From positions 1-34,367 of IMG/VR virus record IMGVR_UViG_3300025168_000022: DNA of 34,367 nucleotides. One strand, 5' to 3'. This DNA is from a virus. Positions 1 through 34,367 of the stretch are shown here, in pieces (positions within the stretch are counted from its first letter, which is position 1; every line of letters starts with the position of its first letter). Below the pieces are notes generated by a model. That model was given only the letters and a program-made list of their open reading frames with translations. It was not told where the DNA came from and did no database searches. Made by a program: the position numbers and the translations under genes.

Positions 1-149
1 CGGCTTCACTTGTTGGCCATCGAGTCGAGCTTGCCGTACAGTCCACCGACCTTGCGCTCGATGCGGGCCGAGGTCTCGCGACACTCCTGCATCTCAGCCA
101 GCCACGCATTGCGGTCGGCTGCATGCTCGTCGATGAGGCGGTCGACCTG
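1..149. repeat. Terminal direct repeat, left copy (circular overlap)
   Basis: These 149 bases are identical to 34219-34367, read by eye over the full length. The repeat covers the 3' part of the holin-like gene and the start of the next late gene, so it cuts through genes and is not an intergenic packaging terminus. The simplest reading is the overlap of a circular assembly, giving a unit genome of about 34,218 bp. A true short terminal repeat is less likely but not excluded. Confidence 0.95.
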
Positions 150-293
150 TTGCAGGTGCAGGTCAACCCACCGTGATGCTGCCGGGACTATGGTTCCTGT
201 CGCGAATCGCCAGCCCGCCAGCCCCATGCCGAGCAGCAGGATTAGAGAGGACGTGGGGCCAGTAGCCAGGGTGAGCAGGGTCGATTCATCCAT
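6..293 (-). CDS. Holin-like small membrane protein (95 aa)
   Basis: A 95-residue protein with a short polar N-terminus, one strongly hydrophobic segment at about residues 14-35, then a charged and probably helical tail rich in Asp, Glu and Arg. It sits in the late operon before the endolysin on the circular map. Size, single membrane segment and position fit a holin or another lysis-accessory membrane protein. I do not recognise a specific family. The ATG at 293 is chosen because a GGTGAG ribosome site lies just upstream; a GTG one codon earlier is possible. The start overlaps the end of the preceding gene by 8 bases. Its stop overlaps a GTG start for the next gene (GTGA), best read in the right-hand repeat copy. 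Confidence 0.6.
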   Translation of the reverse strand: MDESTLLTLATGPTSSLILLLGMGLAGWRFATGTIVPAASRWVDLHLQQVDRLIDEHAADRNAWLAEMQECRETSARIERKVGGLYGKLDSMANK

Positions 294-579
294 CACTCAC
301 CGCCCACGCAAGGGCTGCAGCCGTCAGCCCAAGCTGGTCGAGGTGTGACTTGAGCACTGGTGAACTGCTTCCGCCGGCTATCCGCGCCTGGATGTCCACC
401 CGCACAGCCGCGACGGTCTGGTCGTCCTCGTTGGAGGTCACCATGTAGGTAGCCAGCCCGTCAGCGATGGCGGACTGCATCAGTGGGGTGCGCAGCGGTG
501 ACCATCCGTCGATGTGGACGACCGGGTTGCCGTCTGGGTCGTAGGCGACCTCGACGACCCGCAGGGTAGTGTCGCTCAT
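286..579 (-). CDS. Small late protein of unknown function (97 aa)
   Basis: A 97-residue soluble protein that I do not recognise. The first half looks like a short beta unit, with a turn of the type DPDGNPVVHIDGW. The second half is helical and Ala-rich. There is no signal peptide or membrane segment. It is coupled to the fibre-like gene upstream by an ATGA stop/start overlap and overlaps the holin-like gene downstream, so it belongs to the late operon between tail and lysis genes. A small virion protein or a chaperone for the preceding fibre-like protein are both possible; nothing in the sequence decides. Confidence 0.7.
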   Translation of the reverse strand: MSDTTLRVVEVAYDPDGNPVVHIDGWSPLRTPLMQSAIADGLATYMVTSNEDDQTVAAVRVDIQARIAGGSSSPVLKSHLDQLGLTAAALAWAVSDG

Positions 580-1391
580 TGCAACCTCTGGACAAGCAGG
601 CGAGTGAGGGTGAAATCGGCGGTGTCGCCCGAACAGACAAACGCACGCAGCCCGTTGCCTTGGTAGTCGGGGGCCGCTTGGGCCAGCCCAACGCTGTCCG
701 ACCCAACCATCAAGGTGCCGCTCGCGCCGGGAGCCGGGGTTGGTGGGGTGGTGCCCGCCGTGTCCATGGCTTCGACAACCTCGCCGCCCGTGAGGATGAG
801 CGTGATGACGCGCGAGGTCTTGATCGCTGTCGTCGCCTGAATGGCGCTACTGCTCGTGTTGCGACGGACTCGGACTTCCTCATTAGCCCCGTCACCAGCA
901 TCTTCCGCAAAAAACATGCGGGCAATACCACTGTTGTGGGTGATGTTCGTCCCCTGATTGAGCCCGGCAAAGAAGAGGCTGTTGCCTGCGCTCGGATACG
1001 TCAGGCCATTGAGGACGAGATGGACCGCGTACTGGTGCTTGCGCACATCCTCGACGGTGTAGCTTTCCAGCAGCGGGGCTACGTTAAGGCTCAACGTGTT
1101 CCCGGCGCTTGTGTCGCTCCCACCATCGAACACCATCCCGGTGCTGGATGTTGGGGTGACCGTACCGTTTCCACCTGAGTAGACCGACCAGTCCATCCCG
1201 ACCGACTTGCCCGACACCGCGATTGTGTGGCTGCCCACGCTCAGCGCGCCGACAGTCGACACGGTCGTAAAGTCCAGGTCGAGCAGGTCGGTCCAAGTGG
1301 GCGTCCCACCGCCACCGCCACCGCCACCCCCGCCGGCCGCAGGACCGCCGCTCGCTCCGGTCGTGGGGCTGAATGCTGGGACGATGCTCAT
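576..1391 (-). CDS. Fibre-like virion protein with polyglycine linker (271 aa)
   Basis: A probable tail fibre or receptor-binding accessory protein. The N-terminal 18 residues are followed by a Gly/Ala linker with ten consecutive glycines at about residues 20-29. A long beta-rich domain then runs to the C-terminus. It begins WTDLLDLDFTT, and its alternating Ser/Thr/Gly/Val pattern is typical of lectin-like (LamG or jelly-roll) sandwiches. A short anchor, flexible linker and beta domain suit a protein displayed on the virion. It follows the giant ejection protein, where T7-like phages carry their tail fibre gene 17, but is much shorter and has no recognisable gp17 N-terminal domain. It overlaps both neighbours by ATGA. 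Confidence 0.65.
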   Translation of the reverse strand: MSIVPAFSPTTGASGGPAAGGGGGGGGGGTPTWTDLLDLDFTTVSTVGALSVGSHTIAVSGKSVGMDWSVYSGGNGTVTPTSSTGMVFDGGSDTSAGNTLSLNVAPLLESYTVEDVRKHQYAVHLVLNGLTYPSAGNSLFFAGLNQGTNITHNSGIARMFFAEDAGDGANEEVRVRRNTSSSAIQATTAIKTSRVITLILTGGEVVEAMDTAGTTPPTPAPGASGTLMVGSDSVGLAQAAPDYQGNGLRAFVCSGDTADFTLTRLLVQRLQ

Positions 1392-1825
1392 GTTTCAGTC
1401 CACGTCACGGTGGTCTGGTCGACGGCTGGCGACCCTGTTGCGGAGTCCGCCTTGACGAACACGTACAGCTTGCCCACCTCGCCCGCCGAGGACTGGTACA
1501 GCGGCAGCTTCACCGAGTAGGCAACCGCGCCCTTGGTGGCAGTCGACACGCCCGTAGCAATCGTGGCCTCGGTATCTGGAAGAACGATGTCGTCCCCAAG
1601 CGCATCGAGCGTGACCTTGACCGTTACTTTTGTTGCCGAGCCCACTGCGCTCAACCGAATGTGAATGCCCTCGACCCGCTCACGGAACCGTTGACCGGCA
1701 ACACCTGGCGTAGCTCCAGCCCGGAGGTCGTGCGTGTGCTTCTTGTTGACGTCGAAGGCAGTGCCCAGGGCAATGGCACCGCTCACCACGCTGTGGTGAA
1801 AGAACGAGACGATCTTGGCTGGCAT
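1388..1825 (-). CDS. Virion-associated beta-rich protein (145 aa)
   Basis: A 145-residue protein beginning MPAKIVSFFHHSVVSG. It has an alternating hydrophobic/Thr/Val pattern through most of its length (for example ATKVTVKVTLDALGDD), suggesting a single beta-sandwich. I do not recognise the family. The start at 1825 is set by a strong AGGAGG site at 1831-1836, five bases upstream; a longer reading would need a GTG at 1852 without such a site. It is separated from the giant protein gene by 46 bp, one of the few gaps in the late operon, so it has its own ribosome entry. Its position next to the fibre-like gene suggests a tail or fibre-connecting role. Confidence 0.7.
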   Translation of the reverse strand: MPAKIVSFFHHSVVSGAIALGTAFDVNKKHTHDLRAGATPGVAGQRFRERVEGIHIRLSAVGSATKVTVKVTLDALGDDIVLPDTEATIATGVSTATKGAVAYSVKLPLYQSSAGEVGKLYVFVKADSATGSPAVDQTTVTWTET

Positions 1826-1830
1826 AAGTG

Positions 1831-1836
1831 CCTCCT
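1831..1836 (-). promoter_or_regulatory. Strong ribosome-binding site fixing a start
   Basis: AGGAGG on the minus strand, five bases before the ATG at 1825. It rules out the longer reading from the GTG at 1852. Confidence 0.8.
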
Positions 1837-1860
1837 CGGCATGGACGGCCACTACTCACA

Positions 1861-1877
1861 AGGTGAGTCTATCACCT
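1861..1877 (-). promoter_or_regulatory. Hairpin at the stop codon of the giant protein gene
   Basis: Perfect 6-bp arms AGGTGA and TCACCT with a 5-base loop; the stop codon of the giant gene lies in one arm. There is no T-run after it on the minus strand, so it is not a canonical terminator. It could stabilise the 3' end of the upstream message or slow read-through into the next gene. Confidence 0.35.
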
Positions 1878-4800
1878 ACTCTGCTTTCGCGGACCAGATT
1901 CACGGGCCGCCTTCTCCGTCGTGCGCAACGCGCGGATGGACAGGTCTTCAGGACTACGCAGCGACAGGTCGGTAGACAGCCCAAGGCCGAACATGATGGG
2001 CGACGACAGCCCCTGTCGCTTGATCTGCAAGTACTCGCTGGGGCTGACGCGTATTGCCATGTTGGTGCTGTCGATGATCTGCCGTTGCACACCCGCCTGA
2101 AGCAAGACGTACATCATGACCTCGAAGTTCTGGTGGTCCTCGGGCGAGGCGAACCTGTACTCCTGCGGACCCGCCTCAGGGTTCTCAGGATCGATAGCAG
2201 AAGGGCGACCGCGCAGCCGCTCGTCAGGCGGCACCGCCTCGATGTTGAACTGGTCCTTCATGTAAGGCCAAAGCCAATCTGGACTGGCCTGAATCGCAAA
2301 CTCGACAGCATCAGACGGCACGCGCCGGCCGCGCCCCATCGGCTTGCTGCCCAAGCCACCGTACTTTAGCGCCAACGTCAGGATAGGAATGAGGTTCTCG
2401 TTCTTGGCAGCATCAGCCAGACGCACCAGCGCCTGGTTGTTTTCAGCAAACAGGTTGGCGACGTAGCTGGCCATGCTCATGCCATCGATCACCGCATCAA
2501 TCGCAGGAATGCCGGGGCCGAACGACGCAGCGCCCGCATCGGTGTCGAAAATGAACTCCTTGCTCAACTGCGTCCGAGCCTTCATGTAGTCGGCACCGTA
2601 TGCCCACGCGTTGGTGCGCTGCTGGTTGATCTGCTGCATCCGAACCAGCTTGCGGAACATGCCCGGGTCGCGCGCAAGGGCGTTGAGCGTGGCAATGTAG
2701 TTCGCCGTGCGGAAGCTCAGGAACAACAGGTACTTGTTCGCCGTGTTGCCGATCCACTTCGGAGTTGCGCCGTAGTCGAGCACGACGTTGCGGGCGAGGT
2801 CGGCAGCTTGGCCCTCGGTCAGCCCGCGCATGATGCCTGTGGCAAACACGTTCTCGCGCAGTGCGATGTCTGTCGCGTTCGCGATGTACTGCAGCAGCTG
2901 CGTGCGCCGGGGGTCGAACTGGCGCGCGAACTGGCGCAGTTCAGGAGTCGGAGCCCCATCTGCCATCAGCTTTGCAGCCCGCGTCAGCTCGCGGTTGAAC
3001 GACTCGGTGAACTCGACCTGACCCCGCGACGAGCCCAGGTTGTTGCGATCGATCATCCTGCGCATCTGCCCGTAGGTCAGCTCCTGCCCCGTGTCCGTGG
3101 GCCCCATCGGAGAGGTCAGCGGCCGAGGGCTGACGGCATCCACCAGCGGACGGCCCCGCAACATGGACACCTGGCGCGCAACGTCCCGCATCTGAGACGC
3201 CGGGCCGATGGTCGAGGAGTACGCACGCAGCCCTGTCTGAGCGCCCACTGTGGTCTGAGCAATCGAAGGCCCTGATACGATGTTCGTGCCGATGTACCGG
3301 CTGATGGGGATGGGGATCGCTCCCGCAGCAAGCAGCCCACCAGCTGCCGTGCGCCGACTCAGGCTCAACGCATCCTTGAGCAGCCCGAACGCGTACTCGC
3401 CGAACTTCGTCTTCTCTCCTCTCGTCCCTCGCACGAACTGGTCACGACGGCGCAGGGTCTCAAGGTTTTCCAACAGCTCCCCGGTGCGAGACGACTTCTG
3501 AAGCGCCGCCAATGCCTCCGACATCTCTGGGCCGAGCAGCATCACAGAGTCGTCGTAGGGGTCCAGCGACTGTGCAGCCCGGACGAGGTTGGTCAGAGAG
3601 CCCTTGCCCGTGGACGGCCTGAAGCCGGTGGCGCGCATGTTGGCGTTCATCTCGTCAACGATCGGCGAGATGTAGGTCTTGAACGCGGTCTCAACGATCG
3701 TCTGTCGCATGTTCTGGAGGATGAACGAGTTGCTGTACCCCGCCTTGCGTGCAGCTTGGATGCTCTCATACAGCAGCCGGTCGCCCTCGGTGTCGAACGC
3801 TCGCTCGATGATCCTCCGCTCGAGCAACGGCTGACGACCAGGCACGCGAGGACGTATGCCCTCGGCGCGCTCGATCGGCATCATGACCTCGCGCACAACC
3901 GCAACCTTCTCGTCCATGCCCCGGATGATGGCAGTCAAGCCGCGGTACATCGCCTCTTTCTGCAGCGCCGTCAGGTCCAGGTTCGTGACCTTCTCCATGC
4001 TGCGCAGCATCGCCGTCGTGTCAGGCAGCGCCCGACCCGTGCGCAACATGTTCGACAGCACCTGCTCGGCAAGGTCAAGCCGGTCAGCCGGAAGCAGCCG
4101 CATCGCAATCATCTCGGACAGCGAGTCCAGCTCCTTGACGAACTGTCCTTGGTCGCGCATCGCATACGTCATCTTGCGGTCGACGTAGAACCTGCCGTCC
4201 TCGTTCACCGCCCGGCTCACAAGCTCCTTGAACCGCGGCGACCCCTCCAGTTCAGCCATCGCCTCGAACTTACGCCCCGCGTCCGCCTTGCGACCAACGC
4301 CCAACTTCGTCAATGACCGCACGACATTGCGCCGGGACGACAGGGGAAGCGACGCCTCGCGGAACAACCGCTTCGGGGTCTGGCTGTAGAGCGTGGGCAC
4401 AAGGTCAACGAACACCTGTGGGTGCAGTTCCTTCAGCTCGCGAGCAGCCCGACGAGTTGCCTGCGCAACGTCTGACCCGATCGCCCACGCCGACAGCGTC
4501 GGCAGCAGAGCGTCGCGCGACTTGATGGGCTGCACGTCGAACGAGGCACCCAACCCCTTCAGCTCTTTGACGTCCTCTCGCATGTCAGCCACGACATCGC
4601 GAAGCCCTTTGAGAGTGATGGGGCGCATGTCGCTGACAGCCTCAATCGGCACATCGAGGCGCTGGATACCGGGCTGACGGATGGCGATGTCCACAATGTC
4701 TGTCGACGCGTCGTCGATGTACTTCGCAAACACCTCCTCCCCAAAGAAGTTGCGCAGCACCGAGTCCCACGCTCGCTTGACGACCCCGACGTACTCGCGC

Positions 4801-7800
4801 TGGATGGCAATGTTTGCGATGTCGTCTGGAATGGGGGCGCCGCCCAGACCAGCCTCGCCCAGATCCACCCCGCGCTGGTAGGCGATGGCGTAGTACGCCT
4901 GCTTGGGAGTCATTCGCAACGAGTCCTGAAGCTCCTGCGCCTTGCGCTTCGTGATGTCTGCAACCTCCTTGAACTCTCGCTGGAGGCGCCGGTTGACGAC
5001 GATGTTGAATGCTTCCTCGGGAGACTTGCCCTGGGCCACCAGGTCGAGGCCGGCGTCTCGAACCTCCTTCAGGAAGTTGTCCCCGATCGATCCGAACTCC
5101 CCCTTCAGCTTCTCCATCATTTCGCGAACACCGGGGGCCGCATCGTCTGCCACCCCCAACGTGTCGGTCAACTCGGCGCCCAAAGCCTTGGCAACCCTGC
5201 GCACCGTTGATGCAAGCTGTCGACCACCGCCCTCACTCAGCACGACGCCCAGGTCGCGGAGCAGCGGCGAACCCTCGCCGGGCGAGTACAGCGGAGCCCG
5301 CATCACCTCAGCCTCGCGCGCACCCTCGAACCCGCGGGTGACACCGGGCTGCTTTGCAATCTCGAACTGCCGCGCCTTGCTTGCAGGGAAGCCCACCGCC
5401 TCGACAGCCACCGGCCCAAGCACCTCCTCGTAGGCGCGCGTCTTCAGCATGTCCTCGACCAGCATTCGTTGATCGGCAATGAGCGGCTTCTCAGCCCGGA
5501 TGCTGCTTACGATGTCGCTCAACACACGCGACTGCGCGACGTTGTCGGCACCGAACCCCTCAATGACCTCGTCGGCTACAGACCGTGGGTACTGGAACAC
5601 GTCCTGCACCACGCCATCAATCCGTGGGCCGGCCAAAACCTCGGGCTGCATCTTTGCGACGCGCTGCGCAACCTCGTCCACAACCTCCTCGGTGTGCATC
5701 TTGCGAGGCACCATCAACGTGCGAGACACGAACACCATGTCTTCAGGCACGATGTCCTGAATCCTGGCCTCGACAGCCCGGCCACCTGCTGCCCGAGCAG
5801 CAGCAAACACCTCTTCGGGGCGGTTCGCAATGGTCGAGCGGGTGAGCGCCTGGCCCCCCATCCGGCGAGACATGATGCGGCCCATCTCACCGGACAGCCT
5901 GCGCACCTCGTCTGACTGCGCCTGCCTCACCACCTGAGCGCCCAGCTCGTGCAGGGCTCCAACGACAGGCTTCGCCGGACCTTGTTGCACCGTCCTCAAC
6001 TGCCGCTGGTACATGTCGTCCAGCACCTTGGTCAGGTCTCCACCACTCCCATCAGCAATGGCTCGCAACTCTCGACCACCGGGCAGGTACTTGGTGTTGA
6101 TGCCGCCACCATGCAGCTGGGCGAGGACAAGCTGCGCCCGCTCGGCTGCCGTGCCCTCACCCTGGGCCAGCCTGCGAACGATGGACTGGTACGAGTCAGC
6201 GTTCAGCTCTGCTACAGCGCGCTGCAGGGCGTTGACCTCCTGGGGCAGCACGGTGTGCGACAACGGGCGCCCCAACAGCCCCGCCTCCTGAAGCACGAAC
6301 CGACCCCGCGGAGAGTCGCCCACCACGTTCACCAACTGCCGAACCAGCACCGGCTCAGTCGTTGCATCGAGCAGCGCTTGCACCTGGTAGGGCGCCAGCA
6401 CCTCGGCAGCAGTTGCCTCACCCGTCACTCGCCGCACCGACTGAAGGTTGTTGCGAACGTCGATGTCACTCAGACCCTCAACGCGACCCTCAGTCATCTC
6501 CTGCACGGCCCGTATGGCCCTGCTACGCTTCGCCGCCTGCACTGGAGACCCAGCGACATAGGCAGCCTTGTCGACAACGTCAGCGGCCTTCTCGGCCCCC
6601 TTGAGCACGGCTCGCACTGCACCTTCTTCTACGTACAGGAACCGAAGGTCGGCCGGCACATCTGCCAGGTACGCAGCCTCGCCCGCCTTGGCGGCTTTAC
6701 GGACGGTCTGAGCACCCGCTCGCGTCGCTCTCGCGGCACCCTTGCCCAGCATCTTCGCGCCGGATGCTATCGGGGTGCCGGGGTAGAACATCTCGACGCC
6801 CATGCCTACCCAGTACGGGATGGTGTTCGCACTGTCGGCAAACATGATCATGTCCTGGTCAGCTAAGACGCCCATCCCGGGAGACAGTAGCGGCACTCCG
6901 TCACCACGCATTGCTGGCATGGACATGAACTCATCGCCCAGGCTACGACCAGTTGTTGTTGCTTGCGCCCAACGCCCCATGAAAGACCCCATCGCAGGAG
7001 CGACCCTCTTGCCTGTGGGGTCGACCGGCGTAGGCAGCGTCCGCTGCGTCGGCTGGAAAGGCTTGGGTAGAAAAGCCAACGCCCCCATCGCACCCGCTCC
7101 TGTGGGCGCCCTCATCGTCCCGTCTGCCTGTAGCGCCATCGGCCCCTTGGTCAGGCGCTCGATTTCAGTGTCGTCGTAGCCAGCCATCCCGAGGGCGTCG
7201 CGACTCAGCTGGTGCATCCTGTACGCGAAGCTGTCAGGGTCGACCGGCTCGCCCGTCTCTGGGTCTTGCTCCCAAAACAGCGGGGTGAACTCGAACAACG
7301 CCTCGTTGATGAGGCCCGCACCTACGCCAGCGCCGCCGCGCAAACCGGCACCGGATGCCGTCTCCAACACCTGTCCTGACTCAGGGTCGAGCGCACTGAG
7401 GTATCCCTCCATGCGCGGGGTGCCGGTCTCAAGGATTGTTTCCTCAAGTCGAGCGCGCTCCTCCTCGTTGAGAATCAGAAAGCCGTCATCTCGTGCGGCG
7501 TAGAGCAATCGCTGCAGCGTCGCGGCTCGCGCAGCCCGGTGTCGCTCGACCTCTTCAGGGGACAGGACGCGCTGCCGGGCAAACGACTCGATCATCAGGT
7601 CAAAGTCAGTCGGCTTTCGGAACGTGCCGTCGGGCTCCCGGTACATCAGCTCGTAGGTCGGGTATCCGCCAGGAGTCAGGACGGGCCTGCCTTCCTCATC
7701 TTCGACCCGGCGCTGGAATATGCGCGACTCGCGGAAGGGGGGCGCATCGATCAACCCGCCTTCGCCCGAGGTTGTGACCCGACCCTCCGGGTCTACTCGG

Positions 7801-8471
7801 ATGCGACGAAACCGCTCGACGGATGCCTCGGCCTGTTTGGCTGCCTCGTCTGGAGCGATCCCCTTGTTTATCGCAAGGTCGTAGTATTTGCGCTTGTAGT
7901 GGTCATCGAGCGAGTCTTGCGTTCTGCCGTACTGCTCCACGATGTCGGTGCGAGCATCCAGGCCAAGCATCGAGATGGGCTTGCTGGGCGCGCCCCCAAG
8001 CAGCCCCCCGAAGTCTTCGCCTGGCAGCTCCTGTACGAACACCTGCTGTGAGCCTCCCGCGTATCCGGGTTCCTCCAGCGTCTCCTTTGCGGGGAACACA
8101 TGGTCGAGCGGGTCAGGCTCGAGCGGGTCAGGCTCAACCGGGCTGATTGCAGCAGACACTGGTGGCGGCGGGGGAGCCCCGAGCAAGTCGTCGAAGGAGT
8201 CGTCTGGAACTGGCTCAGGCTCAAGCTCGAACGTAGACTCTGGAGGTCTACGGAACGTCTGAGGCATCCTGCCCGTTGGCTTGTCGTCCGCAGGTGCGGA
8301 AGTAGGCGCAGCACCGCGCGCAGCCCCAGAGGACACGGCGGGACTGCGAGCGGCCTGCGCCTGCTCAGCCTCTAACCGGTCAGCCTCCCCGTAGAGGAAA
8401 GACGCGGTAATCGACTTGCCTGCGAGTTCGGCCCGCTGCGCGGCTGCTCGGTACTCGGCTGCGGTCTTCAT
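1872..8471 (-). CDS. Giant internal/ejection virion protein, gp16-like in position (2199 aa)
   Basis: The largest gene in the genome and the third of three consecutive internal virion protein candidates, the position of T7 gp16. Such proteins leave the capsid with the DNA and help form the trans-envelope conduit. The first 45 residues are helical and Ala-rich. Residues about 45-175 are Pro/acid-rich and probably disordered, with a tandem repeat (EPDPL twice). The rest is mostly long helical stretches with many Arg/Glu residues and few cysteines. I see no lytic transglycosylase motif at the N-terminus, which T7 gp16 carries, and no motifs of an N4-type virion RNA polymerase. Its ATG overlaps the preceding stop (ATGA). 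Ejection function is inferred from size, order and composition. Confidence 0.75.
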   Translation of the reverse strand: MKTAAEYRAAAQRAELAGKSITASFLYGEADRLEAEQAQAARSPAVSSGAARGAAPTSAPADDKPTGRMPQTFRRPPESTFELEPEPVPDDSFDDLLGAPPPPPVSAAISPVEPDPLEPDPLDHVFPAKETLEEPGYAGGSQQVFVQELPGEDFGGLLGGAPSKPISMLGLDARTDIVEQYGRTQDSLDDHYKRKYYDLAINKGIAPDEAAKQAEASVERFRRIRVDPEGRVTTSGEGGLIDAPPFRESRIFQRRVEDEEGRPVLTPGGYPTYELMYREPDGTFRKPTDFDLMIESFARQRVLSPEEVERHRAARAATLQRLLYAARDDGFLILNEEERARLEETILETGTPRMEGYLSALDPESGQVLETASGAGLRGGAGVGAGLINEALFEFTPLFWEQDPETGEPVDPDSFAYRMHQLSRDALGMAGYDDTEIERLTKGPMALQADGTMRAPTGAGAMGALAFLPKPFQPTQRTLPTPVDPTGKRVAPAMGSFMGRWAQATTTGRSLGDEFMSMPAMRGDGVPLLSPGMGVLADQDMIMFADSANTIPYWVGMGVEMFYPGTPIASGAKMLGKGAARATRAGAQTVRKAAKAGEAAYLADVPADLRFLYVEEGAVRAVLKGAEKAADVVDKAAYVAGSPVQAAKRSRAIRAVQEMTEGRVEGLSDIDVRNNLQSVRRVTGEATAAEVLAPYQVQALLDATTEPVLVRQLVNVVGDSPRGRFVLQEAGLLGRPLSHTVLPQEVNALQRAVAELNADSYQSIVRRLAQGEGTAAERAQLVLAQLHGGGINTKYLPGGRELRAIADGSGGDLTKVLDDMYQRQLRTVQQGPAKPVVGALHELGAQVVRQAQSDEVRRLSGEMGRIMSRRMGGQALTRSTIANRPEEVFAAARAAGGRAVEARIQDIVPEDMVFVSRTLMVPRKMHTEEVVDEVAQRVAKMQPEVLAGPRIDGVVQDVFQYPRSVADEVIEGFGADNVAQSRVLSDIVSSIRAEKPLIADQRMLVEDMLKTRAYEEVLGPVAVEAVGFPASKARQFEIAKQPGVTRGFEGAREAEVMRAPLYSPGEGSPLLRDLGVVLSEGGGRQLASTVRRVAKALGAELTDTLGVADDAAPGVREMMEKLKGEFGSIGDNFLKEVRDAGLDLVAQGKSPEEAFNIVVNRRLQREFKEVADITKRKAQELQDSLRMTPKQAYYAIAYQRGVDLGEAGLGGAPIPDDIANIAIQREYVGVVKRAWDSVLRNFFGEEVFAKYIDDASTDIVDIAIRQPGIQRLDVPIEAVSDMRPITLKGLRDVVADMREDVKELKGLGASFDVQPIKSRDALLPTLSAWAIGSDVAQATRRAARELKELHPQVFVDLVPTLYSQTPKRLFREASLPLSSRRNVVRSLTKLGVGRKADAGRKFEAMAELEGSPRFKELVSRAVNEDGRFYVDRKMTYAMRDQGQFVKELDSLSEMIAMRLLPADRLDLAEQVLSNMLRTGRALPDTTAMLRSMEKVTNLDLTALQKEAMYRGLTAIIRGMDEKVAVVREVMMPIERAEGIRPRVPGRQPLLERRIIERAFDTEGDRLLYESIQAARKAGYSNSFILQNMRQTIVETAFKTYISPIVDEMNANMRATGFRPSTGKGSLTNLVRAAQSLDPYDDSVMLLGPEMSEALAALQKSSRTGELLENLETLRRRDQFVRGTRGEKTKFGEYAFGLLKDALSLSRRTAAGGLLAAGAIPIPISRYIGTNIVSGPSIAQTTVGAQTGLRAYSSTIGPASQMRDVARQVSMLRGRPLVDAVSPRPLTSPMGPTDTGQELTYGQMRRMIDRNNLGSSRGQVEFTESFNRELTRAAKLMADGAPTPELRQFARQFDPRRTQLLQYIANATDIALRENVFATGIMRGLTEGQAADLARNVVLDYGATPKWIGNTANKYLLFLSFRTANYIATLNALARDPGMFRKLVRMQQINQQRTNAWAYGADYMKARTQLSKEFIFDTDAGAASFGPGIPAIDAVIDGMSMASYVANLFAENNQALVRLADAAKNENLIPILTLALKYGGLGSKPMGRGRRVPSDAVEFAIQASPDWLWPYMKDQFNIEAVPPDERLRGRPSAIDPENPEAGPQEYRFASPEDHQNFEVMMYVLLQAGVQRQIIDSTNMAIRVSPSEYLQIKRQGLSSPIMFGLGLSTDLSLRSPEDLSIRALRTTEKAARESGPRKQSR
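8104..8133. repeat. 15-bp tandem repeat, two perfect units
   Basis: The unit TCGAGCGGGTCAGGC occurs twice in a row (8104-8118, 8119-8133), followed by a diverged partial third unit. On the coding strand it produces the repeated EPDPL segment in the disordered N-terminal part of the giant virion protein. Being a multiple of three, it keeps the frame and could change length by slippage. Confidence 0.85.
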
Positions 8472-10270
8472 CTCGCAACCCGCACGGGCCTGGGTACTGC
8501 CACGTCCAGCCTCGTGTCGCCCAGTTCCACCAAGCGATCGATCGGCCGATCACCCGGGACGGTCAACTCGGTTGCCGCCATCAAGTCGAGGTTGGGGTCG
8601 TCAGACACGCCTGACGTCAATGCAGGAGCAGGGTCAGCAGACACTTCTCGCATGAACGCCGCCGCCTCCGTCGGAATGGCAGCAGCATCAGCGTTCAACG
8701 CTCCGGGCGACAAGGTGTTGCCCTTCATGTCCTGCTGGTAGTGGTGGGCGCCGTAGTAGGCGAGCGCCCTGCGTCGAGCGAGGGAGTCTTGGGGGAACTG
8801 TTTGTTGACGGCGTCAACCAATGCAGAGAAGTCGCGAGCGCCGGCCTCCGTCTGGACGTACTGAGCAGCCCAGGACTCTGCTGCGTCCTTCGGCTCGACG
8901 TCGACCCCCAGCTGGTCGCCCGCACCGCCCGCCTCCATGACTCGGCGCATCGCGTAGGGCAGCACCTCGGCCGCGATGGGGTGAACCTGACCCGCGGCTT
9001 GGATCGCCTCAGGGGACACGACGGGCAGCTCAAGCGCCCGACGCGCAGCAGTCTGCATCGGAGACCCGAAGTCCTGAAGGCCCGCCATCTGCTCGTCGAT
9101 CTGCGACAACCGCCCGAGTCCCCGCAGGTACGACTCGTCGTAGAACGCAGCCATGCCACGAGGCAGGCGCTCAAGGTTCCGAGCCTTCTCGTAGGCTGCT
9201 TTCGCCTGGTCGAAGTCGGTGCCCAGCTCTTCGCGCGTTGCAACACCGTCGTCGCGCAGCGCCCCGACGTACCGGTTCAGGAACTCCTGCTCCTGCGCAT
9301 CGAGCGGAGCGGCCAAGCCGTGCTGCTTGCGGTACTCAGCAATCCGGGCAGCCTCGGTGGGGTCAACCGTGCCGTCTGCCATCGCGTCGTCCAGCAGCCG
9401 CTCCAGCTTCACTTGTGCGCTGGACTTGCCAACCGGGTCGGAGGACGCCGCCATCTCGTCTGACCGCATACGATTGAGGGCAACTGTCGGATCGATGTTG
9501 CTGCTCAACGACGACTGCAAGAAGTTCGTCTTGAACTGCTCATCGATGATCTTTGCAACCTCATTACCCGCAGCAGTTGCTTGCGGGACCATCACGCCGT
9601 TGACCTCAACGCGCTCAACCAAGCCCGGAAACTTGCCGGTCATCGTCAGTCGAGACCACAACTCTTCAACAGCAGCAGCCTTTTGCGACTCTGCCACCTT
9701 GTCCTGCGTCGCAAGCGCATCGCCGTACCTGTCAGCTTGTCTGCTGATGGTCGCTATCAGCTGCCTTGCGTCCAGCGTGCGCCCCGGACGAAGATTACCG
9801 TCAGCTAAAATGGCATCGACCAGCCGAGCGTGGGGGCCGGTTGGCTCAAAGCGCAGGTTCGTCGCCAGAATCTGGTCGGTCGTCAACCTCTTGCTGTCGA
9901 TCAACCGCTGCGTGTCAGCCTCGGCCGCCTTCTGGTACACCCCGAGGTTGCCGCCACCACTGCGCCCCGACGCACGCGCACCACCGGACGCACCGCCCCC
10001 TCGGCCAGACGGACCCAGCCCGGTCTCGCGGAAGTTGGACAGCGTCCTGAGTACCTGGTCACGCTCTTTCGAAAGGAGCGCCCGCTGCTCGCTGCGCTGC
10101 TTTGCCTGGAAGGTCTCGTCTTCGAGGATGGTCTGGTAGATCCGCTGTTGCATCGCACCGGGGTGGTACTTGCTGTAGATCTCCAGCGCCTTGGTGAGCG
10201 CGCCCCCACCACCAGCCTCAAGGAAAGACTTGGGCCGGTAGCTCGGGTATGTCGGCTTGGGGAGTGCCAT
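8468..10270 (-). CDS. Internal virion protein, gp15-like in position (600 aa)
   Basis: The second of three consecutive internal virion protein candidates. The N-terminus (MALPKPTYPSYRPKS) is followed by a long, charged helical region. A flexible Gly/Ser/Arg-rich stretch lies near residues 88-110, and then many helices with regularly spaced Arg/Glu/Gln continue to the end. There is no membrane segment or enzyme motif. In T7-like phages the product in this position (gp15) forms the tube-like part of the ejection apparatus together with gp14 and gp16. I infer the same role from gene order, length and composition rather than from residue-level similarity. The start overlaps the stop of the previous gene by one base and the end overlaps the giant gene by ATGA. 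Confidence 0.7.
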   Translation of the reverse strand: MALPKPTYPSYRPKSFLEAGGGGALTKALEIYSKYHPGAMQQRIYQTILEDETFQAKQRSEQRALLSKERDQVLRTLSNFRETGLGPSGRGGGASGGARASGRSGGGNLGVYQKAAEADTQRLIDSKRLTTDQILATNLRFEPTGPHARLVDAILADGNLRPGRTLDARQLIATISRQADRYGDALATQDKVAESQKAAAVEELWSRLTMTGKFPGLVERVEVNGVMVPQATAAGNEVAKIIDEQFKTNFLQSSLSSNIDPTVALNRMRSDEMAASSDPVGKSSAQVKLERLLDDAMADGTVDPTEAARIAEYRKQHGLAAPLDAQEQEFLNRYVGALRDDGVATREELGTDFDQAKAAYEKARNLERLPRGMAAFYDESYLRGLGRLSQIDEQMAGLQDFGSPMQTAARRALELPVVSPEAIQAAGQVHPIAAEVLPYAMRRVMEAGGAGDQLGVDVEPKDAAESWAAQYVQTEAGARDFSALVDAVNKQFPQDSLARRRALAYYGAHHYQQDMKGNTLSPGALNADAAAIPTEAAAFMREVSADPAPALTSGVSDDPNLDLMAATELTVPGDRPIDRLVELGDTRLDVAVPRPVRVAR

Positions 10271-11136
10271 CAGAAGCCCCCCTGCGAACCGTACAGTCCG
10301 GCCTGGTCGAGGCCGTAGACTGGAACCCTTCGTCCATCCGGCAACTGCTCAAACCCAACAATCTGTGGACCACCGACCGAGGTGACAGATTGTCGCGCTG
10401 GCGGCATGACAAGCTGGGCGCCCGACGGCTGGGCCGGAGGCATTGGTGCAGGCATCGGCATCGGCATCGAGCCCTGCCCTGTCAACGACCCCGCCATCGA
10501 CATCGCCATCTGCCCCTGCGCCATCTTCATGGACGCTTCACGGGCTGCCTGCGACCCTGCCGTAGCGGCAAGCATCTGCTCGGAGCCCTTGGCGAACTGG
10601 TTGGCGCCCGCCATACCGACACCTGCCGTGGCGCCTACACCAATAATGTCTGCCGCGAGGTTGAAGCCTGCACTGCGTCGTGCTGCTTGTGCATCAGCCT
10701 CACGCTGCTGCAGGTCCATCAGCATCTGCTGCTCCCGCTCCCGCTCCCGCTCGTCTGCCTGCGCAATCTGCCGAGCCGCCTCGGTTGCCTGCTGGGCCTG
10801 AGACTGTTGTGTCGCCATCTCGCTGAGGAACATCTCGCGACCCCCAAAGGCACCACCGCCCGCCAGCATCTGCGCCTGCTGAAGCTGCCGAGCCTGGTCG
10901 CCTGCGAGCTGCTGGCCTCGCTGCGCCGCGAACTGGTTGCTCATACGCAACTCTTCGCCCTCGGTCAGCCCCAGCCCCCCGGCTCGACGACGTGCCTCGA
11001 GCCGAGCGAGCCTGCTCTCCATGTCGTCGCTGAACAACTGGTTGGCTTCTGCAAACGCCCCGCCAGCTCGAAGGCCGGCGCCCGCGACGCCCGCGGCTCC
11101 TGCTGCCAGGGGGATGAGGGCAAGCGGTAGTGCCAT
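10270..11136 (-). CDS. Internal virion protein, gp14-like in position (288 aa)
   Basis: A small ejection-protein candidate. The N-terminus is a Gly/Ala-rich hydrophobic helix (about residues 4-26). A long Gln/Glu/Arg/Ala coiled-coil region (about 35-150) and a second Gly/Ala hydrophobic patch (about 155-180) follow. A Met/Pro-rich linker with an MPMPMP run comes before the tail. Two amphipathic or hydrophobic segments around a coiled coil suit a protein that inserts in the host outer membrane, as T7 gp14 does. The ATG at 11136 has a GAGG site upstream and follows the previous gene by 8 bp. Its stop overlaps the next ATG by one base, tying it to the 600-aa and 2199-aa proteins. Confidence 0.7.
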   Translation of the reverse strand: MALPLALIPLAAGAAGVAGAGLRAGGAFAEANQLFSDDMESRLARLEARRRAGGLGLTEGEELRMSNQFAAQRGQQLAGDQARQLQQAQMLAGGGAFGGREMFLSEMATQQSQAQQATEAARQIAQADEREREREQQMLMDLQQREADAQAARRSAGFNLAADIIGVGATAGVGMAGANQFAKGSEQMLAATAGSQAAREASMKMAQGQMAMSMAGSLTGQGSMPMPMPAPMPPAQPSGAQLVMPPARQSVTSVGGPQIVGFEQLPDGRRVPVYGLDQAGLYGSQGGF

Positions 11137-11144
11137 GGTTTACC

Positions 11145-11861
11145 TCAGAGGTAGTAGGCTTCGATGGTGACGCCCCAGTTGATGATCGCACTGCGGTCGA
11201 TGAGGGACAAGTGGGCGAGTCCGACTACCACGGTGTCGGTCTTCGTGAACACCTTGGTGCCGGCCATGTTGCCGTACCCCAGCAAAGTGTACGGGTACGC
11301 AGGTCCGCCCGGGGGGTTGTTCTGCCATGCTCGATAGTTCTGTATGCACTCTGTGGCGTAGGTCGACACGACGGACTTTTTGCCCGTGCCGGCCAGCAAT
11401 CCGCCCGCGTCGTACTCGGTGACCCACATGTAGGCGTTGGAGCCTGGCGACGCTGTGGAGTTGTCTGGCCCGTTGTTCGACTCCATCCACCAGTGGAACA
11501 GAATGCGGGCAGACTTGCGCAGGGTGAACTGCATCGTGGTCTGAGGAATGATGGCGAACGACTCGTCGTTGGTGGTGCCTGAGCGTCCAGCAGTCAGGAA
11601 CGATGTGCCGAACTGACACCGCACAACTGCCCCAGTCCGCGACTGGCTGCCCTGTACGCCCGTCACGCCGTGCTGAATGCCGGGAATGGGCTCGATGATC
11701 GGGGGCTGAATGTGCCGGGTCTCAATCCACGCCGTGCTCTTCAGGTCTCCAGCAACCACACCCTCGTGGAGGTACACCTTCAGCGCATCGTCGTTGCCTT
11801 TGATGTCGGCTGCAGTCAGCGGGTTGCCGTCGACAAACGTGTTTGGCTTTGTGTACGCCAT
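11145..11861 (-). CDS. Beta-rich virion protein, possible fibre or adaptor (238 aa)
   Basis: The N-terminus reads MAYTKPNTFVDGNPLTAADIKGN, resembling the attachment segments of many phage fibre and head-fibre proteins (a short beta turn, then a helix beginning LTAADI). Most of the rest alternates hydrophobic and small polar residues, as in a jelly-roll. The last strand, INWGVTIEAYYL, ends flush with the C-terminus, as is common for virion beta proteins. It is the third of three consecutive proteins with a similar plan between tail tubular B and the ejection proteins. I cannot assign an exact role; tail-tip, appendage or host-binding functions are all reasonable. The start shares one base with the preceding stop (TGATG). 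Confidence 0.6.
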   Translation of the reverse strand: MAYTKPNTFVDGNPLTAADIKGNDDALKVYLHEGVVAGDLKSTAWIETRHIQPPIIEPIPGIQHGVTGVQGSQSRTGAVVRCQFGTSFLTAGRSGTTNDESFAIIPQTTMQFTLRKSARILFHWWMESNNGPDNSTASPGSNAYMWVTEYDAGGLLAGTGKKSVVSTYATECIQNYRAWQNNPPGGPAYPYTLLGYGNMAGTKVFTKTDTVVVGLAHLSLIDRSAIINWGVTIEAYYL

Positions 11862-12778
11862 CAGTCACCCCTCATCTGCACCGCTGTCAGCCGGCCACCC
11901 TTGTACGTCAGTGTGCCGCTGGCGTTGATGTCGTACAGCAGCAGGTTCTCGTAGGGTGACTGTGCTGATGCGTGCGCAGGATGCAGCATCCCGGTGAACA
12001 CGAGGCGCAGCCCGTACACCGTGGTTCCGCTGGCGGCCTGATGCGCGTACATGCCGTGCGTTCCGAACCACCCCTGCTCTTGCCGTGAGCCCTGGCTGGA
12101 CACCTTGCCGTTGTTGACTACACCGCCAACACCGAACACCGACCACGCGCTGATGAGTGTCGTCGCCGTGGTGTTCTTGACCTGGTCCCCCTTGTTGGCG
12201 CCTGAGTCGTACACCTGCTCGAAGGTTCCCTGCCCGGGGACGGGCGCGAAGTTCGACAGTGAACCAGAGGTGATGTCCCATTCGAGGTACGCCGCCCAGC
12301 AGTGGAGCCCGTCCGTGATGTTGGTGTTGGCGCCTCCACCAGTGGTTGGCACAGCGTAGCGACCCTTCGCACTGGCACCGTTCCACGGTGTTCCGGTCGT
12401 ATCCGGGTAGACCGACAAGTCCCAAAACACGCGCAGGACATCTCCAACCGCAAGCGTCCACGGGGACGAGGACAGGTTCATGATCGTCTGAGTGCCACCG
12501 CTGTCCTGAACGATGTGCTTGACCGGAGACCCCAAGCTTGTGGTGTGCGCGAACGAGGTCGTCGGGGCGGTGTGCAGCATCCCCGTGTTGCCGAGCTGCG
12601 ACACTTGGCTCTTGATGAGGATGGGCGCGTTGGTCAGATGCACCAAGTCGAAGGCGGCGTCACGCGTGTTGAGCTGGTCGAGCGCGCCGGTCTGGCTGTA
12701 GTCGTCGTAGGTGTTGTTCAGATCGGTGGCGCTGGTGGTCTGCCCAGGCTCTACTCGTGGTCGTTCGATGCGGCTCAT
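11861..12778 (-). CDS. Beta-rich virion protein, possible fibre or adaptor (305 aa)
   Basis: The first about 50 residues are polar and helical (EPGQTTSATDLNNTYDDYSQ), again a typical anchoring segment. A long beta-rich domain with many Thr, Ser and Gly residues follows, ending in a strand pair near the C-terminus. The ATG at 12778 is chosen because a GGAGGTGGAG ribosome site lies directly upstream and the ATG overlaps the preceding stop (ATGA); a GTG two codons earlier is unlikely. It shares its general plan with the genes on both sides. The family is not recognised, and a structural role in the tail is inferred from the neighbours. Confidence 0.6.
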   Translation of the reverse strand: MSRIERPRVEPGQTTSATDLNNTYDDYSQTGALDQLNTRDAAFDLVHLTNAPILIKSQVSQLGNTGMLHTAPTTSFAHTTSLGSPVKHIVQDSGGTQTIMNLSSSPWTLAVGDVLRVFWDLSVYPDTTGTPWNGASAKGRYAVPTTGGGANTNITDGLHCWAAYLEWDITSGSLSNFAPVPGQGTFEQVYDSGANKGDQVKNTTATTLISAWSVFGVGGVVNNGKVSSQGSRQEQGWFGTHGMYAHQAASGTTVYGLRLVFTGMLHPAHASAQSPYENLLLYDINASGTLTYKGGRLTAVQMRGD

Positions 12779-13479
12779 CTCCACCTCCCCACAAACACGG
12801 CACGGTTGCTGAACAGGTGCGCCTGCATCAAGTGGTCGTTCGCACCTTGGTCGACGACGAAGTCGTCAGGACCGATGGAGGTCGCCCGGAACTGCAGCGC
12901 CACCTGCACCGGGCCGGCTGGCACCTGGGACTCGCAGGTCACTCGGAACGAATCGATCGGCTTGGCTGGACCGACACGCTCGCACACAACCAGCCCGTTG
13001 TACAGCACTCGGAGCCCGATGTTCCTGTCGTTTGGTCGACCCGGGGGTGAGCTTGAGCCAAGGCTGTTGGCGCTCCATGTGCAGAAGATCTGCTGCGCGA
13101 TGTTCCCGCACCAGTCTGTCAGGAGCGAGCCACCCTTGAACGGGGTCAGCGTCTCCTCGAACGCGGTCGTCCACCCTGGCTGGTACTGCTGATAAGTCAA
13201 GGCGCGAAACTGCTCGGGGAGCGTGTCCGCCGTGGGCGCCCGATACGCGGTCTGCTCACCCTGGCTGTGCGTGTGCGAAGCATCGGCTGCCCAGGGGGCA
13301 AACACCCACACCTTATGCCGGGCAGCGGAAGTGAGCATTGCGTCGGTGACACAGCCCGATGGGTACTGGTTGCGGTCGAGACCCGCAATCGATCCTCTCG
13401 CCGCACGGTTCTGTCGGTTGAACTGGTCGGCTTCCACAAGGTGGTCAGTCCGAGCGTCGTGCTGTGTCCATCGCTTCAT
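12775..13479 (-). CDS. Virion protein following tail tubular B (234 aa)
   Basis: A 234-residue protein whose first 40 residues are polar and helical, with the stretch LVEADQFNRQNRAARGS. The remainder looks beta-rich, for example VQVALQFRATSIGPDDFVV, and ends in FSNRAVFVGRWR. There are no membrane segments and no enzyme motifs. It is coupled by ATGA overlaps to tail tubular B upstream and the 305-aa protein downstream, so it is co-translated with tail genes. The N-terminal helical segment plus beta domain is shared with the next two proteins, which could be diverged paralogues. A role in the tail, nozzle or fibres is inferred only from context. Confidence 0.6.
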   Translation of the reverse strand: MKRWTQHDARTDHLVEADQFNRQNRAARGSIAGLDRNQYPSGCVTDAMLTSAARHKVWVFAPWAADASHTHSQGEQTAYRAPTADTLPEQFRALTYQQYQPGWTTAFEETLTPFKGGSLLTDWCGNIAQQIFCTWSANSLGSSSPPGRPNDRNIGLRVLYNGLVVCERVGPAKPIDSFRVTCESQVPAGPVQVALQFRATSIGPDDFVVDQGANDHLMQAHLFSNRAVFVGRWR

Positions 13480-15590
13480 CGTTGCTTCCCCTCAATGACT
13501 ACCGACCCGCGGGAAGCGTACTCTACCTCGTAGCCAACCAGCAGGATGTCGTCAGTCGTGTCGATGCGGAACTTGAACCACGAGCAGGACTGCAATGCTG
13601 TCGGCAGGCGAATGGGGACCAGTCGAGCGTCCTGCCACTTGTCTGTCCCAACGACTGCGGAGCCCAGCACGGGCTGGTTCGCTCGGTCGGGGGGCTGGTA
13701 GATGAAGCGGTTGTCGGACGCCACCTCGGCGTTCTCGAAGTCCTTGTAGTATCGGAAGTCGATCGTCACGTCGCCCCGGGTCTGGCACCACAAGGTGACG
13801 TACTGGACTTGTTTCTTGACCTGCGCGTCGCCCATGTCGTGCCAACAGGACTCGTACACCGACACCGGGGCTGCACCAGGCTCGTAGTTGTCGCCGACAA
13901 TCGCACCGCCCATAGACCGGATGGCGCTCAGTACGAACAACCCAGCAGGCGGGTTGCTCCCAGCCGCCTCAGCTCCGGTGTTGTGGCCGAAGACCAAGGT
14001 GCCGTCGTGCAGCCGATCGATCGCTCCCACCGGAAAGCCGGTACGCAGTGACCACGCTTGCTTATCGAGGTGAAACACGCAGCCGAGGTTCGGCCGATCG
14101 TTGCCGTCCACCGGAAGGTACAGATGGTAGGCGCGCTCAAGGGGCGCGTACCTGCCAACCGCTCGTGACGCGCACTCCAGAGTCATGCGCTGCAGCTCCT
14201 TGCGGATGCCAACACCGAGCGACACGACCTCAAACTGAGCACCACCGTCGAGGCCACCCCGCAACACGTACACGCCGTCCTCGGCCAGAAACACCACGCC
14301 GATGCCTGGCACCGAGTCAATGCTGTTTGGCGCCCGGCACGCAACCTGGCTGGTCACGGTCTGCACAGTGAAGGACGGATACGCCCCCGTGAGCACGTCA
14401 ATGCCAGCCGAGCGGAGCACGATGAGGTTGTTGTTGTAGGCGTACAGCCCGGTGACTTCTCCACCGCGCCCGTCGAGCGTGATGTAGTCGAGGCCGCCGT
14501 ACTGGTCGGGGCGTCCCGGGTTGCTGAAGAAGATCGTCGTGCTTTGATCCCGGCCCCCGTCAAGGAACACGCAGTCTTTGAACACCGCACACACGCGAGC
14601 GTTGGGCGCAGGAAACGGCACACTCGCGAGGTCGTCAGGTGCAGTCGCGCCCGTCCCAGAGACCGAGGTGTGGTACAGCTGCTCCGCGTTGTTCCGAACG
14701 TCGTCCACAAACAGGTACGACTGCTCGTCGTTGAGCGTGCGGTACACCCGGCGAGCCACCGTGCCGCGGGGGCCAAGGGGCAACCGCATCGAGGGCGCGT
14801 ATCGGAAGCCTGAGTTGTTGGTTTCAATCCTCCACGTCGCCAACGAGTCGGTCGACAGCGGGCTCTCGCTGCCGGTGTCGCTGAGGTACGACACCCTGAA
14901 CCGAATACGGTTGTCGCTTTCGGCTGAGGACTGACCGAGACCGAAGCGGCCCGGGTACGCGATCGCTTGAGGGCGCACCGGATACCAGTTGGTCGTACTA
15001 TTCCCAGTGAAGCCTGCCGAACTGTTGATCGAGCCACCGGTTACAGCAGCAATCGTTGCAATCTGCAGCATCTCGGGCGCAGCTGGTGGACCGTAGAAGC
15101 CCAACGGCCGCACGATCGCATCCTTCATGGCAGACGTGATGTCGGTCGACGCAGCAAGCGGCCAGGGCCGGATGATGATCGGAGCATCCAGACCGTTGGT
15201 GACGATTACCCGGTCCTGCCACTGCGTAAACACCGAGGGGGTGTCCGTCGCGGTCGGAGCGGTGCGAGAGGCGAGGCCCACCAGCACGTTCTGCTGACCC
15301 GTCTCCAAATACAAGTACAGGGTGTTGCCGGCTTCGATCAACACGCTTTGGCGCGCACCGCCCGGGAGCTGCTGCAGCACGTACACGCTGTCGATGCGGC
15401 CGAGCGCACCGAACGGGTTGAACTGGTCCGCCGGGTCGGGCCTGTACCGCTCGTAGCCGACGCGACTGCTGAACGCTTGAGTGTCCTCGTCGAGCGTCAT
15501 GTTCTCAATGAGCGTCGCGTGCTCAATCTCCTGCGGGAGCGTCTGCTGCATCCCGCCCAGGATGCGTACCTGTACGGTCGAGCCCTTCAT
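13476..15590 (-). CDS. Tail tubular protein B / nozzle protein (704 aa)
   Basis: A close match in position, length and feel to T7 gp12 (about 794 aa), the nozzle at the distal end of the short tail. The N-terminal segment contains a conserved-looking LPQEIEHATLIENMTLDEDTQ stretch, in which the virion protein commits to listing bound positions. This is followed by long beta-propeller-like repeats, with VYVLQQLPGG, QDRVIVTNGLD and PDQYGGLDYITLDG. It follows tail tubular A by an ATGA overlap, the gp11-gp12 order of T7-like phages. No enzymatic motif is seen. Assignment rests on order, size and the beta-rich blade pattern and is fairly secure. Confidence 0.85.
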   Translation of the reverse strand: MKGSTVQVRILGGMQQTLPQEIEHATLIENMTLDEDTQAFSSRVGYERYRPDPADQFNPFGALGRIDSVYVLQQLPGGARQSVLIEAGNTLYLYLETGQQNVLVGLASRTAPTATDTPSVFTQWQDRVIVTNGLDAPIIIRPWPLAASTDITSAMKDAIVRPLGFYGPPAAPEMLQIATIAAVTGGSINSSAGFTGNSTTNWYPVRPQAIAYPGRFGLGQSSAESDNRIRFRVSYLSDTGSESPLSTDSLATWRIETNNSGFRYAPSMRLPLGPRGTVARRVYRTLNDEQSYLFVDDVRNNAEQLYHTSVSGTGATAPDDLASVPFPAPNARVCAVFKDCVFLDGGRDQSTTIFFSNPGRPDQYGGLDYITLDGRGGEVTGLYAYNNNLIVLRSAGIDVLTGAYPSFTVQTVTSQVACRAPNSIDSVPGIGVVFLAEDGVYVLRGGLDGGAQFEVVSLGVGIRKELQRMTLECASRAVGRYAPLERAYHLYLPVDGNDRPNLGCVFHLDKQAWSLRTGFPVGAIDRLHDGTLVFGHNTGAEAAGSNPPAGLFVLSAIRSMGGAIVGDNYEPGAAPVSVYESCWHDMGDAQVKKQVQYVTLWCQTRGDVTIDFRYYKDFENAEVASDNRFIYQPPDRANQPVLGSAVVGTDKWQDARLVPIRLPTALQSCSWFKFRIDTTDDILLVGYEVEYASRGSVVIEGKQR

Positions 15591-16885
15591 GTATGCACCA
15601 GCGTCGAGTACCGACTGAAGCTGTTGGACTCCATGTTGTTCAGCCAGTTGCCCTTGACGATGCGCCTGGCCGGCGAGATCAAGTACCGGCGCTCGAGCCG
15701 CAACATCATTTCGTCGAAGCGGCGACGGTACAGCTCCGACTGCGTCAGGTTGTCGTGCTTGACGAAGATGTCCGACAGTGCCCGATAAGCGATGAGCATC
15801 CGGTGGTCGGGCGGAATGGCCGACACGTCCCCGTCCTCCTGCATCGGCTTGTGTCGCTGCATGTACCGGACAGTGAAGACATAGTCCTTGTCCTGCCGAG
15901 GGTACAGCCGGACGCGCTGAACAAACCCGTCGGTGTACCCCAGGCGCACCTTGTTGTAGAGGCTCTCACCTCCAGTGAAGTCACTGAGGTCGAGACCCGT
16001 GAACGTGCGCGCAGCAATGTCTGTAGCAGCCAGGTCCATCGACTGGCCCGGATTAGTCGGGTCGTCCAGCAAGCGCCACGCATGGTAGCCGTGAGCTGGC
16101 GCCCGGAAGTAGTACCGCTTGCGCAGACCGTCGTTGGCAACGCCGACGAATGGCGTGATGACTGGATCTTGGTTGTCTTGGAAGGTCTGGGTGACAACCT
16201 CGCCGTGCGAGCTTTCCCGGCCGCCCTGAATGTAAGTCGATGTGAACTCCAGGGTACGCACCCCAGCCCCGCCTGCGCCTGCTGTACTGACACTGAAGTT
16301 GCGGCGAGGGCCGCCGATGAACGCTGGGTCGTAGTTCATCCAGTAGATCGGCAGGTTGACCTCGCCCAAAGGCAGGTTGTTCCACTCGTCCTCGTATCGG
16401 GTGAGCGAGGTAAGCATCCCTGGATCGTTGGGTGTGCGAGTGTTCGACCGTCGCGCCACGTTCAGCACCGAAGTGCAGTCGCTCGGGAGGTCGAGGTATC
16501 GGTTCATCACCGTCGATGCGTAGCTGCCGGTGGCGGACTCAAAGCCCCTCTCGATGCGCGCCTGGGTCGTGGAGTCCACCGCGTTGATGCGGTACGTCTT
16601 TCCGTCAGCCTCAACCTCCTGGTTCACCATCCACGACTCGAAGAAGGCTGCGCCGGCCGTGACGACCTGGTTGCCGTTGGTGAACGCAAGCGTTGCGGCC
16701 CGGTCTGTGTACGCTGTGACCTCGACCGCCTTGTTGATGAAGGTGAACGGCTTGGCGAGAAAGATGGACCGGTCTGCCTCGTTGAGCAGGCGATCGATCT
16801 GCCGCTTGTAGGTGTCGTTGTTGGGGTCGTAGTCGAGCACGTTGGCGACGTACTCGCGAAGGGCGCGGAGGTCTGTACCGGACAT
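15587..16885 (-). CDS. Tail tubular protein A / head-tail adaptor, enlarged (432 aa)
   Basis: It forms the adaptor ring between portal and nozzle, the role of T7 gp11. The N-terminal helical part (ALREYVANVLDYDPNNDTYKRQIDRLLNEADR) and the C-terminal helical part with FDEMMLRLERRY flank a long beta-rich middle. At 432 residues it is about twice the length of T7 gp11 (196 aa), so the middle (roughly residues 55-330) looks like an inserted beta domain. The ATG has an AGGAGAG site upstream and lies just after the hairpin terminator that follows the capsid genes. It overlaps tail tubular B by ATGA. I am confident of the role and less so of the domain boundaries. Confidence 0.8.
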   Translation of the reverse strand: MSGTDLRALREYVANVLDYDPNNDTYKRQIDRLLNEADRSIFLAKPFTFINKAVEVTAYTDRAATLAFTNGNQVVTAGAAFFESWMVNQEVEADGKTYRINAVDSTTQARIERGFESATGSYASTVMNRYLDLPSDCTSVLNVARRSNTRTPNDPGMLTSLTRYEDEWNNLPLGEVNLPIYWMNYDPAFIGGPRRNFSVSTAGAGGAGVRTLEFTSTYIQGGRESSHGEVVTQTFQDNQDPVITPFVGVANDGLRKRYYFRAPAHGYHAWRLLDDPTNPGQSMDLAATDIAARTFTGLDLSDFTGGESLYNKVRLGYTDGFVQRVRLYPRQDKDYVFTVRYMQRHKPMQEDGDVSAIPPDHRMLIAYRALSDIFVKHDNLTQSELYRRRFDEMMLRLERRYLISPARRIVKGNWLNNMESNSFSRYSTLVHT

Positions 16886-16901
16886 TGTGCTCTCCTACAA
16901 G

Positions 16902-16931
16902 AAACCCCGCCCCGGCGGGGCCGAAGCGGGG
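16902..16931 (-). terminator. GC-rich hairpin with short T-run between head and tail genes
   Basis: On the minus strand an 11-bp stem (CCCCGCTTCGG with CCGGGGCGGGG, two G-U pairs) closes a 5-base loop and is followed by TTTC. The stem occupies 16905-16931. The gap it fills separates the probable decoration protein from tail tubular A. The short T-run suggests partial termination, reducing tail gene expression relative to capsid genes. T7 has its main late terminator at the same place, between genes 10 and 11. Confidence 0.65.
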
Positions 16932-16954
16932 CGAGCCACTGTGGGGGGAGTGAC

Positions 16955-17461
16955 TCAGAAGGACTTGTGGACCACGACGCGCTTGAGCGTGATGCCCGCA
17001 CCGCCTGCGATGGTTTCAGCCAAGGTGCCGCACGCAGGGAACTGCACACTGGCGCCACCCACGAGGACCGCATCCACCACACCAACGGTGGAGGTGATCT
17101 GCAACTGGGTGCCGATGGCATTGCCTGCGCCGCCCTTGTCGCCAACCTTTGCGTCGCACACACCCTTGATGCACACCTCGATGCGAGCGCCGGCCGTGAG
17201 GTCAGCAGCTCCCGCGAGGGTGGTGTCAAGGGTTCCGACAACAACGCCGAAGGCGGGGCGAATCGGCACAGAGTTGCTGTCTGCCTTGAAGATGCCCAGG
17301 GTGACGTCGCCATCCTGTGCGGCTGCAAGATCGAAAGCTGCCCAGTCACCGACCGCGACAGTTTCCTTGGCGATGAACACCTCGGTCTGACGACGGTTGG
17401 ATGTGGTGACACCGAAGTCGGCGCCGCCGTCGAGCTTCTGGAGAAGATCGTTGGTTGCCAT
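16955..17461 (-). CDS. Probable capsid decoration protein (168 aa)
   Basis: A 168-residue Gly/Ala/Val-rich protein with no charged clusters, beginning MATNDLLQKLDGGAD. Regular short beta strands and turns (GVVVGTLDTTLAGAADLTAGARIEV) suggest a compact beta-barrel. It lies three bases after the capsid gene and before the terminator, so it is transcribed at the same high level as the capsid protein. That place, length and fold pattern fit a capsid decoration or cement protein. It is not clearly any named family, and a head-fibre or minor capsid protein is possible. The ATG has a GGAG site upstream, inside the end of the capsid gene. Confidence 0.7.
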   Translation of the reverse strand: MATNDLLQKLDGGADFGVTTSNRRQTEVFIAKETVAVGDWAAFDLAAAQDGDVTLGIFKADSNSVPIRPAFGVVVGTLDTTLAGAADLTAGARIEVCIKGVCDAKVGDKGGAGNAIGTQLQITSTVGVVDAVLVGGASVQFPACGTLAETIAGGAGITLKRVVVHKSF

Positions 17462-17464
17462 GGT

Positions 17465-18496
17465 TCAGGTCTCCGCGTTGATGAGGACGCCGTGGCCCGA
17501 CAGGTTGCTGGTGCAGATCTGCATCCGCACAGCGATGTCGGAAGACATGGCAGCGTAGCCCGAGATGTTCTCCATGTCCGACAACTCGAACTTGGCGTCG
17601 CGGTCGAAGTACACGTTGAACAGCTGGGAGTTGAGGTAGTACATGCTCATCTTGTTCGCGCCAGCACCACCGGTGAAACCGAGGTTGGGCTCGATGAACA
17701 TGGCCGCGCCGTTGAACTCAAGCGCGAGACGCCCAGCCATGTTGCGCTGCTCGGTGGAACTGACGTACCGCTCAAGCTGCTGCAACTGGTCCTTGTACAG
17801 ACCGTAGCTGATGGGGCTGGCGAGGATAATGTCTACATCTCCCTCGGGGGCGAACTGCTGGCAGTCGATCAGCATGGCCTGCATTTTCTTCAGCCCGTTG
17901 GCTGCGAAGCTGCCGTTCTGCACCTGGTTCTGCCAGGACTTCGGGAAGCCACCCTTCGAGATGCCGCCGACGCTGTTCGTCTGAGCACCGAATGCAGCAT
18001 TGCCCTCGAACCAACCGGTGTCGCCGTTGGCGGTGCCGTCCAGACCGTTGAGGGTCTGAAGGTCGGTCAGGATGGTCGAGTTGCCGCGGATGAGCTGCTT
18101 CTCGATCTCACGCTTGAACATGCCCATCGTCTGCTTCAGCCGAGCCTCGGCGATGCGAATGACGGCGCGAGGCCCCTTGTTGGACAGCTCCTCCTTGCGA
18201 GTGATCACCACCGGTGCGACAGCGTCACACCACGAGTAGGTGGCCGTGCGCAGTGGGTCCTTCACGGCAAGGCTGACTGCCTCGTAGCCTGTCGAAAGCT
18301 GCGTGATAGAGGAGTGATCGGTGAGAATGACAGGGCTGTCGATGTACGAGCCGCCGTCGACATCTTCGACATTGCCAAGCGTCTGAATCGCGTCCAAGAG
18401 CGGGATGATCTTGAACGTGTTGTCCACGTACTTGTCCCGAAGGATTCGCAGTGTAGACGCGAGAATGTCGTTCTGTACGCCAGTAGTGGTAGGCAA
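17465..18496 (-). CDS. Major capsid protein (343 aa, TTG start)
   Basis: The main head protein, presumed to have the HK97 fold like other tailed-phage capsid proteins. The N-terminus contains TLRILRDKYVDNTFKIIPLLD, the long-helix (N-arm) type start. The middle has GDVDIILASPISYGLYKDQ, and the C-terminal part a Gly-rich loop with GFTGGAGANKMSMYYLNSQ. Length matches T7 gp10A (345 aa). It follows the scaffold gene and precedes the decoration protein, the usual head order. The reading frame starts at a TTG; no in-frame ATG occurs nearby and the first internal Met is far inside. A GAGAAG site sits four bases upstream. A TTG start for the most abundant virion protein is unusual. Confidence 0.93.
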   Translation of the reverse strand: MPTTTGVQNDILASTLRILRDKYVDNTFKIIPLLDAIQTLGNVEDVDGGSYIDSPVILTDHSSITQLSTGYEAVSLAVKDPLRTATYSWCDAVAPVVITRKEELSNKGPRAVIRIAEARLKQTMGMFKREIEKQLIRGNSTILTDLQTLNGLDGTANGDTGWFEGNAAFGAQTNSVGGISKGGFPKSWQNQVQNGSFAANGLKKMQAMLIDCQQFAPEGDVDIILASPISYGLYKDQLQQLERYVSSTEQRNMAGRLALEFNGAAMFIEPNLGFTGGAGANKMSMYYLNSQLFNVYFDRDAKFELSDMENISGYAAMSSDIAVRMQICTSNLSGHGVLINAET

Positions 18497-18606
18497 TGAA
18501 CTTCTCGAATGATGGATGCGATGAAGGGGCGTATCCGACAGACAGGCGGGGCCGTGCCGGCGACGTGTCCCGAGGGGTTCACCGGCAGTACAGCCAAACT
18601 ACCTCA
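18497..18606 (-). promoter_or_regulatory. 110-bp leader before the capsid gene, with inverted repeat
   Basis: This is the longest gap inside the late operon. It holds a 6-bp inverted repeat, TGCCGG (18555-18560) and CCGGCA (18582-18587), around a 21-base loop that can form a further small GC hairpin. No T-run and no convincing promoter is visible. It may protect or stabilise the capsid message, or contain a late promoter that I cannot recognise. Confidence 0.35.
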
Positions 18607-19497
18607 CTACGCGCGCGCTTTCAAGAGACGGTTGTAGATGTCCCATGCGTTGCCGTCGGCCATCTCAGCAGTCAACACTTGCTTGCCAGGGCGCCCCCCG
18701 CGGCCCGTAACCTTGGCAGCCCGCTGGTGGGCACGGCGGCGGACCTCGGCCCGGTCTGCTGACTCTCGCTGCTGGTGGGCCAACGCCTTGCCCTTGACCA
18801 TCCAGTACGCTGACTCCAGCTTCAGGCTTGGGTCCTTCTGAAGCGCCGCGTAAACTCCCGACTTGATCGCACTGTCGCTGACCAGGTCGGGATGCTCAGC
18901 CTTGAAGTTCTCGTACCGAGCACGCGACTCGTGCTGCTGATGCTGCTTGTGCATCGGCTCAAGCACTTGCTTCAACCGAGACGCAACCTTCGACTCGATC
19001 ACTTGCATCAGGTGGTCAGGGTTGAACGGGTCGAAGTCATCCGGCACCTTGCCGGCCTCGGCCGCCAGCTGGTCGACGATGCCGCTCTCCATGAGCGCAC
19101 GGTTCTGAGCCTCGACCTTCCGCTTCTCCGCGGCCAAGTCCTGCGACTTCCGGGTAAAAGCCTTGCGCATCTCAGCCATTGCGCGCTGCGCTTCCGGCGT
19201 TTGCTTTGAGTAGATGTTGTCCCACGACTCACCCTCACGCAAACCCTCCAACTCAGGCTTGGGAGCACGAGCCGCCGCCTCCCGACGCTCCGACGCGAGC
19301 CGCGCTTGCTTGGTCTCGTAGGCGGACAGGAGAGTGTTGACCTCTTCCTTGTACTTGTCGCCTCTTGGGTTCCGACGACCAGCATCATCGGGCGTGGCTG
19401 CCGCCACTTCGTCTTTCGCTTCCGGCGCTGGCGCGCTTTCAGCAGGAGCCGTGTCCGCCGCCGTGTCCATCGCGGGTGCTGCTGCTTGTACTTCCAT
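18607..19497 (-). CDS. Capsid scaffolding protein (296 aa)
   Basis: The assembly scaffold for the procapsid, later removed. It is highly charged and almost entirely helical. An Ala/Pro/Glu-rich disordered N-terminus (residues 1-45) is followed by long helices with many Lys/Glu/Arg/Gln residues. The basic C-terminal part ends in AWDIYNRLLKARA, suiting a short capsid-binding helix. Length is close to T7 gp9 (307 aa). It lies directly before the major capsid gene. Its ATG shares one base with the stop of the acidic protein upstream (TAATG). Composition and position together make the call secure. Confidence 0.88.
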   Translation of the reverse strand: MEVQAAAPAMDTAADTAPAESAPAPEAKDEVAAATPDDAGRRNPRGDKYKEEVNTLLSAYETKQARLASERREAAARAPKPELEGLREGESWDNIYSKQTPEAQRAMAEMRKAFTRKSQDLAAEKRKVEAQNRALMESGIVDQLAAEAGKVPDDFDPFNPDHLMQVIESKVASRLKQVLEPMHKQHQQHESRARYENFKAEHPDLVSDSAIKSGVYAALQKDPSLKLESAYWMVKGKALAHQQRESADRAEVRRRAHQRAAKVTGRGGRPGKQVLTAEMADGNAWDIYNRLLKARA

Positions 19498-19979
19498 TAC
19501 ATCCTCTCCATCATTAGGGCTTCTTCTTCAACCTGCCCGCCCGGTGCAACCGTGACGGACGCCTCGACCTCGGGGGCCGCAGTCATCATTGATGTGAACC
19601 GCTCGTCGCTCGCAAGCTGCTTGACCTGCGACGCAAGCATGGCAACGTCCCGATCGTCCTCGATGCCGTCCATGCTGAGGTCAACAGCAGCCCCAGCTTC
19701 CTCGCCCGCGTCAGCAAGCATCGCCAGCACCCGCAGAAACTCGCCCGGGAACTCCGTCACGTCCTCGGTGAACTCAGGGTAGTCCCCCTCGAAGCCCGAC
19801 GCCTCCAGAGCAGCGTTCGTCGCGTCCACAAGCGCGTTCATCGCCGTCTCGCTGAACATCCCTCGGATAGAAGGCAGCTCGGCGTCCAGCATGGACTGCA
19901 TCTCGTCGCCTGCGGCCTGCATTTCGCCAGCCATTGCGCCCATGTCGGACATTTCGTCCATTTCAGTCGGCATTGCCAT
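19497..19979 (-). CDS. Acidic protein between portal and scaffold (160 aa)
   Basis: A 160-residue, Met- and acid-rich protein of unknown family. The start reads MAMPTEMDEMSDMGAM, then helices with many Met/Glu/Asp/Ala. I chose the ATG at 19979, one base after the stop of the zinc-ribbon gene, because a GAGGTG ribosome site precedes it; an upstream extension in the same frame lies inside the neighbouring gene. Acidic helical proteins at this place in head modules can act in capsid assembly, as accessory scaffold or protease-like companions, but no protease motif is seen. The stop overlaps the scaffold ATG. Confidence 0.7.
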   Translation of the reverse strand: MAMPTEMDEMSDMGAMAGEMQAAGDEMQSMLDAELPSIRGMFSETAMNALVDATNAALEASGFEGDYPEFTEDVTEFPGEFLRVLAMLADAGEEAGAAVDLSMDGIEDDRDVAMLASQVKQLASDERFTSMMTAAPEVEASVTVAPGGQVEEEALMMERM

Positions 19980-19980
19980 C

Positions 19981-20376
19981 TCACACCTCGGGATTCGGGA
20001 AAGTCTGGGCCATTGCCATGCCCGTGCAGCCAGTATCCTCCAACACGCGCTGGTAGGTCTGGATATTCGTCTCGTGTTGGGCATGTTCGCGCGAAACGCG
20101 CCGCTGTTCGGCCTCTACCTCGCCTGGCTCGCACTCTCGGAGCCCGCGTTCGGCCATAAGTTGGTTTCTGTGGGCTCTACTGCGGTAAGTTGTGCCCAAG
20201 CCCCGGTCGTACCGTCCCTCCCACGCCGTATCACCCCACTTAAGGGCGGTCTTTGCCGGTGCGGAGACAAGCCTCGGGGCCTCACAGCCGCACGGGCATA
20301 GTTTGCGCTCCTCGTAGGAGCGCAAAACCTCGACTCGGTAGCCTGAACGGCGGCAGCTGTACTCGTACAGTGGCAT
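19981..20376 (-). CDS. FmdB-like zinc-ribbon protein (131 aa)
   Basis: The N-terminus MPLYEYSCRRSGY closely resembles the FmdB-type zinc ribbon (MP-x-YEY-x-C-x-x-CG), and a second metal knuckle, CPCGCEA, follows at residues 28-34. The expected second Cys of the first knuckle is Ser here (residue 11), so the site has Cys8 plus Cys28, Cys30 and Cys32. It may bind zinc with altered geometry. The remaining part is charged and helical. Small FmdB-like proteins are frequent in phage head modules, with unknown function. The ATG shares one base with the portal stop (TGATG), so it is translated with the portal gene. Confidence 0.75.
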   Translation of the reverse strand: MPLYEYSCRRSGYRVEVLRSYEERKLCPCGCEAPRLVSAPAKTALKWGDTAWEGRYDRGLGTTYRSRAHRNQLMAERGLRECEPGEVEAEQRRVSREHAQHETNIQTYQRVLEDTGCTGMAMAQTFPNPEV

Positions 20377-22070
20377 CAGATTACATCTCCGTCAGGAAGC
20401 ATCGCCCGAACCGACCCGGGCTGCGGAATCTCACCCACGCCGACACCCACCCCGCCTGGTGGGGGCGCTCCGGGGCCTGGTGGGGGCGGGGCAGCAGGGG
20501 CTGCAGGCTGCGGCGCCGGCAGGAAGTCCTCCGACAGCCCGTAGACGCGCACGACATTCTTCAGAATCACCTCGTTGGGCGTCCCGAGGGCCTGCAGCAC
20601 CGGAATCAGGTTCATCAGCTCCTGCTTTCGCACCGCCTCGGTCATCGGAGTCGCGCCTGAGTCCTCCGCGAAGTAGCCGAAGTCGCCCTTGAGGTCGTCG
20701 CTGGTGAGCACTTCGACCCTGTTGTTGAGCCGGATCATCTCACGATCGTCCCCCAGCAGCGTCGACAGCATGATGGCATAGGACTGGGCCACCTGAGAAA
20801 TCGCGGCATCGCGCTCTCTAGCCATCCGGCCGATCTCTGATGCCGAGTAAGCCGCCAGGGCGGTGATCTCCGTCGCCGTTGCCTTGGTCGCCTCGCCCCG
20901 AGTGAAGGGCGCCATGATGCTGCCGCGCGCAAAGTCGTCGTCGACCTGCTCGGTGTACCGCTGCAGCTCGGGGGGAACTGGATTGTGAGGCACCGGAGCA
21001 ATCATCCTGCGCAAGTCCTGCCCCTGCGACAGCTCGATCTCGATGAACTCGCCGTCCTGGCCTTGGGCGATCTTACTCATCGCCTCCGGGTCCAGCACAC
21101 CCTTCTCAACCATCCACTGCCGAGCAGCCCGCCGGATGCCGTTGGCCTGGAACGTGCGAATCGTGTTGACCTCAACCACCTGGTCGTAGACCCGGCGAAG
21201 GGCTGAGTACCCTCGAAGGGGCTCGTCGGGCTCGCGCGACATGTAGATCGGGACAATCGGGATGATCGGCCGGTCGCTTACCGTGCGAAACGGGATGCCG
21301 TCGAACTTCTCACCGACACCCTCAGCCCCGACATTCATGTCGATGCCGTCGAACAGGAACTCCTTGCCCTCGGCGTAGTCTGGAGACCACACCAGCAATC
21401 GGTCGTCGGTCAAGTCGTAGAACTCGACCACCAGCACGTAGTCGTCGACCGCCCTGGAGATGGGGTCTTCGTCTCGGCGCAAGGCCGGCGCGTCGTCGTC
21501 GTCGTCTTGGTAGTCGATGTACCGCTTGAACGTCCGCTTGGAGTAGTCTTTGTCGCCGTACCGGGCTCGCGCGTCCTCGATCGGGACGTAATACCGGTGG
21601 CCGACGTACCGCTGCGTCTGCCAACTGCCGGCCGCCTCATCCACAATCACGTCCCAAGGGCCGACAGGCGTTAGTTGCACGCGTCGCAGCGGGTCCTTTG
21701 CGCTGTTCGGACTGAGCTTGATCGCAGCCCAGGGGTAGATGAGAGACTGGCGAAGCGCGTCCTCCAGCTCGCGGCGAGCATCCAGCAGCCAAGCGTTCAC
21801 CACCTCCTGCGTCAGCTCCGGGTCGCCGTGACCTCGAAGGTCTGGCTTGAGCACCACCGCCGGGTCGCGAACGAACAACGAGGCCACGAACGACTCAATC
21901 AGCTCGTAAGCCCGCGAGGTCTCAATGAGCAGGTCCGCGTCGTAGGACATGTTCCGCTGCCAGTACCGCATCAGGTACGCGTTTCGCAGCCGGCGCATCT
22001 CCGGGCGCCGATCGCGCCAGTACGCTTCGTGGTCGGAGTAGATGCGGCGTACCATCTGGGGGGTCATCAT
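20376..22070 (-). CDS. Portal (head-tail connector) protein (564 aa)
   Basis: The dodecameric portal through which DNA is packaged and ejected. Length and order (between TerL and scaffold) agree with T7 gp8 (536 aa), and the sequence has the family pattern. The N-terminal helices contain YWRDRRPEMRRLRNAYL. The middle has a beta region with PWDVIVDEAAGSWQ and RPIIPIVPIYMS. A long helical stem follows (TATEITALAAYSASEIGRMARERDAAISQVAQSY), and the C-terminus is a Pro/Gly-rich tail with PPPPGPGAPPPGG. I chose the ATG at 22070 because it overlaps the TerL stop (ATGA) and has GGAG eight bases upstream; an ATG at 22085 would add five residues. Confidence 0.93.
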   Translation of the reverse strand: MMTPQMVRRIYSDHEAYWRDRRPEMRRLRNAYLMRYWQRNMSYDADLLIETSRAYELIESFVASLFVRDPAVVLKPDLRGHGDPELTQEVVNAWLLDARRELEDALRQSLIYPWAAIKLSPNSAKDPLRRVQLTPVGPWDVIVDEAAGSWQTQRYVGHRYYVPIEDARARYGDKDYSKRTFKRYIDYQDDDDDAPALRRDEDPISRAVDDYVLVVEFYDLTDDRLLVWSPDYAEGKEFLFDGIDMNVGAEGVGEKFDGIPFRTVSDRPIIPIVPIYMSREPDEPLRGYSALRRVYDQVVEVNTIRTFQANGIRRAARQWMVEKGVLDPEAMSKIAQGQDGEFIEIELSQGQDLRRMIAPVPHNPVPPELQRYTEQVDDDFARGSIMAPFTRGEATKATATEITALAAYSASEIGRMARERDAAISQVAQSYAIMLSTLLGDDREMIRLNNRVEVLTSDDLKGDFGYFAEDSGATPMTEAVRKQELMNLIPVLQALGTPNEVILKNVVRVYGLSEDFLPAPQPAAPAAPPPPGPGAPPPGGVGVGVGEIPQPGSVRAMLPDGDVI

Positions 22071-23611
22071 GTGCTGGTTCTCCATGGGAGCGCCTGGGAC
22101 TTGATCCGAGCGACCTTGCGCTCACGGATGAAGTCCTCCATGTAGCCCGCTTTGGAGTCGCGACGGTGCGAGAGCGGGGCACTACGGACACAACGATAGG
22201 CGAGCGCGAGGGACACGGCAAGGTCGTCGTGCAGCCCAGTGGGGGCTTGTGGCGTCACCTTCCGAACCTCCAGCCCGCGCAACTCCTGTAAGGTTGACTG
22301 GTCGAGCCTGAAGATGATCCCCGCCTTCACATGCTCCCGGAGGCACTCGAAGGCGTCGAGCTTGCTCCGCACCGTTGTGATCCAGGGCTTGCCGCGGGCA
22401 TTCTTCCACAACCGCTTGTACCTCAGCCGGTGAAGCTCGTTGAGAACGACGTAGCCATGGTTGTTTGCCTCGCACAGCACGAGCGCGCTGTTGTACCGGC
22501 GAGCGAGAATGGCGACCTTGGCAGCCCAGTCCACGGGCGACATCTGGTTGGACCGCTCCAAGTACACCGGCTGCATGTTCGTCAGCGACACGATCGAAAG
22601 CGCCGAGTAGTCCTGACCCACGCCGGCCGCGACGTCGACCCCCATGACGTACCCGCACTCATCCTGGGGCTCCTCGAACTCCCGCGCAGGAGAGTCGAAC
22701 CACACCATATCGATCTGGTCGAGGTCTCGCGGGTTGAAGTACGTCGACTCTCGAGTCAGAAACGCGTCGTCCAAGCAGCCCGGGTACTCGCGCTTGAACT
22801 TGTGCGTGCCGAGCGAGGCGACCTGCTGACGGCGCCACCACAACTGCGCGTCGTCCAGACCGTACCGCTCCGACAGATCTTCTTCTTCAAGGTTGCGCTC
22901 GAAGTCCTCGGGGATGCGCTCGTCACGGTACGGCTCGTGCTGCCACCACCAGTACGTGAACACAGTCCAGCCGTTGTCGGGAGCCCCCTCGATGAGGCGG
23001 TGGAAGTCGTCGCCTGGTGCGTTGACCGTGGACTCGATGATGAGCGGCCCGTTGCCGACCGTCGACATCGACTGCGCAAGCACCTCGCCCGCGTCCGTGT
23101 AGAACGCGAACTCCGACAAGTGCGCCCCGCTGAACTCGAACGAGCGCGTGCCGCCCCGACCGCCCGTCGTGAAGCTGGAGAAGCCGGCGAGGGTGTCGTT
23201 GAAGATCGTGTCCTCCGCACTGTCGACCGCGAGCTGGCGGTGCAGTGCCGAAGGCAGCTCGTGCAACCACCGACGATCCATCCGGCGTAGGTTCCGGGCT
23301 GACCGCTCGTGGAAGCTCAACACCGCATACGTCAGCGGGTTGGGGCTGGTGTACGACCGGTGGAACTGCCAGGCACGCACTGCCGTCGAGATGCCGACCT
23401 GCCGAGCCTTGATAACAATGACCCGGTTCGTCTCGTCCATCAGCTCCCACAACCGGCGCTGCGCAGCATTCGGCTCGAAGGGAACGAACTTCTGAAGCTG
23501 CTTGTGCTTGATGCGGAGCATCTGACAGAAGTGCGAGCGGTTGCCGAGCAGGGACGCGACATCTTCCCGAAGGTGCGCCGGGACTGTGTCGGGGACGTAG
23601 GGCTCGGTCAC
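22067..23611 (-). CDS. terL: Terminase large subunit, TerL (514 aa, GTG start)
   Basis: The DNA-packaging motor: an ATPase that translocates DNA into the capsid and a nuclease that cuts the concatemer. The ATPase domain shows a Walker A-like KARQVGIST near residues 68-76, a Walker B-like segment ending at Glu167 (HLSEFAF), and the ESTVN coupling motif near 193. The RNase H-like nuclease domain shows Asp326 (MGVDVAAG), Glu381 (LCEANNHG) and Asp462/Asp463 (LHDDLAVSLALA), the expected three acidic positions. The start is a GTG that overlaps the stop of the preceding small gene (GTGA), so it is probably translationally coupled. The tail overlaps the portal start. Confidence 0.96.
   Translation of the reverse strand: MTEPYVPDTVPAHLREDVASLLGNRSHFCQMLRIKHKQLQKFVPFEPNAAQRRLWELMDETNRVIVIKARQVGISTAVRAWQFHRSYTSPNPLTYAVLSFHERSARNLRRMDRRWLHELPSALHRQLAVDSAEDTIFNDTLAGFSSFTTGGRGGTRSFEFSGAHLSEFAFYTDAGEVLAQSMSTVGNGPLIIESTVNAPGDDFHRLIEGAPDNGWTVFTYWWWQHEPYRDERIPEDFERNLEEEDLSERYGLDDAQLWWRRQQVASLGTHKFKREYPGCLDDAFLTRESTYFNPRDLDQIDMVWFDSPAREFEEPQDECGYVMGVDVAAGVGQDYSALSIVSLTNMQPVYLERSNQMSPVDWAAKVAILARRYNSALVLCEANNHGYVVLNELHRLRYKRLWKNARGKPWITTVRSKLDAFECLREHVKAGIIFRLDQSTLQELRGLEVRKVTPQAPTGLHDDLAVSLALAYRCVRSAPLSHRRDSKAGYMEDFIRERKVARIKSQALPWRTST
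22080..22083 (-). promoter_or_regulatory. Ribosome-binding site deciding the portal start
   Basis: GGAG on the minus strand lies inside the end of TerL, spaced to suit the ATG at 22070 (8-9 bases). The earlier ATG at 22085 overlaps this site and has none of its own. Confidence 0.6.
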
Positions 23612-23832
23612 TTCTGTACGAGCTGCAACACGTTCGCAAGGTCATCGAGCTTCTGCTCGTCCACCTTGTCCTCGTCCAGACTGCCCGCTTTGCGTGCGAG
23701 GTCGAGTACCTTCCACGCTGTGGCAGTGATGGCCTGGTTGACCTTCATCGTCCCCCGGAGGGTGCGCTCGATGCAGGCGATGGCGTCGGGGGCGAGCTTG
23801 AGTAGTGCGGTGTCGATCTCTTGGGGTGACAT
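23608..23832 (-). CDS. Small protein in terminase small-subunit position (74 aa)
   Basis: The first gene of the late block, overlapping TerL by GTGA. It is 74 residues, all helical (DTALLKLAPDAIACIERTLRG, then ATAWKVLDLARKAGSL), with a helix-turn-helix-like middle and an acidic C-terminal end. TerS proteins recognise pac or cos DNA and usually lie directly before TerL. The place suits that, but 74 residues is short, as most TerS proteins have 100-200, so it could be only the DNA-binding part or a different regulator. The ATG has a GGAGG site four bases upstream. Confidence 0.6.
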   Translation of the reverse strand: MSPQEIDTALLKLAPDAIACIERTLRGTMKVNQAITATAWKVLDLARKAGSLDEDKVDEQKLDDLANVLQLVQK

Positions 23833-23996
23833 GTGGCCTCCAACTTATTTGTAACACACGCGCACTTGGATTGGGCTCCCAAGGGGTGGTAGCGAGGGAC
23901 CCGGCATCCGGGGGGTCCCCCCTCCTGGGTCGCACCCGCACCCGCGCCTGCACGCACGCGCCCGCGCACCCACCCGCGTAACGCGCGCCCGCGTAG

Positions 23997-24013
23997 GCAC
24001 GTGATTGACGTGC
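23997..24013. promoter_or_regulatory. Inverted repeat GCACGT-5-ACGTGC
   Basis: Perfect 6-bp arms separated by GATTG, directly left of the large double hairpin. The spacing and symmetry suit an operator for a dimeric regulator, for example one of the phage-encoded HTH or ribbon-helix-helix proteins, but no binding data can be read from sequence. Confidence 0.45.
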
Positions 24014-24017
24014 TGGC

Positions 24018-24074
24018 GCACCTTCTCGCTACGGGTGCAGGGTCTACGGGCTACCCTGCACCTTGAGAAGGTGC
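24018..24074. repeat. Double-arm inverted repeat (57-bp potential cruciform)
   Basis: The outer arms GCACCTTCTC (24018-24027) and GAGAAGGTGC (24065-24074) are perfectly complementary over 10 bp. The inner arms GGTGCAGGGT (24034-24043) and ACCCTGCACC (24053-24062) are also perfect over 10 bp, with a 9-base loop. Small asymmetric internal loops of 6 and 2 bases separate the two stems. The inner arm carries the GGGTGCAGGGT element that recurs to the right. It could be an origin hairpin, a cruciform, or an RNA structure; there is no T-run, so a terminator is unlikely. Confidence 0.85.
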
Positions 24075-24127
24075 TGGTCATGGGGCTTCTCCCCTTTCGG
24101 GTGCAGGGTGCAGGGTACATTAGATAT

Positions 24128-24144
24128 TAGTGGAGTAATCACTA
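24128..24144. promoter_or_regulatory. Operator-like palindrome TAGTG-7-CACTA
   Basis: Perfect 5-bp arms with a 7-base spacer in the AT-rich pocket (TACATTAGATATTAG lies just left). Five bases separate it from the second palindrome. The location between two repeat blocks suggests a regulator site close to a promoter. Confidence 0.4.
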
Positions 24145-24148
24145 CACA

Positions 24149-24167
24149 GAATGAATGGCATTCATTC
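24149..24167. promoter_or_regulatory. 19-bp perfect palindrome, operator-like
   Basis: GAATGAATG, a central G, and CATTCATTC are perfectly symmetric with 9-bp arms. Such compact AT-leaning palindromes are typical of operators bound by small dimeric repressors. The phage encodes an HTH protein (30547) and a ribbon-helix-helix candidate (26961) that could bind it. It lies about 235 bp before the first early ATG. Confidence 0.55.
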
Positions 24168-24225
24168 CGAGAGGTGAAGGGGGCGAAAAGTCCAAGGCAC
24201 CCCGCACCCTGCACCCACCTGGTTC

Positions 24226-24246
24226 ACCTACTGACGGGTAGGTTTT
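24226..24246 (+). terminator. Short hairpin with T-run in the early leader (attenuator-like)
   Basis: ACCTAC (24226-24231) pairs with GTAGGT (24238-24243) around a 6-base loop, and the stem runs directly into TTTT (24243-24246). It would lie in the 5' leader of the early transcript if transcription starts at the AT-rich pocket. The stem is short, so only partial termination or attenuation is expected. Confidence 0.35.
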
Positions 24247-24392
24247 GGCGAGAAGCACGACCAGCACGGGCGAGCAGGACACCCACCCCAAACAGTCTCA
24301 GAAAAACCTTCCCACCACCCAGCGGTACATGCTACACCACTGGTGCCAGCCGTACCAACCGACCCAACGGCACCCAGCGACCCAGCCAACCC

Positions 24393-24399
24393 AGGACAC
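24393..24399 (+). promoter_or_regulatory. AGGACAC ribosome-binding site
   Basis: AGGACAC followed by ACA and the ATG at 24403. This is the first of six identical sites that precede the early genes lacking start/stop overlap. It decides the start of the 85-aa gene against an upstream GTG/ATG option. Confidence 0.7.
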
Positions 24400-24402
24400 A
24401 CA

Positions 24403-24660
24403 ATGACCCTCGCCACAACACACAGTCGCCACAGCAACAGCCACCAGTGGGCGGCGCTCGCCCACCCTGACGGGGCATGGTTTCTGAACGGCACACCCTG
24501 CCGACTCGTCGGTATCCTTGGCTGCGGTTCCGGTGTCTGGCATGCCGACGTTTGGCCAGATGAGCGCCCCACCACATGCCAGCTGGATGCAGCTGCACGC
24601 CTTGGCCTTACCGTCCGCATCTGCGACGAGGTGACAGTGGAGCACGCCTTGCGATCCTGA
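24403..24660 (+). CDS. First early gene, unknown function (85 aa)
   Basis: An 85-residue protein beginning MTLATTHSRHSNSHQWAAL, with Cys/Gly-rich middle (GTPCRLVGILGCGSGVWHADVW) and a helical C-terminal part. I do not recognise a family, and there is no membrane segment. As the first gene after the control region it is likely made earliest, so an anti-host or anti-defence role is conceivable but only inferred from position. The ATG at 24403 is chosen for its AGGACAC site. Its TGA stop forms part of stem I of the first hammerhead ribozyme. Confidence 0.65.
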   Translation: MTLATTHSRHSNSHQWAALAHPDGAWFLNGTPCRLVGILGCGSGVWHADVWPDERPTTCQLDAAARLGLTVRICDEVTVEHALRS

Positions 24661-24711
24661 GTAGCTGACGAGACCGGAAGGTCGAAACGTCCCACACGGG
24701 ACGTCCTACTC
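24659..24711 (+). ncRNA. Hammerhead ribozyme, type I, copy 1
   Basis: Stem I is GAGTAG (24659-24664) with CTACTC (24706-24711). The core CTGACGA is at 24665-24671. Stem II is GACC with GGTC (24672-24675, 24680-24683) closed by a GGAA tetraloop. Then comes GAA (24684-24686). Stem III is ACGTCCC with GGGACGT (24687-24693, 24698-24704), with loop ACAC. C24705 is the cleavage nucleotide, so cleavage is expected between 24705 and 24706. Every invariant core base of the hammerhead is present (CUGANGA, GAA, the A-U pair at the base of stem III, and H=C). Stem I is open, so it is type I. The 5' strand starts inside the TGA of the upstream gene; the downstream product begins with a 23-base leader carrying AGGACAC. 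Confidence 0.93.
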
Positions 24712-24718
24712 TCACAAG

Positions 24719-24725
24719 AGGACAC
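24719..24725 (+). promoter_or_regulatory. AGGACAC ribosome-binding site after ribozyme 1
   Basis: Located 13 bases downstream of the predicted cleavage point and four bases before the ATG at 24729. The AGAGG part can pair with CCUUG before stem I in the uncleaved RNA, so cleavage might expose it. Confidence 0.65.
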
Positions 24726-24728
24726 ACA

Positions 24729-25094
24729 ATGCCTACCAAGAACCAGCAATTTGCCTCCCTTGCATCACTGCACCGCAACCCAGACACGGCCGACGGAGCC
24801 CGCATCTACCGCGCCCTTCGTCGCATCGAGTGCCGCATGTCACGGGCTGCAGAAGATGCCTGCACTCCGCGCGGTGCATCCCGTTACGCCGAGCTGGAAC
24901 GCGTTGCCGAGAACCAGGTGATGAATTTGTTCGGTCGAGTGCTACCCGTTGACGGATTCTTCTGCAATGGAGACCCCCGCGGGTACGCTTTGAAGCTGTG
25001 CAACGATGCAGTCACCATCCCTGAGGGCATGGCTACGGATTGGGGTGGCTACGGCATCCTTGCGCCCGAACCTTCTACGCTCCGGGGTGCGTGA
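24729..25094 (+). CDS. Early protein of unknown function (121 aa)
   Basis: A 121-residue helical, mildly basic protein starting MPTKNQQFASLASLHRNPDTADG. Cys residues occur at C35, C44, C79 and C90; they are not in a clear zinc-finger spacing. The middle (AELERVAENQVMNLFGRVLPVDGFF) looks like a helix pair. I do not recognise it. It is the first gene after ribozyme 1 and would begin the cleaved message. Its TGA overlaps the next ATG by one base (TGATG), linking it to the 110-aa and 94-aa genes in a three-gene cassette bounded by the two ribozymes. Confidence 0.7.
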   Translation: MPTKNQQFASLASLHRNPDTADGARIYRALRRIECRMSRAAEDACTPRGASRYAELERVAENQVMNLFGRVLPVDGFFCNGDPRGYALKLCNDAVTIPEGMATDWGGYGILAPEPSTLRGA

Positions 25095-25426
25095 TGGAAG
25101 CCGTCGAGATCAAAGGCGCCCCCTGCGTTTCCATCTCCATCCGTCTGCGGTACGATCGCAACGGCAACAAGTTCTACCGGGTACAGCTCGCGGCGCATGG
25201 AGGTGGCAAGCGTTTCGGCTGTGCTGCCTTCAACCCCATGAAGGTTAACGCCTCTAGCACAACACCTAACGAGGCTCTTGAAGCCTACGTGTCTCGTATC
25301 GTGGAGGCTGTTGGCGCGTCCACTTGGTGGTCTGGCCCTTGGGTCCTGGCGTACTCAGGCCAGCAAAAGAGCGGCAGCCACCGCCTGCCTTGCTGGGTGG
25401 CTATCTCTATGGGGGGTGTGCAATGA
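25094..25426 (+). CDS. Early protein of unknown function (110 aa)
   Basis: A 110-residue protein beginning MEAVEIKGAPCVSISIRLRYDRNG. The first half is beta-rich (VSISIRLRYD, KFYRVQLAAHGG) and the second has a helix (TPNEALEAYVSRIVEAVGAS). It has no membrane segment and no recognised motif. The start at 25094 is chosen because it shares a base with the preceding stop (TGATG) and avoids an upstream extension in the same frame. It is the second gene of the ribozyme-bounded cassette. The ATGA overlap with the next gene suggests coupled translation. Confidence 0.7.
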   Translation: MEAVEIKGAPCVSISIRLRYDRNGNKFYRVQLAAHGGGKRFGCAAFNPMKVNASSTTPNEALEAYVSRIVEAVGASTWWSGPWVLAYSGQQKSGSHRLPCWVAISMGGVQ

Positions 25427-25707
25427 CCGCGCTTGCCTTCAATCTCCGGCACACCGATACCCACGTTCAGTATGCATTGTGTGACTGTTGCAGCGCTGGC
25501 GTCGCCAATGACGACTGGACCCACTTGGACGCACAGCCCGAGATGGCCGACGAGAACCACGCGCGCATCGGTGGAACCCTTGAGCTTCTCGGGTGGCTGA
25601 CACCACTCAGCCCGTACGACCCGGGAGGGTACTGGACGTGCGAGATTTGCTGGGAGACCTGCATAGGCTCGGGGCAGGTCTGGGAGGGTGAACGCAGGCG
25701 CGGGTAG
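25423..25707 (+). CDS. Early Cys-rich protein, possible zinc binder (94 aa)
   Basis: A 94-residue protein with two cysteine knuckles, CDCC near residues 19-22 and CEIC-x3-C near residues 74-81, that could bind one zinc ion. Between them lies a stretch with LGWLTPLSPYDPGGYWTCE. I do not recognise the family; small zinc proteins in early regions often bind host proteins or nucleic acids, but that is inference. The start is an ATGA overlap with the previous gene. Its TAG stop lies within stem I of the second hammerhead ribozyme, exactly as the stop of the 85-aa gene lies in ribozyme 1. Confidence 0.7.
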   Translation: MTALAFNLRHTDTHVQYALCDCCSAGVANDDWTHLDAQPEMADENHARIGGTLELLGWLTPLSPYDPGGYWTCEICWETCIGSGQVWEGERRRG

Positions 25708-25755
25708 CTGACGAGGTCGGAAGACCGAAACGTCCCATCCAGGGACGTCCTACCC
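25702..25755 (+). ncRNA. Hammerhead ribozyme, type I, copy 2
   Basis: Stem I is GGGTAG (25702-25707) with CTACCC (25750-25755). The core CTGACGA is at 25708-25714. Stem II is GGTC with GACC (25715-25718, 25723-25726), with a GGAA loop. GAA is at 25727-25729. Stem III is ACGTCCC with GGGACGT (25730-25736, 25742-25748), with loop ATCCA. C25749 is the cleavage nucleotide, so cleavage is expected between 25749 and 25750. Compared with copy 1, stem II shows A-U changed to G-C and C-G changed to U-A, and stem I shows A-U changed to G-C. All these changes keep pairing, while the core and stem III are identical. This covariation is strong evidence for a selected RNA structure. The TAG of the upstream gene forms the 3' half of the first stem I strand. 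Confidence 0.93.
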
Positions 25756-25762
25756 TAACCAA

Positions 25763-25769
25763 AGGACAC
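25763..25769 (+). promoter_or_regulatory. AGGACAC ribosome-binding site after ribozyme 2
   Basis: Located 13 bases after the predicted cleavage point, as in ribozyme 1, and two bases before the ATG at 25772. The conserved distance between cleavage point and ribosome site in the two copies suggests that ribozyme and leader form one unit. Confidence 0.65.
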
Positions 25770-25771
25770 AC

Positions 25772-26020
25772 ATGAACACCCCTTGGAATACCCCGGCAGA
25801 ACTGCGCTCGGCGCTTCTTCTCGACTTACTCGACCGGTGGGAGATTCACTGCGACGAAACCCCGGTATCCGGTGGTCGCTTTCGCTGGGATGAGAACGCC
25901 CGCGAAGCACTGCACGCCGCCGGTCCAGAAGCTCCGGCCGTCGTGTCGGTAGAACGTCTTCTCGCCATGGCGTGCGAGTACCTGACTCGCTTCCCCTCCG
26001 ACCGTGGGAACGCAGCATGA
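25772..26020 (+). CDS. Early protein of unknown function (82 aa)
   Basis: An 82-residue, mildly acidic, mostly helical protein starting MNTPWNTPAELRSALLLDLLDRWE. The middle has a short beta turn (ETPVSGGRFRWDENARE) and the end a helix (SVERLLAMACEYLTRF). No motif is recognised. It is the first gene after ribozyme 2. Its stop overlaps the ATG of a 30-residue membrane protein (ATGA). Confidence 0.7.
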   Translation: MNTPWNTPAELRSALLLDLLDRWEIHCDETPVSGGRFRWDENAREALHAAGPEAPAVVSVERLLAMACEYLTRFPSDRGNAA

Positions 26021-26109
26021 ACCGCCACGAACGAGACTTCATCGAGAGCGCGTGCGGGGCTATCGTGCTCGGCGCTTTCATCTTCTTCCTGATGTCGCTG
26101 CCTTGCTGA
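26017..26109 (+). CDS. Tiny single-membrane-segment protein (30 aa)
   Basis: Reading from the ATG that overlaps the previous stop (ATGA) gives 30 codons: a polar, charged start (MNRHERDFIES) followed by a continuous hydrophobic segment (AIVLGAFIFFLMSLP) and a terminal Cys. Length and composition fit a single-pass inner-membrane microprotein. It is too short for usual gene finders. Tight start/stop coupling supports it being real. Function unknown; early small membrane proteins of phages may alter host membrane processes or exclude other phages. Confidence 0.55.
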   Translation: MNRHERDFIESACGAIVLGAFIFFLMSLPC

Positions 26110-26378
26110 ACAGCCACGCCCGTGCGGCCCGTCGTCTGAACCAGCTGGTCGGGCGGCGGGCTTCTGCCGGCTACCTCTTCGTCGGTCCAGTCGTGGCTGG
26201 CTGGCTTCCTGTTCGCCTCTCGGGCCGCACGGCTACCGGCGTGCGCTGGCTTGCCATGTCCGGTCGCGCTCGCTTTCGCTGGACTCCTCCGCGCGCATGG
26301 TCGACCGCGTGTGAGAACCTGACACCGTCCGAGCTTGACCAGCTCACCCAAGAGTTCTGGAGGTCGTCGTGCCAGTAG
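26103..26378 (+). CDS. Basic early protein, start uncertain (about 91 aa)
   Basis: The frame is open from a GTG at 26004 but overlaps the previous two genes there; the most economical start is the TTG at 26103, overlapping the end of the 30-aa gene. The product is Arg/Leu/Ala-rich (NSHARAARRLNQLVGRRASAG), with one hydrophobic stretch (YLFVGPVVAGWLPV) and a helical end (TPSELDQLTQEFW). No family is recognised. A clear GGAGG for the following gene lies inside its last codons. The start choice is weak because no good ribosome site precedes the TTG. Confidence 0.45.
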   Translation: MLNSHARAARRLNQLVGRRASAGYLFVGPVVAGWLPVRLSGRTATGVRWLAMSGRARFRWTPPRAWSTACENLTPSELDQLTQEFWRSSCQ

Positions 26379-26974
26379 CTTTGTACATCGACAGCACGCG
26401 CGGACCCTACCCGGTGCATGTGGGCCAGGCCCTTACGTCTGCAATGGACGCCGAGCACGACGCGCGCACGTATGACGGCCCGCTCGCGGTTGTCGCTCAC
26501 CCTCCTTGCAAGGACTGGGGCAGCTTCGCACACTGGTCGCTACCCGATGCCGACCGCAAGTCCTGCGGTCCTCGCGCGGTCGCTCAAGTGCGGGCGTTCG
26601 GAGGTGTGCTCGAACATCCTGCCCGCTCGCGGTTGTGGATTGAATGCGGACTACCCCGCCCGGGCGAACTGCCCGACAGCCACGGGGGCTGGACACTGGA
26701 GGTCAACCAGTGCGACTGGGGACACCCGGCCCGCAAGAAGACGTGGCTGTACATCGCGGGTGTGGCCCCGCACGAACTGCCCCCCATCCCTCCAGCCCGA
26801 GAGCCTACACACGTCATCGCACCATCGAAGACACCACAGGCGCGGGCTGCTGCCCGTGGCCGACACATCCCAAAGAGCCAACGACACCTGACACCACCAG
26901 CATTCGCCTCGTGGTTGATTGAACTTGCAACGCGCGTCGAGCGCAACCGGAGCACACACCATGTCCACATCTGA
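26369..26974 (+). CDS. Methyltransferase-like protein (201 aa, GTG start)
   Basis: A 201-residue protein with the segment AHPPCKDWGSFAHW near residue 43 and EHPARSRLW near residue 82. These resemble motif IV (PPC, the catalytic cysteine loop) and a following motif of cytosine-C5-type methyltransferases. A third stretch, CDWGHPARKKTWLYI, also recurs in phage proteins of this kind. A canonical SAM-binding motif I (FxGxG) is not evident, so it may be a degenerate or distinct base-modifying enzyme. The GTG start has a GGAGG five bases upstream. Its end overlaps the next gene by 14 bases. DNA modification against host restriction is a plausible but unproved role. Confidence 0.55.
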   Translation: MPVALYIDSTRGPYPVHVGQALTSAMDAEHDARTYDGPLAVVAHPPCKDWGSFAHWSLPDADRKSCGPRAVAQVRAFGGVLEHPARSRLWIECGLPRPGELPDSHGGWTLEVNQCDWGHPARKKTWLYIAGVAPHELPPIPPAREPTHVIAPSKTPQARAAARGRHIPKSQRHLTPPAFASWLIELATRVERNRSTHHVHI

Positions 26975-27197
26975 CGTCCGTCCTCGCATCCCTGCTTCCC
27001 TCGCTCAGCTGCTACGCACCGCTGCAGCCCTCCACCAGTGCCCCACGATCGGCGCGTACCTCGATACTGTTGTGCGTCCTATGGTACGAGCTGACATCGC
27101 CCGGCTACTCTCGACCGACCCGACCCTGGACCTGGCCGCCCCGCCTGCGCCCGAGGTTGTGGTTCCGACCGCGGCTGTGGAATGGAGCGCGAAGTGA
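26961..27197 (+). CDS. Ribbon-helix-helix-like small protein (78 aa)
   Basis: A 78-residue protein with a core reading RPRIPASLAQLLRTAAALHQ, then TIGAYLDTVVRPMVRADIA. One short strand followed by two helices, the second starting at a position like those of plasmid and phage ribbon-helix-helix regulators, is the expected pattern. The C-terminal part is Pro/Val-rich and probably disordered. It precedes the primase-helicase gene, whose start overlaps its stop. It could regulate the early operon, possibly at the palindromes in the divergent region. The family assignment is by pattern only. Confidence 0.5.
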   Translation: MSTSDVRPRIPASLAQLLRTAAALHQCPTIGAYLDTVVRPMVRADIARLLSTDPTLDLAAPPAPEVVVPTAAVEWSAK

Positions 27198-29470
27198 ATC
27201 AAGACAGCCGAGTTGCGCGGGTGTGGCCGACCGCCCCGCCCGACCTGACCTACGTGCAGCAGACCCTGACGGGTGGCACCTACATCTCGACCGGGCTGTT
27301 CCGCCCCAACCAGGTGGACGCTCGCGGTCGTGGCCGCACGATGGAGAATGTGCGCAGGGTCACGTCCCTGTTCTTCGACATCGATCTGCTCGGGCTGTAC
27401 GATGCCGCGCGTGTGGCTCGTGGCACCGTGCTCGAGACCAAGGTGGCTGACCGCAAGGCCAAGCTGTACGCCGAGAAGCCCGCGGTTGTGGCTGCGTTCC
27501 GCAGGCTGATGCGCAACGAGTTCCTGGGCATCATCGAGGACGTGGTGGGCCAGCCCCCAACCCTGGTCATCGACTCGGGCTGGGGCTACCACGCTCACTA
27601 CGCCATCGCCCACGAGATGCAGGCCGAGAAGGTCGCCCTGCGTGGCATCGCTGCCGCCATCATCGACGAGGCCAACCGTCGGGCTGCTGACCGTGCTCGA
27701 ACCATGACGCCGCCCCTGCTGTACGACTGCGCCTTCGACCCGACCCACGATGTCGGCGCCCGGCTCGCCCGTATGCCCGGGACCCTGAACACCAAGTGCC
27801 CCGAGCAGCACCGCAACGTCGAGGTTGTGGCGTCCAGCCCGACAGCCCTCGACCAGGAGGCGCTGCTGTACCTCCAGCGGGAGTACGTGCGGCAAGCACA
27901 GCTCCCCAACAACGAGGCACCCACGGGTGTCGACGTACCCTCGCCCGCCCGACCCAAGCAGTCGCGGTCCATCGACGCGGACTTCCGCTCGATGTCCCTG
28001 CCCGACGGTCGAGGCTGGCAGCAGATTGCATTGAACTTGGCCCCCGGCGACCGCCTGAAGGTTGTGTGTCCGTTTGGCGGATCGACCGTGGGGTCAGGTT
28101 TCTTTGCCTGCGAACCTGATGGGAGGGTGCGCTACTACAGCGGCCCGACCGACACGACGTACTGGAACACGTACACGGCCCCGGCTCGGCTGGGTCGGGC
28201 TGACCTCGTGCGAGGCCCCGACAAGAAGGGTGTGCCCGGCCCCATCCTGAAGACCATCACCAACCTGCTGCGCATGTTCCGAGACGACGAGCAATTCAGC
28301 CTCTGGTACGACAGCTTCAGCGAGCGGGAGATGGACGGTAGCCGGCAGCTGGCAGACACGGATTGGATTCGAGTGCTGTCGCACATGGAGCTGGTCTACC
28401 AGTGGAACTGGCGGCCCGGGAAGGACCAGGTCTTCAGCATCATGGAGTACATCTGCAAGGAGAACACCCGCAACCCCGTGCGCGACTACATGGATGGGCT
28501 GGTGTGGGACGGCGTGCCTCGCATGGACCGCTGGCTGACCGAGGTGTGCCACGTCGAGGACAGTGAGCTGCACCGGACCTACTCGCGGAAGTGGCTCATC
28601 GGTGTGATGGCTCGGCTGTACCTGCCGGGTTCGAAGAACGATTGTAGCCTCCAGTTAGTTGGGGCTCAGGGGTTCGGGAAAAGCACCGTGTTCCGGGCGT
28701 GGGTCGACATCGAGGGGCTGCCCGGCCTGTTTACCGATAGCCGCATCAACCTGAAGGATAAGGACAGCTATATGACGCTGTATAGCTGCCTTATATTCGA
28801 GGACCAAGAGGCAGCCAGCCTTTCCGGCAACCACTACCAAGCGCACAAGGCGTTCATGAGCAGCCAGGAGGACCGGTTCCGCAAGCCCTTCGGGCGCAAG
28901 GTCGAGACCTTCAAGCGGCACACCGTCATCGTCTCTACCTCCAACGAGGTGTCCACCCTGCGCGACCCCTCGGGCGACAGGCGCTGGTGGTGCGTGAGGG
29001 TTCCCGACCGCAAGCACGCCAACCTCGACTGGCTGCGGCAGTGGCGTGACCAACTGTGGGGCGAGGCGGTCGTGGCCTTCAAGTCGGGCGAGGCGTGGTG
29101 GCTCGACCGTGCGCAGGATGCGCAGCGCGCTGTCGCCAACAACGACTTTCGCTACCACGACTGGTACACGCAGTGCGCGCACGTCGTTGCTGCTGCCAAC
29201 GGGGGGGGCCGCAAGAACGGCTTCACCGTCGGACAGTTTGCCAAGGCGATCGATGAGCGCATCGACATGTACCGGGCCGGTCGGAAGCTGTCCGCTGCAC
29301 TCCAGAGCGCAGGCTTCCAGCGGCTTAGGTCCCACGGGGTCACGACCTACTTCACCGAAGGCGAACACCGCCACAACGACAACGGGCTGCTGTCCATCCA
29401 AGGACTCACCCGCACCTCGGCCACTATTCAAGCGGTCGTGGGCCACTGGTCCGACGACATCGCACGCTGA
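27194..29470 (+). CDS. PrimPol-VirE-type primase/helicase (758 aa)
   Basis: A two-part replication protein. The N-terminal archaeo-eukaryotic primase domain shows motif I FFDID (residues about 60-64), motif II SGWGYHAHY (128-136) and motif III DPTHDVGARLARMPGTLNTK (182-201), whose end is the family's RxPGTxN-type signature. A degenerate zinc-like region follows (CPFGGSTVGSGFFAC). The C-terminal VirE-type ATPase has Walker A GAQGFGKST (490-498), Walker B LIFEDQ (533-538), and an arginine-rich segment STLRDPSGDRRWW (587-599). It would prime and unwind DNA, and may also synthesise it. The start is the GTG at 27194, which overlaps the previous stop (GTGA) and has GGAG upstream; an ATG at 27182 would add four residues. 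It lies directly before ERF. Confidence 0.92.
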   Translation: MNQDSRVARVWPTAPPDLTYVQQTLTGGTYISTGLFRPNQVDARGRGRTMENVRRVTSLFFDIDLLGLYDAARVARGTVLETKVADRKAKLYAEKPAVVAAFRRLMRNEFLGIIEDVVGQPPTLVIDSGWGYHAHYAIAHEMQAEKVALRGIAAAIIDEANRRAADRARTMTPPLLYDCAFDPTHDVGARLARMPGTLNTKCPEQHRNVEVVASSPTALDQEALLYLQREYVRQAQLPNNEAPTGVDVPSPARPKQSRSIDADFRSMSLPDGRGWQQIALNLAPGDRLKVVCPFGGSTVGSGFFACEPDGRVRYYSGPTDTTYWNTYTAPARLGRADLVRGPDKKGVPGPILKTITNLLRMFRDDEQFSLWYDSFSEREMDGSRQLADTDWIRVLSHMELVYQWNWRPGKDQVFSIMEYICKENTRNPVRDYMDGLVWDGVPRMDRWLTEVCHVEDSELHRTYSRKWLIGVMARLYLPGSKNDCSLQLVGAQGFGKSTVFRAWVDIEGLPGLFTDSRINLKDKDSYMTLYSCLIFEDQEAASLSGNHYQAHKAFMSSQEDRFRKPFGRKVETFKRHTVIVSTSNEVSTLRDPSGDRRWWCVRVPDRKHANLDWLRQWRDQLWGEAVVAFKSGEAWWLDRAQDAQRAVANNDFRYHDWYTQCAHVVAAANGGGRKNGFTVGQFAKAIDERIDMYRAGRKLSAALQSAGFQRLRSHGVTTYFTEGEHRHNDNGLLSIQGLTRTSATIQAVVGHWSDDIAR

Positions 29471-29480
29471 CAACAACAAG

Positions 29481-29487
29481 AGGACAC
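29481..29487 (+). promoter_or_regulatory. AGGACAC ribosome-binding site before ERF
   Basis: AGGACAC lies three bases before the ATG at 29491, in a 20-bp gap after the primase-helicase gene. Confidence 0.65.
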
Positions 29488-29490
29488 ATC

Positions 29491-30150
29491 ATGGAACTGT
29501 TTGAACAATCCGACAACGTGAACGAGCTGTACAAAGCACTTGCCACCGCCCAGTCAATGCTGGGTCGGGCCGACAAGGACGGCAAGAACCCGCACTACCG
29601 CTCCCGCTACGCCACACTCACCTCGGTTATCGAGGCAGTACGCCCAGTCTTTGCCGAGCACGGGCTGTCCATCCAGCAGCACCCGCACTTCGACGACGGC
29701 ATGGTCAGCCTCACCACCGTCATTGGCCACGCCTCGGGGCAGTGGACCCGGTCGGTCGCCTCGGTCCCCATCGGCAAGAAGGCGGACAGCCACGCCTTCG
29801 GCTCGTGCGTCAGCTACCTGCGACGCTACAGCTTGGCCTCGGTCGCCTGCCTCGTGCAGGACGACGACGACGGCAACCAGGTCGCACACATCCAGCAGCG
29901 CCGACAGCCCGCGGCCCCTGCCCAGCCGGCCGCCAAGCCGCTCGACTACGACGAGCTTGCCCGTCAGGTCACAAGCCACGACGTCACCTACGAGGAGCTG
30001 TTCGCGTGGTGCGACGCCCACGGTCGAGGCGACCCCGCCCGCTACAACCGTGGACGGCAGCAGCAGCTGCTCGCATGGCTGAGCAAGGGCGGTGCGAACA
30101 CCGTGCAGCAGTGGGCCATCGACAACGCATTGGCTGGGGGTGAGGGATGA
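29491..30150 (+). CDS. ERF-family single-strand annealing recombinase (219 aa)
   Basis: A clear ERF-type single-strand annealing protein. The signature block is intact: GKNPHYRSRYATL (31-43), EHGLSIQQH (56-64), SLTTVIGHASGQW (73-85), and the diagnostic GSCVSYLRRYSLASVACLVQDDDDGN (104-129). ERF forms rings on single strands and anneals homologous DNA during replication-recombination. The C-terminal third is a Pro/Gln/Ala-rich linker followed by a helical domain. Neighbours include SSB, a PD-(D/E)XK nuclease and a RuvC-like protein, giving a complete recombination set in this early block. The ATG is preceded by AGGACAC. Length is typical for the family. Confidence 0.95.
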   Translation: MELFEQSDNVNELYKALATAQSMLGRADKDGKNPHYRSRYATLTSVIEAVRPVFAEHGLSIQQHPHFDDGMVSLTTVIGHASGQWTRSVASVPIGKKADSHAFGSCVSYLRRYSLASVACLVQDDDDGNQVAHIQQRRQPAAPAQPAAKPLDYDELARQVTSHDVTYEELFAWCDAHGRGDPARYNRGRQQQLLAWLSKGGANTVQQWAIDNALAGGEG

Positions 30151-30422
30151 GTGACTACGTAAAGCACAAAAGCCCGTGGCTGCCCGGCATGATGGTCATA
30201 GACCATGGCCGCTCGCGACGCGGCAGGGTGCATAGCTTTCTGACAGGGTCGTCAGGGGACTTCTTGGTCTGCATCAGTTCGGGAGCACTCGGCTCGACCA
30301 CCCTGCTTCATGGTCTCGCGAACTGGTCTGTGGAGGTTGGCAACTGGCTGTCTGCCGACATCAGCGATGAGACCACCCGCCGGCTGATGGACAGCCTCAA
30401 GGCCGACGGGGGTGCAAAGTGA
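30147..30422 (+). CDS. Early protein of unknown function (91 aa)
   Basis: A 91-residue protein reading MSDYVKHKSPWLPGMMVIDHGRSRRGRV at its N-terminus. It has a beta-rich core (VHSFLTGSSGDFLVCISSG) with a KOW/SH3-like feel and a helical end. There is no clear family. The ATG overlaps the ERF stop (ATGA) and its own stop overlaps a GTG of the next small gene, so it is translated along with ERF. A role linked with recombination is only suggested by that coupling. Confidence 0.65.
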   Translation: MSDYVKHKSPWLPGMMVIDHGRSRRGRVHSFLTGSSGDFLVCISSGALGSTTLLHGLANWSVEVGNWLSADISDETTRRLMDSLKADGGAK

Positions 30423-30550
30423 CCCGGTCACACGTTGCCCTTCTCATCCTTACCCTCGCCCTCGGCCGTTGCAGCTACGAGGCAGGCCTCCGCAAGGGCT
30501 CCGAGGATGGCTGGTGGTCGTGCATGGCTGAACACGGGGAGGTCGCATGA
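30419..30550 (+). CDS. Tiny exported or membrane protein (43 aa, GTG start)
   Basis: The frame runs from a GTG overlapping the previous stop (GTGA) to a stop that overlaps the next ATG (ATGA). The N-terminal stretch RSHVALLILTLALGRCSYEAG looks like a short signal or membrane segment followed by a Cys in a lipobox-like place (LALGRC). The remainder is short, polar and Trp-containing (SEDGWWSCMAEHGEVA). A membrane-anchored microprotein is the best reading. It resembles Rz1-like lipoproteins in shape, but lies in the early block and has no Pro-rich tail, so that call is not made. Confidence 0.5.
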   Translation: MTRSHVALLILTLALGRCSYEAGLRKGSEDGWWSCMAEHGEVA

Positions 30551-30777
30551 GCCCCGGACAAGTCATGTTCCGAGCCGTCTGCGCTCGTCTGGGTCTCGAC
30601 CCTGAAGCCCGGGGCACCTTCACCAAGGTGGTCGACGAAGGCCGCCGCCTTGGCCTTTGCCATCACTCAAACTTGTCCAAGTGGGCAACCGGTCAAGCGC
30701 ACCCAAGCCGGCGGAAGATGCGCCAGTTTGAAGAGGCCTTTGGGTTTCGCCTGGTGACCACGTGGGAGGTCGCGTGA
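30547..30777 (+). CDS. Small helix-turn-helix protein, XRE-like (76 aa)
   Basis: A 76-residue basic protein. The stretch GLCHHSNLSKWATGQAHPS (residues about 36-54) fits the second half of an XRE/Cro-type helix-turn-helix: a recognition helix with an LSKWATG pattern and a Pro-Ser after it, followed by RRKMRQFEEAFGF. It is a candidate DNA-binding regulator, for example for the palindromes at 24128-24167. It shares ATGA overlaps with both neighbours. No dimerisation domain is visible, so other DNA-binding roles are possible. Confidence 0.6.
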   Translation: MSPGQVMFRAVCARLGLDPEARGTFTKVVDEGRRLGLCHHSNLSKWATGQAHPSRRKMRQFEEAFGFRLVTTWEVA

Positions 30778-30857
30778 GCGCCTTTCTCATCGGGTCAGTG
30801 TGTGCATTCATGCTCGGCTACATGCTCGGCTATTCGTTTGGGAAGGCTTCCCAATGA
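30774..30857 (+). CDS. Tiny membrane protein (27 aa, GTG start)
   Basis: Reading from a GTG overlapping the previous stop (GTGA), with a GGAGG site upstream, gives 27 codons: a hydrophobic segment with a repeated FMLGY/YMLGY motif (CAFMLGYMLGYSFGK) and a polar end. It ends exactly at an ATGA overlap with the next ATG. The GxxxG-like spacing of glycines suits helix packing in a membrane. It is too short for usual gene finders, and the tight coupling supports it. Confidence 0.55.
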   Translation: MSAFLIGSVCAFMLGYMLGYSFGKASQ

Positions 30858-31285
30858 CCGCAATCGAACCGCCCGCACCCGACGCACCCGCCGAGGAATG
30901 GGGGGCGTTCGCCACTCGGATTCCCGACTGGCGCTGGCCCTGGACGTGTTCTGTCCTTTTGTCCTTTTGCCCTTCGCTGCCGGGGTACGTGTGGCTTGAA
31001 GGGGAGTGGCGCTACACGGACGACATCAGCCCAGTCGCGCGGTGGTCGAGGATTCGAGCCATTCCCGACCCCGATCACTGGGCCTGGGAGGGGTGGCTGT
31101 TGCGGCTCATCGGGGATGAGCGTTGGCGCATAGACTTAGACTATGTGGGCGAGTGGTCATTCTGGGTGAACGGGCCGCCCGAAACTCATGGGACCGGGCA
31201 CCTCAACCATGTGGGTGAGTCTCTCGGACGCGCGTGCATCGCCGCCGCCGCCTCCCTCGGCAAGTGGCCTGGAGGTGAGGGATGA
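30854..31285 (+). CDS. Trp-rich protein of unknown function (143 aa)
   Basis: A 143-residue protein starting MTAIEPPAPDAPAEEWGAFATRIPDW. It has an unusual number of tryptophans (over ten) with beta-like stretches (YVWLEGEWRYTDDISP, RIDLDYVGEWSFWV) and a helical C-terminal end. There is no membrane segment or recognised family. The ATG at 30854 is chosen because it overlaps the previous stop (ATGA); a longer reading overlaps the small membrane gene. Tryptophan content is unlike its neighbours. Confidence 0.65.
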   Translation: MTAIEPPAPDAPAEEWGAFATRIPDWRWPWTCSVLLSFCPSLPGYVWLEGEWRYTDDISPVARWSRIRAIPDPDHWAWEGWLLRLIGDERWRIDLDYVGEWSFWVNGPPETHGTGHLNHVGESLGRACIAAAASLGKWPGGEG

Positions 31286-31491
31286 GCCGGGACGACAAGC
31301 TCCTCCGACTGTCGGGCCTGTCGGCTTTCGAGCTGAAGCTCGCCCGCCTGCTGTGGCCCGGCCTTGCGCTGACGATGACCGTCGAGAAGGAGGCCAACTA
31401 CTACCGTCGCTCGTGGGCTCAGATGCCTGAGATGTCACGGGTCGCACAACTGCAACGCGAACGAGAGGTGCCCAATGATCGTCGCGATTGA
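31282..31491 (+). CDS. Small basic helical protein (69 aa)
   Basis: A 69-residue protein with 17 Arg/Lys residues, helical almost throughout (AFELKLARLLWPGLALTM, then EKEANYYRRSWAQMPEM). No family is recognised. It overlaps the previous gene by ATGA and the RuvC-like gene by 17 bases. The coupling suggests a partner or regulator of the nuclease, but nothing in the sequence shows it. Confidence 0.6.
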   Translation: MSRDDKLLRLSGLSAFELKLARLLWPGLALTMTVEKEANYYRRSWAQMPEMSRVAQLQREREVPNDRRD

Positions 31492-31945
31492 CCCAGGCCC
31501 ACGCACCTCGGGGCTGGTGGTGTACGACGAGGGCAACATCCTGCGCGCCGAGAAGGCCGCGACCCTGGACGATGTGCGCGAGTGCATTCAGTGGCGCGCG
31601 TGCGAAGAGCTGACCGTCGTGTGTGAACGCACGCAGGCTGGCCCCCCCTCGACGCAGGTGGTGCTGACGACCGAGGTGGTCGGCCGCATTCAGGAGATGT
31701 GCCACCGCTACGGCATCGACCTCCACCTGTACTACCGACGCCAAGTTCTCCAAGCACTCAACTGCGCCCGCAAGGGCAACAAAGACAGCCTCGTTCGCAT
31801 GGCCTGCATCGAGATGCACGGCGGCGACAAGGCGACAGCCATCGGCAAGAAGGCCAGCCCCGGCCCGCTGTACGGCGTCTCTTCCCACGCGTGGCAGGCA
31901 CTTGGGCTGGCCTGCGCGCACATCATCTACACAGCCCAGGAGTAG
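31475..31945 (+). CDS. RuvC-like Holliday junction resolvase (156 aa)
   Basis: An RNase H-fold nuclease of the RuvC-like phage type. The first strand carries IVAIDPGPRTSGLV with Asp6, the second acidic site is VVCERTQ with Glu51, and the C-terminal helix has SSHAWQALGLA with His138. In RuvC the last motif usually ends in Asp; here the corresponding place is Gln141 or the nearby Asp118, so the final metal ligand is uncertain. It would resolve branched DNA made by ERF-driven recombination before packaging. The ATG is preceded by a GAGAGG site. Confidence 0.75.
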   Translation: MIVAIDPGPRTSGLVVYDEGNILRAEKAATLDDVRECIQWRACEELTVVCERTQAGPPSTQVVLTTEVVGRIQEMCHRYGIDLHLYYRRQVLQALNCARKGNKDSLVRMACIEMHGGDKATAIGKKASPGPLYGVSSHAWQALGLACAHIIYTAQE

Positions 31946-31950
31946 GACAC
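31944..31950 (+). promoter_or_regulatory. AGGACAC ribosome-binding site before the nuclease gene
   Basis: AGGACAC ends directly at the ATG (31951), with its A and G shared with the previous stop. The spacing is shorter than at the other five sites. Confidence 0.55.
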
Positions 31951-32760
31951 ATGGACACAACAACAATGACAGAAGCCGAGTACCGGCTGCTGCCCGCCAT
32001 CAACTACAGCAACCTCAAGCACATGCGATCCAGCCCGCTACACTTCCGGCACAAGGTGGAGGTGGGCGACGAGCCGGGACTGAGCGAGAAGCTGGCAGTG
32101 TACCGGGCCATCCACACCCTGGTGCTTGAGCCCTTCATGTTCGATGAGGAGTACGCCGTCTGTTCCATGCGCCGCGACAAGCGCACGAAAAAGTACCAGG
32201 AGTTCCTGGCTGAGAACGAGCGCAAGTCAATCCTCTCCGAAGCCGAGCACGAGCAAGCCGTGGCGGTTTCCGAGGCGGTCAATGACCACGAGTGGGTGCA
32301 GTGGATGTTGGGGCTGCCCGGCACCTCGACTGAGCAAGTGCTGGTGTGGGACGACAGCAAGGCCGGCGCTTGCAAGGGCAAGGCAGACATCATCCACTAC
32401 AGCCCCGAGCAAGGGCTCATCATCGCGGACCTTAAGACCACACGGTCGACCGACACCCACCACATCCGCACGACAGCAGGACGCTCGGGCTGGCACCTCC
32501 AGTTCGCCCACTACCTGCAGGGTGCCGCCCGACACTTCGGCATCAAGCTCGACGAGGTGCGATACCGGGCCTTCACCGTCGTGGCCGAGGCCGCAGCCCC
32601 GCACGACGTGTCTGTCGTAGAGTGGGGCGGAGCCACCCTCGACGCCGGCTTCATCCTTCACCGCTCACTCCTCGACCGTCTTGTCGACTGCGAGGACAAC
32701 CAAGCGTGGCCTGGTCGCGCTTCCCACCAAAGCCTGGACCTTCCAGACTACCTACTCTGA
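31951..32760 (+). CDS. PD-(D/E)XK nuclease, RecE/exonuclease-VIII-like (269 aa)
   Basis: A restriction-fold nuclease of the type found beside phage annealing proteins. Active-site residues are in order: Asp146 in GKADIIHY, then Asp160 and Lys162 in LIIADLKTTRS, followed by a helix with LQFAHYLQGAAR that fits the QxxxY motif of RecB/exonuclease-VIII-like families. The N-terminal region has the helix ELR-type stretch YSNLKHMRSSPLHFRHKVE, which resembles the YCAS-exonuclease family start. It would produce single-strand tails for ERF. It lies between the RuvC-like gene and SSB. Length is normal for the family. Confidence 0.85.
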   Translation: MDTTTMTEAEYRLLPAINYSNLKHMRSSPLHFRHKVEVGDEPGLSEKLAVYRAIHTLVLEPFMFDEEYAVCSMRRDKRTKKYQEFLAENERKSILSEAEHEQAVAVSEAVNDHEWVQWMLGLPGTSTEQVLVWDDSKAGACKGKADIIHYSPEQGLIIADLKTTRSTDTHHIRTTAGRSGWHLQFAHYLQGAARHFGIKLDEVRYRAFTVVAEAAAPHDVSVVEWGGATLDAGFILHRSLLDRLVDCEDNQAWPGRASHQSLDLPDYLL

Positions 32761-32766
32761 GGACAC
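32760..32766 (+). promoter_or_regulatory. AGGACAC ribosome-binding site before SSB
   Basis: AGGACAC overlaps the last base of the nuclease stop and lies two bases before the ATG at 32769. It decides the SSB start against a longer in-frame reading. Confidence 0.65.
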
Positions 32767-32768
32767 CA

Positions 32769-33182
32769 ATGCCTGCATACATCACAATCACAGCCCGACT
32801 GGCGCGCGACCCTGAGTTGCGCGAAACCCCGCACGGCAAAAGCATCTGCGAACTCACGCTCCCCAACGACACCGGCTACGGCGACAACAAGCTCACCACC
32901 TGGTGGCGCGCCTCCATCTGGGGCAAGCGTGGAGAGAATGCCGCCAAGTACCTGCGCAAAGGCAGCTGGGTCACTGTCACCGGAGAGCCAAGCCTGCGCA
33001 AGTACAGCAAGAAGGACGGCACCGAAGGCAGCAGCCTCGAAGTCAACGTCCACGACTGGGGCTTCTGTGGACCGAAGCCCGAAGCTCAGGGGCAACAGGA
33101 CCGGCGCCCCAAGCCGGCACCCCGCGCGTCTCGCCCCGACGGGTGGAACCGCGAGCCCGTGCAGGGTGACATCCCGTTTTAG
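32769..33182 (+). CDS. ssb: Single-stranded DNA-binding protein (137 aa)
   Basis: An OB-fold SSB. The N-terminal domain (ITARLARDPELRETPHGKSI, then WWRASIWGKRGENAAKYLRKGSWVTVTGEPSLRKY) follows the bacterial SSB pattern of strands and turns. A basic, disordered linker is followed by a C-terminal tail ending in DIPF, the usual tip that contacts other replication proteins. It would coat single strands made by the helicase and nuclease and cooperate with ERF. The start is fixed by AGGACAC. It is the last early gene, and its TAG overlaps the stop of the endolysin gene on the other strand. Confidence 0.93.
   Translation: MPAYITITARLARDPELRETPHGKSICELTLPNDTGYGDNKLTTWWRASIWGKRGENAAKYLRKGSWVTVTGEPSLRKYSKKDGTEGSSLEVNVHDWGFCGPKPEAQGQQDRRPKPAPRASRPDGWNREPVQGDIPF
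33179..33182. other. Interlocked stop codons of the two converging gene blocks
   Basis: TTAG serves both strands: TAG ends the SSB gene on the plus strand, and TAA ends the endolysin gene on the minus strand. There is no room for a conventional terminator on either side, so the two transcripts must run into each other's genes, or be ended by Rho or an internal coding-region structure. Confidence 0.85.
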
Positions 33183-33643
33183 TCGGAGCTGTACGGCTCG
33201 TAGCCCCCACCACGGGGAGCCCATAGCATCTGCCTCCGGGGGGTCGAACCCTCGGGGGCCAACCCGACATGGACGTGCCCCCCCCTCGACGGAGCATAGG
33301 CGATGACCTGGTCGTAGTCGAGGACGCCCTGCTCACGCAGCTCTTCGATGCGGTCAGCCAAAGCTGAGGACGACATGCGCCGCACCTTGATGTCAGCCGC
33401 CAGCCCGAGCATGTGCCTGGATGTGCGCGACCCACCCACTGCCTTGTTGACGTAGGGGCTGCGGTAGCCGCTGGTCACACGCACTGGCTGGCCGAGGTCG
33501 TTGCGCAGGGGGTCGAGCAGGGTGTGGACCAGCCGCCCCAGGTTGGCGTAGGCGTCGTCAGGGGGGACGTTGCGCAGCCCCGTGCTCGTGCGGGTCAGCT
33601 CCCGCAGACTAAACCACTGCCCGAGCATGGTGCTACGCGGCAT
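33179..33643 (-). CDS. Endolysin, M15-family peptidase (154 aa)
   Basis: A zinc peptidase of the M15 (D-Ala-D-Ala or L-Ala-D-Glu cutting) type that degrades peptidoglycan at the end of infection. The fold signature is clear: DPLRNDLGQPVRVTSGYRSP (44-63), AVGGSRTSRHMLGLAADIKV with zinc ligands His77 and Asp84, and GGHVHVGL with His123/His125. There is no signal peptide, so release by a holin is expected. The single domain of 154 residues is normal for this group. ATGs at 33643 and 33628 are both possible; neither has a clear ribosome site, and the former overlaps the previous stop by 11 bases. It is the last late gene. Confidence 0.92.
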   Translation of the reverse strand: MPRSTMLGQWFSLRELTRTSTGLRNVPPDDAYANLGRLVHTLLDPLRNDLGQPVRVTSGYRSPYVNKAVGGSRTSRHMLGLAADIKVRRMSSSALADRIEELREQGVLDYDQVIAYAPSRGGHVHVGLAPEGSTPRRQMLWAPRGGGYEPYSSD

Positions 33644-33818
33644 CGTCGGTGTCCGCAATGGCGAGCACGGTGGCGCCGAGGTCGAGAAGGTCAGCAGCCA
33701 GCTCGCGCAGTTCGGCCCGGGTGTAGCCACCTCGGCCCAGGCGTATGGCCTTGGCAACGAGGCGCACAATCCGACCGACGGGAACCGAGGGGGCAGACCG
33801 CAGTACGTTGTCCTTCAC
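33633..33818 (-). CDS. Small late protein of unknown function (61 aa)
   Basis: A 61-residue protein with an N-terminal basic helix (SVPVGRIVRLVAKAIRLGRGG) and an Ala/Leu/Asp-rich second helix (TRAELRELAADLLDLGATVLAI). The second could be amphipathic or weakly membrane-associated. Family not recognised. It overlaps the previous gene by ATGA and the endolysin start. The place next to the endolysin makes a lysis-related role possible. Confidence 0.6.
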   Translation of the reverse strand: MKDNVLRSAPSVPVGRIVRLVAKAIRLGRGGYTRAELRELAADLLDLGATVLAIADTDDAA

Positions 33819-33961
33819 TTCTTCCTCCGCTTGGGCTTGAAGCCGCCCTTCTTCGCCTTCATCTTCGCGTATGTCTTCGTCGAGATGGTGCTGTTCTTCT
33901 TGCTTCTCGACGTGCCCGCCTTCTTGCGCTTGTTGATGTTCGCGTACAGACCCTTGGGCAT
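33815..33961 (-). CDS. Very basic small protein (48 aa)
   Basis: Forty-eight residues with about 17 Lys/Arg, starting MPKGLYANINKRKKAGTSRSK and ending KGGFKPKRRKK. I recall very similar short proteins (MPKGLYANIN-type starts) in many uncultured phage genomes; this has not been searched. It is probably a nucleic-acid-binding or virion-packaged peptide. The ATG at 33961 is fixed by an ACCTCCT-complementary AGGAGGT site five bases upstream; the longer reading would overlap the previous gene. It overlaps the next gene by ATGA. Confidence 0.75.
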   Translation of the reverse strand: MPKGLYANINKRKKAGTSRSKKNSTISTKTYAKMKAKKGGFKPKRRKK

Positions 33962-33963
33962 GG

Positions 33964-34227
33964 CTACCTCCTGCTCTTCTTGCCGCTGCACTTCCACCGC
34001 TTGCGCGACAACCGCAGCGGGCTGTTGGGGTTCTTTGCCGCCGCGGGCGACTTCTTCATCTGGCCGGCAGACCGGGCACAGTAGGCGTCGCCTTTCGAGG
34101 TGCCGGGCTTGACCCTCGGGCCGCCGCCCTTCGCCTTACCGGCCTGACCGTAGGACACCTTGCGCTTCCGCCCGGTCTTCTTGTCGGTGTAGGTCTTGGC
34201 CCGGGCCTTGCCCTTCGCCGGCTTCAC
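33964..34227 (-). CDS. Basic protein with KTGRKRKVSYGQAGKA-type motif (87 aa, GTG start)
   Basis: An 87-residue, strongly basic protein. It contains AKTYTDKKTGRKRKVSYGQAG, then GDAYCARSAGQMKK and SPLRLSRKRWKC. This block of CARSAGQ plus a terminal RKRWKC is found in small phage proteins of unknown role (a DUF6321-like pattern, recalled and not checked). The two Cys and His-free basic context could be a metal or nucleic-acid site. The GTG at 34227 overlaps the stop of the holin-like gene (GTGA, seen in the right repeat copy at 34224-34226). It crosses the circle junction; read it here in the right-hand copy. Confidence 0.7.
   Translation of the reverse strand: MKPAKGKARAKTYTDKKTGRKRKVSYGQAGKAKGGGPRVKPGTSKGDAYCARSAGQMKKSPAAAKNPNSPLRLSRKRWKCSGKKSRR
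33967..33972 (-). promoter_or_regulatory. Strong ribosome-binding site fixing a start
   Basis: AGGAGG on the minus strand, five bases before the ATG at 33961, within the last codons of the upstream basic gene. It decides the 48-aa start. Confidence 0.75.
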
Positions 34228-34367
34228 TTGTTGGCCATCGAGTCGAGCTTGCCGTACAGTCCACCGACCTTGCGCTCGATGCGGGCCGAGGTCTCGCGAC
34301 ACTCCTGCATCTCAGCCAGCCACGCATTGCGGTCGGCTGCATGCTCGTCGATGAGGCGGTCGACCTG
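34219..34367. repeat. Terminal direct repeat, right copy (circular overlap)
   Basis: Identical to 1-149. This copy contains the 3' half of the holin-like gene (its stop is at 34224-34226) joined to the GTG of the 87-aa basic gene, showing that genes are continuous across the junction. Confidence 0.95.

Follow-up and report, generated by a model that had tools for sequence, protein, structure and literature searches.

The divergent region of this viral genome (the window, 34,367 nt, complete and circular as judged by a 149-bp terminal repeat) carries six copies of an 11-bp repeat, arranged in inverted groups around the least stable duplex of the genome. Because this mirrored layout recurs in dozens of related viruses, the region is the likely place where the encoded helicase starts copying DNA. 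We consider it probable that it is a replication origin, at which a PrimPol/VapE-like helicase would recognise the repeats as iterons through its C-terminal domain, assemble on them and melt the AT-rich pocket. Four features of an iteron origin are present: several short direct or inverted repeats, an adjacent easily melted AT-rich element, an encoded AAA+ type putative initiator helicase, and retention of the repeats in relatives. The elements of the region are the following.

23608–23832, minus strand: small protein encoded before terL, called terS by position; it has no family match and is conserved in relatives
23833–24402, no strand: divergent non-coding region, defined by the ORF layout, which is matched in relatives
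24018–24074, no strand: nested hairpin, its inner stem formed by repeat copies 1 and 2; the outer stem is not fully conserved
24033–24043, plus strand: repeat copy 1, GGGTGCAGGGT, left half of the inner hairpin; conserved in the relative L022
24053–24063, minus strand: repeat copy 2, one mismatch; perfect in L022
24099–24116, plus strand: repeat copies 3 and 4, an overlapping tandem with a 7-bp period (GGGTGCAGGGTGCAGGGT)
24117–24175, no strand: AT-rich pocket, candidate unwinding element with the palindromes TAGTGGAGTAATCACTA and GAATGAATGGCATTCATTC; largely conserved in L022
24199–24216, minus strand: repeat copies 5 (one mismatch; perfect in L022) and 6, an inverted tandem pair

The 570 nt at 23833–24402 are free of coding sequence and separate the leftward terS/terL genes from the rightward early operon. 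Within them, GGGTGCAGGGT occurs six times between 24033 and 24216 (four exact copies and two with one mismatch, spanning 184 bp), and no further copy was found elsewhere in the 34.4-kb genome with up to one mismatch allowed, which agrees with the six-copy cluster reported in a preliminary description. The copies start at 24033+, 24053−, 24099+, 24106+, 24199− and 24206−, so that a hairpin pair (+ −) and a tandem pair (++) are followed by the pocket and then by an inverted tandem pair (−−). In the surrounding 480 nt the most frequent 9-mer occurs eight times, compared with a mean of 3.2 and a maximum of 4 in dinucleotide shuffles. The element is also the top dyad of the genome (score 11 versus 9 for the runner-up), a score above those of all 60 shuffles, whose maximum was 6. 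The exact 18-mer GGGTGCAGGGTGCAGGGT matches 11 viral contigs in addition to L022. Searches for Rfam families and tRNAs found none.

At all widths tested, the pocket between the inverted groups has the lowest duplex stability in the genome, with its 60-nt minimum at 24115–24174; at a width of 40 nt it lies ~5 standard deviations below the genome mean. The AT-rich pocket described earlier is therefore also the weakest duplex genome-wide. The double hairpin noted in the same description is real as a fold (24015–24078, −22.7 kcal/mol, z −7.0), and its inner stem consists of two inverted repeat copies, but it is not the conserved feature: L022 has lost part of the outer 10-bp stem. In L022, a close relative, terL and the helicase gene are 92–94% identical to those of the window. 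Each of its six repeat copies is perfect, though two are imperfect in the window, while the spacers differ, as does much of the outer hairpin arm, indicating that it is the repeats that are maintained and not the hairpin. Most of the pocket is also retained, including the GAATGAATGGCATTCATTC palindrome, and given the changed spacers, it is the repeats and the pocket that seem to be under selection.

The retention of the repeats extends well beyond this pair. Relatives were collected from viral contigs by a terminase search (17 loci) and a helicase search (52 loci), and ~45 related uncultivated viral contigs have a common gene order. The arrangement terL-terS, element, early operon with helicase was present at 45 of the 51 helicase loci, counted as terS and/or terL upstream on the opposite strand; the other six are cut off upstream. 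Dyad symmetry exceeded that of all 60 shuffles in 39 of 46 divergent regions, with its centre usually on the AT-rich pocket. The seven loci without a significant dyad (L045, L047, L069, L090, L008, L009 and L012) include looser-spaced members of the window's own subclade. As many of the loci are near-duplicates, these counts correspond to ~20 independent cases. Spacings are exactly equal on both sides in several genomes, such as L063 (38/88/38) and L070 (38/86/38). The repeat words themselves are alike inside each genome and different between genomes, changing in concert: GTGCAGGGT is found in many relatives, GGGACGGGT in L060/L066/L083, AGTGCGAGGT in L014/L048, ACAGTGCAA in L071/L073 and TGAGGGGTAT in L081. 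Conservation of the repeats in relatives, a check that had been proposed for the origin, is thus in its favour, with the architecture shared by dozens of genomes and the words co-changing. Searching named phages at the DNA level returned no match and the bacterial genome contigs scanned contained no relative, so neither search yielded a cultured relative or a host; named phages show distant similarity only, in the helicase and the terminase.

Several other features were observed in these genomes. Just upstream of terS, a block at 23854–23891 on the minus strand (TACCACCCCTATGGAGnCAAATCC) is conserved in L006–L009, and TACCACCCCTATGGAGnCAAATCC-like pieces lie between terS and terL in L012/L014/L017/L020; the block is a possible late promoter or packaging signal. 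L005 has two genes inserted between terS and terL (8443–9647) that are missing from the window, one of which resembles QueC of 7-deazaguanine synthesis (SGGLDS and CxxC motifs). Near, yet apart from, the iteron element of L081 are four TTTACAATGTAAA-type palindromes (8414–8578) that look like a distinct operator. A ~72-nt intergenic repeat with a hairpin-like centre occurs at 24656–24728 and 25701–25772 on the plus strand of the window, with a shared ACACACA leader before early genes; L022 has three. A 968-aa open frame (15593–18499, plus strand) runs antisense to the virion genes, and its similarity is conserved in relatives; it is probably a shadow of the coding strand.

The plus-strand genes whose products bear on replication and on recognition of the repeats are the following.

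26961–27197, plus strand: small ribbon-helix-helix (RHH)-like protein, rival or accessory binder, conserved just upstream of the helicase
27182–29470, plus strand: PrimPol-like and VapE-like helicase, proposed repeat-binding initiator (PF05272, PHROG helicase, PDB 7pds, AEP-like motifs)
29162–29470, plus strand: C-terminal domain of the helicase, residues 661–762, candidate repeat-reading domain, whose divergence best tracks repeat divergence
29491–30150, plus strand: ERF-like single-strand annealing protein (PF04404; phrog_2324)
32622–33182, plus strand: SSB (PF00436, E 4e-19; phrog_44), its true start probably inside the ORF

The helicase has a VapE-like core with matches to PF05272 (E 3e-60), PDB 7pds (E 6e-48) and a PHROG helicase family; the PF05272 and 7pds homology identifies it as an AAA+ type putative initiator. 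In its N-terminus the AEP-like motifs FFDxD, SGWGxHxH and RxPGSxNxK are invariant; the AEP assignment is based on these motifs and a weak PHROG match (E 2e-4), and a PDB search for an AEP match to this part returned none. Among the proteins scanned, none was recognised as a DNA polymerase, in keeping with the earlier statement that the genome encodes a PrimPol-helicase and an SSB and lacks a polymerase.

Three candidate binders are conserved clade-wide: the helicase, the RHH-like protein upstream of it, and terS. Using arms extracted automatically from 16 loci, Mantel tests related repeat distance to the C-terminal domain of the helicase (r 0.38, p 0.001; p 0.0055 when controlling for the other helicase domains), where the p values come from several tests with shared ancestry only partly corrected and domain boundaries set by eye. 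The corresponding values for the RHH protein were p 0.14 and a partial p of 0.49. Repeat divergence thus appears to track the C-terminal domain better than the rest of the helicase or the RHH protein, although the effect is modest. An earlier test with hand-picked arms was weaker (r 0.28, p 0.011 for the C-terminal domain). In a sliding scan, helicase residues 666–755 gave the top value (0.486), but one terminase segment reached 0.395 by the same measure, so the covariation is suggestive and not proof. Specificity-determining positions were enriched in the C-terminal domain for the L061 repeat type (Fisher p 0.0002) and not for the L060 type (p 0.29), and L053 and L060 have similar C-terminal domains with different repeat words. 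Taken as covariation between sequences, these data suggest the C-terminal domain as the candidate repeat reader.

If the region is an origin, the helicase would recognise the 11-bp iterons through this domain and assemble on the two inverted groups as two rings facing each other across the pocket, which it would melt before unwinding outward in both directions. It may then prime DNA synthesis, with a host polymerase extending the primers. As the two operons diverge from this site, binding probably also regulates both promoters, and would repress or activate both operons. Nucleotide skew adds little to this picture. The GC-skew check suggested with the preliminary description did not support it, as the detrended cumulative extremes lie at 11.1 and 18.6 kb and not at 24.1 kb; an AT-skew minimum does fall at 24,102, but divergent transcription is a confounder there. 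The origin proposed in that description is partly supported: the repeats are retained and a helicase and an SSB are present, while GC skew lends no support and the double hairpin is not the feature that is kept.

Tandem and inverted short repeats are typical targets of RHH proteins, and the site lies at the divergence point, so the repeats could instead be operator sites for an early regulator, for instance the RHH-like protein at 26961–27197, with replication starting elsewhere. The protein would bind the inverted groups cooperatively and switch the two divergent promoters. Its gene adjoins that of the helicase at 46 of 52 loci, including the window, and TTGAC-like words occur in the outer arms of several relatives. 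We nevertheless regard this explanation as unlikely. In the Mantel tests the RHH protein shows no significant relation to repeat divergence, and the repeats of L060 and L089 differ despite nearly identical RHH cores, which argues against this protein reading the core word. A search of the region for sigma-70-like promoters gave no match, and the separate conserved block beside terS (23854–23891) is a candidate for the leftward promoter or another signal. In addition, the RHH identity is based on a sequence pattern and, for relatives, on ParD/NikA/TacA1 matches below threshold. The origin and operator readings are compatible with each other.

Much less probable is a packaging signal of the pac/cos type, in which the adjoining small terminase binds the repeats. 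In most relatives the element directly precedes the terS candidate; in L018, however, the terminase genes are separated from the element by intervening genes, and the element keeps its place at the divergence point. The terS candidate is ~74 aa long with no recognised DNA-binding domain, and loci with differing repeats show no increase in the divergence of TerS relative to TerL (1.86 versus 1.89). Moreover, TerL is similar to terminases of the T4 type, which use headful packaging. Contig ends that fall near terS in relatives were assessed as possible packaging ends and rejected, since they are scattered. RHH proteins are centromere binders in some plasmids and the arrays are iteron-like, but an RHH-bound partition or plasmid-like maintenance site serving a plasmid-prophage state is very improbable, as no ParA-type ATPase was among the matches in a scan that covered part of the ORFs.

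We put forward more tentatively, as a possibility that we rate below the origin reading for the window itself, that mirror-symmetric origins are common to a whole uncultivated phage lineage, with the PrimPol-helicase acting as two facing rings, the words and the C-terminal domain co-changing, and the same site serving as an early/late transcription switch. If this is true, origin words and the C-terminal reading domain change fast enough for lineage-specific replication. To our knowledge, the origins of phages encoding PrimPol/VapE-type helicases have rarely been mapped. The element offers a defined ~200-bp candidate with dozens of natural variants for comparison, which make initiator specificity testable by swapping repeat words and C-terminal domains.

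The origins of SV40 and papillomaviruses have inverted binding sites around an easily melted centre and a double-hexamer helicase, and in phage P4, with its ori/crr system, the alpha protein binds short repeats in direct and inverted orientation. The window resembles the former in its inverted sites flanking an easily melted centre, although the double hexamer is here only proposed; it differs from P4, which has two distinct sites and another type of primase. A further difference from SV40 and papillomaviruses is that their origin-binding domain is N-terminal (PMC7581432). P4 alpha and the helicase of the window are alike as primase-helicase fusions, alpha combining primase and initiator helicase in one protein (PMC7145576). 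The SaPI origins of the PICI satellites and their Rep/Pri proteins share with the window several short iterons and an AAA+ helicase encoded by the mobile element itself, which in the window is a putative initiator; in SaPI Rep, as in SCCmec Cch2, the iterons are bound by the C-terminal domain, and SaPI binding has been proposed to involve two hexamers (PMC7581432). In SaPIs the rep gene is directly followed by the origin (PMC7581432), whereas the element of the window precedes the helicase gene by ~3 kb and sits in a divergent promoter region, and no repeat copies lie downstream of that gene. The window also differs from SaPIs in having a PrimPol-like domain fused to its helicase and in being a free phage and not a satellite. 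At the putative SCCmec origin, Cch2 is a self-loading helicase that uses its C-terminal domain to bind direct repeats lying downstream of its own gene (PMC7581432), as we propose for C-terminal repeat binding by the helicase of the window; Cch2 belongs to another helicase subfamily (Primase_Cterm/D5_N) and has a separate primase, CCPol-MP. The origin reading would connect free phages with SaPI Rep and Cch2, initiators of the satellite type.

Follow-up and report, generated by a model that had tools for sequence, protein, structure and literature searches.

Clustered hammerheads of prophages flank single genes or blocks of genes whose identity varies; their proposed role is the division of long phage transcripts into mRNAs of operon or gene length (Perreault et al. 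2011, PMC3088659). These clustered hammerheads cleave in vitro, and the sequences from A. tumefaciens cleave also in E. coli (PMC3088659). The same paper lists hammerheads of phages PaP3, Bcep176, and HF1/HF2, and gives a PaP3 hammerhead with core variation as active. In HF1/HF2, the 5' end of an early transcript lies within 3 nt of the hammerhead site (PMC3088659). One paper describes the role of prokaryotic and phage hammerheads as an open question (PMC6155905). For the RiboJ insulator in E. coli, an increase of about 2-fold in transcript and of two- to tenfold in protein was reported (PMC6206723). An RNA-processing role is thus not new, as it was proposed for prophages in 2011 (PMC3088659) and cultured PaP3 has a pair comparable to the one described below.

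Phage PaP3 (Bruynoghevirus; L097) carries a type I hammerhead at 44106 on the minus strand, directly after the stop codon of orf67, and a type III hammerhead at 45444 on the same strand, abutting the ATG of orf71. The region of the type I hammerhead was found by BLASTN in 90 records, and in five aligned PaP3-type records the adjacent stop codon is UAA or UGA. In one of the five, the cultured Pseudomonas phage HMGUpa2 (L102), the invariant C3 of this region is changed to A, so that the ribozyme is possibly inactive or the change is a sequencing error; unless it is the latter, loss of the ribozyme is tolerated there. At position 44012 of PaP3, on the minus strand, a GTG with an AAGGA Shine-Dalgarno (SD) sequence lies 28 nt past the predicted cut. 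It is in frame with orf66, 12 codons (36 nt) 5' of the annotated start, and the annotation of this gene may be too short. In Bcep176, no hammerhead was obtained with the regular expressions tried; the published one carries core variation.

The DNA analyzed here, called the window, is the IMG/VR record IMGVR_UViG_3300025168_000022 with 34,367 bases. As judged from its letters, 24659-24711 is a genuine and complete type I hammerhead, one of two in an early-gene module, with predicted cleavage. The two are designated copy 1 and copy 2, and the layout of copy 2 is the same as that of copy 1. Features of both are as follows.

24403..24660, + strand: upstream 85-aa early gene (ORF map); its UGA stop codon (24658-24660) shares 2 bases with copy 1 stem I and is offset by -7 from C3
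24659..24664, + strand: 5' strand of stem I, copy 1 (GAGUAG)
24665..24671, + strand: catalytic core CUGACGA, copy 1
24672..24683, + strand: stem II and GGAA tetraloop, copy 1; GACC (24672-24675) with GGUC (24680-24683)
24684..24686, + strand: core GAA, copy 1
24687..24704, + strand: stem III hairpin, copy 1, of 7 bp with ACAC loop; ACGUCCC (24687-24693) with GGGACGU (24698-24704)
24705, + strand: cleavage-site C17, copy 1 (descriptor position); predicted cut 24705/24706
24706..24711, + strand: 3' strand of stem I, copy 1 (CUACUC)
24706..24728, + strand: predicted 23-nt 5'-OH leader of the 121-aa gene; 3' strand of stem I, UCAC, then the AGAGGAC SD region
24729..25094, + strand: 121-aa gene 3' of copy 1, ATG at 24729, without family match
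25423..25707, + strand: 94-aa gene (PHROG 7225 family) 5' of copy 2; its UAG stop codon (25705-25707) is entirely within stem I
25702..25755, + strand: copy 2, complete type I hammerhead; C17 at 25749, predicted cut 25749/25750
25750..25771, + strand: predicted 22-nt 5'-OH leader of the 82-aa gene, carrying an AAAGGAC SD
25772..26020, + strand: 82-aa gene 3' of copy 2

The topology is that of type I: loops close stems II and III, and stem I is open. The invariant core CUGANGA...GAA and the A15.1-U16.1 pair are present, and the core is identical in five close copies, which are those of the window and of its close relative L003. The cleavage triplet is GUC in both window copies, which is a UH site (H17 is not G). 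An earlier note on this DNA had proposed a type I hammerhead at 24659-24711 with a cut at 24705/24706, which would act as an intergenic processor together with a second copy and leave the 121-aa gene with a short leader. Every part of copy 1 was found at these positions, the cut agrees with C17 at 24705 obtained from the descriptor, the putative second processor is copy 2 on the same early-gene strand, and the leader measures 23 nt up to the ATG at 24729. A pairing of CCUUG (24647-24651) with a downstream CAAG, drawn in the same note, is found in copy 1 and is possible in copy L3b; it is absent from copy 2 and L3c and was rejected as a shared feature, as it is not conserved among the copies. 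A leader hairpin CUCU-CACA-AGAG (-2.8 kcal/mol in copy 1), which could mask the SD, is present in copy 1 and L3b but not in every copy, and is not proposed as a mechanism.

The contig encodes a primase/helicase, an Erf-like annealing protein, a Holliday-junction resolvase, and SSB, and has matches to large terminase, portal, internal virion, and major head proteins. These structural matches fit a tailed phage and are no proof of a podovirus, as the virus had been labeled. The label of a T7-like phage is not supported either, as no T7-type single-subunit RNA polymerase was found among the scanned proteins of the contig, which may be incomplete. Terminase and helicase gave distant matches only, which assign the contig to no phage family or host. 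Genes similar to the PHROG 7225 gene occur in Mycobacterium, Gordonia, and Rhodococcus phages, which is a lead only. No match among named phages was obtained with BLASTN of the region or with tblastn of the 121-aa protein, and no sigma-70-like promoter was found in 23830-27200. On the minus strand, an ORF of 2,199 aa without PHROG match occupies 1872-8471.

The full type I descriptor called for the core and a UH cleavage site and set minimum lengths of 5 bp for stems I and III and of 3 bp for stem II. On both strands of the window it matched exactly twice, at copy 1 and copy 2, and it matched none of 1,500 dinucleotide shuffles. In RNA folding, the minimum-energy structure is the hammerhead for copy 1 and for copy 2. 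Minimum-energy folds of L3a and L3c differ from the hammerhead, as do those of several copies in longer context, and folding may therefore depend on co-transcriptional order or on ribosomes. In a search with Rfam hammerhead models, suggested earlier as a check, no hammerhead family was reported at gathering scores for the window copies and none of the group passes, and in E-value mode copy 2 alone matched Hammerhead_HH9 (RF02275), with 23.2 bits against the gathering score of 52. Copy 1 was not reported by Rfam at E<=1. Failure at the gathering cut-off limits Rfam membership, not hammerhead identity.

L003 has a helicase 95% identical to that of the window in the best segment and carries three hammerheads, one cassette more than the window. 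In the five copies of both contigs, each of the 17 pairs is a standard one if neither letter is missing, and two-sided compensatory changes occur at 6 of the 17 pairs, over all three stems, values that no slid control reaches. A wide pattern, in which the core and a GNAA-type loop were fixed and the pairing of stem II was left free, matched 82 viral stretches. Stem II is fully paired in 74 of 75 distinct viral-locus sites and in 0 of 8 stretches matched in bacterial genomes, for which the pattern was one base stricter. A covariance model computed from the five copies gave 70 matches in 45 loci. In their alignment, which is fitted to the model and leans its way, 98.2% of cells are paired versus 61% in shuffled ones, and the covariation score is 0.83 versus 0.15 in shuffles. 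Two-sided changes number 385 versus 104 shuffled and are found at 14 of the 17 pairs, again in this alignment fitted to the structure. That the copies are chance or inactive hammerhead-like sequences is very improbable. Such a reading could appeal to the Rfam gathering scores not being reached and to the 4 of 18 consensus-matching candidates of Perreault et al. without cleavage in the assay (PMC3088659), but the shuffles without a match, the compensatory changes in the five copies, and a virus-specific set with perfect pairing of stem II (74/75) are all against it.

Anatomy of the type I set is uniform. Stem I is exactly 6 bp long in 60 of the 70 distinct type I bodies, and at its border a U is found on the 5' side in 44 of these 60 and on the 3' side in 53, which makes a U-U mismatch, followed mostly by A-A on the 3' side. 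In loop II, GGAA and GUAA predominate, and the cleavage triplets are GUC (61), GUA (8), and GUU (1). A tertiary contact between stem I and loop II is known from fast hammerheads, and the 6-bp stem I, the U-U border, and the mostly A-A flank together with a GNAA-type loop II resemble it and are compatible with a putative contact of the same kind.

Type III hammerheads form a second viral set, in L027, L054, L059, L060, and other loci. A contig often carries several of them, and most are located about 16-36 nt 5' of an ATG, with a clear SD often missing. Contig L035 has a type III hammerhead before an ATG at 3304 and the start of another hammerhead at 5685, cut by the end of the locus. On the minus strand of L085 there are four cassettes with identical ribozyme body and different genes downstream; one stem I is only 3 bp long.

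On either side of the early module, window and L003 DNA are 86-94% identical. From 24403, the start codon of the first gene, to 26015, blastn aligned only cassettes of about 70-75 nt with 79-87% identity, each beginning at the stop codon and ending just short of the start codon. Among the genes between cassettes there is one homologous pair only (PHROG 7225, 56% aa identity). The 121-aa gene has no homologue among the compared L003 genes, and its leader is conserved in L003. Early genes have been swapped between the window and L003, and the cassette of stop codon, ribozyme, and leader has been retained. A scan with the leader sequence gave no contigs of the same group beyond L003. More distant relatives are L004-L007, with 48-77% identity at the 201-aa protein. 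The cassette was not found in these partial contigs (no R1 match), of which L004 stops short of the syntenic position; the function may accordingly be dispensable or patchy.

Upstream of the first gene, the intergenic region 24098-24216 of the window also matches L003 3131-3249 in inverted orientation (72%), pointing to a putative long imperfect inverted repeat around the early-gene leader. Directly 5' of the helicase, L003 has a 318-aa gene with an SGGKDS motif (5903-6859), the product of which appears PAPS-reductase-like by eye, and the window has a different 201-aa gene there.

The swapping could also be explained at the DNA level, with cassettes serving as short homologous junctions for recombination of early genes and with ribozyme activity being incidental or only keeping an inserted gene expressed. 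Aligned cassettes between non-homologous genes, with similarity over this same stop-to-start stretch, speak for it, and so do the four L085 cassettes with one ribozyme body before different genes. A recombination site, however, has no need of an RNA structure under selection, as is seen in compensatory changes of three stems and in the invariant core, and the PaP3 relatives, with the region conserved in 90 records, lean against it as well. Such a role is regarded as unlikely.

The place of the ribozymes relative to genes is also uniform. An upstream ORF of 50 aa or more has its stop codon within -16 to +3 of C3 in 51 of the 70 distinct type I bodies, and an SD with ATG is found 5-70 nt past the cut in 54 of the 70. 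Both occur together in 44 of the 70, versus 0.7% of random positions and 3.1% of CTGA sites. This phage hammerhead set, large and little-explained, sits between the stop codon of one gene and the start codon of the next. The commonest stop offsets among the 51 are -7 (15 bodies) and +1 (11 bodies); at -7 the U of the stop codon is the unpaired border base of stem I, and at +1 the stop codon is the core UGA. In the window, the offset is -7 for copy 1 and -3 for copy 2. Selection for the overlap of stop codon and ribozyme itself is suggested by these counts, with controls that ignore the ribozyme's own preference for U at -7.

A ribozyme gated by translation could be read from such an overlap: a ribosome on the upstream gene would cover stem I and hold the ribozyme open, cleavage would occur in gaps between ribosomes, and separation of the messages would be tied to the translation load of the upstream gene. 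The offsets of both window copies and the two peaks of the wider set speak for it, as do PaP3-type phages, which exchange UAA and UGA in the nearby stop codon and keep its position beside stem I. Yet compact phage genomes place stop codons near any intergenic element, the ribozyme by itself favors U at -7 (44/60) and so raises the odds of a stop codon there, and the core always supplies a UGA. We regard gating by translation as rather unlikely. A broader switch, in which the stop codon lies within the ribozyme, upstream ribosome traffic times the cut, and cassettes allow early genes to be plugged in with ready-made RNA ends, is judged unlikely, too.

More probably, the two copies, which are genuine type I hammerheads, cut a putative polycistronic early transcript, and their function would be operon processing with stabilization and insulation. 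This reading is based on the structure, covariation, conservation, position, and gene swapping found here, and cleavage and end groups would follow from hammerhead biochemistry. Cleavage by a hammerhead leaves a 2',3'-cyclic phosphate on the upstream product and a 5'-OH on the downstream one. Bacterial exonucleases and 5'-end-dependent decay generally act less well on RNAs with a hairpin 3' end or with a 5'-OH. Each ribozyme would fold as the transcript emerges, and cuts at 24705/24706 and 25749/25750 would separate the gene blocks, so that one long message is probably split into separate ones. The upstream message would retain its full reading frame and stop codon and end in the hairpins of stems II and III with the cyclic phosphate, a terminator-like and presumably protected 3' end. 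The downstream message would begin with 5'-OH and a standard leader of 22-23 nt with ribosome site. The stop-to-start cassette could thus act as a natural insulator, as genes would be exchangeable between ribozymes with the RNA ends unchanged. Stabilization and insulation would be the selected benefit. Operon processing with these benefits is favored over translation-gated cleavage because of the presumed protection of the RNA ends and the expression gain known for RiboJ.

In comparison with known systems, the prophage clusters of type I, II, and III hammerheads (PMC3088659) are like the window in having several hammerheads around genes of changing identity. What differs is that gene exchange between conserved cassettes is seen here in a comparison of close relatives, and that the position of the stop codon relative to stem I was measured, the term "stop codon" being absent from the main text of that paper. 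The earlier note had considered a hammerhead pair in an early operon as unusual; clustered phage and prophage hammerheads published in 2011 (PMC3088659) and the PaP3 pair argue otherwise. PaP3 is like the window a tailed phage with two hammerheads among early-side genes, but in its type I hammerhead both the stem II loop and stem III are long, its second copy is of type III, and there is no sequence relation. The HF1/HF2 halovirus hammerhead (HHphage) lies 13 nt upstream of an early-gene start codon, as in the window at a short distance, but has a variant core, belongs to an archaeal virus, and is described as a single copy (PMC3088659). Hammerhead_HH9 aligns with copy 2 in core and topology over the whole model, with a score far below gathering. 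RiboJ (PMC6206723) is similar in principle, as a self-cleaving leader standardizes and raises downstream expression; it is an engineered part, and the analogy is one of use, not of descent. A precise arrangement is now defined, with a stop codon in or beside stem I, a 6-bp stem I with U-U border, the cut, a short leader, and the start codon. A comparable arrangement is offered by cultured phages, namely PaP3 and about 90 related records, one relative among them having a changed catalytic C3.

Follow-up and report, generated by a model that had tools for sequence, protein, structure and literature searches.

Hammerhead ribozymes that flank single genes or short blocks of genes in prophages have been described in the main text of Perreault 2011 (PMC3088659), together with the proposal that phage transcripts are processed into operon-length or gene-length mRNAs and with in vitro cleavage of three arrays, one of which was also cleaved in E. 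coli. The function of hammerheads in prokaryotes and phages has been called an open question in a 2017 review (PMC6155905). The DNA analysed here, referred to as the window, is a whole virus record of 34,367 bases, and it carries two type I hammerhead ribozymes, HHR1 and HHR2, which flank a short gene block in the early rightward region of this phage (Table 1). As an earlier note on this DNA had stated, HHR1 lies before and HHR2 after a block of three genes, and the layout supports its suggestion that the early RNA would be split into units at the two predicted cuts.

Table 1. Features of the early gene block of the window and of the two ribozymes within it
Feature	Position	Strand	Remark
Ribosome-binding leader AGGACACACA, first gene of block, without ribozyme	24393..24402	+	exact match
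85-aa ORF, first gene of early rightward block	24403..24660	+	no Pfam or PHROG match
HHR1, type I hammerhead ribozyme	24659..24711	+	predicted cut after C24705 (24705/24706); TGA 24658-24660 overlaps first two bases
Leader and ribosome-binding site AGGACACACA, unit 2	24719..24728	+	exact match
Cassette gene 1, 121 aa	24729..25094	+	no PHROG match; no Pfam match above cut-off
Cassette gene 2, 110 aa	25094..25426	+	one-base overlap with gene 1
Cassette gene 3, 94 aa, PHROG 7225 (unknown function)	25423..25707	+	4-base overlap with gene 2
HHR2, type I hammerhead ribozyme	25702..25755	+	predicted cut after C25749 (25749/25750); TAG 25705-25707 forms the 3'-terminal three bases of the stem I strand
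Leader and ribosome-binding site AGGACACACA, unit 3	25763..25772	+	exact match; final A doubles as the first base of ATG
82-aa ORF, first gene of unit 3	25772..26020	+	homology to the relative L064 resumes at 26015

The leader AGGACACACA occurs in three exact copies in the window, one before each of the three units and nowhere else. Gene calls are home-made. Among 18 early junctions delimited by hand-chosen ORFs, the gaps that hold the ribozymes measure 68 and 64 nt and all others at most 22 nt, which agrees with the earlier claim that these are the only wide early gaps; an automatic gene caller, by which some short ORFs are missed or truncated, leaves further wide gaps after 30422, however, so that this point depends on the choice of ORFs. 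A scan of 23500-27200 found no promoter, with 0.5 expected, and 7 terminator-like sites versus 1.9 expected, none of them at the ribozymes. Equally, 24000-29500 showed no similarity to a collection of cultured-phage DNA, tblastn with the 569-aa ORF at 20376-22085 gave no match, and no relative of the 94-aa protein was confirmed by a peptide search of viral contigs.

A hammerhead core is defined by CUGANGA and GAAA, with the cut 3' of H17 beside the A15.1-U16.1 pair. Both copies conform to this definition in the type I arrangement and possess the full core, three stems and a GUC cut site. HHR1 is composed of stem I GAGTAG/CTACTC, core CTGACGA, stem II GACC-GGAA-GGTC, GAAA and a stem III with an ACAC loop, while HHR2 has stem I GGGTAG/CTACCC and stem II GGTC-GGAA-GACC. 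The stop codon of the upstream gene is part of stem I in both copies, as had been noted before; that the ribozyme starts inside the stop codon is true of HHR1, where stem I begins at the G of TGA, but not of HHR2, where the stop lies within the strand. By eye, HHR1 displays stops in three frames within 11 bases (TGA-G-TAG-C-TGA), and no such run is seen in HHR2. The spacing of AGGACAC from the cut had also been given correctly, with 13 intervening bases in both copies.

When folded alone (53 and 54 nt), the hammerhead is the minimum free energy and centroid structure of both HHR1 and HHR2, and only 3 of 200 and 0 of 200 shuffles, respectively, are equally well folded; once short flanks are included (82 and 85 nt), the number is 8 of 200 for each copy. 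The minimum free energy structure of HHR2 in its 101-nt context is a competing fold in which the cut-site region pairs with AGGAC, and the ribozyme HHRc of the relative L064 has a competing fold as well, in a 96-nt context. A covariance model built from 41 other phage hammerheads, with the window phage and its relative left out, recovers HHR1 with 49.3 bits (E 1.3e-13) and HHR2 with 46.3 bits (E 1.3e-12), the next-best match in the window reaching only 12.7 bits. The gathering cut-offs of Rfam were not reached by HHR1 (16.6 of 34 bits for type I, RF00163, and 20.2 of 56.3 for RAGATH-1), HHR2 remained below threshold against HH9 (23.2 of 52 bits), and a scan of the whole window with Rfam gave no match at E up to 1. 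The three stems, open at stem I, are preserved by compensatory change: in the five junctions of the window phage and L064 all counted cells of 17 pairs are standard, with 6 pairs changed on both sides. The covariation score of the 41 phage ribozymes is 0.857 versus 0.17 in shuffles, a value that is partly circular since the descriptor selects for pairing, although the pattern with which the collection was scanned asked for no pairing beyond a loosely defined stem II. The observation that HHR1 and HHR2 are type I hammerhead ribozymes is thus confirmed.

Relatives of these elements were sought in viral contigs with a pattern of core, stem II loop and GAAAC, in which stems I and III were unconstrained and stem II was loosely defined, and which occurred in at least 119 stretches. 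A hammerhead was completed by the flanks in 106 of 116 pattern matches with full flanks (82 type I, 24 type III), compared with 12% for swapped and 1% for shuffled control flanks. The initial pattern search of genome contigs gave no match. No fold was obtained for 14 of 144 pattern matches, a number that includes the window and its copies L001 and L002, with at least three near a contig end. After dropping L001, L002 and identical copies, 111 type I and 37 type III ribozymes are distinct. As a flank filter removed almost nothing (110 left), clustering by 800-nt context was adopted, and the resulting 58 type I and 29 type III independent contexts are the most trustworthy count.

In 42 of the 58 independent type I contexts the upstream stop codon ends at -10..+4 nt of the core C, an interval that receives 2.3% of random positions, and all five ribozymes of the window phage and L064 overlap a stop. 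The commonest positions, -4, 0 and +4, represent three different frames, and at +4 the stop is the UGA of the core itself; furthermore, stops in two or three frames near the core are found in 67 of 110 type I ribozymes, with about 30 expected from shuffles. The rule is not followed by 16 of the 58 contexts. Newly fetched viral loci have 18 of 22 type I ribozymes at the stop, several of these being relatives of the first set, and a 'genome' subset has 4 of 5, near-duplicates (L137/L141) and a doubtful fold (L131) included. Thirteen new sites, all from relatives of the first set, place 8 stops within -10..+4, 3 at +14 and 2 far away, with the offset of -9 at L125:10464 assigned by eye; one match, L124:1583, repeats a site of L102. 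Stop overlap is systematic in type I phage hammerheads and not peculiar to the window phage.

The other permutations keep a different distance. An upstream gene was called for 26 of 29 type III clusters, and the distance from the end of the stop to the ribozyme is 30-53 nt in 17 of them, 10 nt in one and 184-759 nt in six, the stop of the other two lying inside or past the ribozyme. In the type III ribozyme of L026 the called stop is the TGA of the core. Some type III ribozymes share contigs with type I ribozymes. Between the stop and a type III ribozyme a strong hairpin is often located, with a median of -20 kcal/mol and a z-score of -4.2 in the 18 cases with a stop 8-60 nt upstream. In the 40 nt before the type III cut, z is below -2 in 18 of 29 clusters and, among genome contigs, in 9 of 19 cases. 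Such values are reached by 4 of 58 segments that precede type I ribozymes and by 25 of 150 that follow a stop in gaps lacking a ribozyme; the upstream segments of 11 of 29 type III clusters fall outside the hairpin rule. Type II hammerheads were encountered through a weak match (E 0.2), which led to a junction of Streptomyces phage Pablito that is a type II hammerhead with 53.9 bits (Rfam cut-off 37). Six cultured R4-like Streptomyces phages hold 46 type II ribozymes above the Rfam cut-off within about 12 kb each (R4 and Animus 9, Marav 8, Amethyst and Hank144 7, Pablito 6), and the Pablito junction is matched by 52 phage records, all from Streptomyces and some of them duplicates, with 26 matching over at least 80% of the junction. 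The host of R4 is given as S. coelicolor A3(2). When 8 of the 46 matches with an annotated CDS over or within the ribozyme are left out, the stop ends at -16..+1 of the type II ribozyme start in 27 of 38, with overlap in one, 5 others ending at -41..-44, 2 at -23/-24 and 4 beyond -250. After the cut, the upstream RNA retains stems II and III in type I, stem III in type II and neither in type III, so that only type III tests for an upstream hairpin, types I and II providing one by topology. An upstream mRNA that ends in a stop codon and a hairpin tends to be the feature common to the three permutations, type III often with an extra hairpin.

A short, open leader follows the cut in type I (median -3.4 kcal/mol, n=44); in type III the leaders are structured (-17.3 kcal/mol, n=17). 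That cleavage frees the ribosome-binding site has been considered and rejected as a general rule, because among 33 clusters the site became more open by >0.2 in 5 and less open in 3.

HHR1 and HHR2 are probably type I hammerheads acting in cis, by which the polycistronic early RNA of the phage is processed at the boundaries between genes. Upstream of a cut, the mRNA would end in its stop codon followed directly by the hairpins of stems II and III, with a 2',3'-cyclic phosphate at the terminus; downstream, the mRNA would start with a 5'-OH and carry a short leader of standard form whose last bases are AGGACACAC. The early RNA would be converted into three units, namely the 85-aa gene, the three-gene cassette with its overlapping genes and the rest, each of which would open with a ribosome-binding leader almost identical to that of the first gene. 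We propose that the stop overlaps stem I because the ribozyme itself is the 3' end of the upstream mRNA. Likely benefits, if the window phage RNA is indeed cleaved, might be hairpin-protected 3' ends, separate lifetimes of the units and independence of each cassette from whatever gene precedes it; any regulatory effect is likewise presumptive. An extension to phage early regions in general is put forward tentatively and with reserve: these might be composed of self-excising units, each cassette being capped by a portable module of stop, ribozyme and leader, in which stops often occupy two or three frames, so that any block of genes could be plugged in. All three permutations might tend to one rule, by which the cut upstream RNA finishes in a stop and a hairpin and the downstream RNA opens with a standard leader, with type III conforming through its added hairpin.

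The overlap with stop codons could also arise without function from the tight packing of ribozymes into compact genomes. Genes in these phages are close or overlapping, as the intergenic gap has a median of 2 nt without a ribozyme (n=1882), and the gaps with a ribozyme (median 77 nt, n=159) barely exceed the ribozyme plus a ribosome-binding site; equally, in 18 of 110 type I ribozymes the stop is the UGA of the core itself. Under uniform placement in the same gaps, however, 21.7 +- 3.2 type I ribozymes are expected at the stop, whereas 40 of 54 are seen there, and the extra hairpin of about 30-50 nt in many type III gaps is not predicted by packing. Packing of this kind, with a small element fitted into a compact genome, accounts for some of the type I overlap, and as the only explanation it seems rather unlikely.

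Another proposal, of which the earlier note had raised a form, regards the conserved stop-to-start ribozyme junctions as sites of cassette exchange by recombination. The only close relative found, L064 (11 kb), encodes a VapE-like protein that is 95% identical, its flanking DNA is 88-94% and its leader 86% identical, and its homology to the window ends exactly at the ATG at 24403 and resumes downstream (Table 1). The intervening block of L064 reads 81 aa, HHRa, 72 and 66 aa, HHRb, 113 and 113 aa, HHRc and 100 aa, with only one clear homologue in the window block: cassette gene 3 corresponds to the last gene before HHRc (PHROG 7225, 55% amino acid identity). The comparison of related phages that had been recommended for the bracketed cassette recovers bracketing by ribozymes, three in number, but mostly with different genes between them. 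On the other hand, the five stop-to-start segments of the window and L064 align with 79-87% identity by blastn, and pairs of ribozymes share 35/49 to 44/49 identical bases, whereas the 27 nt upstream have 3-12 matches. As the genes differ while the junctions align, the genes beside the ribozymes have turned over and the junctions have stayed. Taken alone, L064 would be compatible with the exchange of single cassettes as well as with replacement of the whole block and cannot tell the two apart. In another pair of contigs, L071 and L121, one gene differs exactly between two ribozymes. Against a role as exchange sites, this pair has a further break at 3234/3407 that does not lie at a ribozyme, the outer breakpoints of the window block at 24403 and 26015 are not at ribozymes, and 26362-26949 and 30151-31269 of the window are without match in L064 although no ribozyme is present there. 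Above all, breakpoints are not enriched at ribozyme junctions: in 13 families 30 of 384 were seen there with 31.8 expected, and with one pair per family 9 of 55 with 7.3 expected. Turnover of cassettes is supported by L064 and by the single gene of L071/L121 but not by the overall distribution of breakpoints, and recombination modules are regarded as an unlikely explanation of the junctions.

The reading put forward in the earlier note was translation gating, in which stem I and the core would be hidden under a ribosome that terminates at the stop and would be unable to fold; cleavage would then signal, or wait for, translation of the upstream gene. From its general footprint, a terminating ribosome would cover the stop-proximal positions of stem I and core in type I ribozymes, and the stop placement in 42 of 58 type I contexts and in all five ribozymes of the window phage and L064 is as gating would demand. 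Type I stops occur, however, in many registers (-8, -7, -5, -4, 0, +4) and not in one. For gating, the stop would have to lie within the ribozyme or next to it, which does not fit type III, where 17 of 26 ribozymes start 30-53 nt past the stop; in type II the start is mostly 0-16 nt beyond the stop (27 of 38). The earlier note had named ribozymes at a distance from stop codons as an observation that would refute gating, and these are represented by most type II and type III ribozymes and by 16 of 58 type I contexts, although not by the window phage and L064. As a terminating ribosome would block stem I only briefly in each round, a delay rather than gating is to be expected. Gating is geometrically possible for type I but unsupported as the purpose of the layout, and is considered quite improbable; the stop-plus-hairpin outcome shared by three types is better accommodated by mRNA ends made by ribozymes. 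That tandem cuts free a 1044-nt cassette RNA which is circularised in the manner of retrozymes or viroids is suggested by the two same-strand hammerheads that bracket the segment but is scarcely credible, as three genes are encoded in the block, with an evident ribosome-binding site ahead of the first, no retroelement protein is present among 8 and 10 ORFs scanned, and spliced or circular products of such arrays were looked for but not found in Perreault 2011 (PMC3088659).

The proposed processing of the early RNA into units with defined ends would connect the window phage to several known systems. It resembles the prophages of Perreault 2011 (PMC3088659) in that hammerheads bracket a block of genes, and differs in the layout rule by type and the type III companion hairpin, neither of which figures in the passages of that paper considered here, and its main text is without the terms 'stop codon', 'Streptomyces', 'upstream gene', 'termination' and 'ribosome'. 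A search of the open-licence literature found no report of the layout around stop codons, of the hairpin that accompanies type III or of the R4 arrays; as subscription papers lie outside this search, the result is weak evidence of absence. Ribozyme-bracketed phage genes were reported in 2011, while the layout by type seems unreported. Retrozymes and viroid-like circular RNAs (PMC7761336, PMC4918200) share the hammerhead cleavage of an RNA with multiple ribozymes, as far as described there, and differ in that the window proteins scanned include no retroelement or RNA-replication protein. The R4-like arrays (Rfam RF02276, Hammerhead_II) are similar in their location in actinophage early regions with a ribozyme at many gene junctions and in the next annotated start, often about 10-20 nt past the ribozyme end; they differ in being type II, in a stop that usually lies 0-16 nt before the ribozyme and in their 6-9 copies per 12 kb. 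In insulators of the RiboJ type, an engineered self-cleaving ribozyme before the ribosome-binding site gives a defined 5' leader, and the phage ribozymes share the position ahead of the ribosome-binding site, although RiboJ is engineered and not located at a stop codon. A regular layout across many phages, together with type II arrays of 6-9 ribozymes in six cultured Streptomyces phages including R4, makes hammerhead function directly testable in a laboratory system.

The motif VEHALRS, with which the 85-aa protein at the start of the window's early block ends, is seen by eye to recur near the end of the protein preceding HHRb, one of three type I hammerhead ribozymes in the closest relative found, L064. 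The leader of HHR1, the first ribozyme of the window, is identical to that of HHRb (15/15 nt). Recurrence and leader identity together possibly represent a trace of cassette deletion or exchange. In both phages, the last ribozyme is adjoined by the gene of a PHROG 7225 protein; relatives of this protein occur in records of Gordonia and Mycobacterium phages, close to their right end. L064 largely keeps the non-coding leader of the early block (86%), which is perhaps an origin or operator.

Features and records compared
Feature	Source	Position or size
Stretch compared for VEHALRS	window	24620-24657
Stretch compared for VEHALRS	L064	4130-4171
Non-coding leader with inverted repeats, preceding early block	window	23860-24403
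Inverted repeat in this leader	window	24099-24124/24191-24216
Inverted repeat in this leader	window	24139-24157/24159-24177
PHROG 7225 protein gene	window	25423-25707
Hammerhead-rich record	L071 (G002)	39.8 kb
Type II hammerheads	L160-L165 (Streptomyces phages R4, Marav, Animus, Amethyst, Pablito, Hank144)	

Single viral records (L071, L121, L076, L103 and L102) hold 7-14 matches each to the covariance model built from 41 other phage hammerheads (E up to 0.1), predominantly of type I with some of type III. Type III constitutes the majority of folds in the genome contigs L127-L146, 12 of 20 of which have record titles naming Patescibacteria or candidate phyla belonging to it; there, by eye, a GC-rich hairpin often lies immediately 5' and TTCTTT 3' of the cut. 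The early gene junctions of six Streptomyces phages carry 46 type II hammerheads exceeding Rfam's cut-off, at a density of 6-9 per phage within about 12 kb, with an annotated CDS covering or inside the ribozyme stretch in eight of the 46.

Follow-up and report, generated by a model that had tools for sequence, protein, structure and literature searches.

What two self-cleaving RNA motifs do among the ordinary protein-coding genes of a phage is the question raised by the early region of IMG/VR record IMGVR_UViG_3300025168_000022. The window analysed here is a stretch of 34,367 bases that makes up the whole, or nearly the whole, of this tailed-phage record. An exact 149-base direct repeat is present at the record ends (1-149 and 34219-34367), as in a circular assembly or a terminally redundant genome. 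The minus strand carries the virion genes (terminase, portal, and major head protein) and the plus strand the early genes, including a VapE-like helicase/primase, an ERF annealase, and a RuvC-like resolvase. A 2,199-codon open frame within the virion gene block (1872-8471, minus strand) is without a PHROG match. The divergent gene blocks are separated by a region ahead of the early operon that contains a 26-nt inverted repeat (24099-24124 and 24191-24216, 85% complementary), a possible regulatory site.

Two copies of a hammerhead ribozyme, 1.04 kb apart on the same strand, flank ORF2 to ORF4. The features of this region are as follows, L003 being a related contig:

24403-24660, plus strand: ORF1, a small early gene that precedes copy 1, matching no Pfam or PHROG family
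24659-24711, plus strand: hammerhead copy 1, from sequence, descriptor, MFE fold, and covariance model; predicted cut 24705/24706
24729-25094, plus strand: ORF2, first gene of the inter-ribozyme block, no family match and no nucleotide match in L003
25094-25426, plus strand: ORF3, between the ribozymes, overlapping ORF2 as TGATG, no family match
25423-25707, plus strand: ORF4, assigned to phrog_7225 (function unknown), immediately before copy 2
25702-25755, plus strand: hammerhead copy 2, type I with stem I open, from sequence, descriptor, MFE fold, and covariance model; predicted cut 25749/25750
25772-26020, plus strand: ORF5, small gene that immediately follows copy 2, no family match and no match in L003

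Structure and identification of the hammerheads

Copy 2 has a 6-bp open stem I (25702-25707 paired with 25750-25755), the core sequence CUGACGA (25708-25714), a 4-bp stem II (25715-25718 with 25723-25726) closed by a GGAA loop, GAA at 25727-25729, a 7-bp stem III (A25730-C25736 with G25742-U25748), and C17 at 25749. The type I core was defined as C3U4G5A6N7G8A9, G12A13A14, an A15.1-U16.1 pair, and H17, and both copies have it as CUGACGA, GAA, an A-U pair, and C17. The MFE fold of each copy is exactly the hammerhead. The three-helix topology, with loops on stems II and III and stem I open, is seen in these folds and in changes on both sides of pairs in all three helices.

The initial annotation had proposed copy 2 from the sequence alone, and all of the elements that it described are present where it placed them, including the predicted cleavage position between 25749 and 25750. 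Its comparison of the copies is also correct. In stem II an A-U pair in copy 1 is G-C in copy 2 and a C-G pair is U-A, while in stem I an A-U pair is G-C. Stem III is identical in both and its loop differs, being ACAC (4 nt) in copy 1 and AUCCA (5 nt) in copy 2. The stretch from 25702 to 25755 is confirmed as a complete type I hammerhead by structure, with cleavage predicted.

When both strands of the window were scanned with a hammerhead descriptor, only these two copies matched, and there were no matches in 300 Markov-1 simulations of the window. Rfam was rejected as a sole test for such sequences, as both copies were missed over the whole window, which gave no match at E<=1, and were below threshold when a short stretch was searched. 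On the short stretch, copy 2 scored 23.2 bits against RF02275 Hammerhead_HH9 (gathering score 52) and had no type I (RF00163) match, while copy 1 scored 20.2 bits against RAGATH-1, also below the gathering score. Against RF00163 Hammerhead_1, copy 1 scored 16.6 bits (gathering score 34) with stem III misaligned. Since the gathering scores are not reached, the copies are assigned to their structural class rather than to RF00163 or RF02275. A Megablast search against the phage collection found no match.

A covariance model, R1, was built from 21 hammerheads of other phages, with neither the window nor L003 included. It scores copy 2 at 49.8 bits (E 4e-14) and copy 1 at 48.9 bits (E 9e-14). In a search of 45 kb, it found the five copies of the window and L003 at E 5e-13 or better and nothing else.

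Maintenance of pairing

The contig L003 has a helicase 95% identical to that of the window and three hammerheads in the same region. Aligned together, the two copies from the window and the three from L003 have standard pairs in all 84 of 84 pair cells. Changes on both sides are found in 6 of the 17 pairs, three in stem I, two in stem II, and one in stem III. The covariation score of this alignment is 0.412, compared with a shuffled mean of 0.187, and none of 500 shuffles reached it. In controls where the alignment was slid, pairing fell to 37-43%, and the covariation score was above that of every slid version. The earlier proposal that covariation between the copies reflects a maintained structure is thus supported by the alignment test with L003, and the case that would have argued against it, a broken stem beside a retained neighbouring gene, was not seen among the relatives found.

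The same is evident in a wider and less biased set of phages, whose contigs were retrieved with DNA patterns specifying no more than the core, the letters of loop II, the G-C pair at the outer end of stem II, and GUC. Stem I is complete, with all 6 bp, in 102 of the 126 distinct matches, and stem II is complete in 125, against 7.6 and 27.4 expected from shuffled partners. It is very improbable that the window copies are decaying or chance hammerhead-like sequences that are inactive. Their scores below the Rfam gathering thresholds would fit such an origin, but the empty simulations and the finding of five copies with covarying stems and a flawless core do not.

Relatives found through the major head protein, with helicases 33-57% identical, have no hammerhead. 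They are also without ORF1 to ORF5, so they neither support nor refute maintenance of the structure. The absence of the motif from them indicates that it is dispensable in this phage group, a narrow lineage of which has either acquired or retained it.

Loop II and the flanks of stem I

Of the 109 hammerheads with a tetraloop as loop II (mostly GGAA or GUAA, of GNAA type), stem I is followed by a U in 104. Those with a pentaloop (mostly UNNNU) have an A on both sides of stem I in 32 of 33. The two classes co-occur within the same phages, therefore the covariation of loop and flank is not only a matter of descent. Both copies in the window belong to the tetraloop class, with a pyrimidine before stem I and a U after it. 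Fast cleavage by hammerheads requires loop II to make a peripheral contact with the flank of stem I. Judged from the sequences, the covariation would be as expected for the known tertiary contact (PMC6155905). It provides a sequence rule by which phage hammerheads that are poorly scored by Rfam models can be recognised. Four contigs (L036, L166, L180, and L198) have an unusually dense load of 7 to 9 hammerheads each, with GNAA and UNNNU loops mixed.

Location between stop and start codons

Each copy in the window fits between the end of one gene and the start of the next. The features that make up this arrangement, read from the sequence, are:

24658-24660, plus strand: TGA stop codon of ORF1, sharing its last two bases with the start of stem I in copy 1
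24706-24728, plus strand: copy 1 leader, 23 nt, with AGGA, up to the ATG of ORF2, predicted to have a 5'-OH; within the homology block with L003 at 24656-24728
25705-25707, plus strand: TAG stop codon of ORF4, with which the 5' strand of stem I in copy 2 ends
25750-25771, plus strand: copy 2 leader, 22 nt, with AGGA, up to the ATG of ORF5, predicted to have a 5'-OH; L003 matches up to the start codon

The L003 homologue of ORF4, 55% identical, likewise ends in a hammerhead. In copy 1 the remaining two frames run into stops of their own a few bases later, TAG at 24662-24664 and TGA at 24666-24668. A three-frame stop, as in copy 1, was rejected as a general design, being found in just 4 of 66 distinct 5' ends (shuffled mean 0.25).

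A sample of 142 non-redundant junctions, each preceded by an ORF of 60 codons or more, was assembled from phage contigs, with two of the junctions taken from bacterial MAGs. The upstream stop is at -9 to +1 of the core C in 94 of the 142, where the ORFs were called mechanically and some offsets are wrong. This was found for 64 of 87 in the first sample and more weakly, for 30 of 55, in the second, independent one, which contains the GTRA-loop and the two MAG junctions. Two published phage hammerheads whose cores vary, PaP3 and Bcep176, are unmatched by the strict descriptor and absent from this statistic. Stops at -9 to 0 of C3 are present at 42% of the 142 junctions, compared with 9% of control sites, which are non-hammerhead CTGANGA sequences in the same contigs. 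Stops at +1, formed by the core UGA, were rejected as evidence of translation coupling, at 24% versus 20% at the control CTGANGA sites. Of the 66 distinct 5' ends, 22 have the stop at -7 and 14 have it at -3, where shuffling gives approximately 3.2 for each.

On the other side of the ribozyme, the leader from cut to start has a median length of 31 nt. A start codon with a Shine-Dalgarno-like sequence is found 15-49 nt past the predicted cut in 75% of cases, against 13% from random positions. In an unrelated phage group, L001 has five hammerheads at 6034-7981, and some of the upstream genes there end at the core UGA. The leaders of the L001 hammerheads repeat CTGCAATGGAG.

The stops within stem I could mean that a terminating ribosome blocks folding and so couples cleavage to translation, with cutting confined to times when no ribosome is finishing the upstream gene. 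Such gating, which would add to the reading of the elements as self-cleaving punctuation set out below, is rather unlikely. The peaks at -7 and -3 and the clustering of 94 stops around the start of the core are in its favour, but the stop is outside in a third of cases, those at +1 are unenriched, and close packing is equally predicted by genome compaction, of which the overlap could be a by-product.

Gene exchange at the ribozymes

Outside the ribozyme region, the window and L003 are 82-94% identical. The genes between the ribozymes have no nucleotide match between the two, and the only DNA shared there is a pair of cassettes, 24656-24728 and 25701-25772, each running from stop codon to start codon. 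For L166 and L180, which are approximately 94% identical and contain eight to nine ribozymes, homology stops at 8647, inside a ribozyme, and picks up again at 9072, two bases short of the following ribozyme; the sequences in between are unrelated. Across the long homology blocks of seven phage pairs, 12 of 54 block ends are within 20 nt of a ribozyme, where 3.2 would be expected. For the sequences compared, this shows that the ribozymes sit at module borders; as the test is without a comparison to ordinary gene boundaries, it speaks to their location and does not imply that they cause the exchange.

These elements might have been kept mainly as recombination joints, short repeats serving annealase-driven swaps of early genes, with cleavage secondary. 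The excess of block ends near ribozymes would be in keeping with this, as would the ERF annealase encoded in the window and the unrelated inter-ribozyme genes in phages otherwise approximately 91-94% identical. However, a pure DNA joint would keep its sequence, whereas here the stems vary and it is the pairing and the core that stay. This explanation is unlikely as the main one, and it is compatible with RNA cleavage rather than exclusive of it.

The DNA pattern was found in 83 stretches of viral contigs and in just 3 stretches across 84,980 bacterial and archaeal genomes, so the hammerhead version seen here is mainly one of phages that lie outside host chromosomes. The same hammerhead pair, one of each loop class, is present in L150 and L151, MAG contigs assigned to uncultured Flammeovirgaceae. 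These are possibly prophages, or phage contigs binned with their host.

Proposed function

The hammerheads probably act as self-cleaving punctuation, by which a polycistronic early mRNA is cut at gene junctions that have exchangeable genes on either side. It best explains what was observed, namely the hammerhead structure and its covariation, how the stops and starts are placed, and the swapping of genes around the conserved ribozymes. Scans for sigma-70 promoters and terminators at the junctions gave no convincing alternative.

Hammerheads cleave 3' of H17, generating a 2',3'-cyclic phosphate and a 5'-hydroxyl. On the early, plus-strand polycistronic transcript, each copy would fold and cut its own strand in cis, at 24705/24706 and 25749/25750. 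The upstream message would keep its coding sequence whole, stop codon included, and would carry the hairpins of stems II and III at a 3' end with the 2',3'-cyclic phosphate. The downstream message would begin with the 5'-hydroxyl and a short leader containing the Shine-Dalgarno sequence. In this way a single cut would separate the messages and is likely to give them separate stability and translation. The ribozyme and its leader form one stop-to-start unit, around which the flanking genes are exchanged among related phages. What we infer, from the behaviour of hammerheads as a class and from published tandem sets in phages that do cleave, is that cutting takes place in the cell, that the ends have this chemistry, and that stability and translation are affected.

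A more general form of this idea, put forward tentatively, is that phage hammerheads are transferable gene-boundary cassettes that reach exactly from stop to start codon and supply stops within stem I and the core (covering three frames in copy 1), a self-cut, and a ribosome-binding leader, so that an inserted gene would be separately cut and translated and terminating ribosomes would time the cutting.

It is barely credible that the two cuts serve to liberate the intervening RNA, to be circularised or to act in trans, as in viroid-like RNAs and retrozymes. A same-strand type I pair around approximately 1.04 kb, with cleavage ends that could be ligated, might be expected of such a system, but the freed piece would consist of three ordinary coding genes, and other phages have up to 9 unequally spaced copies, or only one. 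In addition, Perreault et al. sought circular or spliced products and found none (PMC3088659).

Comparison with known hammerheads

The best Rfam match to copy 2, RF02275 Hammerhead_HH9, aligns over the full length and has the same core, although copy 2 is without the outer part of stem I. RF00163 Hammerhead_1 has the same topology as the window copies, with stem I open.

The HHphage hammerhead of the haloviruses HF1 and HF2 is 13 nt upstream of an early-gene start, and an RNA 5' end has been mapped to within 3 nt of its cut (PMC3088659). The window copies are similarly close upstream of early-gene starts. HHphage differs in being a hammerhead variant of archaeal viruses, for which a salt response has been proposed (PMC3088659).

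Clusters of hammerheads in prophages were described by Perreault et al. in 2011 as flanking single genes or short blocks, the identities of which are not constant, and processing of long phage transcripts was proposed (PMC3088659). Sets of tandem hammerheads from phages cleave in vitro, and for one triple set cleavage was also seen in E. coli (PMC3088659). In its main text, that paper uses neither 'stop codon' nor 'ribosome' (PMC3088659). The stop-to-start fit, the stops within stem I, and the precise gene exchange were not found in the open-access papers searched, so their priority is uncertain. The role of bacterial and phage hammerheads has been open since 2010-2011 and was listed as unanswered in a 2017 review (PMC6155905). 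The stop-to-start placement, the stem I stops, and the gene swapping make the vague idea of 'mRNA processing' directly testable.

By their sequence, the hammerheads of the window belong to the clustered phage hammerheads described in 2011. As in those clusters, at least two hammerheads flank a few genes, two being present in the window and three in L003. The 2011 clusters are from prophages, whereas the present 53-54 nt version is from an IMG/VR phage record, and here exact gene swaps between the copies are documented in closely related phages.
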